From Pseudomonadota bacterium (GTDB taxonomy: Bacteria; Bdellovibrionota; Bdellovibrionia; Bdellovibrionales; JACTMU01): a DNA stretch of 64,000 nt. Positions 1 to 64,000 of this stretch are shown in pieces (positions within the stretch are counted from its first letter, which is position 1; each line of letters begins with the position of its first letter). Position numbers and translations under genes: made by a program. The DNA lies in NCBI GenBank assembly GCA_014584465.1, contig JACTMU010000083.1, positions 1-64,000 of the forward strand, in the 5' to 3' direction. The notes under the pieces are model-generated. The model was not told the origin of the DNA. It did no database searches and worked only from the letters and a program-made list of their open reading frames with translations.

Positions 1-24
1 TACTCTGGGTCCAACACAATTTCT

Positions 25-50
25 ACTTTGGCAGGTAACTTTGGCAGGTA
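25..50. repeat. perfect 13-bp tandem duplication
   Basis: The unit ACTTTGGCAGGTA occurs twice back to back (25-37 and 38-50). No gene is visible in 1-199. The phrase ACTTTTGGCAGG recurs in the long direct repeats at 21153 and 22119, but the shared part is too short to claim common origin. Confidence 0.6.
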
Positions 51-199
51 TTAGGTGAGATTGGGCAAGTAAACGTCCCGGATGACGGGACATCTGTTTG
101 AAAGTCGTTTTCCACTTAATTTCATCAGTTGTTGAATATAGGTTTTGCCGCCTGGATCAGGATTTCCGAGTTGATCAAATGTTACGAGTTGAAAATAAG

Positions 200-286
200 T
201 GGTGCCTCCGGGGAGAATCGAACTCCCACTCCCTTGCGGGAACTGGATTTTGAATCCAGCGCGTCTACCAATTCCGCCACAGAGGC
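200..286 (-). tRNA. tRNA-Leu (anticodon CAA)
   Basis: Read on the minus strand this folds as a class II tRNA. The acceptor stem GCCTCTG pairs with CGGAGGC with one G-T wobble, and the D-arm contains TGGTAGACGC, typical of tRNA-Leu. The anticodon stem-loop is CTGGA-TTCAAAA-TCCAG with anticodon CAA. A long variable arm (TCCCGCAAGGGA) and a T-arm with TTCGATT follow. Discriminator A and an encoded CCA end at 200-202. All arms are intact, so it should be functional. Two broken relatives lie upstream at 1020-1083 and 1265-1303. Confidence 0.97.
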
Positions 287-298
287 ATTTGTGTTTTG

Positions 299-346
299 AT
301 GATTGTGTTCCAATTCATCTATGTTCTGTAACTTTTCCCGAGTCAT
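299..346. repeat. left copy of 48-bp direct repeat flanking the DUF4160/DUF2442 pair
   Basis: Positions 299-346 match 876-923 in the same orientation with two mismatches by eye (46 of 48). The two copies bracket exactly the two-gene module between them. A 13-base piece (TGTGTTCCAATTC) appears a third time at 973-985. Confidence 0.85.
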
Positions 347-355
347 TTTAATTTT

Positions 356-652
356 TTAACCTGCGACTGGTTTCTGCCAGTCAACTATCTTCTTTCCTAA
401 AACAAGACCCTCTACACTCAGGTCTTCATCTATATCAGGCCAGTGAATACCTGTTCCCATTCCTAAAAGTTGAACATTTTCTCGTTGCTCTTTTGTTGCA
501 CGCGAAAGGCTAGGGACTAACTCATAAGGCACAGATAGAACTCTTCCGTCAGCGAGGTGAATGTTAAAGCTATCCTCATCAAAGCTAATCTCCATTGCAA
601 CAAACTTAAAGGTTTTTTCTTCTAATGTCGAACTCATTCCATTTTTCCTCAA
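356..652 (-). CDS. DUF2442 family protein, putative antitoxin-side partner
   Basis: This 98-residue protein matches the DUF2442 pattern: a short beta-rich start, then LADGRVLSVPYELVPSL, and the hallmark GIHWPDIDEDLSVEGL near residue 68. Genes of this family are very often paired with DUF4160 genes, and the pair is usually considered toxin-antitoxin-like; the biochemistry is not established. Its start overlaps the end of the upstream DUF4160 gene by 47 bp, or 32 bp if the second Met at 637 is used, which implies translational coupling. The pair lies between 48-bp direct repeats next to tRNA-Leu, suggesting a mobile or recently acquired cassette. Confidence 0.85.
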   Translation of the reverse strand: MRKNGMSSTLEEKTFKFVAMEISFDEDSFNIHLADGRVLSVPYELVPSLSRATKEQRENVQLLGMGTGIHWPDIDEDLSVEGLVLGKKIVDWQKPVAG

Positions 653-857
653 TCAAAGAAAGGTTTTCGTTAACAAGCTTTTTGGCTCTTTTAATTTCTT
701 GAGATTTAAGCCCAATATTACTAGCCAACAAAACTTCCGGTCTGACCCAGAACTTTGCAAGGGCATCGCCATAGGCCACATGAATATGGATTGGCTCATT
801 TCCCTCTTCAGAATAAAAAAAGAATCGGAAACCATTTTTGGTAAAAACGGTTGGCAT
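606..857 (-). CDS. DUF4160 family protein, putative toxin-side partner
   Basis: The 83-residue product begins MPTVFTKNGFRFFFYSEEG and contains the family signature EPIHIHVAYGDALAKFW (residues ~21-37), followed by a helical tail ending in EKWNEF. These are the diagnostic features of DUF4160, a short domain commonly encoded just upstream of DUF2442. It is the first gene of the two-gene minus-strand unit and overlaps the DUF2442 start. The length is normal for the family, so it looks intact. Function is inferred only from family context; no catalytic residues are known to me. Confidence 0.85.
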   Translation of the reverse strand: MPTVFTKNGFRFFFYSEEGNEPIHIHVAYGDALAKFWVRPEVLLASNIGLKSQEIKRAKKLVNENLSLIEEKWNEFDIRRKNL

Positions 858-875
858 CTAGGCTCCCGATGCCGC

Positions 876-923
876 ATGATTGTGTTCCAATTCATCTATG
901 TTCTGTAACTTTTTCCGAATCAT
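876..923. repeat. right copy of 48-bp direct repeat
   Basis: Same-orientation partner of 299-346, offset 577 bp. The start codon of the DUF4160 gene is 19 bp inside this copy, so the promoter of the cassette would lie in or beyond the repeat. Confidence 0.85.
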
Positions 924-1019
924 GTTTAATATTTAGCTCACTTTTTTAATTGATAATCGATTTTTCAAAAAGTGTGTTCCAATTCTCCTTCAAAATTCAA
1001 TCGTTTCAAATCCTTAGTG

Positions 1020-1083
1020 GCCTCCACGAGCAGGATATTTAATATTTTGAATCCCGCGCGTCTACCAGTTTCGCCAGGGAGGC
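1020..1083 (-). pseudogene. tRNA-Leu pseudogene, body deleted after anticodon loop
   Basis: Minus-strand sequence from 1083 reads like a tRNA-Leu 5' half: acceptor GCCTCCC, then GGCGAAACTGGTAGACGCG and GGGATTCAAAAT through the anticodon loop (to about 1044). It then diverges. A GGAGGC at 1020-1025 could be the remains of the 3' acceptor strand. The variable arm and T-arm are missing, so it cannot be a working tRNA. Confidence 0.75.
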
Positions 1084-1264
1084 AAGTGTATTGATCGTCA
1101 GTTTTTACCAATTCGTTCTTTTTCAATTCAATAAATTCTTTAATATCAGGGTGTTAAGTCCATTTTTTCGATTGGTAACGATACACCCAAATTTCTTTTA
1201 CCAATTCGTTTCAAAATCCAATCTTATCAACCGTCTACAAAAGAAGTCGAAATAATTCTTCTTC

Positions 1265-1303
1265 TTTTGAATCCACTGCGTCTACCGATTCCGCCACAAG
1301 GGC
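1265..1303 (-). pseudogene. tRNA-Leu 5' fragment, truncated at the anticodon loop
   Basis: From 1303 on the minus strand the sequence runs GCCCTTGTGGCGGAATCGG, TAGACGCAGTGGATTCAAAA, a tRNA-Leu 5' half. It stops being tRNA-like immediately after the anticodon loop. The acceptor sequence differs from the intact gene at 200-286, so it is either an old duplicate or the remnant of a different Leu isoacceptor. Confidence 0.75.
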
Positions 1304-1574
1304 AAGCTCGAAAAAACTAGCTTTTCATTGCCACGAAACGAGCGTTTGCGGCAATGCTCTTTTAATTGGAAATAGATGAAGGATTTTGACCGAAAATTCA
1401 AGAGAAAGCCATGAAAAGATTTCATGGGGATTGTAGGAATTTCATGGTGGTTGAGGAAACTGCCCAGTGAGGGCTTCCCTGGGATCTCTGTAAATCATTG
1501 AAAATACTTAGATTTTATTGAGCATTCGAAGGGCGTAGGAATTCAAATCAAGCGGCATGAGATTTGCTTGGGTT

Positions 1575-1603
1575 TTGATTGCTACAGCACGTAGCACTAT
1601 GAT
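1575..1603 (+). promoter_or_regulatory. putative sigma-70 promoter with palindrome in spacer
   Basis: TTGATT (1575-1580), a 17-bp spacer, and TATGAT (1598-1603) form a good -35/-10 pair. A short palindrome GCTAC-AGCAC-GTAGC occupies 1581-1595 inside the spacer and could be an operator. The start codon of the barrel protein lies 30 bp downstream. Confidence 0.5.
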
Positions 1604-1632
1604 TTTTAACATGAAGGGAATTGGGAGTGATC

Positions 1633-2826
1633 ATGAAACGCGCCATACTGATTGTTGGCTGCCTCATAGGGCTCTTGAGCATCGGTTATGCACAAGAGGA
1701 GGGGAATGAGCCATTGGAAATGGAAGTCGACGAGGAGTTTAATCAGGTGTACGATGCCTATCAGGGCCCTGCACCCACAGCTGCCTCAGAAGTGCCGAAC
1801 AAGGTGAATCAATCAAGTTCGGGCTCTGTCATTCAACAGCAGTCTGTTAAGGTTGAAGTTCCGCAAAGTATGAATTCGTCCAACGCGGTTATTCAACCGA
1901 CTCAAAACATTGAGGCGTCGCCTCTTGGGGAGTCTCAGGCAGATCGTTTGCGTCGAGATCGTCAAAATATGGAGATTGAGACCGAGCGTAGAATTGTGGA
2001 GCGACTTGAGGCGACACGGATGGAAGAGGAGCGAAAAAGAGCCGAGAAGGCGAGCCAGCTATTCCAAAAAGAGGAAGCGGCTCCACCACCTGTGGTGGTC
2101 CAACCTGCGCCAATGATGGCTCCTCCTGCAGAGCCACCTCCTGCCGTGGTGAAGGAGGACATTCGCGAGATGGTTGAGGAGATTCGGGCCGAAGAGAATC
2201 TCGAGAAGAAAGAGAAAAAGAGCTACCTTCACGCCATTGTGGGTCTTTCTGAGTATGAGAATGTGCGAAACATCCGAGGCAATTACTCCGTGGGTATTGG
2301 GTTTGGTTCGGAGGTCCGTGAGCGTGTCATCGCAGAAGCCGCTTTTGTCTACTCGAGCTATGATATTGAGCGAACCGATTTTGCATGGCCACTCTATTAC
2401 TATCCAACCTACAATCGCACGGGAGTTTTTCAAGAGCTCAATCAATACAATGTCGAAGGAGCTTTAAAGTATCAGATTCTTCAGGGCACTGTACGTCCCT
2501 ATGTCGGAGGTGCATTGGCCTATGTTCACCGAAAGTATGAGAGAATAAAGTATCCTCAGAGGTCCTATGGCTATGGCCAGTACTTCAATCCGGCCCAAGT
2601 TGCTGAGGTCAAATCTTCTCACGCTTTCGATTTCGGAGCTCTTGCTGGAGTGGACATCATGATGACCGAGGGCTTTTCGTTGGGTGTTGATCTTAGATAC
2701 TTTATGAACTTTTACAATCGCATCCAAGCGCAAAGACCTGTATCAATCGTAAATCCACCGAAGGGTTCATTGATCGAGGAGCAGAACCGGTACTCATTCA
2801 CTGTATCAGGGCAATTTCTCTTTTAG
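1633..2826 (+). CDS. outer-membrane beta-barrel protein with charged periplasmic linker
   Basis: The ATG at 1633 is preferred over upstream TTG/GTG codons because GGGAG sits 5 bp before it and it opens directly into a signal peptide (MKRAILIVGCLIGLLSIGYA). The mature protein has an acidic, Gln/Ser-rich N-terminal third. A Glu/Arg-rich, probably coiled-coil stretch follows (around residues 105-150, with RRIVERLEATRMEEERKRAE), then a proline-rich linker with PPPVVVQPAP. The C-terminal ~190 residues alternate polar and aromatic residues and end in a strand terminating FLF, typical of an OmpA-like barrel assembled by BAM. Followed by an intrinsic terminator, so probably monocistronic. Ligand or function cannot be read from sequence. 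Confidence 0.85.
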   Translation: MKRAILIVGCLIGLLSIGYAQEEGNEPLEMEVDEEFNQVYDAYQGPAPTAASEVPNKVNQSSSGSVIQQQSVKVEVPQSMNSSNAVIQPTQNIEASPLGESQADRLRRDRQNMEIETERRIVERLEATRMEEERKRAEKASQLFQKEEAAPPPVVVQPAPMMAPPAEPPPAVVKEDIREMVEEIRAEENLEKKEKKSYLHAIVGLSEYENVRNIRGNYSVGIGFGSEVRERVIAEAAFVYSSYDIERTDFAWPLYYYPTYNRTGVFQELNQYNVEGALKYQILQGTVRPYVGGALAYVHRKYERIKYPQRSYGYGQYFNPAQVAEVKSSHAFDFGALAGVDIMMTEGFSLGVDLRYFMNFYNRIQAQRPVSIVNPPKGSLIEEQNRYSFTVSGQFLF

Positions 2827-2849
2827 TTCGCAGTTCTTTTGGGAAGCCG

Positions 2850-2884
2850 AGAGACCTATCTTTTGATGGGTCTCTTTCTATTTT
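2850..2884 (+). terminator. intrinsic terminator after the barrel gene
   Basis: AGAGACC (2850-2856) pairs with GGTCTCT (2869-2875) around a 12-base loop, followed by a T-rich run. It lies 24 bp after the stop codon. Confidence 0.8.
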
Positions 2885-2994
2885 GTGTGTGATTGGGACC
2901 TGTTTGGGACTGGCACTACGGAAGGCAACGAAAGGTCGAGGATCGACTTTTTTTCTATTCACTATCTTTCAAAGTTGTGTCAATGTAGTTGACC

Positions 2995-3684
2995 ATGTCG
3001 TTAGTTGATTCAGGCCATGCTTGGCGTAGCCTACTGTTTTTAACCACTCTTCTCTGTTGGATCTGCGGGGCATCTTCGGAAGATCGAAATTTTCAGCTCC
3101 TATCGCAACTTGCCGGCCAGGTGGGCAGTGAAGTTGTCACAACTCGCGATGTGATCATTCACGATTGGATCGATTTTACCTTTTTAAAAAGGCAGTCAGA
3201 GGAGCATCGGTCTCTCGTGGCCGGTCAGCCTGGATTTGAGACCAAGGTCACCTCTTTACTTTTAGAGTGGATGGTCTTTCTTGAAGCTGAGGCATTTTCG
3301 GTATCGGCTGTGGGAAAGAAGGAGCTGGAATCTGAGTGCGAAAGGGTTCGTCAGAGGCTCTCGGGCTTCAGCGAATGGCTTGCCCTTGAGGTGAGTCGTG
3401 AGCGACTCTGTGCTGCGCTCGAAAGAAAGCTTCGTGCTAAGAAGTTTGTTCAGTTTAAGAGTGAGTCCGTTGCGGTCCCAATCACGGATCAAGAGGCCAT
3501 GGCCTACTATAAGCGAAATCAAGAGAAGTTTGGTGAGATGTCGTTTGAGAAATTTAAGCCGTATATTAAGACTTTCTTGCAGCGATCTCAGGCAGAAAAG
3601 CGTTTGAACGATTGGTTTCAGTTTCTCAAGAAGAAGTATCAGGCACAGAATCTCTATCAGTACCAAAATACAAAATCAGAGTGA
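2995..3684 (+). CDS. SurA/PpiC-like periplasmic chaperone lacking a PPIase domain
   Basis: The ATG at 2995 leads into a signal peptide (hydrophobic SLLFLTTLLCWICGASS). The mature region opens with AGQVGSEVVTTRDV, the characteristic start of SurA-type chaperone N-domains. The C-terminal segment (ITDQEAMAYYKRNQEKFG then FEKFKPYIKTFL) matches the closing helix of such chaperones. At about 229 residues there is no room for a parvulin domain and none is visible, so it should act as a holdase for envelope proteins rather than an isomerase. It lies between a barrel-protein gene and an acetyltransferase gene, with no overlap with either. Confidence 0.75.
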   Translation: MSLVDSGHAWRSLLFLTTLLCWICGASSEDRNFQLLSQLAGQVGSEVVTTRDVIIHDWIDFTFLKRQSEEHRSLVAGQPGFETKVTSLLLEWMVFLEAEAFSVSAVGKKELESECERVRQRLSGFSEWLALEVSRERLCAALERKLRAKKFVQFKSESVAVPITDQEAMAYYKRNQEKFGEMSFEKFKPYIKTFLQRSQAEKRLNDWFQFLKKKYQAQNLYQYQNTKSE

Positions 3685-3720
3685 GGCCTCTTCGATCTAC
3701 TTTTTTCCTTTTTTTAGAAG

Positions 3721-4227
3721 TTGAATCGAAGATGGGTAGAAGTCTTGAGATGGACTGAGCCAGCAAGTCGCCCAGGAGGGAGTTTGATTCGAGAACTAGG
3801 AGTGGATCATTGCAACGAGGCCTTTGAACTCTGGAACTTGGAGCGAAGCGTTAACTCCTTTGTGGGAGAGAGTTGGTCGCTCAACTCCATCAAGAAGATG
3901 GTCTCTTTGGGTGATTCTCTAGGCTATTTCATTGAGGAACGTCTGCAGGCCTTTATTTTGGGTCGACGTGGGACCGTATGGGAGGTCGAACTTTTGGTGA
4001 CCTCACCGACCGTTCGTCGACAAGGCGTTATGAGGAGGCTCTTTGAAGCATGGAAAGAAGGCCTTCCTCCGGGAATGGAGGTCTGGGTTGAAGTTCACGT
4101 CCGCAACATCGCAGGTTGTGGGTTCTACGAGTCCATTGGCTTTGTGAGAGTGGGTAAGAGAAATTCCTACTACAAAGATGGTGGCGATGCCCTTTTGTAC
4201 TCCTTTTTTGCGTTGGATGCGGAATAG
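3721..4227 (+). CDS. GNAT-family N-acetyltransferase, RimI-like
   Basis: The 168-residue product has the GNAT fold signature. The acetyl-CoA pyrophosphate loop is VRRQGVMRRLFEAW (residues ~100-113), after the core strand VWEVELLVTSPT. The C-terminal part VRNIAGCGFYESIGFVRVG followed by RNSYYKDGGDALLYSF closely resembles RimI, which acetylates ribosomal protein S18. The start is TTG at 3721, 36 bp after the chaperone gene. RimI is the closest named relative I recognise, but substrate specificity is not certain, so no symbol is given. Confidence 0.8.
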   Translation: MNRRWVEVLRWTEPASRPGGSLIRELGVDHCNEAFELWNLERSVNSFVGESWSLNSIKKMVSLGDSLGYFIEERLQAFILGRRGTVWEVELLVTSPTVRRQGVMRRLFEAWKEGLPPGMEVWVEVHVRNIAGCGFYESIGFVRVGKRNSYYKDGGDALLYSFFALDAE

Positions 4228-4411
4228 GCTGTTTCAGTTTACTGTGTCGCGGAGCACGACGCTGGTTGTCGGAGTCGTCAGCGGGGGCGATCGGCACTCA
4301 TTTTCTTGAGGTCGACGGACCACTGAATCCAGTTGTGACTCCTACGGGATAGAATTGTTTAGTTATAGTGTTGATGCAGGGGGGATCTTTTGGTATACCT
4401 CTCAGGCAAGT

Positions 4412-4433
4412 GGGCCCAAAAGGCCCTTTTTTT
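4412..4433 (+). terminator. strong intrinsic terminator or attenuator upstream of rimP
   Basis: GGGCC-(CAAAA)-GGCCC is a perfect 5-bp GC stem followed by seven T residues. It lies 185 bp after the acetyltransferase stop and 69 bp before the proposed rimP start. It either ends the upstream transcript or acts as an attenuator in the leader of the rimP-nusA-infB operon. I find no convincing promoter between it and rimP. Confidence 0.85.
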
Positions 4434-4501
4434 ATACCTTCAACACTTTATTATGAATTGCTTGGTATTGCTCACAAGGGTGAACTGACGGAGACGGGTC
4501 C

Positions 4502-4990
4502 ATCGGAACGGAAAAACGAGGTAAGGCAGATTTTGTTCGCAGAGTTGAGGCACTAGCCCAAGAGGTCGCTCAACGAGAGGGTTGTTATCTTTACGATGTT
4601 GATTTTAAGGGGCGTGAGCTCAAAGTGTTTGTGGATCGTGAGGAAAAGGGCGTTTCGATTGATGATTGTGCAAACATCTCAAGAGGACTTAGTCTTCTTC
4701 TTGACGTGGAAGATTTGGTGCCAGGTGGACGCTATCATCTTGAGGTATCGAGTCCCGGTTTAGAGAGACGATTGAGTAAACCTTGGCACTTTGAGAAGGC
4801 TGAGGGGCAAATGATTTTTTTGAAGTTGAAAAGCTCTCTCGGTGGGGAGACAGATCTTCGCAAAAAGTTTGAAGGAAAGTTGTTGAGGCATTTGGGTGAT
4901 CGGATTGAACTGGATTTTAATGGTGGAGTTTTGACGATTGCTCTTGAGAATATTGAAAAAGCACAAGTTCTTTTTGATTTTGATAAGTAG
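4502..4990 (+). CDS. rimP: ribosome maturation factor RimP (start codon unusual)
   Basis: RimP assists 30S subunit maturation and normally heads the nusA-infB operon, as here. Homology is clear through RRVEALAQEVAQREGCYLYD, KVFVDREEKGVSIDDC and YHLEVSSPGLERRLSKP, the last being the family hallmark. The reading frame has an in-frame TGA at 4481 and then no ATG, GTG or TTG until GTG at 4625, which would remove the conserved first ~40 residues. The best candidate is ATC at 4502, 8 bp after GGAG (4490-4493). AUC/AUU starts are rare but known in translation genes such as infC. The alternatives are an assembly error or a frameshift. nusA follows 46 bp downstream. Confidence 0.85.
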   Translation: MGTEKRGKADFVRRVEALAQEVAQREGCYLYDVDFKGRELKVFVDREEKGVSIDDCANISRGLSLLLDVEDLVPGGRYHLEVSSPGLERRLSKPWHFEKAEGQMIFLKLKSSLGGETDLRKKFEGKLLRHLGDRIELDFNGGVLTIALENIEKAQVLFDFDK

Positions 4991-5036
4991 TTGTTGCGAA
5001 ACTTGTTTTTGTGGCAACGACTAGAAGGAGTATGAG

Positions 5037-6479
5037 GTGGTTATGGCGGCAGACAATGTCTTCTCAGATTTGAATCGGATGATTGAGCAAGTAGGTAAAG
5101 ACAAAGGGATCGATCGAAATATCATAGTCGATGCCGTGGTTCAGGGAATGTTGCTGGCGGCTAGAAAGAAGTATGGAACTTACAGAGACATTGAGGCTCA
5201 GTACAATGAAGAAAACGGGGAAGTGGAGCTTTTTCAGTTTATGGAAGTGGTAACCGCTGAAGAATTTATTGATGATGAAGTTGAGATTCCTCTTGAGGAG
5301 GCTCGCAAATTGGATCCAGAGGCGCAGTTGGGGGATTCCATTGGGATTCGTCTTGACGCAGGAGAATTGGGAAGAATTGCTGCCCAGACAGCCAAACAGA
5401 TCATCACTCAAAGGGTGCGAGATGCGGAGCGTGATATCATTTACAGTGAGTTTGAACAGCGTAAAGGGGATGTTGCCTCTGGGATTGTTCGACGAATTGA
5501 GCGGGGAGCCATTGTGGTGGATTTAGGTCGAACGGAGGCCTACATTCCCATGCGAGAGCAGATCCCTGGGGAGAACTTCAAACCAGGTGATCGAGTGCAG
5601 GGATACATTGCAGATGTACGTCAAACGACCCGAGGTCCTCAGATCATCATGTCTCGGGCTGATAAGGGATATTTGATTCGACTTTTTGAAATGGAAGTTC
5701 CTGAGATTTATGATGGCATCGTGGAGTTAAAGGCAGCTGCGAGGGAGCCCGGTCAAAGAGCAAAAATTGCAGTGATCAGCAAGGATCCTTCTGTGGATCC
5801 CGTTGGGGCCTGCGTGGGTATGAAGGGGAGCCGAGTTCAGAACATCGTGCAAGAGCTTAAGGGAGAGAAGATCGATATTGTGAACTGGGAAGAGGAACCG
5901 ACTCGATTTGTTTGCAATGCACTTGCTCCTGCAGAGATCTCAAAGGTCTTTGTAAATGATGAGGATCATGAGATGGAGGTGGTTGTGCCGGATCAACAGC
6001 TCTCTCTTGCAATTGGTAAGAAGGGGCAAAACGTGAGGCTTGCCGCCCGGCTTACGGGTTGGAAAATCGATATCTTGTCGGAGTCGAAGTCTGCGGCTCG
6101 TACGGCGGAGGCAATTTTCAATCTCAAGTTGATACCCGATATGAGCGATACGATGGCACAAAATATTTTTCAATCAGGTTTTGGATCATTTCAAGCTTTG
6201 GCGGAGTCCCCTATTGAAGATATTATGGCCATTCCTGGTTATGATGCCCCCGAGAAGGCAGGGAAATTGAATTCAGATGCGAAGGCCTTGCTCAAGAAAT
6301 ATGAAGATGAAGGTTTGCCCGTTCCGACAGCTCCTGAAGTTGCAGTTGCTGTTGAAACCAAATCAGATGCTAAAATGCAAGCAGATCAAAGGTTGCGGGA
6401 AGAGCTTGCACAACTCAAACAAGAGTCATCCCGAGAAGCTATGGAAGAGAGTGGGGATGGTGAGGACAGTAAAGAGTGA
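5037..6479 (+). CDS. nusA: transcription termination/antitermination factor NusA
   Basis: NusA binds RNA polymerase and nascent RNA to modulate pausing, termination and antitermination. In order: the N-terminal polymerase-binding domain (1-125), an S1 domain (~145-215, SGIVRRIERGAIVVDLGRTE), and two KH domains (~245-285 with GACVGMKGSRVQNIV; ~312-353 with LSLAIGKKGQNVRLAARL). A helical C-terminal repeat (~365-425) precedes an acidic tail. At 480 residues it is full length with one C-terminal repeat. A GTG at 5037 follows AAGGAG; ATG at 5043 is an alternative. The stop overlaps the infB start (TGATG). Confidence 0.97.
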   Translation: MVMAADNVFSDLNRMIEQVGKDKGIDRNIIVDAVVQGMLLAARKKYGTYRDIEAQYNEENGEVELFQFMEVVTAEEFIDDEVEIPLEEARKLDPEAQLGDSIGIRLDAGELGRIAAQTAKQIITQRVRDAERDIIYSEFEQRKGDVASGIVRRIERGAIVVDLGRTEAYIPMREQIPGENFKPGDRVQGYIADVRQTTRGPQIIMSRADKGYLIRLFEMEVPEIYDGIVELKAAAREPGQRAKIAVISKDPSVDPVGACVGMKGSRVQNIVQELKGEKIDIVNWEEEPTRFVCNALAPAEISKVFVNDEDHEMEVVVPDQQLSLAIGKKGQNVRLAARLTGWKIDILSESKSAARTAEAIFNLKLIPDMSDTMAQNIFQSGFGSFQALAESPIEDIMAIPGYDAPEKAGKLNSDAKALLKKYEDEGLPVPTAPEVAVAVETKSDAKMQADQRLREELAQLKQESSREAMEESGDGEDSKE

Positions 6480-9373
6480 TGGGAAATCCAACGGTATTTG
6501 AGTACGCAAAAGAGATTGGAATGGAGACACTGGCCCTGATGGATAAGATCAGGGAGTGGGGCCTTCCTGTGAAAAATCACATGGCCACTTTGGAGCCGGA
6601 AGTGCTGGAGACCATTCAGCAGAAGCTCGATGATGAGAAGCCAAAGAGTGCCAAGAAAAAGGTGACAAAGAAGAAGGTGGCTCCAAAGGCAGCGGCAGGT
6701 GAGAAGGCCACGAAATCTGCCAAGAAAGTGGCTAAGAAGGCGACCAAGGTTGCCAAGAAGAAAGTTTCTCAAGCTGATGCTGCAAAGCCAGTTGAAGAGG
6801 GCGCTGAGGCACAGCCTGCGGTTTCAGCTTCTGGTGTCGAGGAAGCATCTGAGCGGAGTGATTCAAAGGTCCGTAAAGTGGTTTCAAAGAGAGCGGCTGC
6901 TCCTCCTATTGAAGAGGGCGATGGCTCCAAACCGACAGTCATTCGTAGACGAGCCATTGACAAGGTTGTGCTTGAGATGCATGAGGCCGTGAAGGCGACT
7001 GGGGCAACGCTGAAGAAAAGGGATGAGGAGTTTGAGGGCCAGGGTGAGGATGTTGCTCAGGAGGCGCATCAAGGGGCTCCATTGGAAGAAGGTCAGGAGG
7101 GGAGATCCCAGGAGTTTCCGGAGGGTGAGATCGCTTCAAGTCAGGGTGGCGAACCCCCGCCCGTTGAATCTCCGGCGCCTGGAATGCCTCCCACTCTTGC
7201 AAGCGTTCGACAAAAGAGACAGAACATTGTGGGTCGGATGGATTTGAGTCGTGTAAAGGAGCGCCCACCTGAGGGTGCACCACATGGTGGTGGAGCAACC
7301 TCTTTTTCTGGACCGAGACCTCCTCGTGTGGGAGGTGGAGCTCGTACGCTTCGTACGGGATTTGTGGCATCTGAGCCCTCCTTTTTTGAGGCGCCTGCTG
7401 AGAAGGCTCGGCGCGGAGATGAAAAAGTTGCTCGACGACGAGGAGCTCCTCAAGAAAGTGGAGCACCACACGCGGGGCAGGTGAAAGAGCAGGAGACTGT
7501 AGAGTTTAATGTCACAGAATACCGTAAGCGGGAGATGGTTTTTCAACCTAAGAAGAAGAAGGTTGGACTCAATCGAGAGAGCAGACAAACTCAGATCACA
7601 ACTCCAAAGGCCTCCAAACGGGTCTTGAAGATTCACGATCGCATTTTGGTTGGGGACCTCGCGCAAGAGATGGGGGTTAAGTCCACTGAGATTATTAAGA
7701 AATTAATGGCAAATGGAGTGATGGCCAACATCAATACCGATATGGATTTTGATACAGTGGCGATCTTGGCTCCCGAGTTTGGTTTTGAGGCTGTCAATGT
7801 TCATCGCACGGTGGAGGATTTGATCACGGAGACAGCTTTCGGTAATTTAGAGGCAGAATTGGTCTCTCGTCCGCCGGTTGTAACAGTTATGGGTCACGTG
7901 GATCATGGTAAGACGACTCTGCTCGATGCGATTCGGACCTCTGATGTGGTGGAAGGAGAGGCTGGTGGGATCACGCAGCACATTGGAGCCTACAATGTGA
8001 CCACAGAATTGGGTCATGTTGTGACTTTCATTGACACTCCAGGACACGCAGCCTTTACGGCAATGCGGGCACGAGGTGCTCACGTCACAGATGTGGTGAT
8101 TCTTGTCGTGGCGGCAGATGATGGTGTTATGCCTCAGACCGTCGAAGCCATCAATCACGCAAAGTCCGCAGGTGCTCCAATTGTGGTCGCGATCAACAAA
8201 ATTGACAAACCTGGAGCCAATCCAGAGCGAATCAAACAGCAGTTGACTGAATATGAGTTGATTCCTGAGGAGTGGGGTGGAACGACCGTCTTTTGTCCCG
8301 TCTCTGCCAAAAAGAAGGATGGGATTCAAGAGCTTTTGGAGAATGTTCTTCTTGTTTCTGAGATGTTGGAGCTTAAGGCCAATCCATTGCGATCTGCAAC
8401 GGGTGTTGTGATTGAGAGTCGAAGGGATAAGGGTCGAGGTAACGTGGCCACGCTTCTTGTGCAAGATGGAACTTTGAAGGTGGGTCAGATCATTGTGGCG
8501 GGTCGAACAGCTGGAAAGGTGAGGAACCTTCAAAATGATCATGGACGAACCATGAAGGAGGCAGGTCCTGGGACTCCGATTGAAGTTTTAGGACTTGAAG
8601 ATACTCCCGAGGCGGGAGATCGATTTGACGTATGTCGAACTGAAGCGATTGCGCAGGAAATTCGTGCGAAGCGAGAGGCCGAATATGCGGCCAAGAAGGA
8701 GAGCTCGGGCCCTGATCGCTCGATTGAATCCTTATTGAGTAAAGTAGGTGGCGCGGGAGCGAAAGAGCTTCGTGTTGTTCTTAAGTCGGATGTGGCAGGG
8801 AGCAATGAGGCCATCATTGGAATGCTTGATAAGCTTTCGACCGATGAAGTGAGGGTCAAGGTCATTCACTCCGCTGTGGGCGGGATTAGTGAATCCGACG
8901 TGATGCTTGCCAGTGCGGCCGGTGGTATGGTTATAGGATTTCATGTAAGACCAGATGGAGAGGCAGCCGCAGCGGCCAAGCAAAAAGGGGTTGATATTCG
9001 TACCTACTCCATCATCTACGAACTCAGTGATGAGGTGAAGAAGTTGCTTTCAGGACTTCTTGACCCAGAGATTGTGGAGCGCGTCCTTGGCCGGGTTGAG
9101 GTTCGCGATACCTTCATGGTGCCCAAAATTGGAATGATTGCAGGCTGTTTTGTTGTGGATGGCAAGATCACTCGAGATGCGCTTTTGCGCCTGGTACGAG
9201 ATGGGCGAGTGGTCTATGAGGGCAAGGTTGGAAGTTTGAAGCGATTTAAGGATGATGCCAAAGAGGTTGCAACGGGCTACGAGTGCGGTGTCGGGATTGA
9301 AAACTTCAATGATCTTAAGGTAGGCGATACCATCGAAGCTTACGTCAAAGATTCAGTTCGTAGGGAGCTTTAG
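6479..9373 (+). CDS. infB: translation initiation factor IF-2
   Basis: IF-2 is the GTPase that brings fMet-tRNA to the 30S subunit and promotes subunit joining. An N-terminal IF2_N motif (residues 5-50) is followed by a Lys/Ala-rich helix (~60-105) and a long low-complexity region. A second IF2_N module follows around 385-435, then the G domain. G1 is GHVDHGKTT at ~472, with DTPGHAAF, then NKID and SAKKKDG for the later G motifs. Domains II-IV with the fMet-tRNA-binding C-terminus complete the protein. The 965-residue length is normal for long deltaproteobacterial-type IF-2. ATG at 6479 overlaps the nusA stop; truB begins directly after the stop codon. Confidence 0.98.
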   Translation: MGNPTVFEYAKEIGMETLALMDKIREWGLPVKNHMATLEPEVLETIQQKLDDEKPKSAKKKVTKKKVAPKAAAGEKATKSAKKVAKKATKVAKKKVSQADAAKPVEEGAEAQPAVSASGVEEASERSDSKVRKVVSKRAAAPPIEEGDGSKPTVIRRRAIDKVVLEMHEAVKATGATLKKRDEEFEGQGEDVAQEAHQGAPLEEGQEGRSQEFPEGEIASSQGGEPPPVESPAPGMPPTLASVRQKRQNIVGRMDLSRVKERPPEGAPHGGGATSFSGPRPPRVGGGARTLRTGFVASEPSFFEAPAEKARRGDEKVARRRGAPQESGAPHAGQVKEQETVEFNVTEYRKREMVFQPKKKKVGLNRESRQTQITTPKASKRVLKIHDRILVGDLAQEMGVKSTEIIKKLMANGVMANINTDMDFDTVAILAPEFGFEAVNVHRTVEDLITETAFGNLEAELVSRPPVVTVMGHVDHGKTTLLDAIRTSDVVEGEAGGITQHIGAYNVTTELGHVVTFIDTPGHAAFTAMRARGAHVTDVVILVVAADDGVMPQTVEAINHAKSAGAPIVVAINKIDKPGANPERIKQQLTEYELIPEEWGGTTVFCPVSAKKKDGIQELLENVLLVSEMLELKANPLRSATGVVIESRRDKGRGNVATLLVQDGTLKVGQIIVAGRTAGKVRNLQNDHGRTMKEAGPGTPIEVLGLEDTPEAGDRFDVCRTEAIAQEIRAKREAEYAAKKESSGPDRSIESLLSKVGGAGAKELRVVLKSDVAGSNEAIIGMLDKLSTDEVRVKVIHSAVGGISESDVMLASAAGGMVIGFHVRPDGEAAAAAKQKGVDIRTYSIIYELSDEVKKLLSGLLDPEIVERVLGRVEVRDTFMVPKIGMIAGCFVVDGKITRDALLRLVRDGRVVYEGKVGSLKRFKDDAKEVATGYECGVGIENFNDLKVGDTIEAYVKDSVRREL

Positions 9374-10285
9374 ATGTCCTTTGAAGGATTGTTGCTGATA
9401 GATAAACCACGGGGTTGCACAAGTCACGATGTCGTGAAAGAGGCGCGAAGGATCCTCGGCATCAGATCGATTGGACATGCAGGGACTTTAGATCCTCTTG
9501 CAACCGGGCTCTTGGTGTTGATGGTGGGGCAAGCTACGAAGCTCTCTGATTTTATCGTAGCTGGAGTTAAGAAGTATCGAATGAAGATTAAGATGGGAGT
9601 TGAAACCGACACTCTGGATTCTGACGGAAAGATTCTTCGTCAGGTTGAGGGTGTATCACTATCATCTTCTGATTTTGAAGATGCACTCTCCAAATTGCAG
9701 GGGAACTTGGAACTTCCTGTTCCACTCTATTCGGCGGTGAAGGTGAATGGAAAGAAACTCTATGATCTTGCACGTCGAGAGATCCAAGTGACTCCACCAT
9801 TGAGAACAATGTCTTTTTTTGATCTTCAAGTTTTGAAGGTGGGCCCCGATTGGATTGAATTGGAAATGGGTTGTGAGAAGGGTAGCTATGTGAGGGCATG
9901 GGCTCACCGTTTGGGAGAGCTTCTCCAGGTTGGGGCGATGGTCGAAGAACTTCGGCGACTTCGTATTGAACCTTTTTCTGTGGAAGAGGCTCTGACTTTG
10001 GAGGATCTTCGCGAGATGGGTGTTGAGAAAGGGCATCCAGGGATCATCTCTTTGGCAGAGGCCCTTCCGCACTGGAAGAGCTTTCAAATCTTTGGACGGG
10101 AAGAGGAATTGATGTCCAACGGTCTGATTCCTAAGCCTTTGGCACAGAAAGTTCATATTTGGAGAAGAGAGAATGCTCAAAGAGACTTTGGAGTGAGAGT
10201 GTTCAGTGGTTCATCCGGAAAACTGCTTTCACTTTTGACGTTTCGTGAAGGAAGTGCACTTCATGTGCAGAGAGTTTTTGTATAA
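9374..10285 (+). CDS. truB: tRNA pseudouridine(55) synthase TruB
   Basis: TruB converts U55 of the tRNA T-loop to pseudouridine. The catalytic aspartate is D40 in GHAGTLDPLATGLL, with the conserved KPRGCTSHDVV near the N-terminus. GSYVRAWAHRLGE (~residues 171-183) is the expected third motif. A C-terminal PUA-like region is present. The ATG directly follows the infB stop with zero spacing, so translation is coupled. At 303 residues it is full length. Confidence 0.97.
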   Translation: MSFEGLLLIDKPRGCTSHDVVKEARRILGIRSIGHAGTLDPLATGLLVLMVGQATKLSDFIVAGVKKYRMKIKMGVETDTLDSDGKILRQVEGVSLSSSDFEDALSKLQGNLELPVPLYSAVKVNGKKLYDLARREIQVTPPLRTMSFFDLQVLKVGPDWIELEMGCEKGSYVRAWAHRLGELLQVGAMVEELRRLRIEPFSVEEALTLEDLREMGVEKGHPGIISLAEALPHWKSFQIFGREEELMSNGLIPKPLAQKVHIWRRENAQRDFGVRVFSGSSGKLLSLLTFREGSALHVQRVFV

Positions 10286-10297
10286 ACATAACTCCTG

Positions 10298-10318
10298 ATA
10301 ACGAATGCCAGACGTTAT
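10298..10318 (+). promoter_or_regulatory. hairpin in the rpsO leader
   Basis: ATAACG (10298-10303) pairs with CGTTAT (10313-10318) around a 9-base loop, 30 bp upstream of the rpsO start and just before its ribosome-binding site (AAGGAGG). S15 is known in several bacteria to repress its own mRNA through leader structures, so this could be part of such a site. No T-run follows, so it is not a terminator. Confidence 0.4.
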
Positions 10319-10347
10319 GAAAGGGGTCTTTAAGGAGGTAATGGCAA

Positions 10348-10620
10348 ATGTTGAAAGATGAAAAAGAGGAAAAAGTAGCGATTTTGAAAAAATTTCGTAG
10401 ATCCGAACTGGATACGGGAAGTCCAGAGGTTCAAGTGGCTCTTCTTACCCATAGAATCAAGTCCCTGACGGAGCACTTTAAGGATCATAAGAAGGATCAT
10501 CATGGAAGAAGAGGGCTTGCGCGAATGGTGGGTCGACGAAGAAAGTTGTTGGATTATCTCCACCGAGTCGACACCAAGAAGTATCAGAAGTTGATTTTAG
10601 ATCTAGAGATTCGCAAGTAA
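10348..10620 (+). CDS. rpsO: 30S ribosomal protein S15
   Basis: S15 is a primary 16S rRNA-binding protein of the 30S platform. The 90-residue product has the family core: [40 protein letters not shown] and [14 protein letters not shown]. It has the standard length, with a strong AAGGAGG before the ATG. The rpsO-pnp order is widely conserved, and the intergenic hairpin at 10642-10667 may be a processing site. Confidence 0.98.
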
Positions 10621-10641
10621 GCAAAATGAGGATGTGTTAAG

Positions 10642-10667
10642 AACCGTGGTCCCCAAAGGGTGCGGTT
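10642..10667 (+). promoter_or_regulatory. rpsO-pnp intercistronic hairpin
   Basis: AACCG pairs with CGGTT, enclosing a shorter CCC/GGG pairing, and no T-run follows. In many bacteria the pnp leader has an RNase III hairpin through which PNPase autoregulates; the position fits, but the function here is inferred. Confidence 0.45.
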
Positions 10668-10691
10668 GACTGTAATGGACTAGGAGAAATA

Positions 10692-12779
10692 ATGAAAGTA
10701 GTAGTTAAGACAACAGTAGGAGAACGCGAGGTTGTCCTTGAAAGTGGTAGACTTGCAAAACAGGCCGACGGTTCTGTGCTGGCAAGCTGCGGAAGCAATA
10801 TTGTATTGGTCACGGTGGTTTCGTCTAAGAATGAGTCGTCAGTCGATTTTTTTCCACTCACTGTGGAATACTCAGAGAAATTTTACTCAACTGGAAAGAT
10901 CCCCGGAGGTTATCTTAAGCGTGAAGGACGCCCTTCGGATCTTGCCACATTGACGGCGCGAATGATCGATCGCCCGATTCGCCCCTGCTTTCCAGAGGGC
11001 TATCGTTGTGAAACACAAATCGTGGCAACGGTGTTGAGCTCCGACGGAAACTTCCCTCTAGAGACGCTGGCAAGCCTAGGTGCATCGGCGGCCGTTCACA
11101 TGAGTGACATCCCGTTCAATGGACCAACGGCATCGGTGGTTGTAGGAAGAGTTGACGGAAATTGGGTTTTAAATCCATCAAAATCGCAAATAGAGAGCAC
11201 CACTGTTTTGATCACTGTTGCGGGGACACGCAATGGGATTTTGATGGTCGAAGGGGAGTGTCAATTCATCTCCGAAGAAGAGGCTTTGGAGGCGCTCAAG
11301 ATTGCTCATGAGAGTTTGGCCCCTCTCTTTGATCTTCAAGATGAGTTAAGGGAAAAGACTGGGAACAGGGCGAAGAGAGATTTTGCTCCTTATCAAGTCA
11401 ATGCAGACTTTGCGTCACAGGTGCGCTCCTTCTTGGAGCCTCGTTTGCGAGATGCCCTTAAGATTCGAGAAAAGCAGAGCCGATACAACTCCTACAGTGA
11501 GATTTCGCGTGAGGCACAGGAGAAGTTTGGAGAGGGATCCAACGATCAAGAGACACTTCAAAGAAAGAAAGATCTTGGTATTTTGATCGGAGATCTCAAG
11601 TATCGTTTGGCACGAGAGGCGATATTGAAATCCTCAAGGATTGACGGACGAAAACTCGATGAGGTTCGGCCAATTTCATGTGAAGTTGCGATGTTGCCCC
11701 GGGCTCATGGATCCGCGCTCTTTACCCGTGGGGAGACTCAGGTTTTAGGCACTGTGACCTTGGGAACTTCGGACGATGAGAAGATGATCGATTCACTTGA
11801 AGGGACCTACAAGAAGAAGTTTATGCTCCACTACAACTTCCCACCCTACTGTGTGGGAGAGGTTGGGCGTCTGGGGGGCCAATCTCGCCGTGAAATTGGG
11901 CATGGGTTCTTGGCCGAGCGTGCGCTTAAAGCCGTGATTCCTCGTCATGAGGATTTTCCCTACACTGTTCGCGTGGTGAGTGAGGTGTTGGAGTCCAATG
12001 GATCGAGTTCAATGGGAACTGTGTGCAGCGGTCTCTTGGCACTGCTTGATGCAGGGGTGCCTGTGATCGACAATGTTGCGGGCATTGCCATGGGATTGAT
12101 CAAGGAATCCAACGACATTGCGATACTGACGGACATTTTAGGAGACGAGGATCATCTCGGCGATATGGATTTCAAGGTCGCTGGATCTCGAAAAGGAATC
12201 ACAGCGCTTCAGATGGACATTAAGATCGACAGCATCAGCTTTGATGTGATGGAACGTGCCCTTTCTCAGGCCAAAGTGGGACGAAATCACATTCTCAATG
12301 AAATGGAGAAGGTGCTCAAACAGGCTCGTGGCGAGATCTCTGAGTTTGCTCCGCGAATTGTCTCAATCAAAGTGAAATCTGAAAAGGTTCGAATGGTGAT
12401 CGGGGCCGGTGGAAAAGTGATTCGTGGGATCATTGAAGAGACTGGCGTTAAGGTGGACATCGAAGATGATGGCACCATCCATATTGCGTCCGTCGACCCC
12501 GAGGCGACGAAGAAAGCAATTGCGATGATTGAGGCAATCTGTGCAGAACCCGAGGTCGGGCAGACCTATATGGGGAAGGTCGTAAAGATCATGGATTTTG
12601 GAGCTTTTGTTGAAATTCTTCCCAACACTCAAGGTCTGCTTCACATTTCGGAGATTGCCAACGAGCGAGTGCGAGCTGTTTCTGATTTTTTGAAAGAGGG
12701 AGATCAAGTTGAGGTGAAGATTCTCGATGTGGATCGAGCCGGACGGATCAAGCTCTCAAGGAAAGCGCTTCTTGGCTAA
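10692..12779 (+). CDS. pnp: polyribonucleotide nucleotidyltransferase (PNPase)
   Basis: PNPase is a phosphorolytic 3'-to-5' exoribonuclease of the RNA degradosome. Two RNase PH domains (~5-215 and ~310-540) flank an alpha-helical domain. The first has YSEKFYSTGKIPGGYLKREG; the second has RAHGSALFTRGETQ and the catalytic region ILGDEDHLGDMDFKVAGS. A KH domain (~550-610, MVIGAGGKVIRGI) and an S1 domain (~620-690, GKVVKIMDFGAFVEI) follow. The 695-residue length is standard. ATG at 10692 follows AGGAG. The 3' end overlaps the start of the M16 peptidase gene. Confidence 0.98.
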   Translation: MKVVVKTTVGEREVVLESGRLAKQADGSVLASCGSNIVLVTVVSSKNESSVDFFPLTVEYSEKFYSTGKIPGGYLKREGRPSDLATLTARMIDRPIRPCFPEGYRCETQIVATVLSSDGNFPLETLASLGASAAVHMSDIPFNGPTASVVVGRVDGNWVLNPSKSQIESTTVLITVAGTRNGILMVEGECQFISEEEALEALKIAHESLAPLFDLQDELREKTGNRAKRDFAPYQVNADFASQVRSFLEPRLRDALKIREKQSRYNSYSEISREAQEKFGEGSNDQETLQRKKDLGILIGDLKYRLAREAILKSSRIDGRKLDEVRPISCEVAMLPRAHGSALFTRGETQVLGTVTLGTSDDEKMIDSLEGTYKKKFMLHYNFPPYCVGEVGRLGGQSRREIGHGFLAERALKAVIPRHEDFPYTVRVVSEVLESNGSSSMGTVCSGLLALLDAGVPVIDNVAGIAMGLIKESNDIAILTDILGDEDHLGDMDFKVAGSRKGITALQMDIKIDSISFDVMERALSQAKVGRNHILNEMEKVLKQARGEISEFAPRIVSIKVKSEKVRMVIGAGGKVIRGIIEETGVKVDIEDDGTIHIASVDPEATKKAIAMIEAICAEPEVGQTYMGKVVKIMDFGAFVEILPNTQGLLHISEIANERVRAVSDFLKEGDQVEVKILDVDRAGRIKLSRKALLG

Positions 12780-14079
12780 GTCCGAGAGCCATTGGGAAGT
12801 CGCGCAAAAGAGTACGACCCGACAGGGAGTTCGTGTCATTACAGAACGCCACCCTTGGTCAAGATCCGTGGTGGTTGGATTTTGGTTTGATGTGGGCTCT
12901 CGTCATGAGCCCCAAGCGTTGAATGGGATCACCCACTTCTTAGAACACATGGTCTTTAAGGGGACCAAAAAGAGATCAGCCCTTGAGATCACTCGAAGTC
13001 TCGAGGCTGTGGGTGGTGAGATCAACGCATTCACCTCTCGTGAGCACACCTGCTTTCACACTTTGACCCTCAAGAAAGATCTTTGGCTCAGCCTGGATGT
13101 ACTCTTTGATCTATCAACGCATGCGATCTTCAAAAAAGATGATTTAGAGACCGAGCGAAAGGTTGTCCATCAAGAGATGCAAATGGCGGCCGACCAACTT
13201 GAGGAGTACATTTTTGATCTATATCTTAAAGAGGCACTTCAGGGATCCTTGGGGCAACCCATCTTAGGAAGTGAAAAGACTCTCTTGAAGATGAATCGAA
13301 AAGTCTTGTGTGACTATTATCGCAGTCACTATCGGGCTTCTCGACTGATCATTACGGTGGTCGGAGACATTGATCACGACGAGGTCGTCTCTTTCATTGA
13401 GAAGCGAGCTGCGGACTTTGCTCGCGGCGGACTCAATGGATCTCCGAGACCTTCGATGAAGAGATCGAAGTCTAGTTATCAGATGGTCCGGAGCGTTCTC
13501 CATAGACCTTCAGAGCAGGTTCATCTTCTCTTTGGTTTTCCCAGTGTGAGCTTTAAAGGGCCTCATCGTTTTGAGAGCTACATTGTCAATACACTTCTGG
13601 GTGGTGGGATGACTTCACGTCTCTACCAAGTGATTCGTGAGCGTCGTGGATGGGCCTATTCGGTGAGCAGTTTTCTCAATGCCTTTACAGATTTGGGACT
13701 CTCAATGGTTTACATTGGGACCGGCCAGGAATATTTAAAACCCGTGGTCGAGTCTGTGGGCCGAGAGCTGCGCAAGCTGAAGACCAAGGGTGTGAAGCGT
13801 TCCGAGCTGAATCTCTATCGAAATCAGGTCAAAGGACAGATCTTGATTGGCTCTGAAGACATCGAGAACCGAATGAACTCTCTTGCCGTCAATGAGATGG
13901 TGATTGGCCGGTACCGGTCGGTGGATGAGGTGATTCAAGAGATTGATGCGGTCACTTTGGAGTCACTTCATGAGTATCTTCATGAATATCTTAAACTCGA
14001 TCAAGTAGGTCTTTTTTTGCTAGGAGATGTGGATGAGCCAAAGACAAAATCTTGGATTCGACAGATCGATTTCAGTTAA
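12772..14079 (+). CDS. M16 family zinc peptidase (processing peptidase-like)
   Basis: M16 peptidases are clamshell-shaped zinc proteases. The inverted zinc motif HFLEH (HxxEH) is present early, within GITHFLEHMVFKGTKKRS, with the distal glutamate in ERKVVHQEM about 75 residues later. The C-terminal non-catalytic half includes LLGGGMTSRLYQVIRERRG, conserved in the YmxG/PqqL-like branch. Homologues commonly follow pnp in bacteria. TTG at 12772 is proposed because it overlaps the pnp stop by 8 bp; the open frame extends further upstream inside pnp. Active-site residues are complete. The 3' end overlaps dut by about 50 bp. Confidence 0.9.
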   Translation: MAKSESHWEVAQKSTTRQGVRVITERHPWSRSVVVGFWFDVGSRHEPQALNGITHFLEHMVFKGTKKRSALEITRSLEAVGGEINAFTSREHTCFHTLTLKKDLWLSLDVLFDLSTHAIFKKDDLETERKVVHQEMQMAADQLEEYIFDLYLKEALQGSLGQPILGSEKTLLKMNRKVLCDYYRSHYRASRLIITVVGDIDHDEVVSFIEKRAADFARGGLNGSPRPSMKRSKSSYQMVRSVLHRPSEQVHLLFGFPSVSFKGPHRFESYIVNTLLGGGMTSRLYQVIRERRGWAYSVSSFLNAFTDLGLSMVYIGTGQEYLKPVVESVGRELRKLKTKGVKRSELNLYRNQVKGQILIGSEDIENRMNSLAVNEMVIGRYRSVDEVIQEIDAVTLESLHEYLHEYLKLDQVGLFLLGDVDEPKTKSWIRQIDFS

Positions 14080-14515
14080 AGTTCAGAAACTTTCCCACTA
14101 TCGTGGGGATCTCCCATCCTATCAGAGCCATGGAGCCAGTGGGTTTGATGTGCGAGCTCAACTGGGAGGTGCAGAACCCATAGTGCTTCAACCTGGTCAA
14201 CGTACTCTAGTGCCAACCGGGATGATTTTTGAAGTCCCTAATGGCTTTGAGCTTCAGGCGCGCCCTCGGAGTGGTTGGGCCCTGCGAAGTGGGGTCACAT
14301 TGCTCAACACTCCAGGGACCATTGACTCGGACTATCGTGGTGAAGTTAAGATCCTTGTGATCAATCTGGGTGACGAGATCGTAAGAGTCGAGGATCAAGA
14401 TCGCATTGCTCAGCTTGTTTTGTGTCCCATCTACCAGGTGCAAATTACAGAGGTGGAGACGTTGACCTTTACGGAGCGAGGGGCAGGTGGTTTTGGCTCC
14501 ACCGGTCTCAGATAA
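14027..14515 (+). CDS. dut: deoxyuridine 5'-triphosphate nucleotidohydrolase
   Basis: dUTPase hydrolyses dUTP to dUMP, keeping uracil out of DNA and feeding thymidylate synthesis. All five motifs of the trimeric family are visible: GASGFDVRA (1), ARPRSGWALRSG (2), NTPGTIDSDYRGE (3, nucleoside site), DRIAQLV (4) and RGAGGFGSTG (5, phosphate-binding arm). At ~160 residues it is full length with a slightly long N-terminus. Both in-frame ATGs (14027, 14033) lie inside the peptidase gene, so the two are translationally coupled. A weak hairpin (GATA/TATC) right after the stop may end the operon. Confidence 0.96.
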   Translation: MWMSQRQNLGFDRSISVKVQKLSHYRGDLPSYQSHGASGFDVRAQLGGAEPIVLQPGQRTLVPTGMIFEVPNGFELQARPRSGWALRSGVTLLNTPGTIDSDYRGEVKILVINLGDEIVRVEDQDRIAQLVLCPIYQVQITEVETLTFTERGAGGFGSTGLR

Positions 14516-14911
14516 GAGTATCTTTTCAAAACAACCGTAAGGGTGGTAGGTGAAGGTGAATGGACTCTATCTGTAGAGATACGTTCACTGGAGAGTTTTT
14601 GACCAGGGGTACGATTTGCCTCGACAGAGTGTCCAACTTGTAGACACCTCTTCGCAAATTGGAGCATCTCCACAAACAATTTTCGATCAATCTTTGAGGA
14701 ACTCCACAACGACGGCGGAAAGGTGTGGCCGCGATGCCCTCATTTTGGTTTGGGGGTCAAGGTAGACCATGGGGATCACTCAAATCTACGGCATTGATCT
14801 TGCTAAATCACTCACGAAGTTTATGGAGAGAAATGGAGAATCTTGGGGTTCCTTGGGGAACTGACCATGGATCTCTGAGCAGGATGTTTGCTACAAGAAA
14901 ATGAGGTTGAG
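14516..14911 (+). other. intergenic region with a nested stem-loop
   Basis: No convincing gene is visible. The clearest structure is at 14556-14588: an outer stem GTGAA/TTCAC encloses a perfect inner hairpin CTCTA-TCTG-TAGAG. It is not followed by T residues. The region presumably holds the promoter of the downstream envelope operon, but I could not pick a convincing -35/-10 pair. Confidence 0.5.
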
Positions 14912-16084
14912 ATGGCGATTCAAGTTTGCAGTGGATTGGTAAGATCTGGTTGGGGACGAGGGTTGATGGCTTGCGCGGTCCTTATTCTAAGTCTCATGGG
15001 AGATGATGCAAGAGGGGCGGGTGACTTTCAAATTGTAGAGGATGATCTTCATATTCAGATCTGGACCCCCATTGGGCGCTTGCGCGGGGAGCGGCAGAAG
15101 GGGGCCATGAAGATCTTGGTGAGTCTCATTGAATCCAAGCTGGAGGAGGTTCATCATAGTGGAAAGCTCCCGTCCGTCATTACACGGGAAACTCTACTTG
15201 CAGCTCGAAACAGTCAGGGTGTCTTTGATCAAGCCATCGAGATGCTGACGGGCAAGGACTCCTATGGCATGGGGATCTTAGAGAAATTCGCACTCTCTCC
15301 AGGAAATATGAGCAAAGGTGTCTCTCCCATTCCGCGTGCACTTATGGGTTTTATCTCTTTTGGAAAAAGATTCGGAGCTGGCAAATATCTTGGGGTTGCC
15401 ATGGACTTTGGTGTGATTGTGATGGGATATCATGTGACCTACATCCCAAAGTACAAGCTCTCTGAGGATTTGCGCAAGAGCCTCTTGCCGAGTGCGAAGC
15501 AGCTTGAAAATGGCAAAGATTTTGTTTCTTTAGGTCTGGAAGAGGGCCGTGAGGCCAATGCCACCGAAGAAGATGTGGAAAAGATTCTTGAGGCGGTGGA
15601 TGGGGATGAGATCCAAGAGGGTTGGAGAATGCGCTGGACGATCACGGGATGGTTGGGACCTCAAGTGGGAAAGGAGATCAAACCAACAAATGATTCTACC
15701 GGGAGCCCGGGTGTTACATTGTCGTTGGGTGCCATTTGGGGTGCTATGGTCCGACCGGAAGAGTTTCATGGGGTTGCATTGTCGCCCGCGGTGGCCTTTC
15801 CTGATCTCAAATTGTGGGGGCATCACAACCTTTACCTTCGAGTAGGTGCTCTTATGGACGACTCTCATAAGTTGGTTGGGCGCAACCGATTTGCGCTTCT
15901 TGGGGTTGAACCTGGGGACGGCAAAAAGTATGATCTTCGTTTTGATTTCAAGTTCATTCTTCCCGAATCGATTCTGGTCAAATATTTCAAAAAAGTTGTC
16001 ACACTCATTCCCGATGCGGAGACCGTGAGAGGCATGACCGGGACTTTGGCGATCGATCCTAATGGAAATCCACGCTATGAGTAG
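14912..16084 (+). CDS. exported protein of unknown function, first gene of the Cys-repeat operon
   Basis: I do not recognise this family. ATG at 14912 follows GAGG with good spacing and leads to a signal-like segment (MACAVLILSLMGDDARGA), so the ~390-residue product is probably periplasmic or outer-membrane associated. The N-terminal half is mostly helical and amphipathic. The C-terminal half (from about residue 240) looks beta-rich, with WTITGWLGPQVGKEI, VTLSLGAIWGAMVRPEEF and LYLRVGALMDD, then YDLRFDFKFILPE. This would fit strands of a small barrel or a lipid-binding fold. It overlaps the next gene by 8 bp and that gene overlaps the third, so all three are likely made together. Confidence 0.75.
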   Translation: MAIQVCSGLVRSGWGRGLMACAVLILSLMGDDARGAGDFQIVEDDLHIQIWTPIGRLRGERQKGAMKILVSLIESKLEEVHHSGKLPSVITRETLLAARNSQGVFDQAIEMLTGKDSYGMGILEKFALSPGNMSKGVSPIPRALMGFISFGKRFGAGKYLGVAMDFGVIVMGYHVTYIPKYKLSEDLRKSLLPSAKQLENGKDFVSLGLEEGREANATEEDVEKILEAVDGDEIQEGWRMRWTITGWLGPQVGKEIKPTNDSTGSPGVTLSLGAIWGAMVRPEEFHGVALSPAVAFPDLKLWGHHNLYLRVGALMDDSHKLVGRNRFALLGVEPGDGKKYDLRFDFKFILPESILVKYFKKVVTLIPDAETVRGMTGTLAIDPNGNPRYE

Positions 16085-17870
16085 CTGGACTCTTTGCTTT
16101 CTCCTCTCTCTTGGATCGCTTACAGGAGCGTGGGAGGTGGTGGTCTGGGCTTCGGAGGCCGAAAATCGAGAGAGTGTTCATGTTGAGAGTTCAAGAGACT
16201 CTGTGGTCAATCAGCTCTTTGTCTACAAGCGATCTCCCTTTTTGATTCGTCTCTTTCGAAACTATCAAAATCGATTTACCTTTTCTCTGTGTGAGGAGAC
16301 CGAGAATCCCTACAGCCTCAATGGGTGCCAAACAGCGCTTGGCAGGATTGAGGGCTACACCATTGAAGATCTGACTCAAATGACTCAACAGGAGGGTGGA
16401 CTGGTTCTCTCCCATCCAAAGGCAACCATTCACCTTAAGGCCTCAGATAAGGATGCGGATCTGATCTCTGTAATCTATGCACCCCCTACAGCAGTGGAGG
16501 GGGGTTCTGGAGATGGATCAGAAAACCAGACTTCCTCCGAGGATCGAGGTGCTGAGCTCAGCCGTTCTGAAATCAGCGAATATGGGCGTGGGAAAGTTGG
16601 GTTGATTCGATTTGATGAGATCCTCACAGGTGAGGTGTTGGAGGTGGTGAAGCAGGATTCCCGCATTCGACTTCGCATGTGCGGGGCCAATGGATGTGCG
16701 GAGGTTGGGAGTTCCTCGGGGTATCTTCAAGAAGAGATACTTCCTCCGAGAAAAGTCTATGCCCAAAAGGGATATGAGTTTCAAGATGGAAGTCGGCGGA
16801 CCATCTCGTTTTTTCGTGAGAGAAAAAAGAGTGTCCGAGTCTATTACTGCCAAGATGGAGACCAAGATTGTCAAGAGATCGGAGTGCAAGGTGGTTATAG
16901 AGAGAAGGACCTCTTTGAGCAAAGAGATTTTGGAACTCTTAAAGTGCACTCAAAGTACAGTCCACCGAAATTGATTCTCTTTAAGAGAAAAAAGGGTGCC
17001 GAGTCCGTGCAATATTGTGACGCCGGGGCCGTTCACCTTAGAAGATTTGTGATGCGAAAGTGTTTTGCAGTGGAGGATTCCGACCCTCAATTGATCAGCT
17101 CGATCCATCAAAGGCTTGAGCGTGAGAGACGGATTGATCTGCCGCTGGCAGGGTACCGTCTACGCTTTTTGAGATTTGAAAGGATTGAAGCCACACAGAG
17201 TGTAAGGGCCTCCATTCACACTTGTAAGAACATGGCGGATTTTATGGTGCGGAAGGGTTGTGAAGTCATCTACGAAAGTTCTTTGGTCAAACTGGGAGAT
17301 TTTAAGAAGATCAAGAAGATCGACTTGACCCCATCCAAAATGATCGACGAGTACATCAAAGTCGCCATTGTCGAGCAGACGGGTGTTGTGACCTACAAGA
17401 TTTGTCAGAGGTGGGATGAGACGGAGATCTGTGAGTTTCTGGGAAGTCCCAAAGGATATTTGCTCTCGACCATCTTAAATATTCCAAAGGAGGGTTGGAT
17501 CACTGCCGCTGCAAAGATGGGATTTTCGACGGCAGGGACTGGCCTTTTGACGTGGATGACTGTCAGATCAGTTGCGAAACGCTTTGTGAGGATAGCCCAA
17601 AAGGCCGCAGGTTGGTTTGGAACAGCCTACACTTTCGTGCTCCTTCCATTGACGGCGTGGTCCATTGGGGAGACAGTTTGGACGGGTTACAACAGCATTT
17701 CAACGGGTGTGGCAGCTTCATATCTTAAGCCTCCCAAGCACTTTGACGGCCAAGGTGTCAGGAAGTCTCTGACCATTATGGAGATGCAGGGGTATCTTCT
17801 AAAGGCACTCAACGTCCGAAAGGATTCTACAGGGAGCATCTACTACGTTTCTCAGGATGGGCCAAAGTGA
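16077..17870 (+). CDS. exported protein with six paired-cysteine repeats and C-terminal hydrophobic segments
   Basis: No known family recognised. Numbering from an upstream in-frame ATG (16062), cysteine pairs occur at 77/89, 207/212, 263/270, 319/334, 388/400 and 448/457. Each first Cys ends a beta-like run (FTFSLC, IRLRMC, VRVYYC, SVQYC, SIHTC, TYKIC). In at least four repeats the second Cys is followed by a hydrophobic-Gly stretch and a GY (IEGYTIEDL, SSGYLQEEIL, QGGYREKDL, PKGYLLSTIL). This suggests a small disulfide-bonded beta module used six times. An N-terminal signal (LCFLLSLGSLTGAW) and two hydrophobic segments near residues 480-500 and 515-540 suggest export and membrane anchoring. 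ATG at 16077 overlaps the previous stop. Confidence 0.8.
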   Translation: MSSWTLCFLLSLGSLTGAWEVVVWASEAENRESVHVESSRDSVVNQLFVYKRSPFLIRLFRNYQNRFTFSLCEETENPYSLNGCQTALGRIEGYTIEDLTQMTQQEGGLVLSHPKATIHLKASDKDADLISVIYAPPTAVEGGSGDGSENQTSSEDRGAELSRSEISEYGRGKVGLIRFDEILTGEVLEVVKQDSRIRLRMCGANGCAEVGSSSGYLQEEILPPRKVYAQKGYEFQDGSRRTISFFRERKKSVRVYYCQDGDQDCQEIGVQGGYREKDLFEQRDFGTLKVHSKYSPPKLILFKRKKGAESVQYCDAGAVHLRRFVMRKCFAVEDSDPQLISSIHQRLERERRIDLPLAGYRLRFLRFERIEATQSVRASIHTCKNMADFMVRKGCEVIYESSLVKLGDFKKIKKIDLTPSKMIDEYIKVAIVEQTGVVTYKICQRWDETEICEFLGSPKGYLLSTILNIPKEGWITAAAKMGFSTAGTGLLTWMTVRSVAKRFVRIAQKAAGWFGTAYTFVLLPLTAWSIGETVWTGYNSISTGVAASYLKPPKHFDGQGVRKSLTIMEMQGYLLKALNVRKDSTGSIYYVSQDGPK

Positions 17871-18715
17871 GATTTTTCTTCTCGTTTTTGATTCTAACTC
17901 TTTTTAGCTCACTTTCGAACTCAAAGGTGGTCGAAAATGCTCAATCGACAAGTCGTTACAGACTTTCAAAGGAGAGCTTTGATCGAAGCTGGTCGATTCG
18001 CCTGCACACTTCGCAGTTCTCCTATTTTGAACCCGATGTGATGTCGGAATCGGGACTGCTCTACGGTTTTGAGGTTCAATGGACCAAGGAACTTCTAAGT
18101 AGATCCGATCTCGCTCTTCAGATTGGCCTTGAATATCAGAGTGGAAGAATTCAATATGAGGGATCGCTGGTCTCCGTTGAAGATCCAAATGCTCAACCAA
18201 TACCTCATCAGACCCATGGAGATGATCTGATCACCGATCTTCGAGCTACTGTAGGAAGAGGTTTTTCAGTGGGGAATGGTCCCTATCGAGTAAAGCCCTA
18301 CGGTGGACTTGCCTACCGGTTTCTCAAAGATCTTCCTTACGGGACGGGGGCCTATCTGCGGGAGATCTCCTACATCTATCTTCCCATGGGGGTCGTGTTG
18401 GAGACCAAACTTCGGCGAGAGTGGCAATGGGGTGCCACCTTAGAATATGATCTCTTTTTGGGTGGAATGGCAAAGAGCTACATGTTTGGTACCGTGGAGA
18501 ATCATCAATCCTCCGGGAGTGGCTTTCAATTGAGCTTTGACTTGCGTCGAAAACTCTCCTTTGGACAACTTCTGATCTCTCCCTACTATCGCTTTTGGAA
18601 GGTGGAAGATTCAGAAAAAGATGTGGGGAGTGACCCTGAAGTAGGGGAGGTGGTTTTCACTGAACCCAAGAACCATTCGCAAATGACCGGAGTTCTGGTG
18701 GGGTTTGAACTCTAG
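17867..18715 (+). CDS. outer-membrane beta-barrel protein, last gene of the Cys-repeat operon
   Basis: The 282-residue product has a short signal peptide (FFFSFLILTLFSSLSNS). It then shows regularly spaced amphipathic strands such as SWSIRLHTSQFSYF, LYGFEVQWTKEL, LALQIGLEYQSG and VKPYGGLAYRF, ending in a strand TGVLVGFEL. Length and pattern fit an 8-12-stranded barrel. It starts with GTG overlapping the preceding TGA (GTGA). Together with the Cys-repeat protein and the first exported protein it probably forms one envelope assembly, with this as the outer-membrane part. That is inference from gene order. Confidence 0.8.
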   Translation: MRFFFSFLILTLFSSLSNSKVVENAQSTSRYRLSKESFDRSWSIRLHTSQFSYFEPDVMSESGLLYGFEVQWTKELLSRSDLALQIGLEYQSGRIQYEGSLVSVEDPNAQPIPHQTHGDDLITDLRATVGRGFSVGNGPYRVKPYGGLAYRFLKDLPYGTGAYLREISYIYLPMGVVLETKLRREWQWGATLEYDLFLGGMAKSYMFGTVENHQSSGSGFQLSFDLRRKLSFGQLLISPYYRFWKVEDSEKDVGSDPEVGEVVFTEPKNHSQMTGVLVGFEL

Positions 18716-18716
18716 C

Positions 18717-18740
18717 CCTAGATCTAGATCTAGATCTAGG
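18717..18740. repeat. 24-bp perfect palindrome built of AGATCT units
   Basis: Directly after the barrel gene the hexamer AGATCT, itself a palindrome, is repeated in tandem so that 18717-18740 reads identically on both strands. No T-run follows, so it is not an ordinary intrinsic terminator. It may be a slippage-generated microsatellite or a protein-binding site. Confidence 0.85.
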
Positions 18741-18917
18741 ATCCAGGTGCAAACGCTGCTTTTGGTTCATGGTCGAAACGAATTCAAGTCAGACACTCTT
18801 TAGCCTAAGGAGAAAGAGACCGATATCTCTTCTATAAACTCTGCCTGTGGATGGTTTTGCAAGCTGCCGCTGCGACGGTCTGGATTTCAGCGGCAATGAG
18901 TCTTGTGGGGGGACTTT

Positions 18918-20675
18918 ATGATAGCTCGATGGACATTGGCAATGATTCTCGGCGGAATTCTTCTCACGCTTTTGGTTTATCAGAACTGCACTCCCGTTCG
19001 TCTCTCTCGCAACATTCCCAGTGAGAACAAAGATTTGGATGTTGAGTTTTGTGTCCAGCCCCCAACTTCGGAGGAGTTTTATCGGAAGGTTCTCTTTGTT
19101 GTGGACAAATCAGGTAGCAACCAAATGGGTGGAACGGGCAGTGATCCTGACTACCAAAGAAGAGCCGGGAGCATCGAGGCCTTCTTTGAGGAGATTTCAA
19201 ACATCGACAATCTCGATTTTTACAGGTGGGGCCTCATTACATTTGGTTTCGATCCAGTGCAGGCGAGAGCCTACACCAACGATGGGTCCGAACTCAATCC
19301 TCGTTTCGTAGGGGTGGATGAGATGAAGGGTGCGATTGCCAGGTTGTGGAACCGCGACAACAACCCAGCCGATGAGGACACCGGCTGCACTCCCTATGTT
19401 GAGGCATTGGAACTTGCGCGTACGGCGATTGCAAGAGATATGGAGTTAAATCCTGATCAAAATGTGATCTACAATGTCTTCTTTCTTTCTGATGGAAGAC
19501 CCTCGACACCGAACGCAGAAGAAAAGGGATGTGAAGAAGACTATGTTTACGACAGTCCCGATGATCGCTACCTAAGCGCCGTGAGGAATCTTGTAAATCA
19601 GAAGAAGGAGTCGGTTTTTCTTAGCACCTACTACTACTACAATGGTGGTGGTTATGATGGCCAAGCTGCGGATGGACTTCGCTACATGTCAGAAGCAGGT
19701 GGAGGCAAGTTCACAGACCTTGGAACGGCTCAAAGAATTGAGTTTGAAGAGGTCAAGGTGGGGCGCTACACCATGCCATGGAAGATCAGGAGATTTGTGA
19801 GCGTCAATTTGAATTCGGGATTTTGTGAGGATGGCACCATTGACAGCGATTCCGACGCCGATGGAATCTGCGATCGGGATGAAGAAGGTTACAATGATGA
19901 TTCCAAGATGCTCGAATTGATCAAGAAACGAGGTCTTGAAGGAAAACTCTTTGACCCGATTCAAAGAAACTCATTTTCAAAAAACTACTCGGATCTCTTT
20001 ACACTTCAGTTCTTCTTGAAAACCGACAGTGGCGAAACTTTGGACTGTACAAAGAGCAAGAGTGATCTTGATGGCGATCTTCTCAATGAGTGCGAGGAGT
20101 TTGTTTTATTTGACCAAAATGCAAACAGCCTGCCGGGCACGAACTGGTTTTCGGATGCGATCTTCGCAGATTCTCAAAATCCAGACTCGGACGGCGACGG
20201 CTTTATCGACGTGATGGAGTTTTTTACATTAGGTTATCGAAGCTCTTCGGTGGACTACAGCAACATTGATCGAACCCTTGACGGGACCGATGTGAGAATT
20301 GAGAACGTTCTCGCCAAACACATGAACCCTCGTGACAAATCTCACAAGTGGGGTGAAGACAACTATGATCCCTATCTTTTCGAAAGGGGCTTGAGTGATA
20401 GGTCGACCTACTGTTATAACTTTTCTCAGGAGCACTTGGCGATCTATCCCACTAAGGCAGTCACTTTGAACCAGGTCAGTGAGAATGAGAACCTTGTTCA
20501 CGGTGAGAACGAGAATGTGATACTCACCTACTACATTGCGGTGCCTGATGGGGATCAGCTCTCCAAAGGGGCCTACTTCTACACATTTGAAAAAGCCAAA
20601 TATGGTGACGACAACAAGAATCATCGAGTCGATGTTCGAAAACTCAATGAGTACATTGTGCCCGATTTTCGATAG
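18918..20675 (+). CDS. vWA-domain lipoprotein with calcium-binding Asp repeats, CglD-like architecture
   Basis: ATG at 18918 follows GGGGGG. A membrane signal ends in LLVYQNC (Cys24), an unusual lipobox with Tyr-Gln-Asn before the Cys; a similar motif ends the micro-lipoprotein at 27963-28043. The vWA domain begins LFVVDKSGSN (D63-x-S65-x-S67, the MIDAS metal site) and includes FFLSDGRPS. Further on are Asp-rich repeats of thrombospondin type-3/EF-hand style: DSDSDADGICDRDEEGYN, SDLDGDLLNECEE and DSDGDGFIDVMEF. A vWA lipoprotein with such repeats is the layout of Myxococcus CglD, required for gliding. Given the Glt/Agl cluster at 55422-64000, a role in surface adhesion or motility is a reasonable inference. 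Confidence 0.8.
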   Translation: MIARWTLAMILGGILLTLLVYQNCTPVRLSRNIPSENKDLDVEFCVQPPTSEEFYRKVLFVVDKSGSNQMGGTGSDPDYQRRAGSIEAFFEEISNIDNLDFYRWGLITFGFDPVQARAYTNDGSELNPRFVGVDEMKGAIARLWNRDNNPADEDTGCTPYVEALELARTAIARDMELNPDQNVIYNVFFLSDGRPSTPNAEEKGCEEDYVYDSPDDRYLSAVRNLVNQKKESVFLSTYYYYNGGGYDGQAADGLRYMSEAGGGKFTDLGTAQRIEFEEVKVGRYTMPWKIRRFVSVNLNSGFCEDGTIDSDSDADGICDRDEEGYNDDSKMLELIKKRGLEGKLFDPIQRNSFSKNYSDLFTLQFFLKTDSGETLDCTKSKSDLDGDLLNECEEFVLFDQNANSLPGTNWFSDAIFADSQNPDSDGDGFIDVMEFFTLGYRSSSVDYSNIDRTLDGTDVRIENVLAKHMNPRDKSHKWGEDNYDPYLFERGLSDRSTYCYNFSQEHLAIYPTKAVTLNQVSENENLVHGENENVILTYYIAVPDGDQLSKGAYFYTFEKAKYGDDNKNHRVDVRKLNEYIVPDFR

Positions 20676-20690
20676 ACAAGGAGGTTGAAA

Positions 20691-20951
20691 ATGTTTCGAT
20701 ATTTCATAGTAAGTTTGATCGTTTTCTTTGTGGATGTGGGTTGGTCGACCCAAAAGATGGATCTTGATGACGTGAAGATCAAGGGGGAACTTCATGGAGA
20801 CGGACGTCTTAAAGTGATCGGTCGACAAGAGACTCAGATCAAAGATTATGTAAAATTTCGTCGACACTATCGATCCGAAATCGTGGAGGCTCTACCTCGG
20901 CCTCAGCCCCAAATCAAATATTATGGGAATAAGGCTCTTCAGAAGAATTAG
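20691..20951 (+). CDS. small exported protein downstream of the vWA lipoprotein
   Basis: ATG at 20691 has a near-perfect AGGAGG 6 bp upstream and lies 15 bp after the vWA gene stop, so the two are co-transcribed. The 86-residue product has an N-terminal signal (FRYFIVSLIVFFVDVGWS). A highly charged mature part follows, with MDLDDVKIKGELHGDGRLK, then QIKDYVKFRRHYRSEIVE. I do not recognise a named family. The strong ribosome-binding site and typical codon use support it as real. Confidence 0.75.
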   Translation: MFRYFIVSLIVFFVDVGWSTQKMDLDDVKIKGELHGDGRLKVIGRQETQIKDYVKFRRHYRSEIVEALPRPQPQIKYYGNKALQKN

Positions 20952-21152
20952 TGGGCTAAAAGTGATTACCTGTTATCAAAAAAATATTTTGCCCAAAAAA
21001 CCGTCCGAGTCCAACCGCTACTTTGCTTTCACCTACAAAAGACTTACGACTTTCTAGGGGTATCGTTCATACCATTCAATTCTTGAGTTCGGTTTCCCCA
21101 GCAATTGACGATCCTGCACATGGGTGGTGGGCCTCCTTAATTCACGATCTCG

Positions 21153-21288
21153 ACTTGAAACAAAGTATAGCAAATTTTTTCCACTTTTGGCAGGATCGAA
21201 CTTGCCTAAAAAACCTGAGTTATTTCAATATCTTCTGCGCGAAGGTGGAAGGGGCTGGTGTTCTTTGAAACACAACAGGGAGTCTATT
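21153..21288. repeat. left copy of ~136-bp direct repeat bracketing the PIN/RHH toxin-antitoxin pair
   Basis: 21153-21288 matches 22119-22253 in the same orientation with about eight differences by eye. The stretch 20952-21344 contains no gene. Part of the repeat (GGCAGGATCGAACTTGCC) resembles a tRNA T-arm read on the minus strand, but the stem is imperfect. Confidence 0.9.
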
Positions 21289-21344
21289 TATGGGGATAGT
21301 GTCGTTACTTGCCTTTTTACCCCTTTGAACAAGTAGCCGATAGT

Positions 21345-21767
21345 CTAAACGGGCTGAAGAGAATCCAGTCTTAGCAAAAAGCTGGATGGTGGTTCGATAA
21401 CAACGCCTTGGAAGGTCTTCAGCGGCAGCAAATGTTTTTTGTCTCCGGTCACAAGCACATCACACCCACCCATTAACGCCAATTCGAGGATAAGATTGTC
21501 CCCCTCGTGCTGAATGAAGCAGGCCTTGCCACTGGGAACAAACACGGAAGAGATTTCAGTGATGTCGACCAAGAACTGATTCACGCGCTTTTTGTTGAGG
21601 CCGAGTTTTCCAATCAAATTTCGGTGAACTTCTTGAAGAATGTGGGTGCTCGCGACCAAAAGAAAATCACGGTTAATGGCACGCTCGACGACTTTCAATG
21701 GTTTCCCACCGAAAGCGATGGCAGAGACGTAGATATTGGAGTCAAGGCAAGCTGTGATTTTCTGCAT
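21345..21767 (-). CDS. PIN-domain toxin-like ribonuclease (putative toxin of a TA pair)
   Basis: PIN-domain toxins are Mg-dependent endoribonucleases that cut tRNA or mRNA. The 140-residue product begins with ITACLDSNIYVSA, where D9 is the first acidic ligand. It keeps the others: E46 (ILQEVHRN), D90 (HEGDNLILELA) and D109 (LVTGDKKHLL). The TGDKKHLLPL stretch identifies the branch annotated as putative toxin-antitoxin toxin component, PIN family. The gene is 8 bp after its partner antitoxin on the minus strand. All four acidic residues are intact, so it should be active when released from antitoxin. Confidence 0.9.
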   Translation of the reverse strand: MQKITACLDSNIYVSAIAFGGKPLKVVERAINRDFLLVASTHILQEVHRNLIGKLGLNKKRVNQFLVDITEISSVFVPSGKACFIQHEGDNLILELALMGGCDVLVTGDKKHLLPLKTFQGVVIEPPSSFLLRLDSLQPV

Positions 21768-21775
21768 GTTGTGAC

Positions 21776-22000
21776 TTACTCCTCAAAAGGTCCCCCGAAG
21801 TTTTTGGTTGTGAGCTTCTTTTTCTTCGCAGCGCTGCGACCCTCTGAAGCCAAAGTGCGCAAATTTCTTTGAGCCTGATATTGGCGAAATGCTTCTCGAA
21901 TCAGCTCACTGATGGTTCTATGTTCTTCTTTGGCTAATTTTTCAATTTCTTTACCCATGGCGACCGGCAAGGAGATGGTTATCGTTTTTAAAGCTGGCAT
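21776..22000 (-). CDS. ribbon-helix-helix antitoxin
   Basis: The 74-residue product opens with TITISLPVAMGKEIEKLAKE and HRTISELIREAFRQY, a classic CopG/Arc-type ribbon-helix-helix (residues ~5-45). A basic, probably disordered tail (SAAKKKKLTTKNF) is suited to wrapping the toxin. It is the first gene of the pair, preceded by AGGAGG. An inverted repeat at 22015-22045 sits over the presumed promoter, consistent with the usual autorepression by the TA complex. Confidence 0.9.
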   Translation of the reverse strand: MPALKTITISLPVAMGKEIEKLAKEEHRTISELIREAFRQYQAQRNLRTLASEGRSAAKKKKLTTKNFGGPFEE

Positions 22001-22014
22001 ATCTATCCTCCTAA

Positions 22015-22045
22015 GGATAAGAATAATTCTTAATTAATCTTATCC
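22015..22045 (-). promoter_or_regulatory. inverted-repeat operator of the RHH/PIN pair
   Basis: GGATAAGA (22015-22022) and TCTTATCC (22038-22045) form an 8-bp perfect inverted repeat with a 15-bp AT-rich spacer, 15 bp upstream of the antitoxin start. Ribbon-helix-helix antitoxins usually bind such sites to repress their own operon. Confidence 0.65.
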
Positions 22046-22118
22046 TACTTATATGGGAATAGCCAGAGATTTTTTGTAGCCGTATTCAAAACTACAGTTT
22101 GAAATGCAGACGATTTGC

Positions 22119-22253
22119 ACTTGAAACAAAGTATGGCAAATTTTTTTCACTTTTGGCAGGATCGAACTTGCCTAAAAACCTAAGTCATTTCAATATCTTC
22201 TGCGCGAAGGTGGAAGGTGTTGGTGTTTTTTGAAACACAACAGGGAGTCTATT
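22119..22253. repeat. right copy of ~136-bp direct repeat
   Basis: Same-orientation partner of 21153-21288, 966 bp away at the left edge. Between this copy and the ATPase gene (22254-22390) there is no gene. A TATAAT at 22290-22295 could be a -10 element, but no matching -35 is evident. Confidence 0.9.
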
Positions 22254-22390
22254 CTTGCCTAAAACAAGGATAACAGGTCGTATATTTAGTATAATATCTT
22301 GAAAATAAGGCATAAATATGGAAATATTGATGGAAAACAGGCCATAAATCTGCCCACGTTAAGGTGGCGGGCTGACAACTTGGAGGGGGC

Positions 22391-23797
22391 ATGCTTTATA
22401 GATTTGCACTCAAGGCGTTGGAAAACTGGTTTCACGATTCAACCAGAAAACCACTGGTGATACGAGGAGCACGGCAAGTTGGGAAAACTGCGTTGGTTCG
22501 ATTGTTTTGCAAGGAGCAAAATCTTGACCTCATTGAAGTGAACCTCGAAGAGGTTCAAATTCATGAGTTTTCCAGGCCCAACTTTGATGTTCAGCGCTGT
22601 CTCAATGAAATTCTTGCTTTAACTAATAAAGATCTGAGTCCCAACACTATTCTTTTTATTGATGAGATCCAAGAAAGTCTTCAGGCGCTTAACCGATTAC
22701 GCTTTTTTTGGGAGAAGAAACCTGAGATTCCTGTTGTTGTCGCAGGAAGTCTCCTAGAAGCCAAACTGCGCACATCAAAATTGAAGGTGCCGGTTGGACG
22801 ATTAGAGTACCTTTTCTTAGGTCCTATGATCTTTAAAGAATTTCTCTTAGCGCGAGGGGAAGAAAAGCTAGTAAAACTGATAGGGCAGCTCTCGAACCAT
22901 CACGAAAATCCCATTAGTCCATCCGTACATCAAAAACTAGTTAACCATCTTACAGACTTCTTTTTCGTCGGAGGAATGCCTGAAGCTGTTCACGAGTTTG
23001 TCGAATCCGAGGGGCAGTATCTGCGGGCAAGATCGGTGCAACGGCGAGTTCTACAGTCTTACTACGATGACATTGAAAGATATGCTGGAGGTAAGCTTTC
23101 TGACGTTCTCCATGAGGTGCTTAACCGTTTGCCGAGCCAGACGGGTAGAAAAGTCATCTATAAAAACTATTCTGAAGCAAAGTCGACTTATGTCAAAGAG
23201 GCCATTGATCTCTTAGAAAGCATATTCGTCTTGCAAAAGGTCTTTCATACGAATGCTTCTGGCCTTCCGCTTAAACAGACAGAAGACCGTTCTCTTTTCA
23301 AGCTCTATCTGCTTGATGTTGGGTTATATAATTGTTCGATGGAGGTCCCGTGGTCTGACTTAAGTGGGATGACCTATGAGGATCTTCTCACTAAAGGCCA
23401 TATGGCTGAGCAATTTGTAGCTCAACACCTATTTTTGCATCAGTTTCAAATGATGCGACCAGCCACCTACTACTGGTTAAGAGACAAAGGAACTCAAAAA
23501 GCGGAAGTGGACTTCGTCATGGAATCTCATAGATCCATCTGGCCTATTGAAGTTAAATCAGGGAGTAGTGGAAGTATCAAGTCGCTGCTGCAATTCATGA
23601 GTGAACGTGAAGAAGAAACGCAGCATGCTCTTCGTTATGATCTTCAGTGGCGAGAATATTTCCGTGAGCACGTTCGTTTCAAACGGCCTACTTCTTCTAC
23701 AAAAGCAGAACATCCGATTTTCTTTTCGTTTACTCTGCATAGCCTCCCACTCTATGCTATCGGAGAAGAGCAACACTATATAGGGGCTGTCCGGTAA
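22391..23797 (+). CDS. AAA_14/DUF4143 family ATPase
   Basis: The 468-residue protein has an N-terminal P-loop ATPase (Walker A GARQVGKTALV, residues ~26-36; Walker B TILFIDEIQES; sensor VVAGSLLEAKL). The C-terminal DUF4143 region ends with KAEVDFVM, then IWPIEVKSG, which looks like a PD-(D/E)xK nuclease-type core. Family members are common, patchily distributed in bacteria and archaea, and of unknown function. It stands alone on the plus strand beside the TA cassette, consistent with an accessory patch. Codon use is more AT-rich than in the flanking core genes. Confidence 0.85.
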   Translation: MLYRFALKALENWFHDSTRKPLVIRGARQVGKTALVRLFCKEQNLDLIEVNLEEVQIHEFSRPNFDVQRCLNEILALTNKDLSPNTILFIDEIQESLQALNRLRFFWEKKPEIPVVVAGSLLEAKLRTSKLKVPVGRLEYLFLGPMIFKEFLLARGEEKLVKLIGQLSNHHENPISPSVHQKLVNHLTDFFFVGGMPEAVHEFVESEGQYLRARSVQRRVLQSYYDDIERYAGGKLSDVLHEVLNRLPSQTGRKVIYKNYSEAKSTYVKEAIDLLESIFVLQKVFHTNASGLPLKQTEDRSLFKLYLLDVGLYNCSMEVPWSDLSGMTYEDLLTKGHMAEQFVAQHLFLHQFQMMRPATYYWLRDKGTQKAEVDFVMESHRSIWPIEVKSGSSGSIKSLLQFMSEREEETQHALRYDLQWREYFREHVRFKRPTSSTKAEHPIFFSFTLHSLPLYAIGEEQHYIGAVR

Positions 23798-23872
23798 TTC
23801 GCTTTTTGATCGATTTTGATAAGTTTTTCTTATAACGAGGTGGGCCGACGAGGGGCTAAATGCTAAACTGTG

Positions 23873-25207
23873 CTAGGAACAGCAGAACTCTTTGATAAGA
23901 TCAGAGAAGATACGATAGCCCCATAGAAAACCCTCAACGGGAACTCTCTCATTGTGACCGTGGTAGAGGAGAGAGAAGTCATCTTGTGGAGCGAGTTTGA
24001 GGGGGGTAAATCCGTAACATTGGATCCCAAGCTTTTGCAGATGACCGGCATCTGTATACCCAGTCGTGAGCACAGGAAGTGGTGTGGCTTGTGGTTCATA
24101 CTCTCCGATTTTCTTCTTTATAAGATCAAAAAGAGGAGTGTTCATTGGCGTTTCATGGCCATAACTGCGACCGATGATCTCATAATCTAGATTGTATCCC
24201 GTGACCCCTCTGATCTCATCGATGACGAGTTCATGTGAGAGGCCAGGAATGATTCGGCAGTCCAGTTTGAGCTCTGCGATGGAGGGGACCACATTGTGGG
24301 CCTTCCCGGATTGAATGCCCGTAGGATTTACGGTGTTGGTGATCATGGCAAGAAGAAGAGCGGCTTTGTGAGAGTGGTCATGCAGTACTTTGCGTTTGAG
24401 AAGATAGGGACCGAGCGGTGAATTGATGAGTTTAAATGGAACTCCCTTGAATCCACCCAATCGCGCTGAAACGGCGCTTGAAAAGGCGTCGAAACTCTTT
24501 GTGCGATGATAGGGGAGGGCACCAAGGTGAAGTTTTTTGAGAAAGTCCGCAACGGTCCAGTGGACATTGTGTGAGGTCGGAAAACTCCCATGGCCAGGTT
24601 GACCCTTCAGGCGAGCCAAAACCCAGAAGACCCCCTTTTCGCCAACCTGAATGGGATAAAAGGGGTGACCCTGAATGTAGGCTGTGTATCCTCCCGTTTC
24701 ACCAAGAGCATATTCGGCTTGAATCTTTTCAGGATGATCTTGAACAAGTCTGAGCATGCCAAAGTTTCCACCACGCTCCTCGTCGGAAACGGCAGACATG
24801 ATCAGATCTCGTTTGAGAGGCCACTTCTCCTGTTTGGCCTGAACCATCACCGCCAAACAAAATGCGGTGAAGTTTTTCATATCCACAGCTCCACGACCAT
24901 AGATGTAGCCATTGTGAACTTCAGCAGAGAATGGATCATACTCCCATTGACTCGATTCAGCAGGGACCACATCCACGTGGCTTGAGATCAAAAGGGGTTT
25001 GCCGTCACCATTGCCTTTAAGGCGTGCGACCAGGTTGCCGCGTTCTGGAGCCGTCTCTTGAATGAAGGGCGGAATGCCAACTCCATTGAGGATCTCTGAA
25101 AGGTATTGGATTGCATAGATTTCACGGCCGGGTGGGTTGGTGGTGTCGATCTTCAGGAGCGATTGAAAGTGGCGAAGAGCCTCAGCTTCCATGGGGGATG
25201 TTGTCAT
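23873..25207 (-). CDS. M20 family metallopeptidase
   Basis: M20 enzymes are di-zinc exopeptidases or deacylases. The 444-residue product shows the first zinc histidine and adjacent catalytic Asp in SHVDVVPAE, the bridging aspartate in YGRGAVDMKNF, and the general-base Glu in VSDEERGG. A final His sits in LYHGHNERV. The central dimerisation insert is present, so it resembles the ArgE/DapE/CPG2 group without allowing a substrate call. The start overlaps the end of the upstream cyclic-nucleotide-binding gene by 26 bp (ATG at 25192 is an alternative), so the two form a coupled operon. Confidence 0.88.
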   Translation of the reverse strand: MTTSPMEAEALRHFQSLLKIDTTNPPGREIYAIQYLSEILNGVGIPPFIQETAPERGNLVARLKGNGDGKPLLISSHVDVVPAESSQWEYDPFSAEVHNGYIYGRGAVDMKNFTAFCLAVMVQAKQEKWPLKRDLIMSAVSDEERGGNFGMLRLVQDHPEKIQAEYALGETGGYTAYIQGHPFYPIQVGEKGVFWVLARLKGQPGHGSFPTSHNVHWTVADFLKKLHLGALPYHRTKSFDAFSSAVSARLGGFKGVPFKLINSPLGPYLLKRKVLHDHSHKAALLLAMITNTVNPTGIQSGKAHNVVPSIAELKLDCRIIPGLSHELVIDEIRGVTGYNLDYEIIGRSYGHETPMNTPLFDLIKKKIGEYEPQATPLPVLTTGYTDAGHLQKLGIQCYGFTPLKLAPQDDFSLLYHGHNERVPVEGFLWGYRIFSDLIKEFCCS

Positions 25208-26168
25208 GAGAATCGTTGCCAGAGGAGTGGGAATGCTGACAGAAGAGGGTGTTGAGGTGGATCAACATCTCGAAATACCATTCGAGATGTGTTAATCTTT
25301 CTCGATCAAGTTGATAACTGTGATCTTCATCGGATTGCTCTATGCCATCGACACCTTTTTTCGAAAGAAGATCGATGTTCAACTTCTGGCCACCTTCATA
25401 GGAGATATGAATGCCTCGCTGAGTGTCCTCAAGGTGATTGATCCACTCATTGAGACATTGCAAATGGTGAAGATCAGAGATCGTTGGTCGTAAGAGAGAG
25501 TCATTGCCGTATTCAATGTGGTCGGTCATAAATCGAGTGAGACCTTTAAGCATCTGATCGTTGAGAGTTAAGAAGAGATTTTGCTTCTGATCCCAAGAAA
25601 AATAGGGCGTTTCACTTAGAGCTTCCATGATGCTTCTAAGTCGAAGAGTGGAAAGAGAAAAGACATGAACCACAGTACGGTGCAGATCATTGAGCGAAAT
25701 TTTGAGAAGGACTCCTTCACGGACACCATACTGTCGAAAGGCATAGTCAAGCGCACTTAGGTAGCGAAGCATTTCACCAATTGAGGAGGTTGTAGAACTC
25801 TCAAGGATCATTCTCAGTGAACGATTTTCTTGTACGAGCCTTCGCACTTGAAGGGCTAAGGTGGTGAGCATCGATTTGAACCAAGGTTTGAGGAGTTCAA
25901 AGTCTCTTCGCACAAGAGCGTAGGGAATGCCCATGATTTCACATTCGGTGATCGCCACAGCTGAGGAGCTCCTTGGATGGGAGTCGAAGAATGCAAGATC
26001 TCCAATGATCTGACCCGTTTCAAGTTGTGCAAGGTGAGGAGAGTGTTCAAGGTCTGGTGTTTCCACCATCGCGACCTTGCCACGCTTTATGATGTAGAGT
26101 GCTTGAGAGGGATCATCTTTCTTATAGAGAACTTGATTGGGTTGAAGGCGAATGATAATGTCATCCAT
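25182..26168 (-). CDS. cyclic nucleotide-binding domain protein without DNA-binding domain
   Basis: Residues ~1-115 form a cNMP-binding beta-roll (NQVLYKKDDPSQALYIIKRG, then GQIIGDLAFFDSHPRSSSAVA, corresponding to the phosphate-binding cassette region). The remaining ~210 residues are helical and lack the helix-turn-helix of Crp/Fnr regulators. The tail is His/Asp-rich (FCQHSHSSGNDSHDN). It therefore looks like a cNMP-sensing partner protein rather than a transcription factor. Whether it binds cAMP, cGMP or nothing cannot be decided by eye. Its 3' end overlaps the M20 peptidase gene. Confidence 0.82.
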   Translation of the reverse strand: MDDIIIRLQPNQVLYKKDDPSQALYIIKRGKVAMVETPDLEHSPHLAQLETGQIIGDLAFFDSHPRSSSAVAITECEIMGIPYALVRRDFELLKPWFKSMLTTLALQVRRLVQENRSLRMILESSTTSSIGEMLRYLSALDYAFRQYGVREGVLLKISLNDLHRTVVHVFSLSTLRLRSIMEALSETPYFSWDQKQNLFLTLNDQMLKGLTRFMTDHIEYGNDSLLRPTISDLHHLQCLNEWINHLEDTQRGIHISYEGGQKLNIDLLSKKGVDGIEQSDEDHSYQLDRERLTHLEWYFEMLIHLNTLFCQHSHSSGNDSHDNIPHGS

Positions 26169-26244
26169 ACTCTAAATAGGATACAGTTCCTGCCATCTCT
26201 TTGACATGAAATTTCATCACTCCTGGACTCGGCCGGGCTTTGGG

Positions 26245-27027
26245 CTACCGACCCACGAAGATGATCTTTTTGTTTCCGGCTCCAAGCACGAAGCGACGGC
26301 CTTTGATCGAAAAGCAGAGGAAGTGGCTGTGCTCCTGTTGAGGAATGATGGTGACTCCTCGACGCCGGTCTTGAATGTCCTCGTTGTAAATTCCATCGAT
26401 CTCACTTGGTTGAAGAATGGTCACTTGTGCATGGTCATCACAGGGTCCTTCGATCTGATGGAAACGGTTGTAGGCGCATTCTGTAAGTCCGGTGATGGCT
26501 ACATACTTTCGGGTACTTCCAAAGTAGAGCCCTGTTTGATCAATCAAGATGTTGCACAGCAACCGATCGTGGGGAGGGAGCTCCTCTTCGCCGGGCACTT
26601 CCGGTGGAAGTTCCTCTTGTGGGGGAGTTGGTTCTGGAACGACCACAACGGGTGGTTCTGAGGGTGTTTCGAAAGGAGGCTCTAGTGGAGGGACAGGCTC
26701 AACAGGAGCTGGTGGTGGTGGCATTGGTATTTCTGTGACCGGTGGCGGTTCGGATGGTTCAATGACAATAGGTTCACTGGGTTGACTGGGTTCTTCAGGT
26801 TGGACCGGATAGTTTGGATCATCCGGATCAAGGTCCTCAGGATCCGAAGGCAGAGATGTCACAGGTGTTGAGGGTTCGTCGGGATTCATCGGATCTGTAT
26901 CGGGAGAGACATTTGTTGGAGCTTCGATCTTCTCTGAAGGAATCTCTGAAAATGTGTACTCTTGACATCCGGTCAAAAGGGTTGAAGTCAAAGCTGCAAC
27001 GAAGAAGAGCAGATGGTTACATGTCAT
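26245..27027 (-). CDS. proline/glutamate-rich lipoprotein
   Basis: A lipoprotein signal ends in a canonical lipobox LLTGC (Cys at ~21). About 125 residues rich in Pro, Glu and Asp follow (patterns such as PSEPPPVTEIP and PPPPAPVEPVPP), which would form an extended spacer. The C-terminal ~100 residues are a compact domain with four cysteines (LLCNIL, TECAYN, GPCDDH, LCFSIKG), probably disulfide-bonded. The design suggests a surface or periplasm-spanning stalk that presents a small domain. I do not recognise the domain. Confidence 0.8.
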   Translation of the reverse strand: MTCNHLLFFVAALTSTLLTGCQEYTFSEIPSEKIEAPTNVSPDTDPMNPDEPSTPVTSLPSDPEDLDPDDPNYPVQPEEPSQPSEPIVIEPSEPPPVTEIPMPPPPAPVEPVPPLEPPFETPSEPPVVVVPEPTPPQEELPPEVPGEEELPPHDRLLCNILIDQTGLYFGSTRKYVAITGLTECAYNRFHQIEGPCDDHAQVTILQPSEIDGIYNEDIQDRRRGVTIIPQQEHSHFLCFSIKGRRFVLGAGNKKIIFVGR

Positions 27028-27239
27028 GGTTGATCCTTTCTCATTTCAGTGCGCCAGCGAGGTGCCCTGAAGGAAGCCAAACTTGATTTCTAATCTTTTG
27101 ATATCCAATTTTTATGCCAGGCGTAACTTTGTTAAATTGAAGGAAATCTCGTGAAAAGTGTCAAATGACCTAAGATGTTAATGAAAAGCTCAAGCCCAAG
27201 AACTTTTGTGAACGGACACGTTCGAGGAGGCGACGGGCC

Positions 27240-27836
27240 TTAGGCTGCTTTGTTGGTTGGGATCTGATCTTTTGCGGCAGGGGACGATTTTTTGAGCTCT
27301 TGTCGAAATATTTGGAGCACCTCACTTAGGTAAGGGGCCATAGGGTGTTTCCAGATTGGCAACAAGGATTCACCGGTGAGAAGGGCCATCTGAAGCCAAA
27401 ATTGGACATTTCTAAAGGGCTCTCCGCCAAATCGTGATTGGGTTTCGCTCCACTCTCGAATCCAGTTCGTGACTTGAATTTCCACCTCTCTCTTTGCTCG
27501 TTGTAGGGCGGAGATGAGCAGCCGAAAGATCGCCCACGGAAATGCAATTCCAAAAATGAAGATGAGAGCCGAGGCGAGAATCATCTGATTTTCGATTTTT
27601 TGAATCTTGGATTTCTGTTGTTGAATCTCTGAAACGATCCATCTTCGTTGATCATCCGAAGGCGGGTGATCGGAACTCAGTGAAACGAGATTGGTCTGAA
27701 TTTGATTCTCAAGTTCATGACGGGAAGAAAAATAGTCATACACGCTCACTCCACCAACGACCAGAACCGTCAAGTTGGCCAGAAAAAGTCCATAGAGAAG
27801 GTTTCGAATGAGGCGCACTCTTTGAAGCCATATCAT
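27240..27836 (-). CDS. two-TM membrane protein of unknown function
   Basis: The 198-residue product has one transmembrane helix near residues 10-32 (LLYGLFLANLTVLVVGGVSV) and another near 85-107 (ILASALIFIFGIAFPWAIF). They are separated by a ~50-residue, probably coiled-coil extracytoplasmic loop. A cytoplasmic tail of ~90 residues follows. The layout recalls the sensor half of a histidine kinase or chemoreceptor, but I see no HAMP, kinase or signalling domain. It is separated from the upstream micro-lipoprotein gene by a strong terminator, so it needs its own promoter in 27837-27890. Confidence 0.7.
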   Translation of the reverse strand: MIWLQRVRLIRNLLYGLFLANLTVLVVGGVSVYDYFSSRHELENQIQTNLVSLSSDHPPSDDQRRWIVSEIQQQKSKIQKIENQMILASALIFIFGIAFPWAIFRLLISALQRAKREVEIQVTNWIREWSETQSRFGGEPFRNVQFWLQMALLTGESLLPIWKHPMAPYLSEVLQIFRQELKKSSPAAKDQIPTNKAA

Positions 27837-27892
27837 TTTGATACACGATCCGTTTCAATTTGCAGTGCCGGTCAATCTGTCCGACAGCGCTG

Positions 27893-27939
27893 AAAAATGT
27901 TACGTCGCCGTCGCGAAAGGATCTTTCGTGACAGCGACG
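27893..27939 (-). terminator. strong intrinsic terminator behind the micro-lipoprotein gene
   Basis: 27903-27939 forms a near-perfect ~17-bp stem with a GAT loop and one mismatch (arms start CGTCGC and end GCGACG). On the minus strand it is followed by TAACATTTTT. It begins 24 bp after the stop codon of the 26-residue gene. Confidence 0.85.
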
Positions 27940-27962
27940 ATGGCATGCGCCAACGATCAATC

Positions 27963-28043
27963 TCAGAAGTAGCTACAGTTTTGATAGAGCAGGATGATTG
28001 ATGCCAGCGACAAAACCATGATGATCAGTTGGGATCGAAACAT
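27963..28043 (-). CDS. 26-residue micro-lipoprotein
   Basis: The ATG at 28043 is preceded by GGGAGG at ideal spacing. The whole product is essentially a lipoprotein signal: MFRSQL, a hydrophobic IIMVLSLASIILLYQ and NCSYF. If cleaved before the Cys (residue 23) the mature peptide would be a lipidated tetrapeptide (C-S-Y-F). The LLYQNC motif resembles the LVYQNC of the vWA lipoprotein at 18918. A textbook terminator follows the stop, supporting a real, separately transcribed gene. A longer in-frame extension upstream exists, but the ribosome-binding site favours this start. Confidence 0.65.
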   Translation of the reverse strand: MFRSQLIIMVLSLASIILLYQNCSYF

Positions 28044-28221
28044 ACATACCTCCCTGTGACGTGCAGTTGTTCCTATCCTTTCGGCCAGTTTTGAAAAAAC
28101 TTTAGGCCACCATGTCGAAAATGGCGCCGTCTTGTGCTTCGCGCCAAGCACTACTAAGACGTCCTTCGTCAAACACAATGGGGGGAGGATCACCCGACCT
28201 TCATCGAGTCTCCTTTGGAGT

Positions 28222-28506
28222 CTAAGGCTGTTTCGCGCCAGGAGAGGTGCTTTGGAGGTATTTCATTTTGAGATCGCTGATCAGGTTGTTGAGAAATTTC
28301 TCCTCTTCTGTGGTTAGGTTGCCTTTGGTCTTAGCTTTAAGAACCTCCAGAAGATCGATGTTGAACCGAGCCATTGGCAGGTTCTTTTCTATGCGGCCGT
28401 CTGAGGGGTTTGCGGCAAGGCCCATGGACATCATGGCAGAGGAGCCTATGGAGAGAACGAGGGTGGAAAACGAGGCTTCAAATTTGTCTTGTTTCTGAGC
28501 GCTCAT
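28222..28506 (-). CDS. DUF1844 family protein
   Basis: The 94-residue product has the DUF1844 pattern. An N-terminal FSTLVLSIGSSAMMSMGLA is followed by ARFNIDLLEVLKAKTKGNLT and a closing helix EEEKFLNNLISDLKMKYL. Family members are small, found in many deltaproteobacterial-type and Acidobacteria genomes, and of unknown function. The hydrophobic first segment could be a membrane-associated helix. It lies 15 bp downstream of the M48-like gene on the same strand and is probably co-transcribed with it. Confidence 0.85.
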   Translation of the reverse strand: MSAQKQDKFEASFSTLVLSIGSSAMMSMGLAANPSDGRIEKNLPMARFNIDLLEVLKAKTKGNLTTEEEKFLNNLISDLKMKYLQSTSPGAKQP

Positions 28507-28521
28507 AGTTATTTCTCCCTT

Positions 28522-29361
28522 CTAAATGGGGAAGGCCCCGGTAAGGTTTCGGATCCGACGATCCGTGGACGGCTGAATCTGAAATAGCTGCATCTGCCTG
28601 AGATGGGGCGGCAATGGGTTCACAATGAACAGATGTGCAAGAATGGGTTGAATTCGAGTGCTCGTCGTTTCAGCATAGGAGTTGAGCTTCCAAAGAGCTT
28701 GGGCAAGGATACGAGGATCAGAGAGCCAACTTGAAGCCATCTCATCGGTTTCATAATAGCTCTTTGAGCTCACAACGAGACGAATCAGAATCAGAGAGAG
28801 CATCGAGGCGAGCCAGGAAAAGAGAAACCTCTGGGAGCGCCTTTTCATGAGTCCCAGCGTGATCGCCCAGTCGACCCAACTCGCCAATGTCATTAGCCAG
28901 AGTCCATAGGTTGTGATCACAGTCGTTGCCAGAGTTTCAAGTCGCTTGACCCTAGCCATCTCGTGAGCCAGGACTGCAAAAACCTCATCACGATTTAGGA
29001 CCTCAAAAAGTGCTCGAGAAAAGACAATCGAGCCATGGTAACTGTTTCGTCCTAATGCCAATGAAGTTGGAATTGGTAAGTCTATAACAAAAATACTTGG
29101 AGGTGGCGTTCCTGCCTTCTTATGGAGACGATTTCGCATCTCCAACAGTCCCCATGCATCACGTCCCTCAAGCTCGACCGCCTCAAGAGTTCTCAGAAGA
29201 TGTCGATCGGACCAAAAATAGACAACGGTGTTGAGAATCAGAACGAAGACGAAGCTCCAAAGAGTGCCCTCTCGCCCAAATACACTGTGAGCTCCAAAGA
29301 TGATCGCGATGGATAAAGTCGCTAAAAATAGCCAAATTCGCAGTGAACTGGGAAGACACAT
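28522..29361 (-). CDS. M48-family membrane protein with missing zinc ligands (pseudoprotease)
   Basis: The layout matches HtpX/M48 membrane peptidases: two N-terminal TM helices, a soluble stretch with SIFVIDLPIPTSLALG (canonically ...NAFALG), GSIVFSRALFEVL, and a helix carrying the zinc motif. Instead of HEXXH it reads HEMAR (H133, E134, R137), so the second zinc histidine is lost. The canonical third ligand in the EYxAD motif is also absent: the aligned stretch is YYETD, with Tyr at the Glu position. Two more TM-like segments lie between. The protein is full length without frameshift, so this looks like an evolved non-catalytic homologue rather than decay. Confidence 0.82.
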   Translation of the reverse strand: MCLPSSLRIWLFLATLSIAIIFGAHSVFGREGTLWSFVFVLILNTVVYFWSDRHLLRTLEAVELEGRDAWGLLEMRNRLHKKAGTPPPSIFVIDLPIPTSLALGRNSYHGSIVFSRALFEVLNRDEVFAVLAHEMARVKRLETLATTVITTYGLWLMTLASWVDWAITLGLMKRRSQRFLFSWLASMLSLILIRLVVSSKSYYETDEMASSWLSDPRILAQALWKLNSYAETTSTRIQPILAHLFIVNPLPPHLRQMQLFQIQPSTDRRIRNLTGAFPI

Positions 29362-29506
29362 ACGAACCCATTATGGGGCCTTCAAGGCAAAATGACAATG
29401 GGGCCACGTTGTGCGGCAGGGCATAAGATCGGAATTCGTTTGCTCGATTTGGATCGACAAAGGGAAGATAGAATAGGTCGATTTTTCATCTGGGAGGGTT
29501 TTCATT

Positions 29507-30496
29507 GTGCAAGAGGTATATGTTCCCCCGAGCAATGCATTGAAGAGGGACTTTGATCTCATTAAAAGGATATTTGATGAGGTTGGAAAGATCATCGTTG
29601 GGCAACGGGAGATGGTTGAAGGCATTCTTTTGGGTCTTTTTACGGGGGGTCACGTTTTACTTGAGGGAGTCCCCGGTTTGGCCAAGACTCTTACCATCTC
29701 AACGGTGGCCAAGGTCATCTCCATAGGATTTCAACGGATTCAATTTACGCCAGACCTGCTTCCATCAGATCTCATTGGAACGATGATTTTCAACCAAAAA
29801 ACAGGGGACTTTATAGCCAAGAAGGGCCCAATCTTTACCAACATCGTTTTGGCCGATGAGATCAATCGTGCCCCGGCAAAGGTGCAGAGTGCACTGCTTG
29901 AGGCGATGGCAGAGAGGCAGGTGACCATTGGGGATGAGAGCTATCGTCTTGAGCAGCCTTTTTTGGTTCTGGCAACCCAGAACCCGCTTGAGCAGGAGGG
30001 GACCTACCCGCTGCCTGAGGCTCAGATGGATCGCTTTATGTTTAAGATTCTCGTGGAGTATCCTTCCAAATCCGAGGAGCTTGAGATTCTTAATAAAATG
30101 TCTGTGGATCATCTTCCGACGATAAGCCCGATCATCCAAAGGGAGGACATAGGCCGAATTCGAGAGGTTATTGATCAAATCTACGTCGATGATAAGATTC
30201 GCAATTATGTTGTGGAACTTGTGATGTCGACTCGTGAACCTGATCAACATGGATTGGGTCACCTTAAGAACTTAATTCAGGTCGGAGCTTCTCCTAGAGC
30301 CACGATTTCATTGATCCGATCGGCCAAGGCTCACGCCTTTGTGAAGCAGAGGGCCTTTGTGACGTCGGAGGACATCAAGGCTGTGGCATTTAATGTCCTA
30401 AGGCACCGATTGATTCTCACCTATGAGGCAGAAGCCGAAGAGGTTAAAAGCGAGGATATCATCAAGGAAATTCTTTCACGTACAGAGATTTCGTAG
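29507..30496 (+). CDS. MoxR-family AAA+ ATPase
   Basis: MoxR ATPases act as chaperones for metal loading or assembly of vWA-domain partners. Walker A is GVPGLAKTLTIS (residues ~57-68), Walker B is IVLADEINRAPAKVQSALLE, and the sensor region LATQNPLEQEGTYPLPEAQMDRF is the family hallmark. The 329-residue length is standard. It starts with GTG after GGGAGG and leads an operon of DUF58 and three further Bat-type genes, its usual context. Only 3 bp separate it from the DUF58 gene. Confidence 0.95.
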   Translation: MQEVYVPPSNALKRDFDLIKRIFDEVGKIIVGQREMVEGILLGLFTGGHVLLEGVPGLAKTLTISTVAKVISIGFQRIQFTPDLLPSDLIGTMIFNQKTGDFIAKKGPIFTNIVLADEINRAPAKVQSALLEAMAERQVTIGDESYRLEQPFLVLATQNPLEQEGTYPLPEAQMDRFMFKILVEYPSKSEELEILNKMSVDHLPTISPIIQREDIGRIREVIDQIYVDDKIRNYVVELVMSTREPDQHGLGHLKNLIQVGASPRATISLIRSAKAHAFVKQRAFVTSEDIKAVAFNVLRHRLILTYEAEAEEVKSEDIIKEILSRTEIS

Positions 30497-30499
30497 ACG

Positions 30500-31414
30500 A
30501 TGAACCACGACCGATTGCGAAAATCCCATCTTGTTCGTCCCACAATTCCGGTGGAAATTCTCAAGAAAGTGAAACTTCTTGAGATCAACACTCGCAAATT
30601 GGTCAACCATGTTCTTTTGGGAGAGTACCATTCGGCCTTTAAAGGTCAGGGGATGGTCTTTTCTGAGTTTCGTGAATATGTTCATGGTGATGACGTTAGG
30701 GCCATTTCTTGGACACTTTCTGCTCGCACCGGAAAGCCCTACATAAAGAAGTTTGATGAAGAGCGTGAGTTGACCCTCATTCTTGCCGTCGATGTGAGTG
30801 GATCCATCGACTTTGGTTCAGGAGCGCTTTTCAAAGGCGAGGCACTGAATCACTTGGCTGCCCTGTTAAGTCTTGGAGCAGTTAAGAATGGGGATCATGT
30901 CGGTCTTCTTCTCTTTTCAGATCAGGTGGAGCATTTTGTGCCGCCCAAAAAAGGTCGAGGACACATTCATCGAATCCTTCGTGATCTCTACTACTATCAG
31001 CCAAAAAGTCGGAAGACCAATATTTCTGTTGCGTTACAATACCTACTTGGAATCTTGAAGAAGAGATCGACTGTGTTCATCTTTAGCGATTTTCTAGATT
31101 CAGGATTCTCCCCTGCAATGAGAATGGTTGAGAGGAAACACGATTTGGTAGCCGTTGTAGTGCAAGATCAATCCGAGATTGAGTTTCCTGACATAGGGTT
31201 GGTTGAATGTGAAGACTCCGAAACTGGAGAACTCATCATTGTCGATTCCTCCTCAGCCGCCTTTCAAGAGTCATTCAAGAAGAGCTGTGTCTCAAGAAGA
31301 GGGGTAAGAGATCGTGAATTTCGAAAGACCAATGTGGAGCGAATTGAGGTTCTTTCCAACCAGGATGTCGTAGACCCACTTCTCTCATTTTTTCGGATGA
31401 GACAAAAGAAATGA
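30500..31414 (+). CDS. DUF58 domain protein (vWA-like, MoxR partner)
   Basis: The DUF58 signature EFREYVHGDDVRAISW (residues ~54-69) is followed by a vWA-type fold with LAVDVSGSIDFG (MIDAS-like D-x-S-x-S) and FIFSDFLDSGF. No membrane segment is evident, so it is probably cytoplasmic and a direct client of MoxR. The 3' end overlaps the next gene by 4 bp (ATGA). Length (304) is typical for the family. Confidence 0.92.
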   Translation: MNHDRLRKSHLVRPTIPVEILKKVKLLEINTRKLVNHVLLGEYHSAFKGQGMVFSEFREYVHGDDVRAISWTLSARTGKPYIKKFDEERELTLILAVDVSGSIDFGSGALFKGEALNHLAALLSLGAVKNGDHVGLLLFSDQVEHFVPPKKGRGHIHRILRDLYYYQPKSRKTNISVALQYLLGILKKRSTVFIFSDFLDSGFSPAMRMVERKHDLVAVVVQDQSEIEFPDIGLVECEDSETGELIIVDSSSAAFQESFKKSCVSRRGVRDREFRKTNVERIEVLSNQDVVDPLLSFFRMRQKK

Positions 31415-32286
31415 ATTATCCAAGCTGGGAGTGTGCTGTCACCAAGATGCAAGGAGATCCCAGTTGGACCGTCGGGTCTCTCTTTCTTTTAAGTTGTCAA
31501 GGTGAGGAGACTTCGCTTGATCAGGCACGACTGACGATCAAGAATCCTGAGGGGAGGCCCCATTTCCTAAAGATCATTGAGGTCAAGTCCTTGAATCTGA
31601 ATGAGGTACAAATGGTCGTCACTTCTTATGAGGTGGGAGGGCATGCAAGAGATCAAGTTCAGTTGACGGACCAGGAGTCGAGTGTGGATCTCTTGGTGCC
31701 GGCGTTCACAATTGAAAGTGTTCTTTCTCAGGCAGAGGATCAAAAGCCCTATGCGCCTCGAGAGGCCATGACCTTGTCTGCACCAACGGCACTCTGGGTT
31801 GTGCTGGGCATTGGGGCGCTGGTCTTGGCGGCCATCATCTCCCTTCGACTTCGAAGGGCTTTCCAAAGGCGTCAACTGATCGAAAGTTTGAAAGCCCATC
31901 AAACGGCTCTCTCTCCGTTTGAACAGTTTCACAAAGAGTTGAGATCTCTTCAGCGCAGCACTTCTGCAACATTGACGGAGGGGACTCATCTTGAGTCATT
32001 TGTAAAGAAGCTTGATGAGCTTCTTCGACTTTTTCTTGTAAGGGAGCTTCAAATCCCAGCTCTTCAGTGGAACGCTCGACAGATTAGTGGAGAGATTCGT
32101 AAGCAAGATCCAAAGCTTCATCGTAGGGTTAAGAACGATTTGAAACTTTTTTTTCGTGAAATTGAAAAAGCACACTATGCCAATCAAAAGGGTGAATTTC
32201 AGGTGAATGACTGTGGGCAACTCATTCAGATTTGTCAACGGACGACGGAGTCCATTTGGAAATTGAGACGAGTTGAATCGATATGA
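31411..32286 (+). CDS. DUF4381-like single-TM protein of the Bat operon
   Basis: The 291-residue product has an N-terminal beta-rich domain and one transmembrane helix near residues 126-145 (ALWVVLGIGALVLAAIISL). A cytoplasmic helical domain of ~140 residues follows, with SFVKKLDELLRLFLVRELQI and AHYANQK. This is the DUF4381 layout found between DUF58 and BatA genes. It overlaps the neighbouring genes by 4 bp on each side. It probably anchors or couples the MoxR/DUF58 pair to the membrane vWA proteins; that role is inferred. Confidence 0.75.
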   Translation: MNYPSWECAVTKMQGDPSWTVGSLFLLSCQGEETSLDQARLTIKNPEGRPHFLKIIEVKSLNLNEVQMVVTSYEVGGHARDQVQLTDQESSVDLLVPAFTIESVLSQAEDQKPYAPREAMTLSAPTALWVVLGIGALVLAAIISLRLRRAFQRRQLIESLKAHQTALSPFEQFHKELRSLQRSTSATLTEGTHLESFVKKLDELLRLFLVRELQIPALQWNARQISGEIRKQDPKLHRRVKNDLKLFFREIEKAHYANQKGEFQVNDCGQLIQICQRTTESIWKLRRVESI

Positions 32287-33293
32287 CCTTGTGGAGTGAA
32301 CCATCTTTTTTTCTTTTGTTTGTTGTTTTGGGGTTGTCTGCAGTTTGGCTTTTTCTAAGAAGAAAGAAGAAGGATCGAGTGACCATTAAGGTCAGCGCAG
32401 TTGCAGACCTAAAAGCGGGTAGACGAGGTCTAAGATCTCATCTGGCCCACATTCCTTTGATCTTTAAGATCATCGGACTCGGGTTTGTAATCGTGGCATT
32501 GGCGAGGCCACAAAGAATGGATGTCAAAGAGTCTCGTGACGTGGAAGGTGTGGACATTGTGATTGCTTTGGATGTTTCTGATAGTATGTTGATCGAGGAC
32601 ATGGTTCCTGAGAACCGTTTGGAATCGGCCAAACTTACGATCAAGAGTTTCATTGAAGGAAGAAGATCGGATCGAATTGGACTTATTGTCTTCTCTGGAG
32701 AATCCTATACGAGAGTTCCTCTGACGCTGGATTATGAGAATCTTCTTCACAACTTGGCCACGGTCAAGACATCCAGCAACATCAAAATGGGAACGGCCAT
32801 TGGTGTTTCTATGGCCAACGCAGTTTCTCGACTTAAAGAGTCCACTGCTAAGAGTCGTGTGGTGATACTCTTGACCGATGGAGAGAGCAATACGGGAACC
32901 ATTGATCCCATGACCGCATTGAAGATTGCCATTGGATACGGCATTCGGATTTACACCATCGGTGTGGGTAAGGATGGGCAAGCCCAACTTCCAAGATACC
33001 AGAAGGATCAGTTGGGTCGGATGGTCAAAACGTATCAACCCATTCATAGCAAGGTCAACGAGGAGCTGCTCGGTCAGTATGCTGAACAGACGGGCGGTCG
33101 ATATTATCGTGCCATTAAGACCAAAAATCTAGAGGGGTTTTTTCAAGAGATTGACCAGTTGGAAAAGAGCAAGATCGATGTCAGCCAGTGGACGAAGTAT
33201 GTGGAACTCTTTCGAGACTATTTGGTTTGGGCGATCACAGTTTTTGTTGGTTCGATGATGCTCTCGGAATTTGTTTTGAGGAGGGGACCATGA
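32283..33293 (+). CDS. batA: BatA-like membrane vWA protein
   Basis: An N-terminal TM helix (FLLFVVLGLSAVWLFL), a second TM helix near 60 (IIGLGFVIVALARPQ), a vWA domain with intact MIDAS (IALDVSDSMLIEDM) and LLTDGESNTGTIDP, and a C-terminal TM helix give the standard BatA topology, with the vWA domain in the periplasm. Bat proteins are linked to envelope or oxidative stress tolerance in Bacteroides and Francisella. The gene overlaps both neighbours by 4 bp. Confidence 0.9.
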   Translation: MTLWSEPSFFLLFVVLGLSAVWLFLRRKKKDRVTIKVSAVADLKAGRRGLRSHLAHIPLIFKIIGLGFVIVALARPQRMDVKESRDVEGVDIVIALDVSDSMLIEDMVPENRLESAKLTIKSFIEGRRSDRIGLIVFSGESYTRVPLTLDYENLLHNLATVKTSSNIKMGTAIGVSMANAVSRLKESTAKSRVVILLTDGESNTGTIDPMTALKIAIGYGIRIYTIGVGKDGQAQLPRYQKDQLGRMVKTYQPIHSKVNEELLGQYAEQTGGRYYRAIKTKNLEGFFQEIDQLEKSKIDVSQWTKYVELFRDYLVWAITVFVGSMMLSEFVLRRGP

Positions 33294-34363
33294 ACATCCA
33301 TTGGGCACATCCAGAGGCACTTTGGCTCTTGGTCCTTGTGCCTGTGATCATGTTTGGATCGATTTGGATGCAAAGACGGTGGATTCGTCGCTTTGATAAA
33401 GCCTTTGGACCAAAGATCGCCTCTTTTTTGGTGGCATCCTACTCTCGTGGGAGAGGTTATTTGCGAATCAGCCTTGAAGGGGCAGCGCTTTTGTTTTTTC
33501 TTTTGGCTTATGCTCAGCCCCAAGTTGAAGATGGAAGGAAGGAGGTTAAGAGAAAGGGAGTTGAAATTGTGATTTGCGCAGATGTTTCTCAGAGCATGTT
33601 GGCTCAAGATGTGCGTCCTGATCGATTGACCCAAATGAAGATCGAATTGAATCGATTCCTCAATCTCTCTTCAGGGGATCGGATCGGCCTGATTGCTTTT
33701 GCAGGATCAGCGATTTTGCTTTCGCCCTTGACTCAAGACTCTTCGGCAATTCGGATGTACATCGACTCCCTGGGGGTTGATTCCGTTATGAATCAAGGGA
33801 CGGATTTCAGAAGAGTTTTGGAAGAGGCTTCGAAGGCCTTTGAGAGAGGCGGGGTGGACACCACCTCAGAGGAGAGTCGGGTCACACGAATGATCCTCAT
33901 TGCCTCTGACGGCGAAAATCATGAGAGTAAGGCTCTTGAGGCAGCTCGCACTCTTGCCGGTCAAGGAATTGGCATCTACACCTTGGCTTTTGGCTCCGAG
34001 GAAGGTGGAATGATTCCACAGTTGAGCGAAAAGGGAGACGTCCAGATAGGATTTAAGAAGGATTCTTCCGGAAAGACAGTGGTGTCCAAGGTCAATGTAG
34101 GTTTTTTGGAGGAGCTGGCACAAGAAGGGAAGGGCTCCTTTTATGTTTCAAGCCCAGGCGGTCCACAGATCACATCCTTGCGGGAACAGATCAATGGATT
34201 GGATCAATCCGATATTGAGGGGGACTTTGTGACGATTTATGCTGAAAGGTTTCAGATCCCACTTGTTGCAGGATGGATCTGCGCTTTAGGAGCTTTGCTT
34301 TTACGTCAGAGACGCAAAGAGGAGGGTCCGTGGCAAGGACGTTATGAGGTCGCTCATGCATAG
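33290..34363 (+). CDS. batB: BatB-like membrane vWA protein
   Basis: The true start is ATG at 33290 (MNIHWAHPEALWLLVLVP), overlapping the BatA stop as ATGA. N-terminal TM helices are followed by a vWA domain with ICADVSQSMLAQDVRPDRL (intact MIDAS), ILIASDGENHESKAL, and a C-terminal TM helix (IPLVAGWICALGALLL). It is the second of the paired Bat vWA proteins, which probably form a complex. The 3' end overlaps batC. Confidence 0.9.
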   Translation: MNIHWAHPEALWLLVLVPVIMFGSIWMQRRWIRRFDKAFGPKIASFLVASYSRGRGYLRISLEGAALLFFLLAYAQPQVEDGRKEVKRKGVEIVICADVSQSMLAQDVRPDRLTQMKIELNRFLNLSSGDRIGLIAFAGSAILLSPLTQDSSAIRMYIDSLGVDSVMNQGTDFRRVLEEASKAFERGGVDTTSEESRVTRMILIASDGENHESKALEAARTLAGQGIGIYTLAFGSEEGGMIPQLSEKGDVQIGFKKDSSGKTVVSKVNVGFLEELAQEGKGSFYVSSPGGPQITSLREQINGLDQSDIEGDFVTIYAERFQIPLVAGWICALGALLLRQRRKEEGPWQGRYEVAHA

Positions 34364-35084
34364 ACGCCAGGTGGGTAGACAAACAACTGAACTTTCGCCG
34401 TGGCCGACGAGCAGGACTCTTGTGCTCTTGTTCTGGATAGGGTCTCTTTTTTCATTTCAGGTATGGAGTCAAGAGCGTGAGGTTGAACTGGAGACGAGTT
34501 GGGCGCAGATCCTTCAGACGAGATCAAACAATCAGGGCGTTGAGAACTTGAGAAAGGATCGTCTCACAGATGCTCACGAGAGCTTTCTTAAAGCTCTCGA
34601 GCCAGATCCATTTCGGTCTGAGATTCACTTCAACTTGGGAGTCGTTTATGACAAGAGCGATGAGGTTGAGCGAGCTTTGGCTGAGTATCGAATGGCTGAC
34701 GAACTTTCTCAGAGTGATGAGATCAAATTTGCGGCGCGGTTCAATCAGGGATTTCTTTTGGGTCGCATGCAGAGGGTTGATGAGGCACTGCAGGCCTACC
34801 AAATGGCTTTGGCCATTCGACCCCATTCTCAGGAGGTTAAGACCAACATAGAGTTGTTGTTGAAGGGAGGAAGCGGTCAGGGAGGCGGAGATGGCAGATC
34901 CCAGAGTGAACCCCAAGGACCGGTTGAGAATCCGCCTCCGAACCAATATCAGGGGAATGATCTTAAACCCGACGACGTCCGAAAGATCTTTGAAGAGTTG
35001 GATCGACAGGAGAAGAGAGTTCGGGCCAAAGAGGAGGAGTCGAAGAATCAGGGACAGGAGAGTTCAAATGGCAAAGATTGGTAG
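34344..35084 (+). CDS. batC: BatC-like TPR protein
   Basis: After a hydrophobic N-terminal signal (TLVLLFWIGSLFSFQVWS) there are about three tetratricopeptide repeats, for example SFLKALEPDPFRSEIHFNLG and ALQAYQMALAIRPHSQEVK. A Gly/Gln/Pro-rich tail ends in a charged helix. This is the BatC pattern. The start overlaps the batB end by 20 bp and the 3' end overlaps batD by 17 bp. The TPRs likely organise the BatA/B/D complex in the periplasm. Confidence 0.85.
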   Translation: MRSLMHRRQVGRQTTELSPWPTSRTLVLLFWIGSLFSFQVWSQEREVELETSWAQILQTRSNNQGVENLRKDRLTDAHESFLKALEPDPFRSEIHFNLGVVYDKSDEVERALAEYRMADELSQSDEIKFAARFNQGFLLGRMQRVDEALQAYQMALAIRPHSQEVKTNIELLLKGGSGQGGGDGRSQSEPQGPVENPPPNQYQGNDLKPDDVRKIFEELDRQEKRVRAKEEESKNQGQESSNGKDW

Positions 35085-36957
35085 GACTTTGTCAGGAGCA
35101 CTTAGCCTGAATAGGGTCATGGTTCTCTTTGTGACGCTTTTGGGGGTTGTTGAGGCGCAAGCTCGTGTGAGCGTCAACGCGATGGTCGATCGAAACGAGA
35201 TCTCCATTTCAGAGACATTGACATTGACGGTGTCCGTTGCAGCTGAGGAGGGGACGCAAATTCAAGATCCAAGAGTCCCATTGAAGTCCGAGTTCGACTT
35301 GATTCAGACTGGTTCTGAGTCTCAGCTTCAGAGCCTCTTTTTGGATCAACGCTTTACGGTTTTAAGGAATCAGCAGTTTCATTTTCAACTGCGACCCAAA
35401 AGGATCGGAAAGTTCTCTTTGGGACCCATCGAGGTTTTGGTGGATTCAAAGGTGTACAAGACCCCCTCTCTTGAAGTCTCAGTCGTGGCAGGTCAAAATC
35501 GAAGAGGCGTGGAACCACGCAAAGAAGAATCTGGTGATGCTTCTGAAGATGATCTCTTTGCGGACCTATTGAAGAGGGCGCCCATACCATTTCAGCTTCA
35601 ACCTGATGGCGTTGAGAACGAACCCTTTTTCATCTCGCTCGAAATGGAAAAGAGAGAGGTCTATGTTGCTGAGGAGATGGTTGTAAGTTGGTATCTTTAC
35701 ACTCAAGGAAACCTTCATGAGTTTGATGCACTCAAATACCCAGAGCTCAAAGACTTCTGGAAGGAAGACATTGAGATGCCAACACAATTTACATTTCAAC
35801 AGGCCATCGTGAATGGGGCACTTCATCGTAAAGCACTTATTGCAAAGTACGCGTTGTTTCCAATGAGAGAGGGGAGGTTGGAGGTTGATGCTTTTAAGGC
35901 AAAGTGCAAGGTTTCGTTTGGAAATTTTGGACTGTTTGGAGATTTGCGAAATGTGATTCGCTCAAGTCGACCCGTTGAGGTCACGGTTCGTCCACTTCCC
36001 TTAGAGGGTAAGCCAGAATTCTTTTCCGGAGGAGTCGGAGATTTTACTCTGAAGACAGCCTTGGAGGCTGAGGAAGTCCAGGTGGATCAACCCTTTCTAC
36101 TGACCGTTACCATTCAGGGTCGTGGGAATGCCAAGTTGATCGATCTTCCCAAGATTGAGTGGCCAGACGGGATAGAGCTCTATGAGATGAAGGATGAATC
36201 GAAGTACTCCAAGGATTTTTCAAGTTATCGGAAATTTCAGATCTATTTGATCCCCAAAAGAGGTGGGAATATGGATCTTCCGGTCATTCGTTTGGCTTAC
36301 TTTGACCCTCAAAGAGAGCGCTATTTTGTAAAGGAGAGTCAGCCTCTTCGAGTGACGGTGACTGGAGCACCCAGTCCGGTGGAACAAAACGACAAGGTAC
36401 CGTCCGACTCAATGACCGAGAAGTCGGTCGAATACAATCTTGAACCCGCACTTTACGAACCCCTCAGTTCGAGCAGACCTTTGACTCAGAGGTGGCCCTT
36501 TTGGGTTGCCTTTTATCTCGTCCTGGTGATCGTACTTCTGATTCGAGCCAAAGTGGTGCTTAAAGATCTGGATCAGAAGGGGGAACTTTGTCGAAGAATT
36601 CGAGTGACACGAAAGGATATGTTGTCTGCAATGGAGCGATCGGAATGGCGCTCGGTCGGCACAAAGGGGGTCAACTTGATCTATGAAATCATGGGTCATG
36701 TCTCCTCTACAGGTGGGAGTTATCTGGAGGTCTCGAAGCTCTTTCTTCATTCGCCACCAAGTGTTCGCAGAGAACTTGGCCAGACCATTGGCTCGGGGCT
36801 TGAATTTTTCTACACTTTGGGGTTTGGACCAGATGTGTCGACCCAGGGATTTCGCGATCGGCGAATCTTGAAAAAGAGAATTTTGGAGTTGGAAGGGACA
36901 ATGCTAAGAGCCGTCGATTTGATACTTTCAGAAACATCTTTGGGGGATTTGAAGTAA
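35068..36957 (+). CDS. batD: BatD-like periplasmic/membrane protein
   Basis: ATG at 35068 follows GGAG inside the end of batC and opens a signal peptide (VMVLFVTLLGVVEAQA). The long extracytoplasmic part consists of immunoglobulin-like beta domains typical of BatD (VSVNAMVDRNEISISETLTL, FHFQLRPKRIGKFSLGPIEV, LLTVTIQGRGNAKLIDLPKI). A TM helix near residues 480-500 (WPFWVAFYLVLVIVLLI) and a cytoplasmic helical domain follow. At 629 residues it is full length. It is followed with no gap by the lytic transglycosylase gene. Confidence 0.88.
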   Translation: MAKIGRTLSGALSLNRVMVLFVTLLGVVEAQARVSVNAMVDRNEISISETLTLTVSVAAEEGTQIQDPRVPLKSEFDLIQTGSESQLQSLFLDQRFTVLRNQQFHFQLRPKRIGKFSLGPIEVLVDSKVYKTPSLEVSVVAGQNRRGVEPRKEESGDASEDDLFADLLKRAPIPFQLQPDGVENEPFFISLEMEKREVYVAEEMVVSWYLYTQGNLHEFDALKYPELKDFWKEDIEMPTQFTFQQAIVNGALHRKALIAKYALFPMREGRLEVDAFKAKCKVSFGNFGLFGDLRNVIRSSRPVEVTVRPLPLEGKPEFFSGGVGDFTLKTALEAEEVQVDQPFLLTVTIQGRGNAKLIDLPKIEWPDGIELYEMKDESKYSKDFSSYRKFQIYLIPKRGGNMDLPVIRLAYFDPQRERYFVKESQPLRVTVTGAPSPVEQNDKVPSDSMTEKSVEYNLEPALYEPLSSSRPLTQRWPFWVAFYLVLVIVLLIRAKVVLKDLDQKGELCRRIRVTRKDMLSAMERSEWRSVGTKGVNLIYEIMGHVSSTGGSYLEVSKLFLHSPPSVRRELGQTIGSGLEFFYTLGFGPDVSTQGFRDRRILKKRILELEGTMLRAVDLILSETSLGDLK

Positions 36958-39240
36958 ATGAGGAAAAATTTAAATTGTAAAGTGATGTTCTTTTTTCTGT
37001 CGTTTTCTTTTTCAATTCAACCATCCATGAGTTTTGCAAAGATCCGTTCGGTGAAGTTCAGCTTAGATCATGAGATTAAGCCCTCTCGTTGGATGTTTGG
37101 TGGTCAGGTGCCGAAGGCGTCACCACAAAGGGAGTTGGCACTTGCAAAGCGTGCGTTCAAGGAGGAGAGGTATAAGGATTGCCTCTCGGAGATCGAGAAG
37201 ATCAAAGGAAAGGCGAAGATCATAGAACCATGGGTGGTGCAGACGGAACTAAGGTGCGCTCAGCGTCGGATCGGCAACAGTACAAACGCCTCAGATCTTC
37301 TGAGTTTGAGGCTTAAAGCTGTGGAGAATCATCCAGAATGGCTCTTGGTTGGTCCCTATTCGGAGAGTCTGAAAAAGATCTACGTTGGAGCGAAGTTGGT
37401 GCTTCTAGAGAGTGATTTGAGAGAGAATCGTTCGAGGGCCTGGGGAGCCATTGATGATCTACTGAAAAAGATCAGCTGGTTCTCAAATGAAGAGCGAGCA
37501 CGTTTTTTCGAACTTGGTGGAAAGTTGGCCTTTGCGGAGCAAAAAGGTGACATCGCCGAGGCGTTTTTTAGAAGAAGTTTGCAGGAGGTTGATTCACGAG
37601 AACTTCGAGAGAGGTTGAAGTCACTGAGGATCGCGGTTGAGCCCCAAACATCCACCCAAGTGCGTTCTGTGCCGGTGGGGAATGAGGAGTTTGAGGCAAG
37701 TCGAGCAGAGCGAGACCTGGTCACTCGAATGAACGTGTCACTTAGAGCAGGAGACTTTGTCGCAGTTGTCGAAGATGGCGTCAAGCTTCTCTTGGATTTT
37801 CCAGGAGGTCGACGAGCTCAATGGGCTGCAGATCGAATGAAAGAGGTGCTGCTGACCGTGGTCAGCAGAAACAGCGAAGAGTATGAGTTTATACAGAGTC
37901 GTATGCTTTTGCAGATGGAAAAGGTCGATGCCGATCGCCTGTATGATTGGGCAAAGGTTCTCTATCAAAGAGGCTATTATAAGAAGTCACTCTATTTGGC
38001 ACAGAAGGCATTGCCAAAGTTTGGTACAACTCCTCGTTCCACAGCCCCCCTTAAGTTGATCTCCCAGGCAGCTCACTGCCTTGGTGAGTGGGGCATCGCG
38101 GTGGAGTCGAACAACATCATCGTAGATAAGCATGCTGGAACCCCAGAGGCTGTTGAGAGCCTGTTTGATCTTGGGGTGATTCAACTTAGAAGAGGCGAGT
38201 ACTCTGCCGCCACTTCCTATTTTGAAAAACTTCTGGTGACCCCTCAGTCCGAGAAGTGGGAGTATCCCACTCTGTACTGGCTCTATCGAAGTTTGGATAA
38301 GATGAAGTCGGATCGAAAGCAGGAGTACATGGAGAGACTTCTTAAGAGATATCCTCTGACCTACTATGGCTTGCGTGCCCTTGCCGACAAAGGTGGAGGC
38401 AAGATCACCATGCAGTTCAGCACGATTGCAAAGAGTCAGCGTGAGTGGGTTCAATGGATGAGTGATGAGGAATTTCGCAGTTGGGAACGGTTTTTGATGC
38501 TGGTTGAAGCGGGATGGTTTGAAGAATCACGTGAGGAGATCAGGAGTCTCTCCTTTCCTCAAAGTGATGTTGGAAAACTCTTTTTGGCTAAGATTTGGGG
38601 AGTCGCATTTGCATATCCCGAAACATTGCGATTGTCGAACGAGGTCTGGGATCGAAGCATCGATTTTTCGAAGTCAGAATATCTGAAGATTGGTTTTCCT
38701 AGAGAATTTGATCAATTGATCGATAAGTACGCAAAGAGTCGAAATTTGGTGCCTAACTCCATTCGAGCCGTGATTCGTCAGGAGAGCAGTTATCAAATCG
38801 ATGCGATCAGTCCCATGGGAGCACTTGGCTTGATGCAGATTTTACCTTCAACCGCCAAAGAGATTGCGCAAAACCTAAGTCAAAAGACATTTTCCAATGA
38901 GCAGCTCTATGATCCTGATGTCAACATTCGTTTTGGAAACTACTATTTGTCTCAACTGCTCAAGAAATATGAGAACCATTTTGGAATTGCATTGGCTGCC
39001 TACAACTCAGGCATTGGCCGAATGAATCGTTGGATTGATGAATGTTCCAATCGAAAGGAGTTGATGACGCGTGAGTCGGAATCGACAGTTGGATTTAGTG
39101 ATCTATGGATGGACGAGATTCCTTGGTCCGAAACGAGCTTTTATGTAAAGGCCGTGCTTCGAAATTGGATCCTCTATGAGCTTCTGGAGAAAGGTCAGAT
39201 CGAGCTCCCAGTGGCTCTTTGGGCCAGAAATCACGAATGA
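36958..39240 (+). CDS. soluble lytic murein transglycosylase (Slt-like)
   Basis: The enzyme cleaves the MurNAc-GlcNAc bond of peptidoglycan with formation of 1,6-anhydroMurNAc. After a signal peptide (MFFFLSFSFSIQPSMSFA) comes a ~550-residue helical, TPR-like superhelix as in Slt70. The C-terminal SLT domain has the catalytic Glu in AVIRQESSYQIDAISPMGA, then GLMQILPSTAKEIA and ALAAYNSGIGRMNRW. The ATG directly follows the batD stop, so a peptidoglycan lyase is part of the MoxR/Bat operon. That suggests the Bat complex here is connected with cell-wall turnover. Confidence 0.93.
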   Translation: MRKNLNCKVMFFFLSFSFSIQPSMSFAKIRSVKFSLDHEIKPSRWMFGGQVPKASPQRELALAKRAFKEERYKDCLSEIEKIKGKAKIIEPWVVQTELRCAQRRIGNSTNASDLLSLRLKAVENHPEWLLVGPYSESLKKIYVGAKLVLLESDLRENRSRAWGAIDDLLKKISWFSNEERARFFELGGKLAFAEQKGDIAEAFFRRSLQEVDSRELRERLKSLRIAVEPQTSTQVRSVPVGNEEFEASRAERDLVTRMNVSLRAGDFVAVVEDGVKLLLDFPGGRRAQWAADRMKEVLLTVVSRNSEEYEFIQSRMLLQMEKVDADRLYDWAKVLYQRGYYKKSLYLAQKALPKFGTTPRSTAPLKLISQAAHCLGEWGIAVESNNIIVDKHAGTPEAVESLFDLGVIQLRRGEYSAATSYFEKLLVTPQSEKWEYPTLYWLYRSLDKMKSDRKQEYMERLLKRYPLTYYGLRALADKGGGKITMQFSTIAKSQREWVQWMSDEEFRSWERFLMLVEAGWFEESREEIRSLSFPQSDVGKLFLAKIWGVAFAYPETLRLSNEVWDRSIDFSKSEYLKIGFPREFDQLIDKYAKSRNLVPNSIRAVIRQESSYQIDAISPMGALGLMQILPSTAKEIAQNLSQKTFSNEQLYDPDVNIRFGNYYLSQLLKKYENHFGIALAAYNSGIGRMNRWIDECSNRKELMTRESESTVGFSDLWMDEIPWSETSFYVKAVLRNWILYELLEKGQIELPVALWARNHE

Positions 39241-39368
39241 AGCGTTAGGATGGAGGTGGGGTGTCAATGAACTATTCAAACCTTATTTTTCTGACACGGT
39301 TGATCGATGCCGGAAGGTGGGCTACAATAATAGTGAGAGCAACTTGGTTCCCTTAATGAGGAGGAGAA

Positions 39369-40778
39369 GTGAAGAGAACACTACTTGTTTTTCATCTGCT
39401 TTGGATTTCAGCATGTGGACATTTGCAGCGAAGTCATTTGGATGCGGGTGAAGAGAGAACTCTTAGTGAGAAACAGAGTGAGACCTCGGTGGATGGTTCC
39501 AGTGGTGAGAAACCTGTTGTGTCAACCGAAGGGGTTGTTCCCGATTTTGATAAGAGTGCGAAGGAGTCCGAGATACCTCATGAAGTGAACGACCTTGTTG
39601 AGAAGTGGCTTGCCTACTATCAGGGACGCGGGCGCGGCCACATGACTCGTTATCTTGAGAGATCGACACGCTATTTACCCCTCATGAAGGAGATCTTGGC
39701 AAGCGAAGGATTGCCGACGGATCTTGTCTATGTGGCGTTGATCGAATCTGGTTTTGCCTCGGCAGCGCAGAGTCGCGCTCGAGCTGTTGGGTATTGGCAG
39801 TTCATTGCCGGTACGGGTCGCCTGTATGGGTTGAAAATGGGTCAATTTATCGACGAGAGGCGAGATCCTATTCTTTCCACTCAGGCCGCAGCAAAGTATC
39901 TGAAAGCCCTTTATGCGGTCTTTGGTGATTGGTATTTGGCGATCGCGGCCTACAACTCTGGAGAAAATCGAATTCAACGTGTCATCATGAAACATTACAC
40001 GCGAGATTTTTGGAGTTTGGCTAAAGCTCGTAGCTTGCCTAAGGAGACCATCAATTATGTACCCAAGTATTTGGCGGCAAGATTGATTGCTCAAAATCCA
40101 GGCAAATATGGATTTCGAGATTTGGATTATCAGCCCGCTTTTGAATTTGATGAGATCGAAGTGCATCAATCGGTGAATCTCAAGGATTTAGCCACGGAGT
40201 TGGGTGTTGATTATAGTGAAATCAAACGACTCAATCCGGCCTATCTTAGAAATTTTGCACCAGCGATTGCGAGAAAGGCTCTTGTGTTGCGCGTGCCACA
40301 AGGAATGAAGGATGTTTCAAAGGTCGCGGTCGAAAAGTGTTACATGTCTGATAGGAAAGTGGTTGCCGAGCTAGAGAAGGATTTTTTCTATTATCGTGTT
40401 CACCGTGGCGACAACCTTGGAGGTATTGCTCGAAAGTATAGGACCACGATCCCCGAGCTCTGCCGTCTCAACAACTTAAGCCGAAGGTCCGTTCTACGGA
40501 TTGGGCAGCAGTTGCAGGTGCCAATCAAGGGTGAGGTGCGAGTTGCAGCCTCGTCCAGCTCGCCCAAGATTAAAGAACCTGCTCCTCGAAGGGAGAGGGT
40601 CGCTTCTCAGGAAGAGATTGATCAAGAAAAGCGGTATCGGGTTCGTCGGGGCGACACTTTGATTCATATTGCAAAGAAATTTGGTGTCTCATTGATCAAC
40701 CTGACTCAGAGAAATCAGATCCGAAAACACTCTCGATTGATTGCAGGTTCAACACTCATTATCCCAGTCATTGATTGA
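39369..40778 (+). CDS. mltD: membrane-bound lytic transglycosylase D-like lipoprotein with two LysM domains
   Basis: GTG at 39369 follows GGAGG. The N-terminus (LLVFHLLWISAC) is a lipoprotein signal with lipobox ISAC. The family 1D SLT domain (~residues 95-220) has LVYVALIESGFASAAQSRAR with catalytic Glu, then AVGYWQFIAGTGRLYGL and AIAAYNSGENRI. Two LysM domains follow (YYRVHRGDNLGGIARKY and RYRVRRGDTLIHIAKKF), binding peptidoglycan glycan chains. The stop overlaps the start of the next gene (TTGA). It is the second transglycosylase in a row. Confidence 0.94.
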   Translation: MKRTLLVFHLLWISACGHLQRSHLDAGEERTLSEKQSETSVDGSSGEKPVVSTEGVVPDFDKSAKESEIPHEVNDLVEKWLAYYQGRGRGHMTRYLERSTRYLPLMKEILASEGLPTDLVYVALIESGFASAAQSRARAVGYWQFIAGTGRLYGLKMGQFIDERRDPILSTQAAAKYLKALYAVFGDWYLAIAAYNSGENRIQRVIMKHYTRDFWSLAKARSLPKETINYVPKYLAARLIAQNPGKYGFRDLDYQPAFEFDEIEVHQSVNLKDLATELGVDYSEIKRLNPAYLRNFAPAIARKALVLRVPQGMKDVSKVAVEKCYMSDRKVVAELEKDFFYYRVHRGDNLGGIARKYRTTIPELCRLNNLSRRSVLRIGQQLQVPIKGEVRVAASSSSPKIKEPAPRRERVASQEEIDQEKRYRVRRGDTLIHIAKKFGVSLINLTQRNQIRKHSRLIAGSTLIIPVID

Positions 40779-41914
40779 AACTGAGTCAAGTCTTGTCCAT
40801 TTTAGTGATGGTCTTAGGAGGTACGTCGGCTCTCGGTTTTGAGGCGATGACCTACAATGTGGGTTTGGCCTATGGATATGTTGATTTCGCACGTGAACGC
40901 AGGGTTGAACTTGTTCGTCACCTTAGAGAAAGTGGAGTTGATCTCCTTTGTCTTCAGGAGGTTTGGTCCAAAGAGGATCAGGACTATTTTGCTCAAGAGT
41001 TGGGTTACCCCTATGTAGCGTATGGATTGATCGAGCAGGATTTTGTCTCAAGTTCGCCGGCATGCCATTGGAGTGATCTGTTTGGTGAGCAGGGAATTCT
41101 GAGCTGCATTTGGTCGAAATGTCGAAGTCAAAGCGGGAGCAACTTTACCGATTGCACATTGAATCAGTGTGCAGATGAGTTCAAATGGCTCGCAGCAAAT
41201 CACAAGGAGTGTTCTCAAACTCTAAGTGCTCAAGTTGGAGTGTCACCTTTGATCAGTATTTTTCGAATGCTCAATCCATTTTCGCGACCAGGACGATTTG
41301 CCTATAAGGGTTCAACAGGTCTGATGCTTTTGTCCAAGGTACCATTTTCAAAGCAAGAGAGTTTTGATATGCGCTCTCTTTCCACAACGACTCATCGAGG
41401 TGCTCTGTTGGCTCAAGTTCATGATGGGCAGAGAGAAATTTTCATTGGTTGCACTCACCTCACGGCCGATCTGAAAAATGTGCCCTACGCTGGTCATCAC
41501 CAGAGCTGGGAACTTGAAAATGTCGCTCAGGCGGATGCTTTGATTCTTAAGATGGACTCCTTCGGGGCCAGTGGTCCTCAGCTCTTGATGGGAGATTTCA
41601 ATTGTGGTTTTTTGGGACGAGGATTGGATGCTGAGTTTGAGAAGTCTTGCAACAGGTTCATCCAACACGGCTACTTGGATTCCGACGTCTCTGTCGGAGT
41701 GAATTGCTCTTTTTGTTCTGACAACAGTTTGACCAAGTCGAAGACCAACGTCAGGATCGATCATATCTTTGTGAAAAATTTACAGGGCGCCAAAGAGTTT
41801 CGGTCTAAAGTGTCGATGGAGCAGCCCATTCATCTGGAAATTGATGGAAAACCCGTGTCCACCTACCTTTCTGATCATTTTGGCATCCGCTTGAATACGG
41901 AGCCAACGGACTGA
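40775..41914 (+). CDS. secreted endonuclease/exonuclease/phosphatase-fold protein with Cys-rich insert
   Basis: TTG at 40775 overlaps the mltD stop; a signal peptide follows (VLSILVMVLGGTSALG). The EEP fold is clear: AMTYNVGLAYG (N28), LLCLQEVWSKED (E62), LLMGDFNCGFLG, RIDHIFVK and LSDHFGIRL, which supply the metal and catalytic Asn/Glu/Asp/His. Residues ~97-146 hold an insertion with six cysteines (C97, C111, C116, C127, C132, C146), probably disulfide-stabilised. Exported members include nucleases and sphingomyelinases; the substrate cannot be told here. Coupling to mltD suggests release of a hydrolase together with wall cutting. Confidence 0.85.
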   Translation: MKLSQVLSILVMVLGGTSALGFEAMTYNVGLAYGYVDFARERRVELVRHLRESGVDLLCLQEVWSKEDQDYFAQELGYPYVAYGLIEQDFVSSSPACHWSDLFGEQGILSCIWSKCRSQSGSNFTDCTLNQCADEFKWLAANHKECSQTLSAQVGVSPLISIFRMLNPFSRPGRFAYKGSTGLMLLSKVPFSKQESFDMRSLSTTTHRGALLAQVHDGQREIFIGCTHLTADLKNVPYAGHHQSWELENVAQADALILKMDSFGASGPQLLMGDFNCGFLGRGLDAEFEKSCNRFIQHGYLDSDVSVGVNCSFCSDNSLTKSKTNVRIDHIFVKNLQGAKEFRSKVSMEQPIHLEIDGKPVSTYLSDHFGIRLNTEPTD

Positions 41915-42044
41915 AACGGCGTCGGAGACTGGGAAAAGAGCTCAAAGTTGTCATCAAAACTCATTTGAATGACAAAAATGGTCATTGAATTTCTTAAATA
42001 GTTGTCTCATCTCATTGCAGTTTGCTTTTCAGTTGTCAAAAAGA

Positions 42045-42060
42045 TTGGCACTCTTCTTGT
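42045..42060 (+). promoter_or_regulatory. sigma-54-like -24/-12 promoter
   Basis: TTGGCAC-TCTTC-TTGT has GG and GT elements exactly 10 bp apart, matching the -24/-12 consensus except for GT instead of GC at -12. The predicted start of transcription lies near 42071 and the start codon at 42104, which fits. No activator-binding site was identified. Confidence 0.45.
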
Positions 42061-42103
42061 AATGGTTCTCATTTGGAGAGCGGAAGCCAAAAAAGGGGGC
42101 CCA

Positions 42104-42679
42104 ATGCGATATCTGATTTGTTTTCTATTTTTCGTAGGTTCAATGCAAGCACAATCCTCGGTGGAGGAGGCAGCAGATGAAGTCAAAGAGTTTTCGGTGG
42201 AATCGGAGGTTGAAAACATCGAGTCCATTGCCGATCAAGATGCTGAAGAAAATATAAGTAAAGAGATCCACCAATTGCAGAGTGAGAAGAGGGATCTTAA
42301 GAAGAAGTTGGGAAAGGTTCGCTCGCAAAGGGCACAAACGCTTAAGAGGTTGGACCGCCTCTCAGCGATCAATCAGAAGCTGGCAAAGCTTCTCGATCGT
42401 CTTGAAAAGGAGATCGGTCAGATTGAAAAAAGACAGGCTCACATAGACCAACAGAATGAACAGCTGATTCGAAAAATAAGAGGTGTTGAATCGAAAGTTC
42501 TTTCCAACAAGGCAAAGATCAAGAGTGAAAAAAAGAGATTGGCGAAGAGCTTAAGTCGTCAAAAGAGACTTTCAAAGCGCTATAATGAAGCTGTGCGCGA
42601 GCAGTCTCGCACAAAAGAGACCTTAAGAGGTCTGAAAGAACGACCAAATACGGACACTTCAAAGATCATTCAACTTTGA
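42104..42679 (+). CDS. exported coiled-coil protein
   Basis: ATG at 42104 follows GGGGG and starts a signal peptide (MRYLICFLFFVGSMQA). An acidic segment (~20-60) precedes a long Lys/Arg/Glu/Gln-rich coiled coil of ~120 residues with regular heptads (LQSEKRDLKKKLGKVRSQRA, LDRLEKEIGQIEKRQ). No catalytic domain is seen. It resembles the coiled-coil part of EnvC/FlaA-type or other envelope scaffold proteins, without a specific match. A sigma-54-like promoter lies upstream and the gene appears monocistronic. Confidence 0.75.
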   Translation: MRYLICFLFFVGSMQAQSSVEEAADEVKEFSVESEVENIESIADQDAEENISKEIHQLQSEKRDLKKKLGKVRSQRAQTLKRLDRLSAINQKLAKLLDRLEKEIGQIEKRQAHIDQQNEQLIRKIRGVESKVLSNKAKIKSEKKRLAKSLSRQKRLSKRYNEAVREQSRTKETLRGLKERPNTDTSKIIQL

Positions 42680-42888
42680 TTTATAGTCCATTCGAAAAAT
42701 TCTACGACACGCACTGTTTGGACTTTAGGCGCGGGAGCGGCTTTGAATGGTCCTTCGGTGGAAATCCTCTTGAAGAGAGGGTCTGAATGTTGCCAAAGTC
42801 CCATCAAAAACTATAGAATGGAAGTGAATAAGGAATATTTAAATAAGGCTTCGGAGTGGGTTCTTCTGATTCAAAAAGACAATATGAT

Positions 42889-44232
42889 ATGGGAATTCTT
42901 TCTTCAGAGGAGAAGTTGGTCCGTCGGATTCAGGATGTCTGCATGGAGTTTGACTACTCTGCTCAGACATGGAAGAACATTGATGAATTCATGGAGTCAG
43001 AGTCAGAGTGTCGTCTGGTCCTATTTCAGCTAGCAGATAGCAGCGACAAGCAAGAGCTTTCAAAACAAGCATTGGAAATGGCTCAAGTGATCTCCCAACA
43101 AACCTCAGGAGCCTATCTCATTGCCATTACGAATAAGTCTCTGCCCCGAGATGATATGGTTTTTTTGAGGAAATCAGGTCTGGACATCGTGGCAAATCTT
43201 GAGGATTTCTTTGAAACAAGTAAGCTTGAATTTATTGCAACACAAGTGTTGAGAGCAACCTACGTCCCCATTAAAGAATCAGATCTTATCCCGGGCGTAC
43301 CCATTGCATTTGATCTCTTTCACCTGATGCCGATGAGCAACAAATTTCTCCGAATAGTACGATCAGGTGGCACTGTCTCCGATTCTAAATTGCAAAAGAT
43401 GAGAGAGATTGGTGAGTTCTATATTTTTCGTGGGGATCTTGAAAACTATTCGAGATATATTGCAAAATTCAGTGACAGCAGCACCAAAGAGGGAGCTTTG
43501 AGAGCCTGTCGTGGAAAGTTTATGGAATTTTACAAGAAGTTTACCGATCTCGTTGGCATTTTGACTGATCCGAGTCAGTTCATCTCCTACGAAGCTGGCC
43601 GAAAGCTTCTTGAAGATTGTAATGCGATGGTTAAGGACTTAGCCGAAAGCCTGGGAAAGATTGGTGTTGGTGATGTGTGGGATGTGATCAACAACTCTGT
43701 GATCGGTGACTTTGGTTCTCTTGAGCGTTCAACAGCCATTGCGGCCTATGTGGCCTACTTTGGAATGAAAATGAGATACCATGATATAGAGAATGTGATC
43801 TTTGCAGCGCTCATTTGTGACCTTGGATTGATCTATTTACCTCCTCAGGTTACTAAGAAGATACGGCATAATCAGGTTGATGAATTTAATGCCGAGGAAC
43901 TGGACTATTATCGAAGATATCCCTTCAAGAGTCTTGATGTAATCCTGCGCCAGAAACTTCCAGTAAGTCCCGAGATTAAAGACATTGTAATGAAGTGTCA
44001 TGAAAAGTCGGACGGGAGTGGATTTCCATCTGGGTTGTCCAGTAGCGGGATTAGCAAAGCCAGTCAACTGTTGGGATTTTGTTGGTCCTTTGACCAGAAG
44101 ACCATTCTTCGTATGGGAAAAAAGAGACTCAATCGTGAAGTCGCGCTTAAGGAAATTATTGCTGAGGAGTTATCATCTCTTAAATCCTTTACCCCTGCAT
44201 TTCTTTTGGAGTTCAAACGCCATTTTGGCTAA
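42889..44232 (+). CDS. pseudo-receiver/degenerate HD-GYP protein
   Basis: The N-terminus (MGILSSEEKLVRRIQDVC, then CRLVLFQLAD) is receiver-like but lacks the phosphoacceptor Asp pattern. The C-terminal domain is HD-GYP-like: CHEKSDGSGFPSGL corresponds to the HHExxDGxGYP region. The HD motif itself (normally HDIGK) reads CDLGL, so the first metal histidine is replaced by Cys. Catalysis of c-di-GMP hydrolysis is therefore doubtful, and a binding or scaffold role is more likely. The start is uncertain: ATG 42889 fits the receiver-like opening, and GTG 42856 is an alternative. It precedes the che cluster by 212 bp. Confidence 0.75.
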   Translation: MGILSSEEKLVRRIQDVCMEFDYSAQTWKNIDEFMESESECRLVLFQLADSSDKQELSKQALEMAQVISQQTSGAYLIAITNKSLPRDDMVFLRKSGLDIVANLEDFFETSKLEFIATQVLRATYVPIKESDLIPGVPIAFDLFHLMPMSNKFLRIVRSGGTVSDSKLQKMREIGEFYIFRGDLENYSRYIAKFSDSSTKEGALRACRGKFMEFYKKFTDLVGILTDPSQFISYEAGRKLLEDCNAMVKDLAESLGKIGVGDVWDVINNSVIGDFGSLERSTAIAAYVAYFGMKMRYHDIENVIFAALICDLGLIYLPPQVTKKIRHNQVDEFNAEELDYYRRYPFKSLDVILRQKLPVSPEIKDIVMKCHEKSDGSGFPSGLSSSGISKASQLLGFCWSFDQKTILRMGKKRLNREVALKEIIAEELSSLKSFTPAFLLEFKRHFG

Positions 44233-44399
44233 TGCGAGGATCATTCTGTGATGGATCTCCGTACTGTGGTAAGAATATGTCTAGGCGAATCGACTTCGAG
44301 AATCTAGGAAAGTATTAGAAAATATTAATAGTTTTTCAAGGCAATTTAGGACGTTGGACGAATTGCAGTAAGTTGTTTGGTCCCATATGATTGAGAAGT

Positions 44400-44425
44400 A
44401 GGTCCTTAGGGTCTTAAAGGGACCT
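44400..44425 (+). promoter_or_regulatory. leader hairpin upstream of the hybrid cheA gene
   Basis: AGGTCC (44400-44405) pairs with GGACCT (44420-44425), with a nested CCTTA/TAAAGG-like pairing. It ends 19 bp before the GTG start, and only a mixed T/G run follows. It may influence translation initiation. Confidence 0.35.
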
Positions 44426-44444
44426 TTGTGTTTAATATCAAAAA

Positions 44445-47105
44445 GTGGGGTATATTTTGTCACAGGAGAGCGCCAATTCGGGGTTACTCAAAGAGTTCCT
44501 ATTGGAATCCTTTGAGGGACTTTCAACCATAACAGAGTTGCTCCCCAAGCTTGAGAAGAGCCCTCAAGATGAGGAGATTATTAATTCCATTTATCGAGCT
44601 GTGCATACACTAAAGGGAGCAGCATGCTTTCTTCATTTTGCCAAGCTTCAGGAATTAACGCATGCAGCAGAGAATCTTCTGGAGCTCATAAAAAAGAAGA
44701 AGCTGATGATTGTGCCAGATGTGATTGACACACTTCTTAGTTTCTCAGATCTGGTTGGATTGATTCTTTCAAGCATTGAGTCAACATCTAGCGAGGGAGC
44801 CTCCAATGTCGAAGATGTGGTGAAGCGAATCAACGACATTGCAATTGGCAAGATTTCAGGAGTCGATTCATCTTCAACTCATGCGCCTGAACCAGCTGAA
44901 AGAGAGCCGGTTGTGAATCATGAAGTTTCCCCTGCTGCCCAGAAAGAATGGGGGGTCCAGGGCCAAGATGATGGAATGCCCGAGAAGTTTGGAGAGGATG
45001 GGTCGATACAGGCAGGTTCTGGAGATCAAAGTGACACTCCTGACAGAAAGAAGAGCGTTTCGGACTCTGTGGTGCGTGTAAATGTGAACTTGTTAGACAA
45101 GATGATGAATGTTGTGGGCGAACTTGTCTTGAATCGAAATCAGATCATTCAGTTTGCGACGAAATTTGACAACCCTGAACTCAATCGACTTGCAAGCCAG
45201 CTCAATCTGATCACCTCTGAACTTCAAACAGACATTATGACCACGCGCATGCAACCCATCGGAGCTGTTCTCAACAAGTTTGAAAGAATCGTAAGGGATA
45301 TGGCCCGGGAATCTGGTAAACGTATAAATATAAGGATCGAAGGAAAGGAGACGGAACTAGATAAGACACTTCTTGAGGCCGTCAAGGATCCATTAACACA
45401 TCTCATTCGAAATGCCGTTGATCATGGTTTGGAAACACCAGATCAACGAGAAAAGTCTGGAAAGTCAAAAGAGGGTCTACTCAGTATTCGAGCCTATCAT
45501 GAGGGTGGGCAAGTGACGGTTGAAATTCAGGACGATGGACGAGGATTGCAAAGGGAGAAGATTCTCAACAAGGCCATTAAAAATAATCTTATCAGTGCGG
45601 AAAGCGCGCGTCAGATGAGCGAAAAGCAGATCAATGATCTGATCTTCCTACCAGGCTTTTCCACGGCCGAAAAGGTAACAAATCTCTCTGGCCGCGGAGT
45701 GGGAATGGATGTTGTTCGAACGAACATTGAACGAATCGGTGGTGTCGTGGATGTCTCATCCAAAGAGGGCCATGGAACGACTTTTAAATTAAGAGTACCT
45801 CTGACATTGGCAATTGTACCCGCTTTACTTATAGGTGATGACAATGAATATTTTGCTATCCCGCAGGTGAGTTTGGTTGAGCTTGTCCTTTTAGAAGGCG
45901 AGAGATTGAGTGAATTGGAATCGATTCAGGGTGCTGAGTTCTTTCGGCTGAGAGGTGAACTCGTTCCGATTGTTCGTCTTAGGAACATCTTAAACGGTGT
46001 TCGCACCCACGTAAACAGTGAGATACCAGATCAAAGTTTGAACATCCTAGTTCTGAACGCTGATGGTAGAGTCTTTGGACTGATTGTCGATGCAATTGAA
46101 GACACTCAGGAGATTGTCGTGAAACCACTGAAGCTCCTAAAATCTCTTTCAATATATGCGGGTGCAACCATCATGGGAGACGGTCGAGTTGCATTGATTT
46201 TAGATCCGACAGGTATAGCAAGTTGGTCTCAGCTTGCTCAGTCCAAGGAAGATGTCGAGGTGGTCACAGAGACGCAAGCGCAAGATTATCAGGAATTGTT
46301 GTTGTTTCGACTCTTGGATCGATGTGTCTATGGTATACCACTTTGTCTGATCAATCGCCTTGAGGAGATCAAGCGAGATCAGATTGAATATGTGGGTCGG
46401 CGAATGGTTCTTCGCTACCGAGGTCATGTCATGCCACTGATTGATCTTAATGAAAAGTTCCATATTGGAAAGACGAATCTCGAAAGGGACCGAGTTCCTC
46501 TCTTGGTTTTGTACCTAAATCATCACTACTTCGGACTTCTTGTGGACGAAATTAGCGACATTACATCGAGCGAGATGGAAATTCAAGCTCTTGTTAAAGA
46601 ACAAGAAGGAATCATGGGTTCACTCTTTGTTGGTGAGCGTACGGTCACAGTAATCGATACATTTAAGATCATTGACTGTTGTGAGGCAGATGATTCAAAA
46701 AGTGTCATCGATAAGGATCTTGTTGTGAAAGCGAAGAACAAGGTCGTATTGGTGGTGGAGGATAGCCCTCTATTTAGAAAAATGAGTATTGATGTACTTG
46801 AAGGCCAGGGGTACGGAGTTCTAGCTGCCCATGATGGAGAAGAGGCTCTTGCAATGCTGAATCAAGAAAAGGTTGATCTTGTTCTTACAGATGTTGAGAT
46901 GCCAAAACTTGATGGGTTTGGTCTTGCAAAGTCGATCAAAGATGACAAGAGATTTGAGAAGCTACCGATGATTGCATTGACAAGTCGCTATTCGGAAAGT
47001 GATCGAGCCATGGGAAAGAAGCTCGGCTTTGTTGATTATCTAGAAAAATTCAAACGAGAAGAGATTGTCGCGTCGGTCAACCGAACTCTTCTGAAGGCAT
47101 CGTAG
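44445..47105 (+). CDS. cheA: CheA-type hybrid histidine kinase (Hpt-CheA-CheW-CheW-REC)
   Basis: CheA autophosphorylates on its Hpt histidine and passes phosphate to CheY/CheB. The Hpt domain has H54 in AVHTLKGAACFLHF. The dimerisation region (LLDKMMNVVGELVLNRNQII) and ATPase follow (HLIRNAVDHGLET, DDGRGL, GFSTAEKVTNLSGRGVGMDV). A first CheW domain (~410-540), a second CheW-like domain (~605-745) and a C-terminal receiver (VVLVVEDSPLF, VLTDVEMPKLDG) complete it. All kinase boxes are intact. Two CheW modules plus a receiver are an expanded architecture. GTG at 44445 is the longest sensible start, with TTG at 44457 an alternative. cheW follows by 14 bp. Confidence 0.92.
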   Translation: MGYILSQESANSGLLKEFLLESFEGLSTITELLPKLEKSPQDEEIINSIYRAVHTLKGAACFLHFAKLQELTHAAENLLELIKKKKLMIVPDVIDTLLSFSDLVGLILSSIESTSSEGASNVEDVVKRINDIAIGKISGVDSSSTHAPEPAEREPVVNHEVSPAAQKEWGVQGQDDGMPEKFGEDGSIQAGSGDQSDTPDRKKSVSDSVVRVNVNLLDKMMNVVGELVLNRNQIIQFATKFDNPELNRLASQLNLITSELQTDIMTTRMQPIGAVLNKFERIVRDMARESGKRINIRIEGKETELDKTLLEAVKDPLTHLIRNAVDHGLETPDQREKSGKSKEGLLSIRAYHEGGQVTVEIQDDGRGLQREKILNKAIKNNLISAESARQMSEKQINDLIFLPGFSTAEKVTNLSGRGVGMDVVRTNIERIGGVVDVSSKEGHGTTFKLRVPLTLAIVPALLIGDDNEYFAIPQVSLVELVLLEGERLSELESIQGAEFFRLRGELVPIVRLRNILNGVRTHVNSEIPDQSLNILVLNADGRVFGLIVDAIEDTQEIVVKPLKLLKSLSIYAGATIMGDGRVALILDPTGIASWSQLAQSKEDVEVVTETQAQDYQELLLFRLLDRCVYGIPLCLINRLEEIKRDQIEYVGRRMVLRYRGHVMPLIDLNEKFHIGKTNLERDRVPLLVLYLNHHYFGLLVDEISDITSSEMEIQALVKEQEGIMGSLFVGERTVTVIDTFKIIDCCEADDSKSVIDKDLVVKAKNKVVLVVEDSPLFRKMSIDVLEGQGYGVLAAHDGEEALAMLNQEKVDLVLTDVEMPKLDGFGLAKSIKDDKRFEKLPMIALTSRYSESDRAMGKKLGFVDYLEKFKREEIVASVNRTLLKAS

Positions 47106-47119
47106 GAGGTGAACTGATT

Positions 47120-47590
47120 ATGGGTTTAGAAGCACACCAAACCGAGGGATTGTCCAAAGGAACAGAGACGCGTCAGTACTGTGGATTTACAATAGGTAAG
47201 GATCTCTTTGCCGTACCGGTCTTGGAGGTTCAGGAGGTCATTAAACCTCAAATGATCACAAAGGTTCCGCTATCTAAAGAGGGCGTCTGTGGCCTGATCA
47301 ACTTAAGAGGGCAAATTGTAACTGCCGTGAGTCTTCGAACACTTTTGGGTCTTCCAGCGAGTAAGAATGTAGAGTTTATGAATGTAATTGCTCGCGTAGG
47401 AGACTCTCTTGTTGCTCTGGTTGTGGATCAGATCAGAGACGTGATCAACGTGACCATGGACAGCTACGAGCCTACACCGGACACACTCGTTTCACCCTTA
47501 CGAGACTATGTCTCAGGAGTTCATAAGACCGATGGACGACTCTTGATAGTTCTCGATTTGGACAAGATCGTAAAGTATTTTGACACTTAA
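47120..47590 (+). CDS. cheW: chemotaxis adaptor CheW
   Basis: CheW links chemoreceptors to CheA in the signalling array. The 156-residue product is a single CheW domain: YCGFTIGKDLFAVPVLEVQE, VPLSKEGVCGLINLRGQIVT and VALVVDQIRDVINV. It is preceded by GGAGGTGA and follows the hybrid cheA directly. No additional domain is present. Confidence 0.94.
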   Translation: MGLEAHQTEGLSKGTETRQYCGFTIGKDLFAVPVLEVQEVIKPQMITKVPLSKEGVCGLINLRGQIVTAVSLRTLLGLPASKNVEFMNVIARVGDSLVALVVDQIRDVINVTMDSYEPTPDTLVSPLRDYVSGVHKTDGRLLIVLDLDKIVKYFDT

Positions 47591-47620
47591 GTATAGATTG
47601 GTTGTCGTGATGGAGCCTGA

Positions 47621-48673
47621 ATGAAAGTATTTATCGTAGATGACTCGATAGTCTATAGAAATGGCGTGACCCGAGCGTTGGAAACTGAATCTGACTTAGA
47701 GGTCGTTGGAACTGCTGCAAATGGTGAGATTGCTCTAAAAAAACTCTCTGAAATCTCCGTCGATTTGGTTATTGTGGACATGGAGATGCCTGTCATGGGT
47801 GGTTTGAGCTTCATCAAGGAGTTTCGAAAGACCAATAAGACGACCTCCATCCTTACATTTTCATCTCTCACCCAAACAGGTGCTTCCATCACAATGGAAG
47901 CGTTGCTCGCAGGGGCCAATGATTTCATTCCAAAGTCGTTTGAGTCAGGTCCAACGATGGGGTCCGTAGAGGCTCTCAGAAATCACTTGTTGCCAAGAGT
48001 TCGTGCATTTCAACAAAGAAGATCGGGCGCAAGTCTCATCTCCGATGAAGAAAAACGTGTAGGTCGAAAGAAGCCTAAGAAGAAACTATTTCGTTTTCCT
48101 CCAAAGATTGTTTGCATTGGAAGTTCCACAGGAGGTCCTGAGGCTTTAACAAGATTTTGTAGGAATATGCCTTCTGGTTTCATGATTCCAATTGTCATTG
48201 TTCAACACATGCCTCCCATTTTCACAGATCAGTTGGCCCAAACGCTGAATAAGATTGCACCCTTCAAAGTGAAGGAAGCGCAAGACAAAGAGCCGATTGA
48301 AAAGGGAATTTGTTACATTGCTCCTGGTGACTACCACATGACCATTGGTGGGACCGACCTAAACCCTACCGTTTCATTAAATAAAGGGGAGAGGGTCAAC
48401 TTCGTTCGGCCGTCGGTGGACATTTTATTTTCATCCGTTGCAAAAGTCTTCAAAGAACGATCGCTTGCGATCATTCTTACTGGAATGGGCGAAGATGGCT
48501 GTAGTGGATGTCGAGATTTAAAGAAATATGAGGTCCCAATCCTTATACAAGATGAGATCACTTCGACGGTTTGGGGGATGCCAGGTGCAGTCTATAGAGC
48601 AGGGCTCTATGATGGAATTCTTCCTGTTGAAGATATAGCTACAATGTTTTCCGAAATTAGGGAGGTCGCATGA
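47621..48673 (+). CDS. cheB: protein-glutamate methylesterase CheB
   Basis: CheB removes methyl groups from receptor glutamates after phosphorylation of its receiver. The receiver domain has VDDSIVYRN and D53 in VIVDMEMPVMGG. After a basic linker, the methylesterase domain contains CIGSSTGGPEAL with the nucleophile Ser, IVQHMPPIFT with His, and ILTGMGEDGCSGC with Asp. The triad is complete. It overlaps the next gene by 4 bp (ATGA). Its presence implies methylated receptors encoded elsewhere, since none is in the window. Confidence 0.95.
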   Translation: MKVFIVDDSIVYRNGVTRALETESDLEVVGTAANGEIALKKLSEISVDLVIVDMEMPVMGGLSFIKEFRKTNKTTSILTFSSLTQTGASITMEALLAGANDFIPKSFESGPTMGSVEALRNHLLPRVRAFQQRRSGASLISDEEKRVGRKKPKKKLFRFPPKIVCIGSSTGGPEALTRFCRNMPSGFMIPIVIVQHMPPIFTDQLAQTLNKIAPFKVKEAQDKEPIEKGICYIAPGDYHMTIGGTDLNPTVSLNKGERVNFVRPSVDILFSSVAKVFKERSLAIILTGMGEDGCSGCRDLKKYEVPILIQDEITSTVWGMPGAVYRAGLYDGILPVEDIATMFSEIREVA

Positions 48674-49035
48674 AGATCTTAATCGTGGACGATTCGAAGT
48701 ACATCCGAGCCCTTGTGGTGTCCATGTTAGAAAAACTTGGAATACAAAGTGACACTGCAGTGGATGGACGTGACGGAGTCGAAAAGATCAAGAGGTGTGA
48801 CGGTCAGTTTGATCTCGTGCTTTTGGATTGGAACATGCCAGAGCTGGACGGCATTGGTTTTCTTGAGACCATCAAGAAAGACAAGATCAGTGCCCCACCT
48901 GTGGTGATGATGACCACAGAGGATGAACCAGAGAAGATTCAAAGAGCGCTTGAGTACGGAGTCGTGGAGTACATTATCAAACCATTCACGGAAGACATCC
49001 TTGATGGAAAAATCAAGCTTGCACTTGGAGCGTAG
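48670..49035 (+). CDS. cheY: CheY-like single-domain response regulator
   Basis: A stand-alone receiver of 121 residues: acidic pocket IVDDSKYIR, phosphoacceptor D53 in LLDWNMPELDG, the conserved Thr in MMTTEDEPEK, and the Lys in YIIKPF. There is no output domain. Translation is coupled to cheB by a 4-bp overlap, and cheR follows 4 bp later. It could signal to a motor or act as a phosphate sink; a second CheY is encoded at 50501. Confidence 0.93.
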   Translation: MKILIVDDSKYIRALVVSMLEKLGIQSDTAVDGRDGVEKIKRCDGQFDLVLLDWNMPELDGIGFLETIKKDKISAPPVVMMTTEDEPEKIQRALEYGVVEYIIKPFTEDILDGKIKLALGA

Positions 49036-49039
49036 ATAG

Positions 49040-49882
49040 ATGGCCATTCGCCCTGAAATCTACAAATTTTTTGCAGATTATGTTTTTCGACACACCGGGA
49101 TCTACTATCCTGAGCAAAATTACTATCAATTGGATGCACGACTGTCTGAACTTGCAAATCACTTTTGTTTCGATGACGTCGAGAAAGTCTATCAGGGCTA
49201 CGCAACCAATGTAACTCCTCAGATGCATCAGCTCCTAATTGACATTGCAACCAACAATGAAACAAGTTTTTTCCGAGACCAATCTCCCTACAAAGCTCTG
49301 GTGAACATAGTCAGGCAGATGTATGTGGAACCAAAGACAAATTTGACAATTTGGTCCGCAGCCTGCAGCGGAGGTCAAGAGCCCTACAGCATCGTAATGA
49401 CTCTCTGCGAGGCAGGGTTCGATATGATCAGCGGACGGATTTCGATCTTTGCAACAGACCTAAGTCAGAGGATTCTCGCAAAGGCAGCGGCAGGTACGTA
49501 CAATCAGCTCGAGGTTCAAAGAGGGCTCTCAATTCAGATGCTGATGAAGTACTTTGAGCAGAAAGAAAAAAAGATGTGGCAAATCAAAGATGCTTACCGT
49601 AACGCCGTAAAATTTGGGACATTTAATCTCCTCTCAGACATCTATCCGAGGGAGCGGTATGATATCATTTTTTGTAGGAATGTTCTTATCTATCAGACGG
49701 TTCAAAATAAGGAGAAGATTTTGAACTCGCTTTACGACGCTATTGCTCCGGGTGGTTGCGTGATTCTTGGAAATGCCGAAAACATCATGACGGTTGAGAC
49801 CAAGTTTGTTCCCTCAGTAGAAGAGAAGTGTACCATTTTTTGGAAGAAGGGGAGTTTAAGCCATTTGAAGAAAACATCCTAA
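49040..49882 (+). CDS. cheR: chemotaxis protein methyltransferase CheR
   Basis: CheR uses S-adenosylmethionine to methylate receptor glutamates. The 280-residue protein has the N-terminal helical domain with NNETSFFRD, the SAM-binding motif IWSAACSGGQEPYSI, ISIFATDLSQRIL, and the late motif YDIIFCRNVLIYQ. All parts are present and the length is standard. It is 4 bp after cheY in the same run of genes. Confidence 0.95.
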   Translation: MAIRPEIYKFFADYVFRHTGIYYPEQNYYQLDARLSELANHFCFDDVEKVYQGYATNVTPQMHQLLIDIATNNETSFFRDQSPYKALVNIVRQMYVEPKTNLTIWSAACSGGQEPYSIVMTLCEAGFDMISGRISIFATDLSQRILAKAAAGTYNQLEVQRGLSIQMLMKYFEQKEKKMWQIKDAYRNAVKFGTFNLLSDIYPRERYDIIFCRNVLIYQTVQNKEKILNSLYDAIAPGGCVILGNAENIMTVETKFVPSVEEKCTIFWKKGSLSHLKKTS

Positions 49883-49969
49883 CTTTGGACCAAATGGTGA
49901 TTTTAATCTTCATTTTCCAAAAAGTATCATATAGATTTAAGGAACACATTATGAATTATGGAGCAGCGA

Positions 49970-50458
49970 ATGAGTGAAAAACAGGGAAATCCACTACTGG
50001 ACAAGAAGGTCATTAATGCATTTGTTGATGGAGTTAAGGAAGTTTTGACTCAGATGGCGGGAACCGAAGTGACGCTTCTAAAGCCTTCTGTTGTTGAGAA
50101 ATTTCAGAGCAAAGGTGATGTGGCTGGAATGATCGGAATGTTGGCGGGTTCGATGAAGGGAACGATCACAATCAGTTTTGAAAAGGGAGCTGCATTTGAA
50201 GTCATTGAAAACATGTTGGGCGAGAAACATGAGGATCTCAATGATGAGGTTTCAGATGCCGTAGGAGAACTGACCAACATGATCTATGGGAACGCCAAAA
50301 CTACATTGAATAAGTTGGGATATGGTTTTGAGATGGCCATTCCCACGATCATTATGGGGCCGTACAAGATTACAAGTTATCATAACGGAGCAACATTGGT
50401 CGTTCCATTTCAAATCAGCAGAGGAAATCTGTTTGTTGAGATTACTGTCGAAGCATAG
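49970..50458 (+). CDS. cheX: CheX-like CheY-P phosphatase
   Basis: The CheX/CheC/FliY phosphatase motif E-x-x-N is visible in VGELTNMIYGNAKTTLNKLG, and SMKGTITISFEKGAA and SYHNGATLVVPFQI match CheX strands. ATG at 49970 is chosen because GGAG lies 6 bp upstream; ATG at 49958 is also in frame. A CheX next to two CheY genes suggests active dephosphorylation of one of them. An intergenic gap of 87 bp suggests a separate promoter. Confidence 0.88.
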   Translation: MSEKQGNPLLDKKVINAFVDGVKEVLTQMAGTEVTLLKPSVVEKFQSKGDVAGMIGMLAGSMKGTITISFEKGAAFEVIENMLGEKHEDLNDEVSDAVGELTNMIYGNAKTTLNKLGYGFEMAIPTIIMGPYKITSYHNGATLVVPFQISRGNLFVEITVEA

Positions 50459-50500
50459 AAGTTTAAATGATTAAAACGTGATTTAAGAGGAGAGTGCAAA

Positions 50501-50905
50501 ATGTTTCAGCCAGAAACCAAATTTCTAATTGTGGATGACTTTGGAACGATGAGAAAGATTGTTCGAAAAGTTCTTTCTGAGATTGGATTTAAAAATGTTG
50601 AGGAGGCAGATGATGGAAACACGGCACTTCCTAAACTTAAACAGGGTTCGGAATCTGGGGCCCCATTTAATTTCGTGATCAGCGATTGGAATATGCCTGG
50701 GATGAGCGGACTTGAACTCCTAAAGGCCTGTCGGGCAGATGATAAGCTTAAACACCTTCCCTTTGTCATGGTGACCGCGGAGAGTGAGCAGAGCAATCTT
50801 GTTGCCGCAATTCAGGCTGGTGTCACAGACTATGTCGTAAAACCATTTAATGCTGCTACCCTCAAGGAAAAGATTGAGAACGCGTACAAGAAGACTCAGA
50901 AATAG
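50501..50905 (+). CDS. cheY: CheY-like response regulator, close to classical motor CheY
   Basis: The 134-residue receiver [20 protein letters not shown], with D62 in [12 protein letters not shown], then [13 protein letters not shown] and YVVKPF, is strikingly similar to the enterobacterial CheY that binds the flagellar switch. AGAGGAG precedes the ATG. It sits between cheX and the second hybrid kinase. Being so classical, it may be the output that reaches the motor. Confidence 0.94.
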
Positions 50906-50925
50906 AATTTTCTAGAAAGGGTAAT

Positions 50926-53454
50926 ATGAGCGCGTTTAAGTTTGCAACGCTTCTGGTGGACGATGAGACTGAACACCTGGAGATGTGGAGATCTATAGTG
51001 GCAGATTTGGGATTTGAGCCCATCTGCGTGGCCAGTCCCGGGGAAGCTCTAAAGATTATTGAAAAAGAGCATCATCGTCTTGTTTTAGTAATCTCTGATT
51101 TTCGAATGTCTGAAATGAATGGACTCGAGTTGCGCAGGAGCATGTTGCCGCGTTATCAAGACATTCCATTTGTCATTTTGACTGCCTACCTTACAAAGGC
51201 TCAGGCTCTCGAGGGGATCGACGTGAAGATCTCTGCTTTTTTAGAGAAGCCTCAGACCTTGGAGTCCATCCGCCCTGTTGTGGAGCGTTTGACAACGGAT
51301 CGCATGGTTGCGATTCGTGATGATTTGGAGATGAAAAAAGGTTTTTGGCAAGATTCTCAAGATATGCTTAAGGATCTTGAGGCTGACATACTCTCTTTAG
51401 ATTCGGAACTGAATAAAACAGAGATTCTTGCAAACATCATGAGAATTTTGCATACCCTCAAAGGGACGGCTTCTTGTCTCGATCTAGATGCGGTTCGTGG
51501 TTTTGGTCATGCATTTGAGGATTTTGTGTCACCATTTCGCAGTGGTCACTTTGTGGTCGTTAGGTCTATTGTATCTGTAATGCTACAAGGTTATGACATA
51601 TTGAATAAGCTTGTAGACAAAGTGACTGACTATTCGTTATTGGCAGAACCGTGGAATCATTTGAAGAAGATTTTTGATGTAGATTGGGAGCGAGTTCGTC
51701 TTGAGGCCGCGGGTGATGGGAAGCTCGACGATGTAAAGGGTGGAAAGGCGGTTGAAGGGTCTTCAGATGCTACGGAAAAAGAAGAAGAGATTCGAGTTTC
51801 CACGCAGATTCTCGATGAATTCATGGAGCTGAGTGGAGAGTTGACGGTCAATCGCAGCTTTGTTGTGAAACATGTGCAGTTGTTGGAACAAAAATATGGT
51901 CAATCAAAGGAGATTGAGCTTCTCGCGTCGAGTATAGGTGAGATGCAGAAGATCAGTTCGATCATGCAGCAACGAATCGAGGAGGTACGCAAGGTTCCTC
52001 TGAAAACGATATTGAGACAACTTAACCGAGTCGTAAGGGATGCTTCTAGAGCATCCGGAAAACAGGTTAAACTTGTACTGAAGGGTGAGAACATTCGGGT
52101 CGACACTTCAATCGGAAATGTTTTGTCAAATTCTCTTGTGCACATGGTGCGAAACAGTGTCGATCATGGCATTGAAAGTTCCGAGGTTCGCAAGAAATCT
52201 GGCAAGAGCACTGAGGGTTTGTTGATCATCCAATGTGCGGACCAAGGGGAAAACATAGTCATTGAAATCATTGATGATGGCGGTGGGATCAATGTCGATA
52301 AGGTTAAGGCCAAAGCGATTGAACGATTGGGGTTCACACAATCTGAATTGGATTCCTTCAACAAGAATCGAATTCTGTCCATGATTTTTGAGAGTGGATT
52401 TTCGACAGCAGATAAAGTGACGGAAATATCTGGGCGCGGTGTTGGCATGGACATGGTGAAGACATCGGTGCTTAGGCTGGGGGGTCGAATTGACATATTT
52501 TCGGATCTAGGTAGAGGCACTCGTTTCGTTTTGACCTTACCGAAACCGCGATCTGCATTGATCATGTGGGGGCTATTTGTAGGTGTAGGAACAGAGACCT
52601 TTTGCATCTCTCGAGAGGAAATTCTAAAGGTCATCAGTCTTGATGCAAACGAACGGGAAAAGAGTTTGAGGAATGTGGACAATAAGGAATTCTATGTGTT
52701 GGAGGGTGAACTTGTCCCGATCTTGGAGCTTCGTGAGTGGTTTCATCTGGAAAAGGGAAATCAGTGGCTCGTAGACCAGGAAGACAAATTGGTTCTTCTT
52801 CGAATCGAGAATGGATGCTTTGTGGTTCGAGTCGATGCCTTTTTGGACAGTGAAGAGATTGTGCTTAAGCCGCTCAGTTCAACTCAAGGATTGAGAGGAG
52901 AGTTTCTCGGGGCAACATTTTTTGGTGAACAGGTCGCACTGGTACTTTCTGCTGAGGGTCTGTCCAAATCATCGGATGTTTCAAGCCGAAGAGTTGAAGA
53001 GGTCGATCTTGTTGATGAGATCAACATGATTGGCGACCGTGATAGTGAAGAGTTTCTTTTGATTCGGGATGTGAATAGGGAGCAGAGAGTGATTGCTTTA
53101 GGTGTTGTGGAGCGCCTCTATGAGATTCGACTGAATCAGATTGAAATGGTTGGAAAGGAGCAAGTCGTTCGACTGCGTGGAGAGACCATATCTGTTCTCA
53201 ATCCTGCCCGAGACCTTCAAGAAGGATGGGACCAGGCGGATTACTACTCACTCATACTCATTCGTGGGTGGGATAAACGTCTAGGTCTTCTTGTAAGAGA
53301 AATCTGTGACATTGTCACAAGCCAGGGGCCAACCAATGAAGAAGTTACTGATCCAGGGATCTTAGGGTCTGTGTTGGTTGGAAAAGAGACGATTGCGGTG
53401 TGGGATCTCGATGGGTTTATGAATAGCTGTGGAGTAGGTAAAATTGCAAGTTGA
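50926..53454 (+). CDS. second CheA-type hybrid kinase (REC-Hpt-CheA-CheW-CheW)
   Basis: The protein begins with a receiver (LLVDDETEHLEM, phosphoacceptor D58 in VISDFRMSEMNG, K108 in FLEKP). An Hpt domain follows with H176 in MRILHTLKGTASCLDL, then the dimerisation helices (ILDEFMELSGELTVNRSFVV). The ATPase has HMVRNSVDHGIESSEV, DDGGGINV and GFSTADKVTEISGRGVGMDM. Two CheW-like domains end the protein (~530-660 and ~695-840). Domain order mirrors the first CheA, with the receiver at the opposite end. Kinase residues are intact, so the two kinases may cross-signal. Confidence 0.9.
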   Translation: MSAFKFATLLVDDETEHLEMWRSIVADLGFEPICVASPGEALKIIEKEHHRLVLVISDFRMSEMNGLELRRSMLPRYQDIPFVILTAYLTKAQALEGIDVKISAFLEKPQTLESIRPVVERLTTDRMVAIRDDLEMKKGFWQDSQDMLKDLEADILSLDSELNKTEILANIMRILHTLKGTASCLDLDAVRGFGHAFEDFVSPFRSGHFVVVRSIVSVMLQGYDILNKLVDKVTDYSLLAEPWNHLKKIFDVDWERVRLEAAGDGKLDDVKGGKAVEGSSDATEKEEEIRVSTQILDEFMELSGELTVNRSFVVKHVQLLEQKYGQSKEIELLASSIGEMQKISSIMQQRIEEVRKVPLKTILRQLNRVVRDASRASGKQVKLVLKGENIRVDTSIGNVLSNSLVHMVRNSVDHGIESSEVRKKSGKSTEGLLIIQCADQGENIVIEIIDDGGGINVDKVKAKAIERLGFTQSELDSFNKNRILSMIFESGFSTADKVTEISGRGVGMDMVKTSVLRLGGRIDIFSDLGRGTRFVLTLPKPRSALIMWGLFVGVGTETFCISREEILKVISLDANEREKSLRNVDNKEFYVLEGELVPILELREWFHLEKGNQWLVDQEDKLVLLRIENGCFVVRVDAFLDSEEIVLKPLSSTQGLRGEFLGATFFGEQVALVLSAEGLSKSSDVSSRRVEEVDLVDEINMIGDRDSEEFLLIRDVNREQRVIALGVVERLYEIRLNQIEMVGKEQVVRLRGETISVLNPARDLQEGWDQADYYSLILIRGWDKRLGLLVREICDIVTSQGPTNEEVTDPGILGSVLVGKETIAVWDLDGFMNSCGVGKIAS

Positions 53455-53524
53455 TTTAAAGTCTCAATAGCTTCTTCCGATATGTACTAAGAGAAGAGAC
53501 CGGCTGAAACATAGGGATGATTTG

Positions 53525-54475
53525 ATGGAAGAAGAGTTGATCGAAGAGTTCAAACAAGAGGCCTCAGAGAGTCTTGAGGAGGCCGAGCTCAGCATTCTCG
53601 CGATCGATCGAGGGGATGAATTCTTGAGCAACTTTAATAGAGTTTTCCGCACTTTTCACAGTATTAAGGGTGGTGCGGGAATGCTGGGTCTTAACTCGCT
53701 TCAGTCGACCGTTCATCATTTAGAAAACCTTCTGGACCAAAGTCGTACTGGAGGACATTTTCCTAAGCCCTTAGTCGATTATCTTCTTAAGGGAGTTGAT
53801 GCGACACGAAAACTTCTTAATGGTGAGAGTGTAGATTTTGAATTGATCAATCCACTCTTTGTAGAAAAAGTCGAGCCCAAGGCGAGTGCGGTTGAGGTCA
53901 AAAAGGCATCATTGCCCGTGGGCACAGTCTATGTCGTAGATGATGATGAAGAGGTTTTGGATACCATTTGGGATCTTGTCACGGAGTTGGGTTATCAAGG
54001 CAAAAAATTTCTTGATCCAAAGGAGTTGATCAAAGAGGTTCGAAGAGCGCCACCAGATGTCGTTTTGTCTGACATTAAGATGCCAGGCATGTCTGGGCTG
54101 GAACTTTTAAAAGAGCTTCATCAAAGGCTGCCTCAAGTTCCCGTGATCTTGGTAAGTGGTTTTGTGAGTAAGGATGCCGTTCTAGAGGCTCTTGGCTATG
54201 GAGCATTTGGTGTCGTAGAAAAGCCGATTGTGGACCGTGTGCTTTGCGCACAACTTTTGAATGCGACCAAACAGTCTCGTCTCAACAGACTCATCGATCG
54301 GAGCATCAAATTCATTCTTTATCAGTTTTCAGATCTTGATGAGTTTCTCAAGGCAACGGGCAAAGAGTCCGTTCGAATCACTCTTAAGTCTGAACTTGAA
54401 AATCTACTTCAGATGAGAAGGGAGTTGAGGCAATCTGAGTCTGAAATCATCGCGCCCATCCAAAAAAGTGCCTAA
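53525..54475 (+). CDS. Hpt-receiver phosphotransfer protein
   Basis: An Hpt domain (residues ~1-100) has H45 in RTFHSIKGGAGMLGL. A receiver (~138-255) has VYVVDDDEEV, Asp in VVLSDIKMPGMSG, VSGF and VEKP. A helical C-terminus of ~60 residues has no output motif. It lacks kinase and CheW domains, so it is probably a relay or phosphate sink linking the hybrid kinases. It is the last gene of the chemosensory run and is followed by a short tandem repeat. Confidence 0.88.
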   Translation: MEEELIEEFKQEASESLEEAELSILAIDRGDEFLSNFNRVFRTFHSIKGGAGMLGLNSLQSTVHHLENLLDQSRTGGHFPKPLVDYLLKGVDATRKLLNGESVDFELINPLFVEKVEPKASAVEVKKASLPVGTVYVVDDDEEVLDTIWDLVTELGYQGKKFLDPKELIKEVRRAPPDVVLSDIKMPGMSGLELLKELHQRLPQVPVILVSGFVSKDAVLEALGYGAFGVVEKPIVDRVLCAQLLNATKQSRLNRLIDRSIKFILYQFSDLDEFLKATGKESVRITLKSELENLLQMRRELRQSESEIIAPIQKSA

Positions 54476-54513
54476 AACCCGGATTCAAAATTAGAACCCG
54501 GATCTAAAATTAA
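54476..54513. repeat. 19-bp tandem repeat after the chemosensory cluster
   Basis: Two units, AACCCGGATTCAAAATTAG and AACCCGGATCTAAAATTAA, lie back to back (16 of 19 identical) between converging genes. A third similar copy (AACCCGGATCTGAAATAG) is at 60902-60919, between the TPR gene and the FHA-type gene. Confidence 0.7.
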
Positions 54514-54527
54514 AGATTGCCTAGAAA

Positions 54528-54845
54528 CTATTCCAGAAATTGAAATCCGATCTTAACGATGCTGGTATCGATCTCTTTCTTCCACTTTACTTCCGCAAGG
54601 ATAGGTCCAATTCGCCCCACCTTAATCGAGCATTTGTCACCAATGTTCAACTGGTCTGTCTCAAGCATGACCAGGCCACATCCTCGGTAAGCTTCATCAG
54701 TGATAAGAGCGACAATGCTGGGGTCAAAGTCCTCATCGTGACAATTGCCTTCGACATCAATTTGAGCATAAGCGCCAGGGTCAGGGCTGAATCGTACGGA
54801 TTGTCGTTTAGGTGTTTTCACGTCTTTCATTTTCTTTACGCCCAT
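54528..54845 (-). CDS. PilZ-like domain protein
   Basis: The 105-residue product is a single beta-barrel domain. An N-terminal KRQSVRFSPD supplies the RxxxR c-di-GMP-binding motif, and ITDEAYRGCGLVMLE occupies the place of the D/N-x-S-x-x-G motif, here D-x-A-x-x-G. The later strands (CSIKVGRIGPILAEVKW, IVKIGFQFLE) match PilZ. Binding of c-di-GMP is likely but not certain because the second motif deviates. It faces the chemosensory and gliding clusters, both plausible targets. Confidence 0.8.
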   Translation of the reverse strand: MGVKKMKDVKTPKRQSVRFSPDPGAYAQIDVEGNCHDEDFDPSIVALITDEAYRGCGLVMLETDQLNIGDKCSIKVGRIGPILAEVKWKKEIDTSIVKIGFQFLE

Positions 54846-54931
54846 GTTTCTTTCCTTATCAAACTAGAGTTAGCAGAATAAAATCATCATTTCATCATCA
54901 CTATTGTAAGTCAATGAACAGTGCCCGATCT

Positions 54932-55195
54932 CTATTCCTTCAGTCCTTTGACGAGATTGATGTACTCTTGCATCGCAGTTTCCTTGGCAACTCCTTTGAG
55001 CTTGCTCCAAGCATCAAACTTTGCTCGATCCTTGAAGCTTGTGAGGCCAGGTCTTTTGCCTGCAACATCTCCCACGCTTCCTTGTTTAAAATAGGAGTAG
55101 AGTTTTAGGAGGGTCTCATTGTCTGGCCGGTTCGGCAGCTTCTGGACCTCTTCTGAAGCCTGTTCAAACATTTTTTTCAGATCTGATGAAGACAT
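54932..55195 (-). CDS. acyl-CoA-binding protein
   Basis: Acyl-CoA-binding proteins are small four-helix carriers of long-chain acyl-CoA, mostly eukaryotic but present in some bacteria. The signature is clear: LLKLYSYFKQGSVGDV, KRPGLTSFKDRAKFDAW, then LKGVAKETAMQEYINLVKGL. It has the standard length of ~87 residues. ATG at 55195 is preferred because the frame upstream only adds an atypical extension. No exported signal is present, so it acts in the cytoplasm. Confidence 0.92.
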   Translation of the reverse strand: MSSSDLKKMFEQASEEVQKLPNRPDNETLLKLYSYFKQGSVGDVAGKRPGLTSFKDRAKFDAWSKLKGVAKETAMQEYINLVKGLKE

Positions 55196-55421
55196 ACATT
55201 CATAAATATCATGTCTCCTTGAATTGGACAACTGGACGTAGGTTCAGGACGAAACAAATGTAGTGCCAGGCACAATGTATCCGCATCTGGAGTGATGCCG
55301 AATCTTTGTCCAGAGTCCTAGGACCAGAATCGCAAATGAGGTACACGAAGGGCGAGAAAATGGCTAGAATATAGGCAAGGTTGAACTGTTTTTCAACGGT
55401 GATGACTTCTTAAAGAGGTGA

Positions 55422-56120
55422 ATGATGAGATATCAAAGATCGTTGACTCTGATCCTAGGACTTTTGCTGAATTGGTGTGTTGCCGATGCGGACGAAGAAC
55501 TACGGGATGATCAAGATGCATTCGATCTACCACAACTTGTGGCGGTTCAGGGACGCGAGCACTACTTTGTAAGTGGAATTACAATGAGTGGAGGCTACCT
55601 GCCCGTGGACTCATTCAATAAGTCGTTAACCCTAGGGATTGGCTATACCTACTATCTCAATGATTACTTGGCATGGGAAATCGTCAATGCAAACTATGCC
55701 TTCAATCAAGAAACAGATTTAAAGCATGATCTTCAATCACAGTTTAATGCGGAAGTAGAACGAGTTGGATTTTCGGGGATTTTGGACTATCCAACGTATT
55801 ACATTACGACCAACATGCTCTACACACCAATCTATAATAAGTCCCTTTTCTTTAATCAGAACGTGATTCATGGTGAGACGAGTTTCATACTTGGCGGTGG
55901 TATCGTCAATTATGAGCACTCAGGTCCGAAGCCACTTGTGTCGGTGGGGGCCCTGTTTCGGTATTTCACGAGTCCGACAACTTCAATGGTCTTGGATGTG
56001 CGAGAGCATCTCTATTTTGATGGTGAAACGGGAATGAATGGAATATTGGCGATCAATTTAGGGTTTTCCTTTCAGTTGGGTCGAACGCCTGCCAGTCAGG
56101 ATGTCGTATCTGTTAGGTGA
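55422..56120 (+). CDS. outer-membrane beta-barrel protein of the gliding cluster
   Basis: A signal peptide (SLTLILGLLLNWCVADA) is followed by a small barrel with repeated aromatic strands (HYFVSGITMSGGYLPVDSF, LTLGIGYTYYLNDYLAWEIV, SFILGGGIVNYEHSG) and a last strand INLGFSFQLG. It fits the family annotated as outer membrane beta-barrel domain proteins found in Myxococcota and Bdellovibrionota gliding loci. It is the first of seven overlapping or adjacent genes ending in motor proteins. The stop overlaps the next start (GTGA). By position it would be the outer-membrane anchor of the machine. Confidence 0.83.
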   Translation: MMRYQRSLTLILGLLLNWCVADADEELRDDQDAFDLPQLVAVQGREHYFVSGITMSGGYLPVDSFNKSLTLGIGYTYYLNDYLAWEIVNANYAFNQETDLKHDLQSQFNAEVERVGFSGILDYPTYYITTNMLYTPIYNKSLFFNQNVIHGETSFILGGGIVNYEHSGPKPLVSVGALFRYFTSPTTSMVLDVREHLYFDGETGMNGILAINLGFSFQLGRTPASQDVVSVR

Positions 56121-57607
56121 GTAAAAGCATGAGAGTTCTTGTAACTATATTGGCAGTTTTTGTCTCTTTGTGGGTTCGCTCGAAAGAAATTCCTCAACTT
56201 GAAGGCGGAAGAATTGAGGGTTCCCCCATGGATTTTCAATCACCCATACCAGAGCCATTTCGATATGATCCTCTGGAGCAAAATTTTTGGAAAAGAGTTG
56301 CAGACCGGATCGAGCAACAAGATTTTGCAAGTGCATTGGAACTCGGAGTGGAGCGGTGGGGCGAAGAACGGCCCAAAGGGGAGACCTTGGCGTTTGGGGA
56401 GGGTCAGCTTGCGGTGGCGATGGCGCTAAGGTATCTTGGTTTTCCTGCAACAGCTCTTCAATTGAGCATAGATCTCGCTCGAAAACAGATTGGATCAAGG
56501 GTTGGCGAGGCAGCCCTGAGTGAGATCAATGAGATCATACAGGAGCACGACTACGATGACTTGGAGATCGAGGATTTGCTCTCGGCAGGTGAATTCGGCG
56601 AAGTTCATCCCCACATTCAATCGATGATCAGCTACTTTCGTGGTATGCAACAGCTTCGGCTTGGATTTTCCGAGTGGTCCGAAAAGGAGTTCAGTAGGGT
56701 ACGAAATGATAGTTTTTGGGCATTTCAGAGGAAATACCTGACGGCCCTTGGGGAGGTGGCTCGAGGACGTTCGGAAGCAGCTACAGCACTATTTGAAGAT
56801 CTGAGCGCAGGAGATGTTCCTTTTAAGATTGTGAACCTTTCCAAGTTGCAGCGGGCCCGGCTTCTATTTGAAAAGGGAGAGTTTCAAAACTCCTATGAGC
56901 TCTACAAGGGACTCGTTCTTCCTCTTAGAGAAAAGGGTCGAGTGGTCTTGGAAATGGCATGGAGTCAATACTACCTCAAGAACTATTCAGAGGCCCTAGG
57001 CCTTATTGAGTCATTTAAGTCACCCTACTTTGAAGCATCACTTTCCAGTGAGGCGTATCTATTGGAGATGGTGATCTATAAGGAATTGTGTCACTACCGA
57101 AAGGTGAATCTCGTTGCATCTGAGTTTAGAAGTAGGTTTCAGAGCTCGATGGAACAGATTGATCGAAGACTGGATCTATCTCTGAATTCGATCATCTTGA
57201 GATCTGCATTAAAACACATGCAATATCAGCCGTTGGCAAACTACGTTCACCAGATTCGAGACGAGCGTCGCAGATGGAAGTTTAGCGAACCCATTTTGAC
57301 AGGTCTTCGTGATCGGATGAATGGCAAGGAGCTTGAAGTTGTCAAACGGGTGAAGTTTGTAGCATCTGAACAAGTTCAGCTTGTGGCAGAGGACATTCTC
57401 GATTCCCTGGAACAGGTGATGTTCACGGAGTATGTTGCATCTTTGGATCAGCTCAGAGTTTCAAGAGCCAATCGGAGTCTCCTTGCGTACAACTCAGAAG
57501 ATGTGCCTCATTTGAGTTTCAATAAGACCTTTTGGCCAATCAATGGGGAGCATTGGTGGGATGAGATTGAAAGTTATAGAGTATTGACGGAGAGCCGATG
57601 TCAGTAG
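56117..57607 (+). CDS. exported TPR-type protein of the gliding cluster
   Basis: A signal-like N-terminus (MRVLVTILAVFVSLWV) precedes ~470 residues of mainly helical hairpins with TPR character (LAVAMALRYLGFPATALQLS, ARLLFEKGEFQNSYELYKGL, AWSQYYLKNYSEALGLIESF). In Myxococcus, periplasmic TPR proteins such as GltC and GltD scaffold the gliding complex. The sequence alone does not show which one this matches. It overlaps both neighbours (4 and 10 bp). GTG at 56117 or ATG at 56129 are possible starts. Confidence 0.8.
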   Translation: MSKSMRVLVTILAVFVSLWVRSKEIPQLEGGRIEGSPMDFQSPIPEPFRYDPLEQNFWKRVADRIEQQDFASALELGVERWGEERPKGETLAFGEGQLAVAMALRYLGFPATALQLSIDLARKQIGSRVGEAALSEINEIIQEHDYDDLEIEDLLSAGEFGEVHPHIQSMISYFRGMQQLRLGFSEWSEKEFSRVRNDSFWAFQRKYLTALGEVARGRSEAATALFEDLSAGDVPFKIVNLSKLQRARLLFEKGEFQNSYELYKGLVLPLREKGRVVLEMAWSQYYLKNYSEALGLIESFKSPYFEASLSSEAYLLEMVIYKELCHYRKVNLVASEFRSRFQSSMEQIDRRLDLSLNSIILRSALKHMQYQPLANYVHQIRDERRRWKFSEPILTGLRDRMNGKELEVVKRVKFVASEQVQLVAEDILDSLEQVMFTEYVASLDQLRVSRANRSLLAYNSEDVPHLSFNKTFWPINGEHWWDEIESYRVLTESRCQ

Positions 57608-60600
57608 TTTTTTGTCCGCTTTGGAGAAAAGTCTTTTTGAGTCTAACGTGGGTCACACTCTTGATCGTTGGGGTGGCTCAGGGAGTGGCAGAAAGCGAAG
57701 GCTTTTTGGACGTTGGAGAACTCAAGCGCGATTTAGCACAGATAGAGCGTCGGATCGATGAGACCAAAGCCAAGATTCGAGATGTTAAAGATGCGCGATT
57801 TCTTCCAGATCTCCACTTTCTCTTAGCAGATTTCTATTCAAAACAAAGTCGTTATTTGTATCAAATTAAGGTCCTTGAAGCTAAAGGTGAAGATGCCCAG
57901 GATGAGGTTGATTTTTCTGCGGAGCTGAAGCCCAAACATCTTGCCATTGAAACCTACAATGGGATCATCGAAAAATTTCCTAACCTTGAGAGAGTCGACG
58001 AGGCGATGTTTTTGAAGGCTCATGAGCTTCGGGAACTTGGGCAACTTCCAGAGATGTCTCAAGTATTGAGCCAAATTGGCCAGAATTTCCCCAAAAGTCC
58101 TTTTTGGGAAGAGAGTCAGCTGATTCTCGGAAACTATCTTTTGGATCACGAAAAAAGGGTGAATCAAGCTCTCGAGATCTACGATCGAATTGTGAAGAGG
58201 AGCCCCAATGTCTTTACCGCATTTGCTCATGAACGACGTGGATGGTGTTACATCCATCGCAAAGAATTTGAAAATTCACTTCGTGCCTTTGAGGAGGTCT
58301 TTCGAACCTATCAGGAGGGCGATCGCAAGTCCGTCGTGGATGAAATTCGAAATCGAGATGTTCGACGTGACGCTCTGGTTTCCATGGTGTGGCCGTACAG
58401 TGAAGTGAGTGAAAAGAGGCTCGCACAGATGGGCGGTGGGCGCATTGAGGTGATTGAATACTTTCGAAGTTTGGCTCCTGATTTGGGGAGCTATCGGGCG
58501 AGCCTGATGAAATTAGGACAGAGACTTGATCTTAAGCGCAGATTTGTTGAATCCACCAAAGTCTACTTCGAGCTTTTGAGGGTCGCAACAGATGTTGAAT
58601 TACGGGTCGATGCGATCGAGAGACTCTATCTTGCAGTTAGGAATACAAATAAAAGATGGCCCTTGCACGGGTTTGTGGAAGAAGTTACCAAGACTCTTGG
58701 CAGAATGGAGTTTGACGAGAGATTTCGTGAAAAGAGAAAGAAGGCCTTTCACGATCTAGAGATCTTTGCGCGTGATGTTGCGACGAGATCTCATGAAAGG
58801 GCACGAAAGACAAACTTGAAAGAGGATTATGATTGGGCAAAACGCGACTATTTGGCCTATTTGAATCAGTTTGAAGATGCGAAGTACTCACACAAGATGC
58901 GACTGAATCTTGCCGAAGTTTACTATCATATGAATGAGTGGACCTTGGCGGGTCGCAACTATGAGTTAAGTGCACTGGACATCGAGGCAATAAGAAAAAA
59001 GCAACCCATCTTGCGTTCATCGATCTACAGCTATGTCATGGCTTTGAAGGATCCAGATGAGCGATCCAGGTTGGAGATTCGCCAGGCACGATCGGGTCTT
59101 CGCGATGTTGGAAAACTCTATATAAGTATCTATCCAAAGGATCCGGCTGTATCGGACATTGAGTTCAATATAGCTCAATCTTTCTATGATGAGCGAAAGT
59201 TTGATGTGGCGATTGCGACTTTGAAGTCCTACATTGCAAAGTACCCAAGGAGTCGAAAGACCGCGCTCGGAGTCAACCTTCTCTTGGACGTTTACCATCA
59301 GTTGGAGGATTTCGATTCTTTGTTGAAAGAGGCCAAATCCGTCTTGGCCAATCGAAACATCAGGGACCGCTCGATACGGATCAGTGTTTCTCAAATGATC
59401 CAACAGATCGAGCTTAAGAAGATTCAATTGAGCAGTACGGACGATGATGAGGAGTACTCTGCGCATCTACTTCGGTTTGCAAAACAGTACAAGGGCAGTC
59501 CACTCAGTGAACAGGCTGCCTACGAAGCCTTCCTGAAACTCAAGCAGAGTGGAGATCCGAAGGCCTATGAGGTCGGTGAACAGATGGTTCTTCAACATAG
59601 GACTTCAGATCGTACCAAACAGGTGCTTCTGGACCTTGGTCGAACGGCTTTGACTACAGCTGATTTTCGAAGGGCCGCAGGTTACTTCGAGCTCTTTGGC
59701 GAGAGGTACAAGGGTGATCCACTCAAGAGCGAGCTCCTTGGATCAGCTGCGGAGATCAGGGAGCATTTGGGGCAGTACAAGATGGCCTCTCATGATTACC
59801 TCCAATTGGGAAAATGGAAAGATGTGGCTCGAATGGACTATATGGCAAGGGATTGGAGCTCTTTGGCGCGCACTTCAAAAAAAGTGGGAGGTGTGACTGG
59901 GGACCTTTGGTTGGCCATGGCAGAGTACCATCTTCGTGGTTTTCGTGCTGCTGAGCGATCCCTTCGCCGATCGGCGGAAGGGACTGCGACCACTCCTTCT
60001 GAACAATCCGACCGAGCCTATGCTCAGTTCCTATTGGCTGTGGGTCAAATGGAGCGATATGATCGTATCCGGATGAAGCGTGGCCTCGAAAGTCGTGCCG
60101 TGATGGAAAAAGGACGTCTTTTGGAGGAGATCACCAAATCCCTAAATGGCTCAGCTCAAGCAGGCGAAGGGCAATGGGTTGTGGCTTCGCTCGATGGCCT
60201 TGGTCGTGTTCACAAGGAGTTTGCGGACTTCTTAAAGGAATCCGATGTTCCAAAGAACTTAAGAGGTCAAATGCGAAACGTCTACAAGCAAGAGCTCCGC
60301 AAGCAGATCGCAAAGTATGAGACTCTTGCCAAGGGCTATTTTAGAAGATGCATCGATTTGGCCACACGACATGGGATCGTTTCAGATTATGTTCAAAGTT
60401 GTCGCACATCGGGTTTGGCGAGATCCAAACCCTTTGAGGATCAACTTCCTAAGTATCGCTCTCTTGCAAAAGCTCAAAACAGTAGGATTGAATCTGTACG
60501 CGCAAAGCTTTTTAATGATCCTAAGAATGAGAAACTCTTTCTTGAGCTAGCCCAACACTACTATGACTCCAAAGACTATCTGATGAGTCAGATGGTCCTC

Positions 60601-60804
60601 GATCATCTGATCAAGATGAATCCAAACAACGGCAAAGCGCTCTCTTTGAGAGGCACCACCGCCCTTGCCATCCATGATCCACAGCAGGGCTACATCTGGT
60701 TTAAAAAGGCCCTCAAGGTGGATCGCGGCAATCGAGACGCTCAGTCTGGACTTGCGCGCATTGCCCGGGATTTTCAATCTCGCAGCCCCGCCTCACTTAG
60801 GTAG
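57598..60804 (+). CDS. large exported TPR protein of the gliding cluster
   Basis: A 1068-residue protein with a signal peptide (VFLSLTWVTLLIVGVAQG) and many TPR-like repeats over its full length, for example KHLAIETYNGIIEKFPNLER, YDRIVKRSPNVFTAFAHERR, VAIATLKSYIAKYPRSRKTA and DHLIKMNPNNGKALSLRG. Size, repeats and position match GltD/AgmU-type periplasmic proteins of Myxococcus gliding. No catalytic motif is seen. It overlaps the preceding gene by 10 bp; a 264-bp gap follows. Confidence 0.82.
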   Translation: MSVVFCPLWRKVFLSLTWVTLLIVGVAQGVAESEGFLDVGELKRDLAQIERRIDETKAKIRDVKDARFLPDLHFLLADFYSKQSRYLYQIKVLEAKGEDAQDEVDFSAELKPKHLAIETYNGIIEKFPNLERVDEAMFLKAHELRELGQLPEMSQVLSQIGQNFPKSPFWEESQLILGNYLLDHEKRVNQALEIYDRIVKRSPNVFTAFAHERRGWCYIHRKEFENSLRAFEEVFRTYQEGDRKSVVDEIRNRDVRRDALVSMVWPYSEVSEKRLAQMGGGRIEVIEYFRSLAPDLGSYRASLMKLGQRLDLKRRFVESTKVYFELLRVATDVELRVDAIERLYLAVRNTNKRWPLHGFVEEVTKTLGRMEFDERFREKRKKAFHDLEIFARDVATRSHERARKTNLKEDYDWAKRDYLAYLNQFEDAKYSHKMRLNLAEVYYHMNEWTLAGRNYELSALDIEAIRKKQPILRSSIYSYVMALKDPDERSRLEIRQARSGLRDVGKLYISIYPKDPAVSDIEFNIAQSFYDERKFDVAIATLKSYIAKYPRSRKTALGVNLLLDVYHQLEDFDSLLKEAKSVLANRNIRDRSIRISVSQMIQQIELKKIQLSSTDDDEEYSAHLLRFAKQYKGSPLSEQAAYEAFLKLKQSGDPKAYEVGEQMVLQHRTSDRTKQVLLDLGRTALTTADFRRAAGYFELFGERYKGDPLKSELLGSAAEIREHLGQYKMASHDYLQLGKWKDVARMDYMARDWSSLARTSKKVGGVTGDLWLAMAEYHLRGFRAAERSLRRSAEGTATTPSEQSDRAYAQFLLAVGQMERYDRIRMKRGLESRAVMEKGRLLEEITKSLNGSAQAGEGQWVVASLDGLGRVHKEFADFLKESDVPKNLRGQMRNVYKQELRKQIAKYETLAKGYFRRCIDLATRHGIVSDYVQSCRTSGLARSKPFEDQLPKYRSLAKAQNSRIESVRAKLFNDPKNEKLFLELAQHYYDSKDYLMSQMVLDHLIKMNPNNGKALSLRGTTALAIHDPQQGYIWFKKALKVDRGNRDAQSGLARIARDFQSRSPASLR

Positions 60805-61068
60805 GGCTTGGCGCAAAATCTCATTTCGGCGAATTTGCTTAAGTTATCCTCTACAATCTCTTTGCAGTGTGCTTTGCAGAATTTTCCGAATGAGGGAGTC
60901 GAACCCGGATCTGAAATAGGAATTGGGGTTAGAACCATCGTTTGAACCACTACTGAGAAGCAGACCAGGCCCTTGGTCCGATCATCTTTGAATCCGATCG
61001 TGCCGATAGATATGTGAAGTGAAACTGAATGCGGCGGATTCGGGCGACTTGACTCTTAGGATGATGGG
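60805..61068. other. intergenic region with third copy of the AACCCGGATCT repeat
   Basis: No gene is visible. 60902-60919 matches the tandem repeat at 54476-54513. Read on the minus strand, the surrounding GGGTTCGACTCCC has a tRNA T-arm look, but no complete tRNA can be folded around it. A promoter for the motor genes may lie here. Confidence 0.5.
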
Positions 61069-62520
61069 ATGACAGTAAAGGGCGAACTATTAAGCAAAGA
61101 TGTTGTGAAAAAGCGAGATCTTCTGGGTCTTGAAAAGATCACACTCTTTCCTAAGAAGGAAACGGAAAACGATGACCTTGAGGTTCAAGTCTACTGGAGG
61201 GGAAGTTGCTATGGATCACGGGTGATCCGCCGAGGAGATGAAATTTCGGTGGGCAGTGAGTGTGGAAGTGCAGGGATTTATCTTCCCACGATTCACGGTC
61301 AGATGGTCCTCGGCAATTACAATGACGAGCTCGCTCATCTTTCGGTTTCAAGACTCTTTCAATGTTTCGTTGAGACGCAAGGATCGTCGGTGTCGATATC
61401 CGAGTTTACGGATATGGCCGATGATCAATCCAAAATCGATTTTCAATTGCGAAAGGACTCACTTTGTCGAATCATCTTGCACTATGGTGTGGAGATTCGA
61501 ATTCGATATTTGAGTCATGTGGACTCACTGAAGGAGAGTGCCCTTACGGCTGCGGATCTCAAATTTACAGAGACGATCTTGTGGTCGGGTATTGGCCACG
61601 GAGTTTTGGTTCTCTTTCTCTTGATCACGATGATTACGGCTCCACATGAGGATGTGCCCAAACTTGATCATGTTCCGCAGAGATTTGCTCGACTTCTTAA
61701 AAATCACCCAAAGCAACCATTTAAGAAGAAGGAGCGGGAGATTGCCAAGCGAATCACCATCCCAAAGGAGCGACCGGTTAAAAAGGTCGCCATGCCCACA
61801 AAGGTTTCAAATAAGATCAATCGCTATCCAGTTCAGATTAAATCCAAACGGCTGGCCGTTTCGCCAGCCAATGTTCGGGGTCGTCCAAGTTCCAAGAGCC
61901 GTGAGCCCTCGGAGTTGAGTGTGCTTGGGGCACTTGGTGCCTTGTCCACACCGGCCTCTCTTGGACTTGAGCCACTTGCGATCAATGTGAATCCAAATGC
62001 GGGTGGATTTAAGAGTCTCGACTCTCAAGGTGTCATCGGTCTGATCAAGTCCAAAGGAGGAACTCTTCCAATGGGGGGCCTGACTCAAGTGACCACGGGT
62101 GGCGGTGAAGGGTATGGCACAGGAAAGGGTTATGGCGTTCAAGGTCTTAAAGGTTCATCGGGCGGTCGTCAAGTGGCAGGCACTGTGGTGGGGGCACCGC
62201 GCCTCTTTAAATCTCTTAAAAAGGATGGACTCACGCAGAACCAGGTGATGGAAGTTGTGGAGCGGTACTTGGGCGATGTTCAACAGTGCTATGAGATGGC
62301 CCTTCTTTCCGATCCAAACTTAGTAGGACGCCTGGAGTATGAGTGGTTGATTCAACCGTCGGGACGAGTCGAGCACGTTCGTGTGGTCAAATCGGAAATG
62401 GGCGCGGCAGATCAACTGAATGGTTGTATTAAGAAAGTGTTTTCAAAGATGGAATTTCCAAGGGCTCAAAATGGTCAGACCACAGAGCCTCGCATTGGAT
62501 TTCCATTTGGAAGATTGTAG
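61069..62520 (+). CDS. FHA-like/TM/AgmX-PglI C-terminal domain protein (GltG/GltJ-like)
   Basis: The N-terminal ~150 residues are beta-rich and FHA-like (VIRRGDEISVGSECGSAGIY). A single TM helix lies at ~175-197 (ILWSGIGHGVLVLFLLITMI). A Lys/Pro-rich periplasm-spanning linker and a Gly-rich stretch follow (GGGEGYGTGKGYGVQGLKG). The C-terminal domain begins VMEVVERYLGDVQQCYEMAL and includes GRLEYEWLIQPSGRVEHVRV, which is the AgmX/PglI tail. In Myxococcus this architecture belongs to GltG/GltJ, which connect the cytoplasmic and motor parts to the periplasmic complex. TolQ and TolR homologues follow. Confidence 0.88.
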   Translation: MTVKGELLSKDVVKKRDLLGLEKITLFPKKETENDDLEVQVYWRGSCYGSRVIRRGDEISVGSECGSAGIYLPTIHGQMVLGNYNDELAHLSVSRLFQCFVETQGSSVSISEFTDMADDQSKIDFQLRKDSLCRIILHYGVEIRIRYLSHVDSLKESALTAADLKFTETILWSGIGHGVLVLFLLITMITAPHEDVPKLDHVPQRFARLLKNHPKQPFKKKEREIAKRITIPKERPVKKVAMPTKVSNKINRYPVQIKSKRLAVSPANVRGRPSSKSREPSELSVLGALGALSTPASLGLEPLAINVNPNAGGFKSLDSQGVIGLIKSKGGTLPMGGLTQVTTGGGEGYGTGKGYGVQGLKGSSGGRQVAGTVVGAPRLFKSLKKDGLTQNQVMEVVERYLGDVQQCYEMALLSDPNLVGRLEYEWLIQPSGRVEHVRVVKSEMGAADQLNGCIKKVFSKMEFPRAQNGQTTEPRIGFPFGRL

Positions 62521-62535
62521 AAAAAGGAGTTTACG

Positions 62536-63189
62536 ATGAAAAATTTAGGTGAAATGTTTCTAGCTGGCGGATTTTTTATGTGGCCGATTCTGCTCTGTTC
62601 TGCCATTGGTCTTGCCATCGTCATTGAAAGGTTCTTTGTGTTGAGGACGGCCAAGAACGTGAGTAAAGGAGATTTAGTAAGAAAACTCAAATCTTCGATC
62701 CTCAAAGGATCGCTTGACCAAGCCTTGGCCATTGTTTCAAAGACGCCTGGGCCTCTGACCAACATTGTAAAGGCTGGTTTGACGGCTGCTAAGAATGGAG
62801 GAGGCTCCGAAGAGGTCCAAACCTCCATGGATGCCGTTGCTTTGCGAGAGGTGCCACGTCTGGAGCGAAGAATTGGTCTACTTGCCACGGTGGCCAACGT
62901 TTCGACTCTCTTAGGACTTCTTGGAACTGTCTCTGGATTGATCGCTGCATTTGCAGCTGTGGCGCATGTGGCCCCTGCAGAGAAGGCGTCACTTCTTTCC
63001 AATGCGATTGCCGAGGCAATGAACACCACTGCCTTTGGTCTGATTGTGGCCGTTCCGATTCTTGCAGCGTATGGTTATCTCAATGCTCTTGCTCAAAATG
63101 TCATTGATGATCTTCATGAGACAAGCGTTTCGACGCTCAATTTCATTCTAACCCACAAGAGCGAATTGGAGAAGGTCTCCAATGGCTAA
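62536..63189 (+). CDS. TolQ/ExbB/MotA-type motor protein (AglR-like)
   Basis: The 217-residue product has an N-terminal TM helix (GGFFMWPILLCSAIGLAIVI), a cytoplasmic loop with EVPRLERRIGLLATVANVST, and two further TM helices (LLGLLGTVSGLIAAFAAV and TAFGLIVAVPILAAYGYLN). This is the ExbB/TolQ pattern of proton-channel stators. In the context of the FHA/AgmX-tail protein it corresponds to AglR of the gliding motor. The strong AAAAAGGAG site and 15-bp gap after the previous gene support co-expression. It overlaps the next gene by 8 bp. Confidence 0.92.
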   Translation: MKNLGEMFLAGGFFMWPILLCSAIGLAIVIERFFVLRTAKNVSKGDLVRKLKSSILKGSLDQALAIVSKTPGPLTNIVKAGLTAAKNGGGSEEVQTSMDAVALREVPRLERRIGLLATVANVSTLLGLLGTVSGLIAAFAAVAHVAPAEKASLLSNAIAEAMNTTAFGLIVAVPILAAYGYLNALAQNVIDDLHETSVSTLNFILTHKSELEKVSNG

Positions 63190-63613
63190 GAAGAATGTCA
63201 ACTTCGAGCTCAACCTCGCCCCCTTCATGGGTCTCTTTGCCATGTTGGTCGTGGTCTTACTGTTGACGGCCTCATGGAATCAGATCTTTTCATTTGCAAG
63301 TGACATCTCCAGTGTCACCGGCGGTGAGGGTGTTAAAGAGGAAAGCAAAAAGGTTGAGCTTCATGTGACCATCTACCCGGAAAGGGTGGAGATGGCAGAT
63401 GGTGCTCAGATGGTCCAACTTTCGCACCTTCAGGGAGGAATCCTCGATCTGCAGAGGGTGGCAGAGATTCTGGATCAATGGAGACAGAAGTATCCATCTA
63501 AGGAGGATGTGATTCTCAATACGGACAATCAGATTGCCTATTATCAGATGATTGAAGTCTTTGACACACTGGTTGCTCGCGGATGGCCCGACGTAGGAGT
63601 TAATACTCAGTAA
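63182..63613 (+). CDS. TolR/ExbD-type protein lacking the membrane aspartate
   Basis: The 143-residue product has one N-terminal TM helix (LAPFMGLFAMLVVVLLLTAS) and a periplasmic domain with VELHVTIYPERVEMADG and VILNTDNQIAYYQMIEVFDT, as in ExbD/TolR. Family members normally have an Asp at the start of the TM helix, essential for proton flow; the corresponding FMGLFAML has none. The neighbouring TolR-type protein (63613) has it. This subunit may be structural in a mixed stator. AglQ/AglS of Myxococcus are the likely counterparts. Confidence 0.85.
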   Translation: MAKKNVNFELNLAPFMGLFAMLVVVLLLTASWNQIFSFASDISSVTGGEGVKEESKKVELHVTIYPERVEMADGAQMVQLSHLQGGILDLQRVAEILDQWRQKYPSKEDVILNTDNQIAYYQMIEVFDTLVARGWPDVGVNTQ

Positions 63614-64000
63614 TGAATGATTTGAAAGGATCTTCTTCAAGAGTGATCGATGTCCCTGGTTATCATGTAAAATCAAAACATGATCTTAAGTTTTTACGTG
63701 AACGAAGACAAAAATCGGGGCAGCGATCTTTTGACATCGAACTTCCTCTGACTTCTCTCATCGATATGTTTTCAACATTGGTCATCTTCTTGATCCTGAA
63801 CTATTCGACTACGGGTGAGGTCTTCTTCATCAATCACGATGTGAAGCTGCCTAAAGCTGAGCATGGGGTAACTCTCAAAAGTCTGCCGCTTGTTTCCATC
63901 ACAAGCCGAGAGGTTCTCTTTGAATCTCAATATGTGGGCGATCATCCTCTGCGAATCGGTCGTCAAGATGAACTGATTCCTAAACTTAAGGAGATGCTTG
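63613..64000 (+). CDS. TolR/ExbD-type motor protein with membrane aspartate (AglS/AglQ-like), cut by window end
   Basis: ATG at 63613 overlaps the previous TAA (TAATG). About 129 residues are visible: a basic N-terminus, then FDIELPLTSLIDMFSTLVIF with the conserved Asp at the start of the TM helix, and the beginning of the periplasmic domain (VKLPKAEHG, then LVSITSREVLFESQYVG). The frame is open to the last base, so the 3' end lies outside. It forms the proton-conducting part of the stator with the TolQ-type protein. Confidence 0.9.
   Translation, partial: MNDLKGSSSRVIDVPGYHVKSKHDLKFLRERRQKSGQRSFDIELPLTSLIDMFSTLVIFLILNYSTTGEVFFINHDVKLPKAEHGVTLKSLPLVSITSREVLFESQYVGDHPLRIGRQDELIPKLKEML

Follow-up and report, generated by a model that had tools for sequence, protein, structure and literature searches.

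Modular exported binding proteins are a well-known kind of system. In bacterial envelope modules of the SH3b type, a small extracytoplasmic beta module with a GY- or GW-like end is repeated along the chain and may serve as a binding arm. Beta-propellers and propeller lectins, too, are built from repeated four-strand units. Here we describe a multi-module exported protein encoded in a stretch of 64,000 nucleotides (the window; positions 1 to 64,000 of contig JACTMU010000083.1, assembly GCA_014584465.1, Bdellovibrionota). Compared with SH3b-type modules, the module of this protein has a conserved pair of cysteines and a helix after the GY. The propellers resemble the window protein in their four-strand units of similar length and appeared among low-ranking Foldseek matches; however, the window protein differs from them in the helix between units, the uneven spacing of the units and the presence of single-unit relatives, and the matches of the confident structural model were all above E 1.

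Gene organization

The gene for the multi-module protein probably forms one operon with its two neighbours, because its ends overlap theirs: the start lies over the stop codon (16082–16084) of the upstream gene, and the stop over the GTG start (17867) of the downstream gene. The ATG at 16077 lies five codons downstream of the in-frame ATG at 16062, and both starts are possible. Only short open frames were found on the opposite strand across this region. The coordinates of the features are given in Table 1.

Table 1. Features of the multi-module gene and its neighbours (positions in the window; residues counted from the ATG at 16062)
Feature	Position	Strand	Evidence or remark
Upstream exported protein, 398 aa; probable operon partner	14888..16084	+	Overlaps start of multi-module gene
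Multi-module protein, CDS	16077..17870	+	597 aa from ATG 16077; 602 aa from in-frame ATG 16062
Predicted signal peptide, cleavage site approximate	16077..16154	+	Hydrophobic N-terminal stretch; relatives likewise
Module 1, residues 50-106, Cys 77/89	16209..16379	+	iE 3e-7 with profile of relatives, window excluded; 0/500 shuffles
Module 2, residues 178-228, Cys 207/212	16593..16745	+	iE 0.08 with narrower profile, 5e-4 with broader; 0/500 shuffles
Module 3, residues 232-287, Cys 263/270	16755..16922	+	iE 1e-5; 0/500 shuffles
Module-like segment 4 (candidate), residues 290-352, Cys 319/334	16929..17117	+	Score reached by 15/500 or 64/500 shuffles; no GY
Module-like segment 5 (candidate), residues 362-412, Cys 388/400	17145..17297	+	Score reached by 109/500 or 40/500 shuffles; no GY
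Module 6, residues 421-474, Cys 448/457	17322..17483	+	iE 1.6e-5, 3e-8 if continued through hairpin; 0/500 shuffles
Hydrophobic hairpin, residues ~478-496 and ~517-535, loop +5	17493..17666	+	Same element after module in nearly all relatives
C-terminal tail with SLTIMEMQGYLLKAL, aligned to relatives' VSIVEFSEYIEEKL	17750..17867	+	Profile match extends to residue 576
Downstream protein, 282 aa, likely outer-membrane beta-barrel; probable operon partner	17867..18715	+	Overlaps stop of multi-module gene

For the upstream exported protein, neither a family match nor, in 140 genomes of the order, a relative was found. The downstream barrel-like protein matched no Pfam family and has relatives in 20 of the 140 genomes, its own included, with differing neighbours. 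A conserved neighbour was sought beside these relatives in 14 genomes and none was found; the relatives stand alone, away from module genes. Beside one of them, a Cys-paired protein of 446 aa (L022:5999-7339) looked alike but gave no module match.

The product of 18903–20675 (+) is a likely lipoprotein, with a lipobox-like VYQNC near its start, a VWA-like domain, a MIDAS-like motif (DKSGS) and loops of the DxDxDG type; its match to Pfam VWA_2 (E 0.0035) was below the family cut-off. A MIDAS-family adhesin has been described as functioning in prey invasion by Bdellovibrio (PMC11003981).

Cysteine pairs and likeness among the six segments

The 602-aa frame contains 13 cysteines, at residues 12, 77, 89, 207, 212, 263, 270, 319, 334, 388, 400, 448 and 457. 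Cys 12 lies inside the signal peptide, and the remaining twelve form six close pairs, at precisely the residues named in the original prediction. That numbering holds from the ATG at 16062, whereas the start quoted with it, 16077, would give 72/84, 202/207 and so on. The two hydrophobic segments predicted to follow the modules are also present and correspond to the hairpin in Table 1. The spacing from first Cys to first Cys is uneven (130, 56, 56, 69 and 60), and a long polar linker separates modules 1 and 2.

The likeness among the six segments was assessed with 500 shuffles, in which the Cys positions were fixed and the residues were permuted within each piece. The summed pairwise score of 401 exceeded all 500 shuffles (311 ± 15, maximum 372), in agreement with the resemblance that had been predicted from the letters. 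The signal came mainly from pairs 2-3 and 2-6, followed by 3-4, 1-2 and 3-6, and the pairs 3-4 and 4-5 were slightly above the shuffles (p 0.006 and 0.046). With leave-one-out profiles, modules 2 and 3 were weakly recovered (E 0.01–0.02), modules 1 and 6 were placed correctly at non-significant scores, and segments 4 and 5 were missed altogether. Judged from the window protein alone, homology of the modules is only suggested. In the consensus of modules 1, 2, 3 and 6, two strands precede C-x(4-11)-C, which is followed by xxΦG, GY and a helix start; the Gly-Tyr followed by a helix start, which had been proposed as a frequent feature of the modules, is found in these four and is lacking in segments 4 and 5.

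Single-module relatives in the Bdellovibrionota

Whole-protein searches gave no real relative in the family, the order (141 genomes), the class (144), the phylum (369) or the GTDB contigs. The matches at E about 0.003–0.009 came from a QueA gene (L002), an Arg/Cys-rich protein (L037) and, at L036 and L038, frames that contain stops or lack a module. With a profile of the six modules, the search of 359 genomes of the phylum returned noise and six intact proteins (L040, L041, L055, L044, L053 and L050) of about 180–250 aa, each with one module. All six share one layout: a signal-peptide-like start, the module close to the N-terminus of the mature protein, then the hydrophobic hairpin and, last, a C-terminal tail. 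Since the hairpin and the signal peptide were outside the query and recur as in the window protein, the module match is not an artefact of the Cys pattern.

A profile of module, hairpin and tail identified further members across the phylum; L079, L081 and L083–L085, which were also returned, were set aside as chance matches to the hairpin or tail. By the module profile, 10 of 143 genomes of the window's class, its own included, contain members, as do 11 of the 129 genomes in the family to which Bacteriovorax sp. MedPE-SWde belongs. Among the named records with a member are Bacteriovorax sp. DB6_IX, Bacteriovorax sp. MedPE-SWde, a Halobacteriovoraceae MAG and a Bdellovibrionales MAG. The relatives match each other independently of the window, with single-sequence E-values down to 1e-82. 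The usual member of the family in the Bdellovibrionota is an exported protein, mostly of 180–250 aa, in which a single module precedes a hydrophobic hairpin rich in Gly, and the tail is helical. A second multi-module member was not seen among roughly 35 relatives, and the window protein looks like a lineage-specific expansion of the single-module form.

The member from Bacteriovorax sp. MedPE-SWde (L092:5001-5618, MPCU01000003.1) carries, like the window protein, a signal peptide, a module with the Cys pair, xxΦG and GY, a hairpin and a C-terminal helix. Unlike the window protein, with its four to six modules, the single-module relatives have one module, are about 200 aa long and often occur as adjacent gene pairs. 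Such adjacent pairs of divergent paralogues were found at eight loci (L091, L092, L093, L094, L102, L108, L110 and L113). The second genes at L091:5619-6188, L092:5621-6187, L093:270-824, L094:5591-6184, L108:6241-6882, L110:6913-7575 and L113:5468-6052 are more divergent, often without GY, and appear to form a two-gene unit with the single-module gene beside them. Long additional N-terminal regions precede the single module in L122 (a 344-aa frame) and in L111:6635-7606. At another locus, the product of L098:2376-2927, which adjoins a family member, has N-terminal strands, a hydrophobic hairpin and a tail that are alike by eye, and it contains zero Cys; if it is a relative, the joint loss of both Cys would be as expected for a disulfide.

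The hairpins of the relatives are rich in Gly and Ala. Their loops are positive in 12 of 31 cases and negative in 3; many are short and uncharged, and so lend weak support to the proposed hairpin topology.

Module-by-module evidence with profiles built without the window

When a profile was built from 22 relatives with the window left out, it matched the window protein at E=2e-23, a value that, like the other E-values against the relatives, is somewhat optimistic because the relatives were found with profiles containing the window modules; the best of 216 background proteins reached 0.0064. Against an artefact of this selection bias stand the hairpin common to the window protein and its relatives and the outcome of the shuffle controls. 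Modules 1, 2, 3 and 6 fall within the match, which for module 6 spans residues 425–576, through the hairpin into the tail. Module 6 occupies the position of the lone module of the relatives. These profile matches place modules 1, 2, 3 and 6 and the hairpin-tail region in the family.

Each module was compared with narrower and broader profiles of the single-module relatives, using 500 Cys-fixed shuffles per module (Table 1; for segments 4 and 5 the count with the narrower profile is given first). Because the shuffles never reached the scores of modules 1, 2, 3 and 6 but did reach those of segments 4 and 5, four modules are taken as established and two are left as candidates. On the sequence evidence, modules 1, 2, 3 and 6 are established as one homologous domain, and the position and Cys pair of segments 4 and 5 suggest that they are further copies. 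The family signature, C-x(n)-C-xxΦG-x3-GY, is present in the former four and absent from the latter two. Of the six copies originally proposed, four were thus borne out, and segments 4 and 5 did not reach significance.

Every row of a 25-row alignment of modules has both Cys and the G of xxΦG, and nearly every row has the Y. Between the two Cys lie as few as 4 residues in module 2 and as many as about 20 in L062 and L080. We infer that a stretch of such variable length would fit a metal site less well than a disulfide joining strand ends.

Predicted structure and comparison with known families

The full-length AlphaFold2 model of the window protein, made from the single sequence, was poor (pLDDT 39), and the beta-propeller matches that Foldseek gave for this model were disregarded on that account. 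AlphaFold2 was also applied to the L092 protein, with a 12-row alignment that included the window modules and left out most relatives. The module was modelled at pLDDT 86–94 as four strands (residues 2–6, 15–21, 24–30 and 38–41) plus a helix; strand 3 ends at Cys 30, and strand 4 begins at Cys 38. After the GY, a long helix (49–85) leads into the second hydrophobic helix (90–109), and the tail contains a helix at 143–162. The hairpin was modelled at low confidence (pLDDT 47–67).

In a Foldseek comparison of the confident L092 module with the PDB, nothing was below E 1 among the 50 matches listed, and none of these was named as an SH3 domain. An SH3b identity, which was first guessed from the GY...L ending, found no SH3 match in Pfam or NCBIfam. 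The L092 model gave no match below 0.3 against viral structures.

Searches of Pfam, NCBIfam, PHROGs, PADLOC and the PDB sequences gave no convincing match, only isolated weak ones in single members, which is consistent with the original prediction that no known domain could be recognized. For known anti-phage defence or phage families, the PADLOC and PHROGs profiles likewise gave weak, isolated matches in single members only, and nothing was found in the phage, plasmid and viral-contig searches. A narrow literature search found no paper on such a module family in the Bdellovibrionota. As judged from these searches, the family is undescribed in the curated libraries tested.

Discussion

Taken together, we propose, giving it an even chance, that the window encodes a multi-module envelope-anchored protein, in which at least four disulfide-stapled modules (45–55 residues each, four strands plus a helix start), with two degenerate candidates besides, are followed by a hairpin and a helical tail. 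It would represent the single-module family form with N-terminal modules added, and would act as a multivalent periplasmic binding arm held by an inner-membrane hairpin. The signal peptide would send the modules into the oxidising periplasm, where each Cys pair would form a putative disulfide that closes the loop joining strands 3 and 4. The hairpin, with its +5 loop in the cytoplasm, would anchor the protein in the inner membrane, with the modules as a multivalent arm that may bind a partner in the periplasm. The binding role is proposed by resemblance to binding modules: the beta module is small and putatively stapled, has multiplied in one lineage and varies elsewhere. The outer-membrane protein from the overlapping downstream gene is a candidate partner; counting against it, the relatives of this barrel gene elsewhere are not beside module genes.

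The protein may contain four copies only, modules 1, 2, 3 and 6, with Cys pairs 4 and 5 located in an unrelated stretch (about residues 290–420); this is compatible with the other readings, and we consider it quite possible, though somewhat short of an even chance. In segments 4 and 5 the xxΦG..GY signature is lacking and the scores are not clearly above the shuffles, but their position, their spacing and the strand before the first Cys fit the series, the segment pairs 3-4 and 4-5 score slightly above the shuffles, and family-like modules without GY occur in the paired genes. A further alternative, that the Cys of an orphan protein are paired by chance and share no fold, drew on the whole-protein searches, which gave no relatives in up to 369 genomes of the phylum or in GTDB contigs. 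It is refuted for four of the six by the match to the window-free family profile and by the shuffles of the four modules, and we regard it as hardly credible.

Two further readings concern what the protein does. Adjacent divergent pairs of module genes at eight loci keep alive the idea that single-module relatives assemble next to one another, homo- or heteromerically, via their modules and hairpins to form a membrane complex, and that the window protein joins the modules of several subunits in one chain. The Gly/Ala-rich hairpins, as in packed helix bundles, would agree with such an assembly, but only a single hairpin is left in the window protein, and its modules are unevenly spaced, with the long polar linker between modules 1 and 2; we consider this unlikely. 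We view with the same reserve the broader form of this idea, in which the extracytoplasmic domain family is new, its one-module members form a membrane complex in pairs or as oligomers, and the window protein is a natural concatemer of several subunits' modules. Slightly less probable is a membrane-active effector, exported against other bacteria (prey or competitors), whose modules bind the target envelope and whose hairpin inserts into the target membrane. The members are indeed exported, hairpin-bearing, patchy and diverse small proteins of a predator-rich phylum, but no toxin family and no secretion signal beyond an ordinary signal peptide were found, the best toxin-type match was to a phrog 'hemolysin' (E 0.02) in one member, and the positive loop fits a protein that stays in the inner membrane of the cell that makes it.

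Whichever function applies, including the envelope-anchored binding arm that we favour, the combination of C-x(n)-C-xxΦG-x3-GY with the hairpin now defines by sequence a family missed by the curated libraries tested. This definition rests on the one-module, membrane-hairpin form, which is found beyond the window protein. As a small module that is easy to express and was modelled with confidence in a relative, it lends itself to direct tests of its fold, disulfide and ligand. The phylum in which the family occurs contains bacterial predators, and a family that is patchy and strongly diverged, often arranged in gene pairs, and whose module was multiplied in one lineage, suggests the binding of something variable.

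Follow-up and report, generated by a model that had tools for sequence, protein, structure and literature searches.

Three genes for exported proteins that overlap one another invite the question of whether they build a single machine. Such a set lies in the 64-kb window analyzed here (the whole stretch of 64,000 nucleotides), where gene 1 (14912-16084, 390 aa), gene 2 (16077-17870, 597 aa), and gene 3 (17867-18715, 282 aa) follow one another on the plus strand, and a first-pass annotation had read them as a trans-envelope assembly such as an adhesin, secretion, or uptake device. The overlaps it described are borne out by coordinates, junctions, and codon log-odds alike: genes 1 and 2 share 8 bp (ATGAGTAG), and genes 2 and 3 share 4 bp (GTGA). 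Scored against the window's conserved genes, codon log-odds were positive in the proposed frames (0.164, 0.112, and 0.064 for genes 1, 2, and 3, respectively) and negative in all others, and GC by codon position was native, indicating that these are real genes rather than false ORFs; none of them looks like obvious recent foreign DNA. Export of all three products, as originally predicted, agrees with Sec signals in genes 2 and 3 and a hydrophobic N-terminus in gene 1, all called by eye. Pfam and NCBIfam scans found a family for none of the three, in keeping with the earlier statement that they have no recognizable function, and revealed no adhesin, secretion, or uptake domain of the kind that the proposed device would call for. 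A literature search on these protein families yielded nothing pertinent by title and abstract.

Co-transcription of the three genes is likely. Directly after the gene 3 stop lies CCTAGATCTAGATCTAGATCTAGG (18717-18740, no strand), a 24-bp perfect palindrome that is the only one of at least 18 bp in the window and that folds as RNA into a hairpin with a 10-bp stem (−13.0 kcal/mol). Because this unique palindrome comes right after the last stop, the transcription unit probably ends there; a T-run is absent, and terminator calling did not pick the site. The trio is flanked upstream by dut (14027-14515) and downstream by a gene (18918-20675) that matches VWA weakly and whose N-terminus is lipobox-like. 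In most relatives inspected, pnp, an M16 peptidase gene, and dut precede other conserved genes, named by eye from sequence, that encode small membrane and exported proteins, a zinc-ribbon-like protein, a glycosyltransferase, MutL, MiaA, and others. Comparing these post-dut regions with the ORFs of the window gave no match beyond pnp, the M16 peptidase, and dut, which indicates that the trio sits where this lineage departs from the gene order of most relatives inspected. Positions 14516-29000 instead hold genes 1-3, the VWA-like gene, a PIN-domain gene (PIN_3, 1.5e-10), and a DUF4143/AAA_14 ATPase gene; farther along, at 29507-39240 and not adjoining gene 3, is a Bat-type cluster (MoxR-like AAA, DUF58, BatA, VWA, BatD, and SLT transglycosylase).

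The absence of the usual post-dut genes from the window suits an explanation in which the trio is a chance neighborhood, made up of fast-evolving exported genes that came to lie downstream of dut in place of the ancestral neighbors and that share a promoter rather than a function. The junctions argue against it: in bacterial operons, overlaps of 4 and 8 bp between genes for three exported proteins more typically go with the translational coupling of functionally related genes.

We then asked what each gene encodes. Gene 3 has an ordinary Sec-type signal peptide (MRFFFSFLILTLFSSLSNS) and a C-terminal barrel strand, both seen by eye; the last residue is L, where most homologs have F or Y, the aromatic ending usual in barrels. 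By tblastn, relatives were found in 13 of the 58 other genomes first examined, and a profile of 15 members detected the family in 23 of the 140 order genomes and in 40 of the 368 phylum genomes, the host genome counted in each. The proposal that gene 3 is an outer-membrane barrel gained support from this family, three of whose 15 members match the OMP_b-brl domain (PF13505, best 3.1e-7); gene 3 itself is unmatched, and the member at locus L023, at 0.0033, falls under the cut-off. No omptin or enzyme family in Pfam was matched by the 15 members. We infer that gene 3 encodes an outer-membrane barrel of about 10 strands, laid out by eye with short turns on the inner side and long loops on the outer, and that it belongs to a barrel family that occurs across the phylum and is not resolved by Pfam. 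The alignment of 15 members has 11 invariant positions (E55, G99, G147, P173, G200, G217, G219, W244, S249, E266, and N269), and gene 3 carries the family's conserved loop motifs in both this and a 35-sequence alignment. In the latter, mean information was 1.9-2.4 bits for the five predicted outward loops, 1.4-1.9 bits for the strands, and 0.9-1.3 bits for the four inward turns. In ordinary porins, surface loops are usually the most variable parts; that the predicted outer loops are here the most conserved suggests a conserved site on the outward-facing side of the barrel.

To place this family in its genomic context, we compared 34 gene 3 loci of the phylum. They have no common partner, and genes 1 and 2 are found at none of them; the clusters of neighboring genes are each common to few loci, mostly from near relatives. 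Gene 3 homologs have different neighbors in almost every genus, as would be expected if the host's arrangement were fortuitous. Nor did tblastn find gene 1 or gene 2 anywhere in the 39 other gene-3-bearing genomes of the phylum. Among the 368 genomes, the trio occurs together in the host genome only, consistent with the suggestion that the set is lineage-specific. Scans of genome contigs (genome_contigs) with genes 2 and 3 turned up no relative, and no gene 3 relative was found in plasmid records. We observed that in one genome (G018, locus L029, 9433-10230), the gene 3 homolog comes after a Bat-type cluster (BatA, BatD, and a TPR-containing transglycosylase) resembling the one in the window. 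In genus g8 (L026, L027, L117, and L121), gene 3 and an adjacent gene are divergently oriented; the latter encodes an exported protein with 4-6 Cys residues and a length of about 340-360 aa, and this neighbor (cluster cl9) is a candidate genus-level partner of gene 3.

The same neighborhoods bear on whether the trio could be old, with orthologs of genes 1 and 2 adjoining gene 3 elsewhere that have diverged past detection. Relatives of gene 1 and of full-length gene 2 were sought by single-sequence searches, and the host (3.75 Mb, 120 contigs) is the sole member of its family among the genomes searched, both of which leave room for missed orthologs. Yet across the 34 neighborhoods no exported neighbor of matching size and orientation recurs consistently, and none of the ORFs there is matched by A2, the first profile made from the gene 2 repeats. 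We consider an older trio improbable, the least likely of the explanations discussed here.

Gene 1 is, by these searches, an orphan. No relative was found by tblastn in any other of the 368 genomes of the phylum, nor in any ORF of the loci retrieved. Its N-terminus has a hydrophobic stretch (LMACAVLILSLMG) followed by a poor cleavage site (RGA), so the product could be exported or stay N-terminally anchored. The second half contains strand-like segments by eye, and a single-sequence AlphaFold model (pLDDT 33.8) was of no use for fold search. PPR matches in the PDB were dropped: they covered one 37-residue stretch, no stretch passed alone, and the scores were sums over consensus repeat proteins.

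Gene 2 is built of repeats. Past an ordinary Sec-type signal peptide (VVVWA/SEAEN), it has exactly 12 Cys residues in 6 pairs with spacings of 5-15, one pair in each of six modules of about 60 residues. The pattern of the clear modules is a hydrophobic strand, C, a short loop, C, x3, G, x3, GY, x4, and I/L. We scored every module with a leave-one-out HMM and counted how many of 2000 shuffles reached its score. None did so for module 1 (C72/C84, 16209-16394), module 2 (C202/C207, 16587-16754), or module 3 (C258/C265, 16749-16925), and 6 did for module 6 (C443/C452, 17325-17495); the counts were 50 for module 4 (C314/C329, 16926-17120) and 174 for module 5 (C383/C395, 17130-17318), all on the plus strand. 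Modules 1, 2, 3, and 6 are clear, and modules 4 and 5 are weak and degenerate. Of the anchored Cys-repeat protein initially described, the repeat therefore stands, with two weak modules, while the predicted anchor is weak: the best 19-residue Kyte-Doolittle mean is 1.10, and the C-terminal part has one or more weakly hydrophobic segments and a tail. By sequence, the modules show no relation to Pfam families (SH3 included) or PDB entries, and the single-sequence AlphaFold model (pLDDT 37.0) again gave nothing usable for fold search. Besides the barrel, the locus thus seems to hold a second family that Pfam lacks, the Cys-pair module.

To look for this module elsewhere, we searched beyond the host. 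With full-length gene 2, tblastn over the 368 phylum genomes gave chance-level scores only, and matches in G000 (contig C66, L003), G349, and G293 were set aside as chance. A six-repeat profile run over the 140 genomes of the order produced weak matches, with per-genome E-values of 0.009-0.04, four of them in ORFs longer than 150 aa. These four encode exported proteins of 194-247 aa with a single module each: two from tandem genes at L145 (genome G078), one at L147 (G037), and one at L142 (G102). In both L145 ORFs and the L147 ORF, the module reads C..C-x3-G-x3-GY. A signal-like N-terminus is present in all four, and a crude test finds a later membrane hairpin in three; a signal peptide plus hairpin also turned up in 128 of the 1101 similarly sized ORFs of a crude scan, so the shared architecture lends only modest support to kinship. 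An HMM built solely from the outside proteins found gene 2 at 1.3e-10, a value inflated by selection because the outside modules had originally been chosen by likeness to gene 2; the next unrelated ORF scored 0.57. With this HMM, modules 1, 2, 3, and 6 beat shuffles (19.8, 14.4, 14.0, and 15.6 bits, respectively), module 5 did so weakly (22 of 2000 shuffles), and module 4 went undetected. Between the C-terminal parts, no similarity was detected: the best pairing of gene 2 with an outside protein was reached by 126 of 1000 shuffles, but most pairs of outside proteins fail likewise, so that this comparison does not discriminate.

A gene that the module profile had not selected extended this comparison. 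The gene immediately before the L147 match has a tail that, beyond the module, is clearly homologous to that of L145a (one of the L145 pair), with a score of 72 that none of 2000 shuffles reached (mean 29.9, sd 5.3). It has a C-x6-C stretch, whose module-profile score was reached by 263 of 2000 shuffles. This homology gives the tandem pair of such exported proteins a counterpart in two of the order's families. At both sites (L145 3468-4672 and L147 2241-3629), the tandem genes encode small exported proteins, outside Pfam, that have a Cys-pair module and, further on, hydrophobic segments. A piecewise scan of about 1.5 Mb of the gene-3-bearing genome G007, over half of its length, found no Cys-pair module protein. 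In G165 (L111 914-1935), two tandem genes for small secreted Arg-rich Cys proteins, with C..C..GYYRAR, superficially resemble the gene 2 module; we rejected them, as scores over the 368 genomes were at chance level. From the module comparisons, gene 2 is probably kin to the single-module exported proteins, and we infer that it is an expanded relative of them.

The relatives of gene 2 bring the question of a single machine to a point. In a dedicated trans-envelope machine, a gene 2 product anchored in the inner membrane would bridge the periplasm and meet the barrel, the gene 1 product would act as an adaptor, and the whole would serve adhesion, secretion, or uptake. The tight overlaps suggest coupled translation, the predicted locations (inner membrane, periplasm, and outer membrane) suit such a structure, and six modules would give gene 2 the length. 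However, the subunits fail to co-occur across genomes: gene 3 occurs in 39 other genomes without detectable genes 1 and 2, and a profile search of the 140 order genomes found no gene 3 family member in G078, G037, or G102, the genomes with gene-2-like modules. As the parts occur apart, come together in the host genome only, and show no secretion, adhesion, or receptor domain, the dedicated machine is unsupported, and we regard it as unlikely.

We instead tentatively favor a reading in which the three-gene unit couples two exported proteins specific to the lineage, recruited as possible accessories, to an outer-membrane barrel that otherwise stands alone, while holding a chance neighborhood to be nearly as likely. 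Under accessory recruitment, gene 3 would form a barrel of about 10 strands whose conserved residues face outward as a predicted binding or catalytic surface pocket, with the same general layout as in omptins and no omptin sequence. The gene 2 product would be a repeat protein of the periplasm, tethered to the inner membrane, that arose by expansion of the single-module exported, membrane-anchored protein type of the order, and its six Cys pairs would probably form disulfides that stiffen small beta modules. The gene 1 product would be a putative periplasmic or anchored partner. Genes 1 and 2 may thus be lineage-recruited accessories of the barrel, in an assembly that is itself putative. A bolder proposal is that an undescribed, order-specific Cys-pair module, normally found in tandem small anchored exported proteins, occurs here in six copies and together with the outward-pocket barrel constitutes a new envelope-spanning enzyme or receptor; we think this a long shot, somewhat less probable even than the dedicated machine.

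The general part of this locus would then be a phylum-wide barrel family with unusually conserved predicted surface loops, and the local part genes 1 and 2. It also carries a caution: overlapping genes for exported proteins need not make one machine.

Comparison with known systems places each part. Gene 3 shares with the general outer-membrane beta-barrel domain OMP_b-brl a signal peptide, an amphipathic strand pattern, and a C-terminal strand, whereas its family has loop motifs of its own (EPxVMxExG, YDG, YxRE, W-x-V-x-DS, and EPKN). It resembles the omptins, which are outer-membrane proteases, in its probable 10 strands and in the outward position of its conserved residues, as judged from the layout drawn by eye; omptins use catalytic Asp and His, whereas the gene 3 family has no conserved His in the alignment and no Pfam omptin match. 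Gene 2 is like bacterial SH3-like (SH3b) repeats in its short, presumably beta-rich modules of about 60 residues ending in G-x3-GY, a motif resembling the GW motif of SH3b, but none of the six modules scanned matches an SH3 profile (E up to 5), and each carries a Cys pair. The proteins at L145, L147, and L142 differ from gene 2 in having one module rather than six and 194-247 aa rather than 597, and their genomes, unlike that of the host, have no barrel gene that we could find; what they share with gene 2 is the signal peptide, the C..C-x3-G-x3-GY module, and the later hydrophobic segments.
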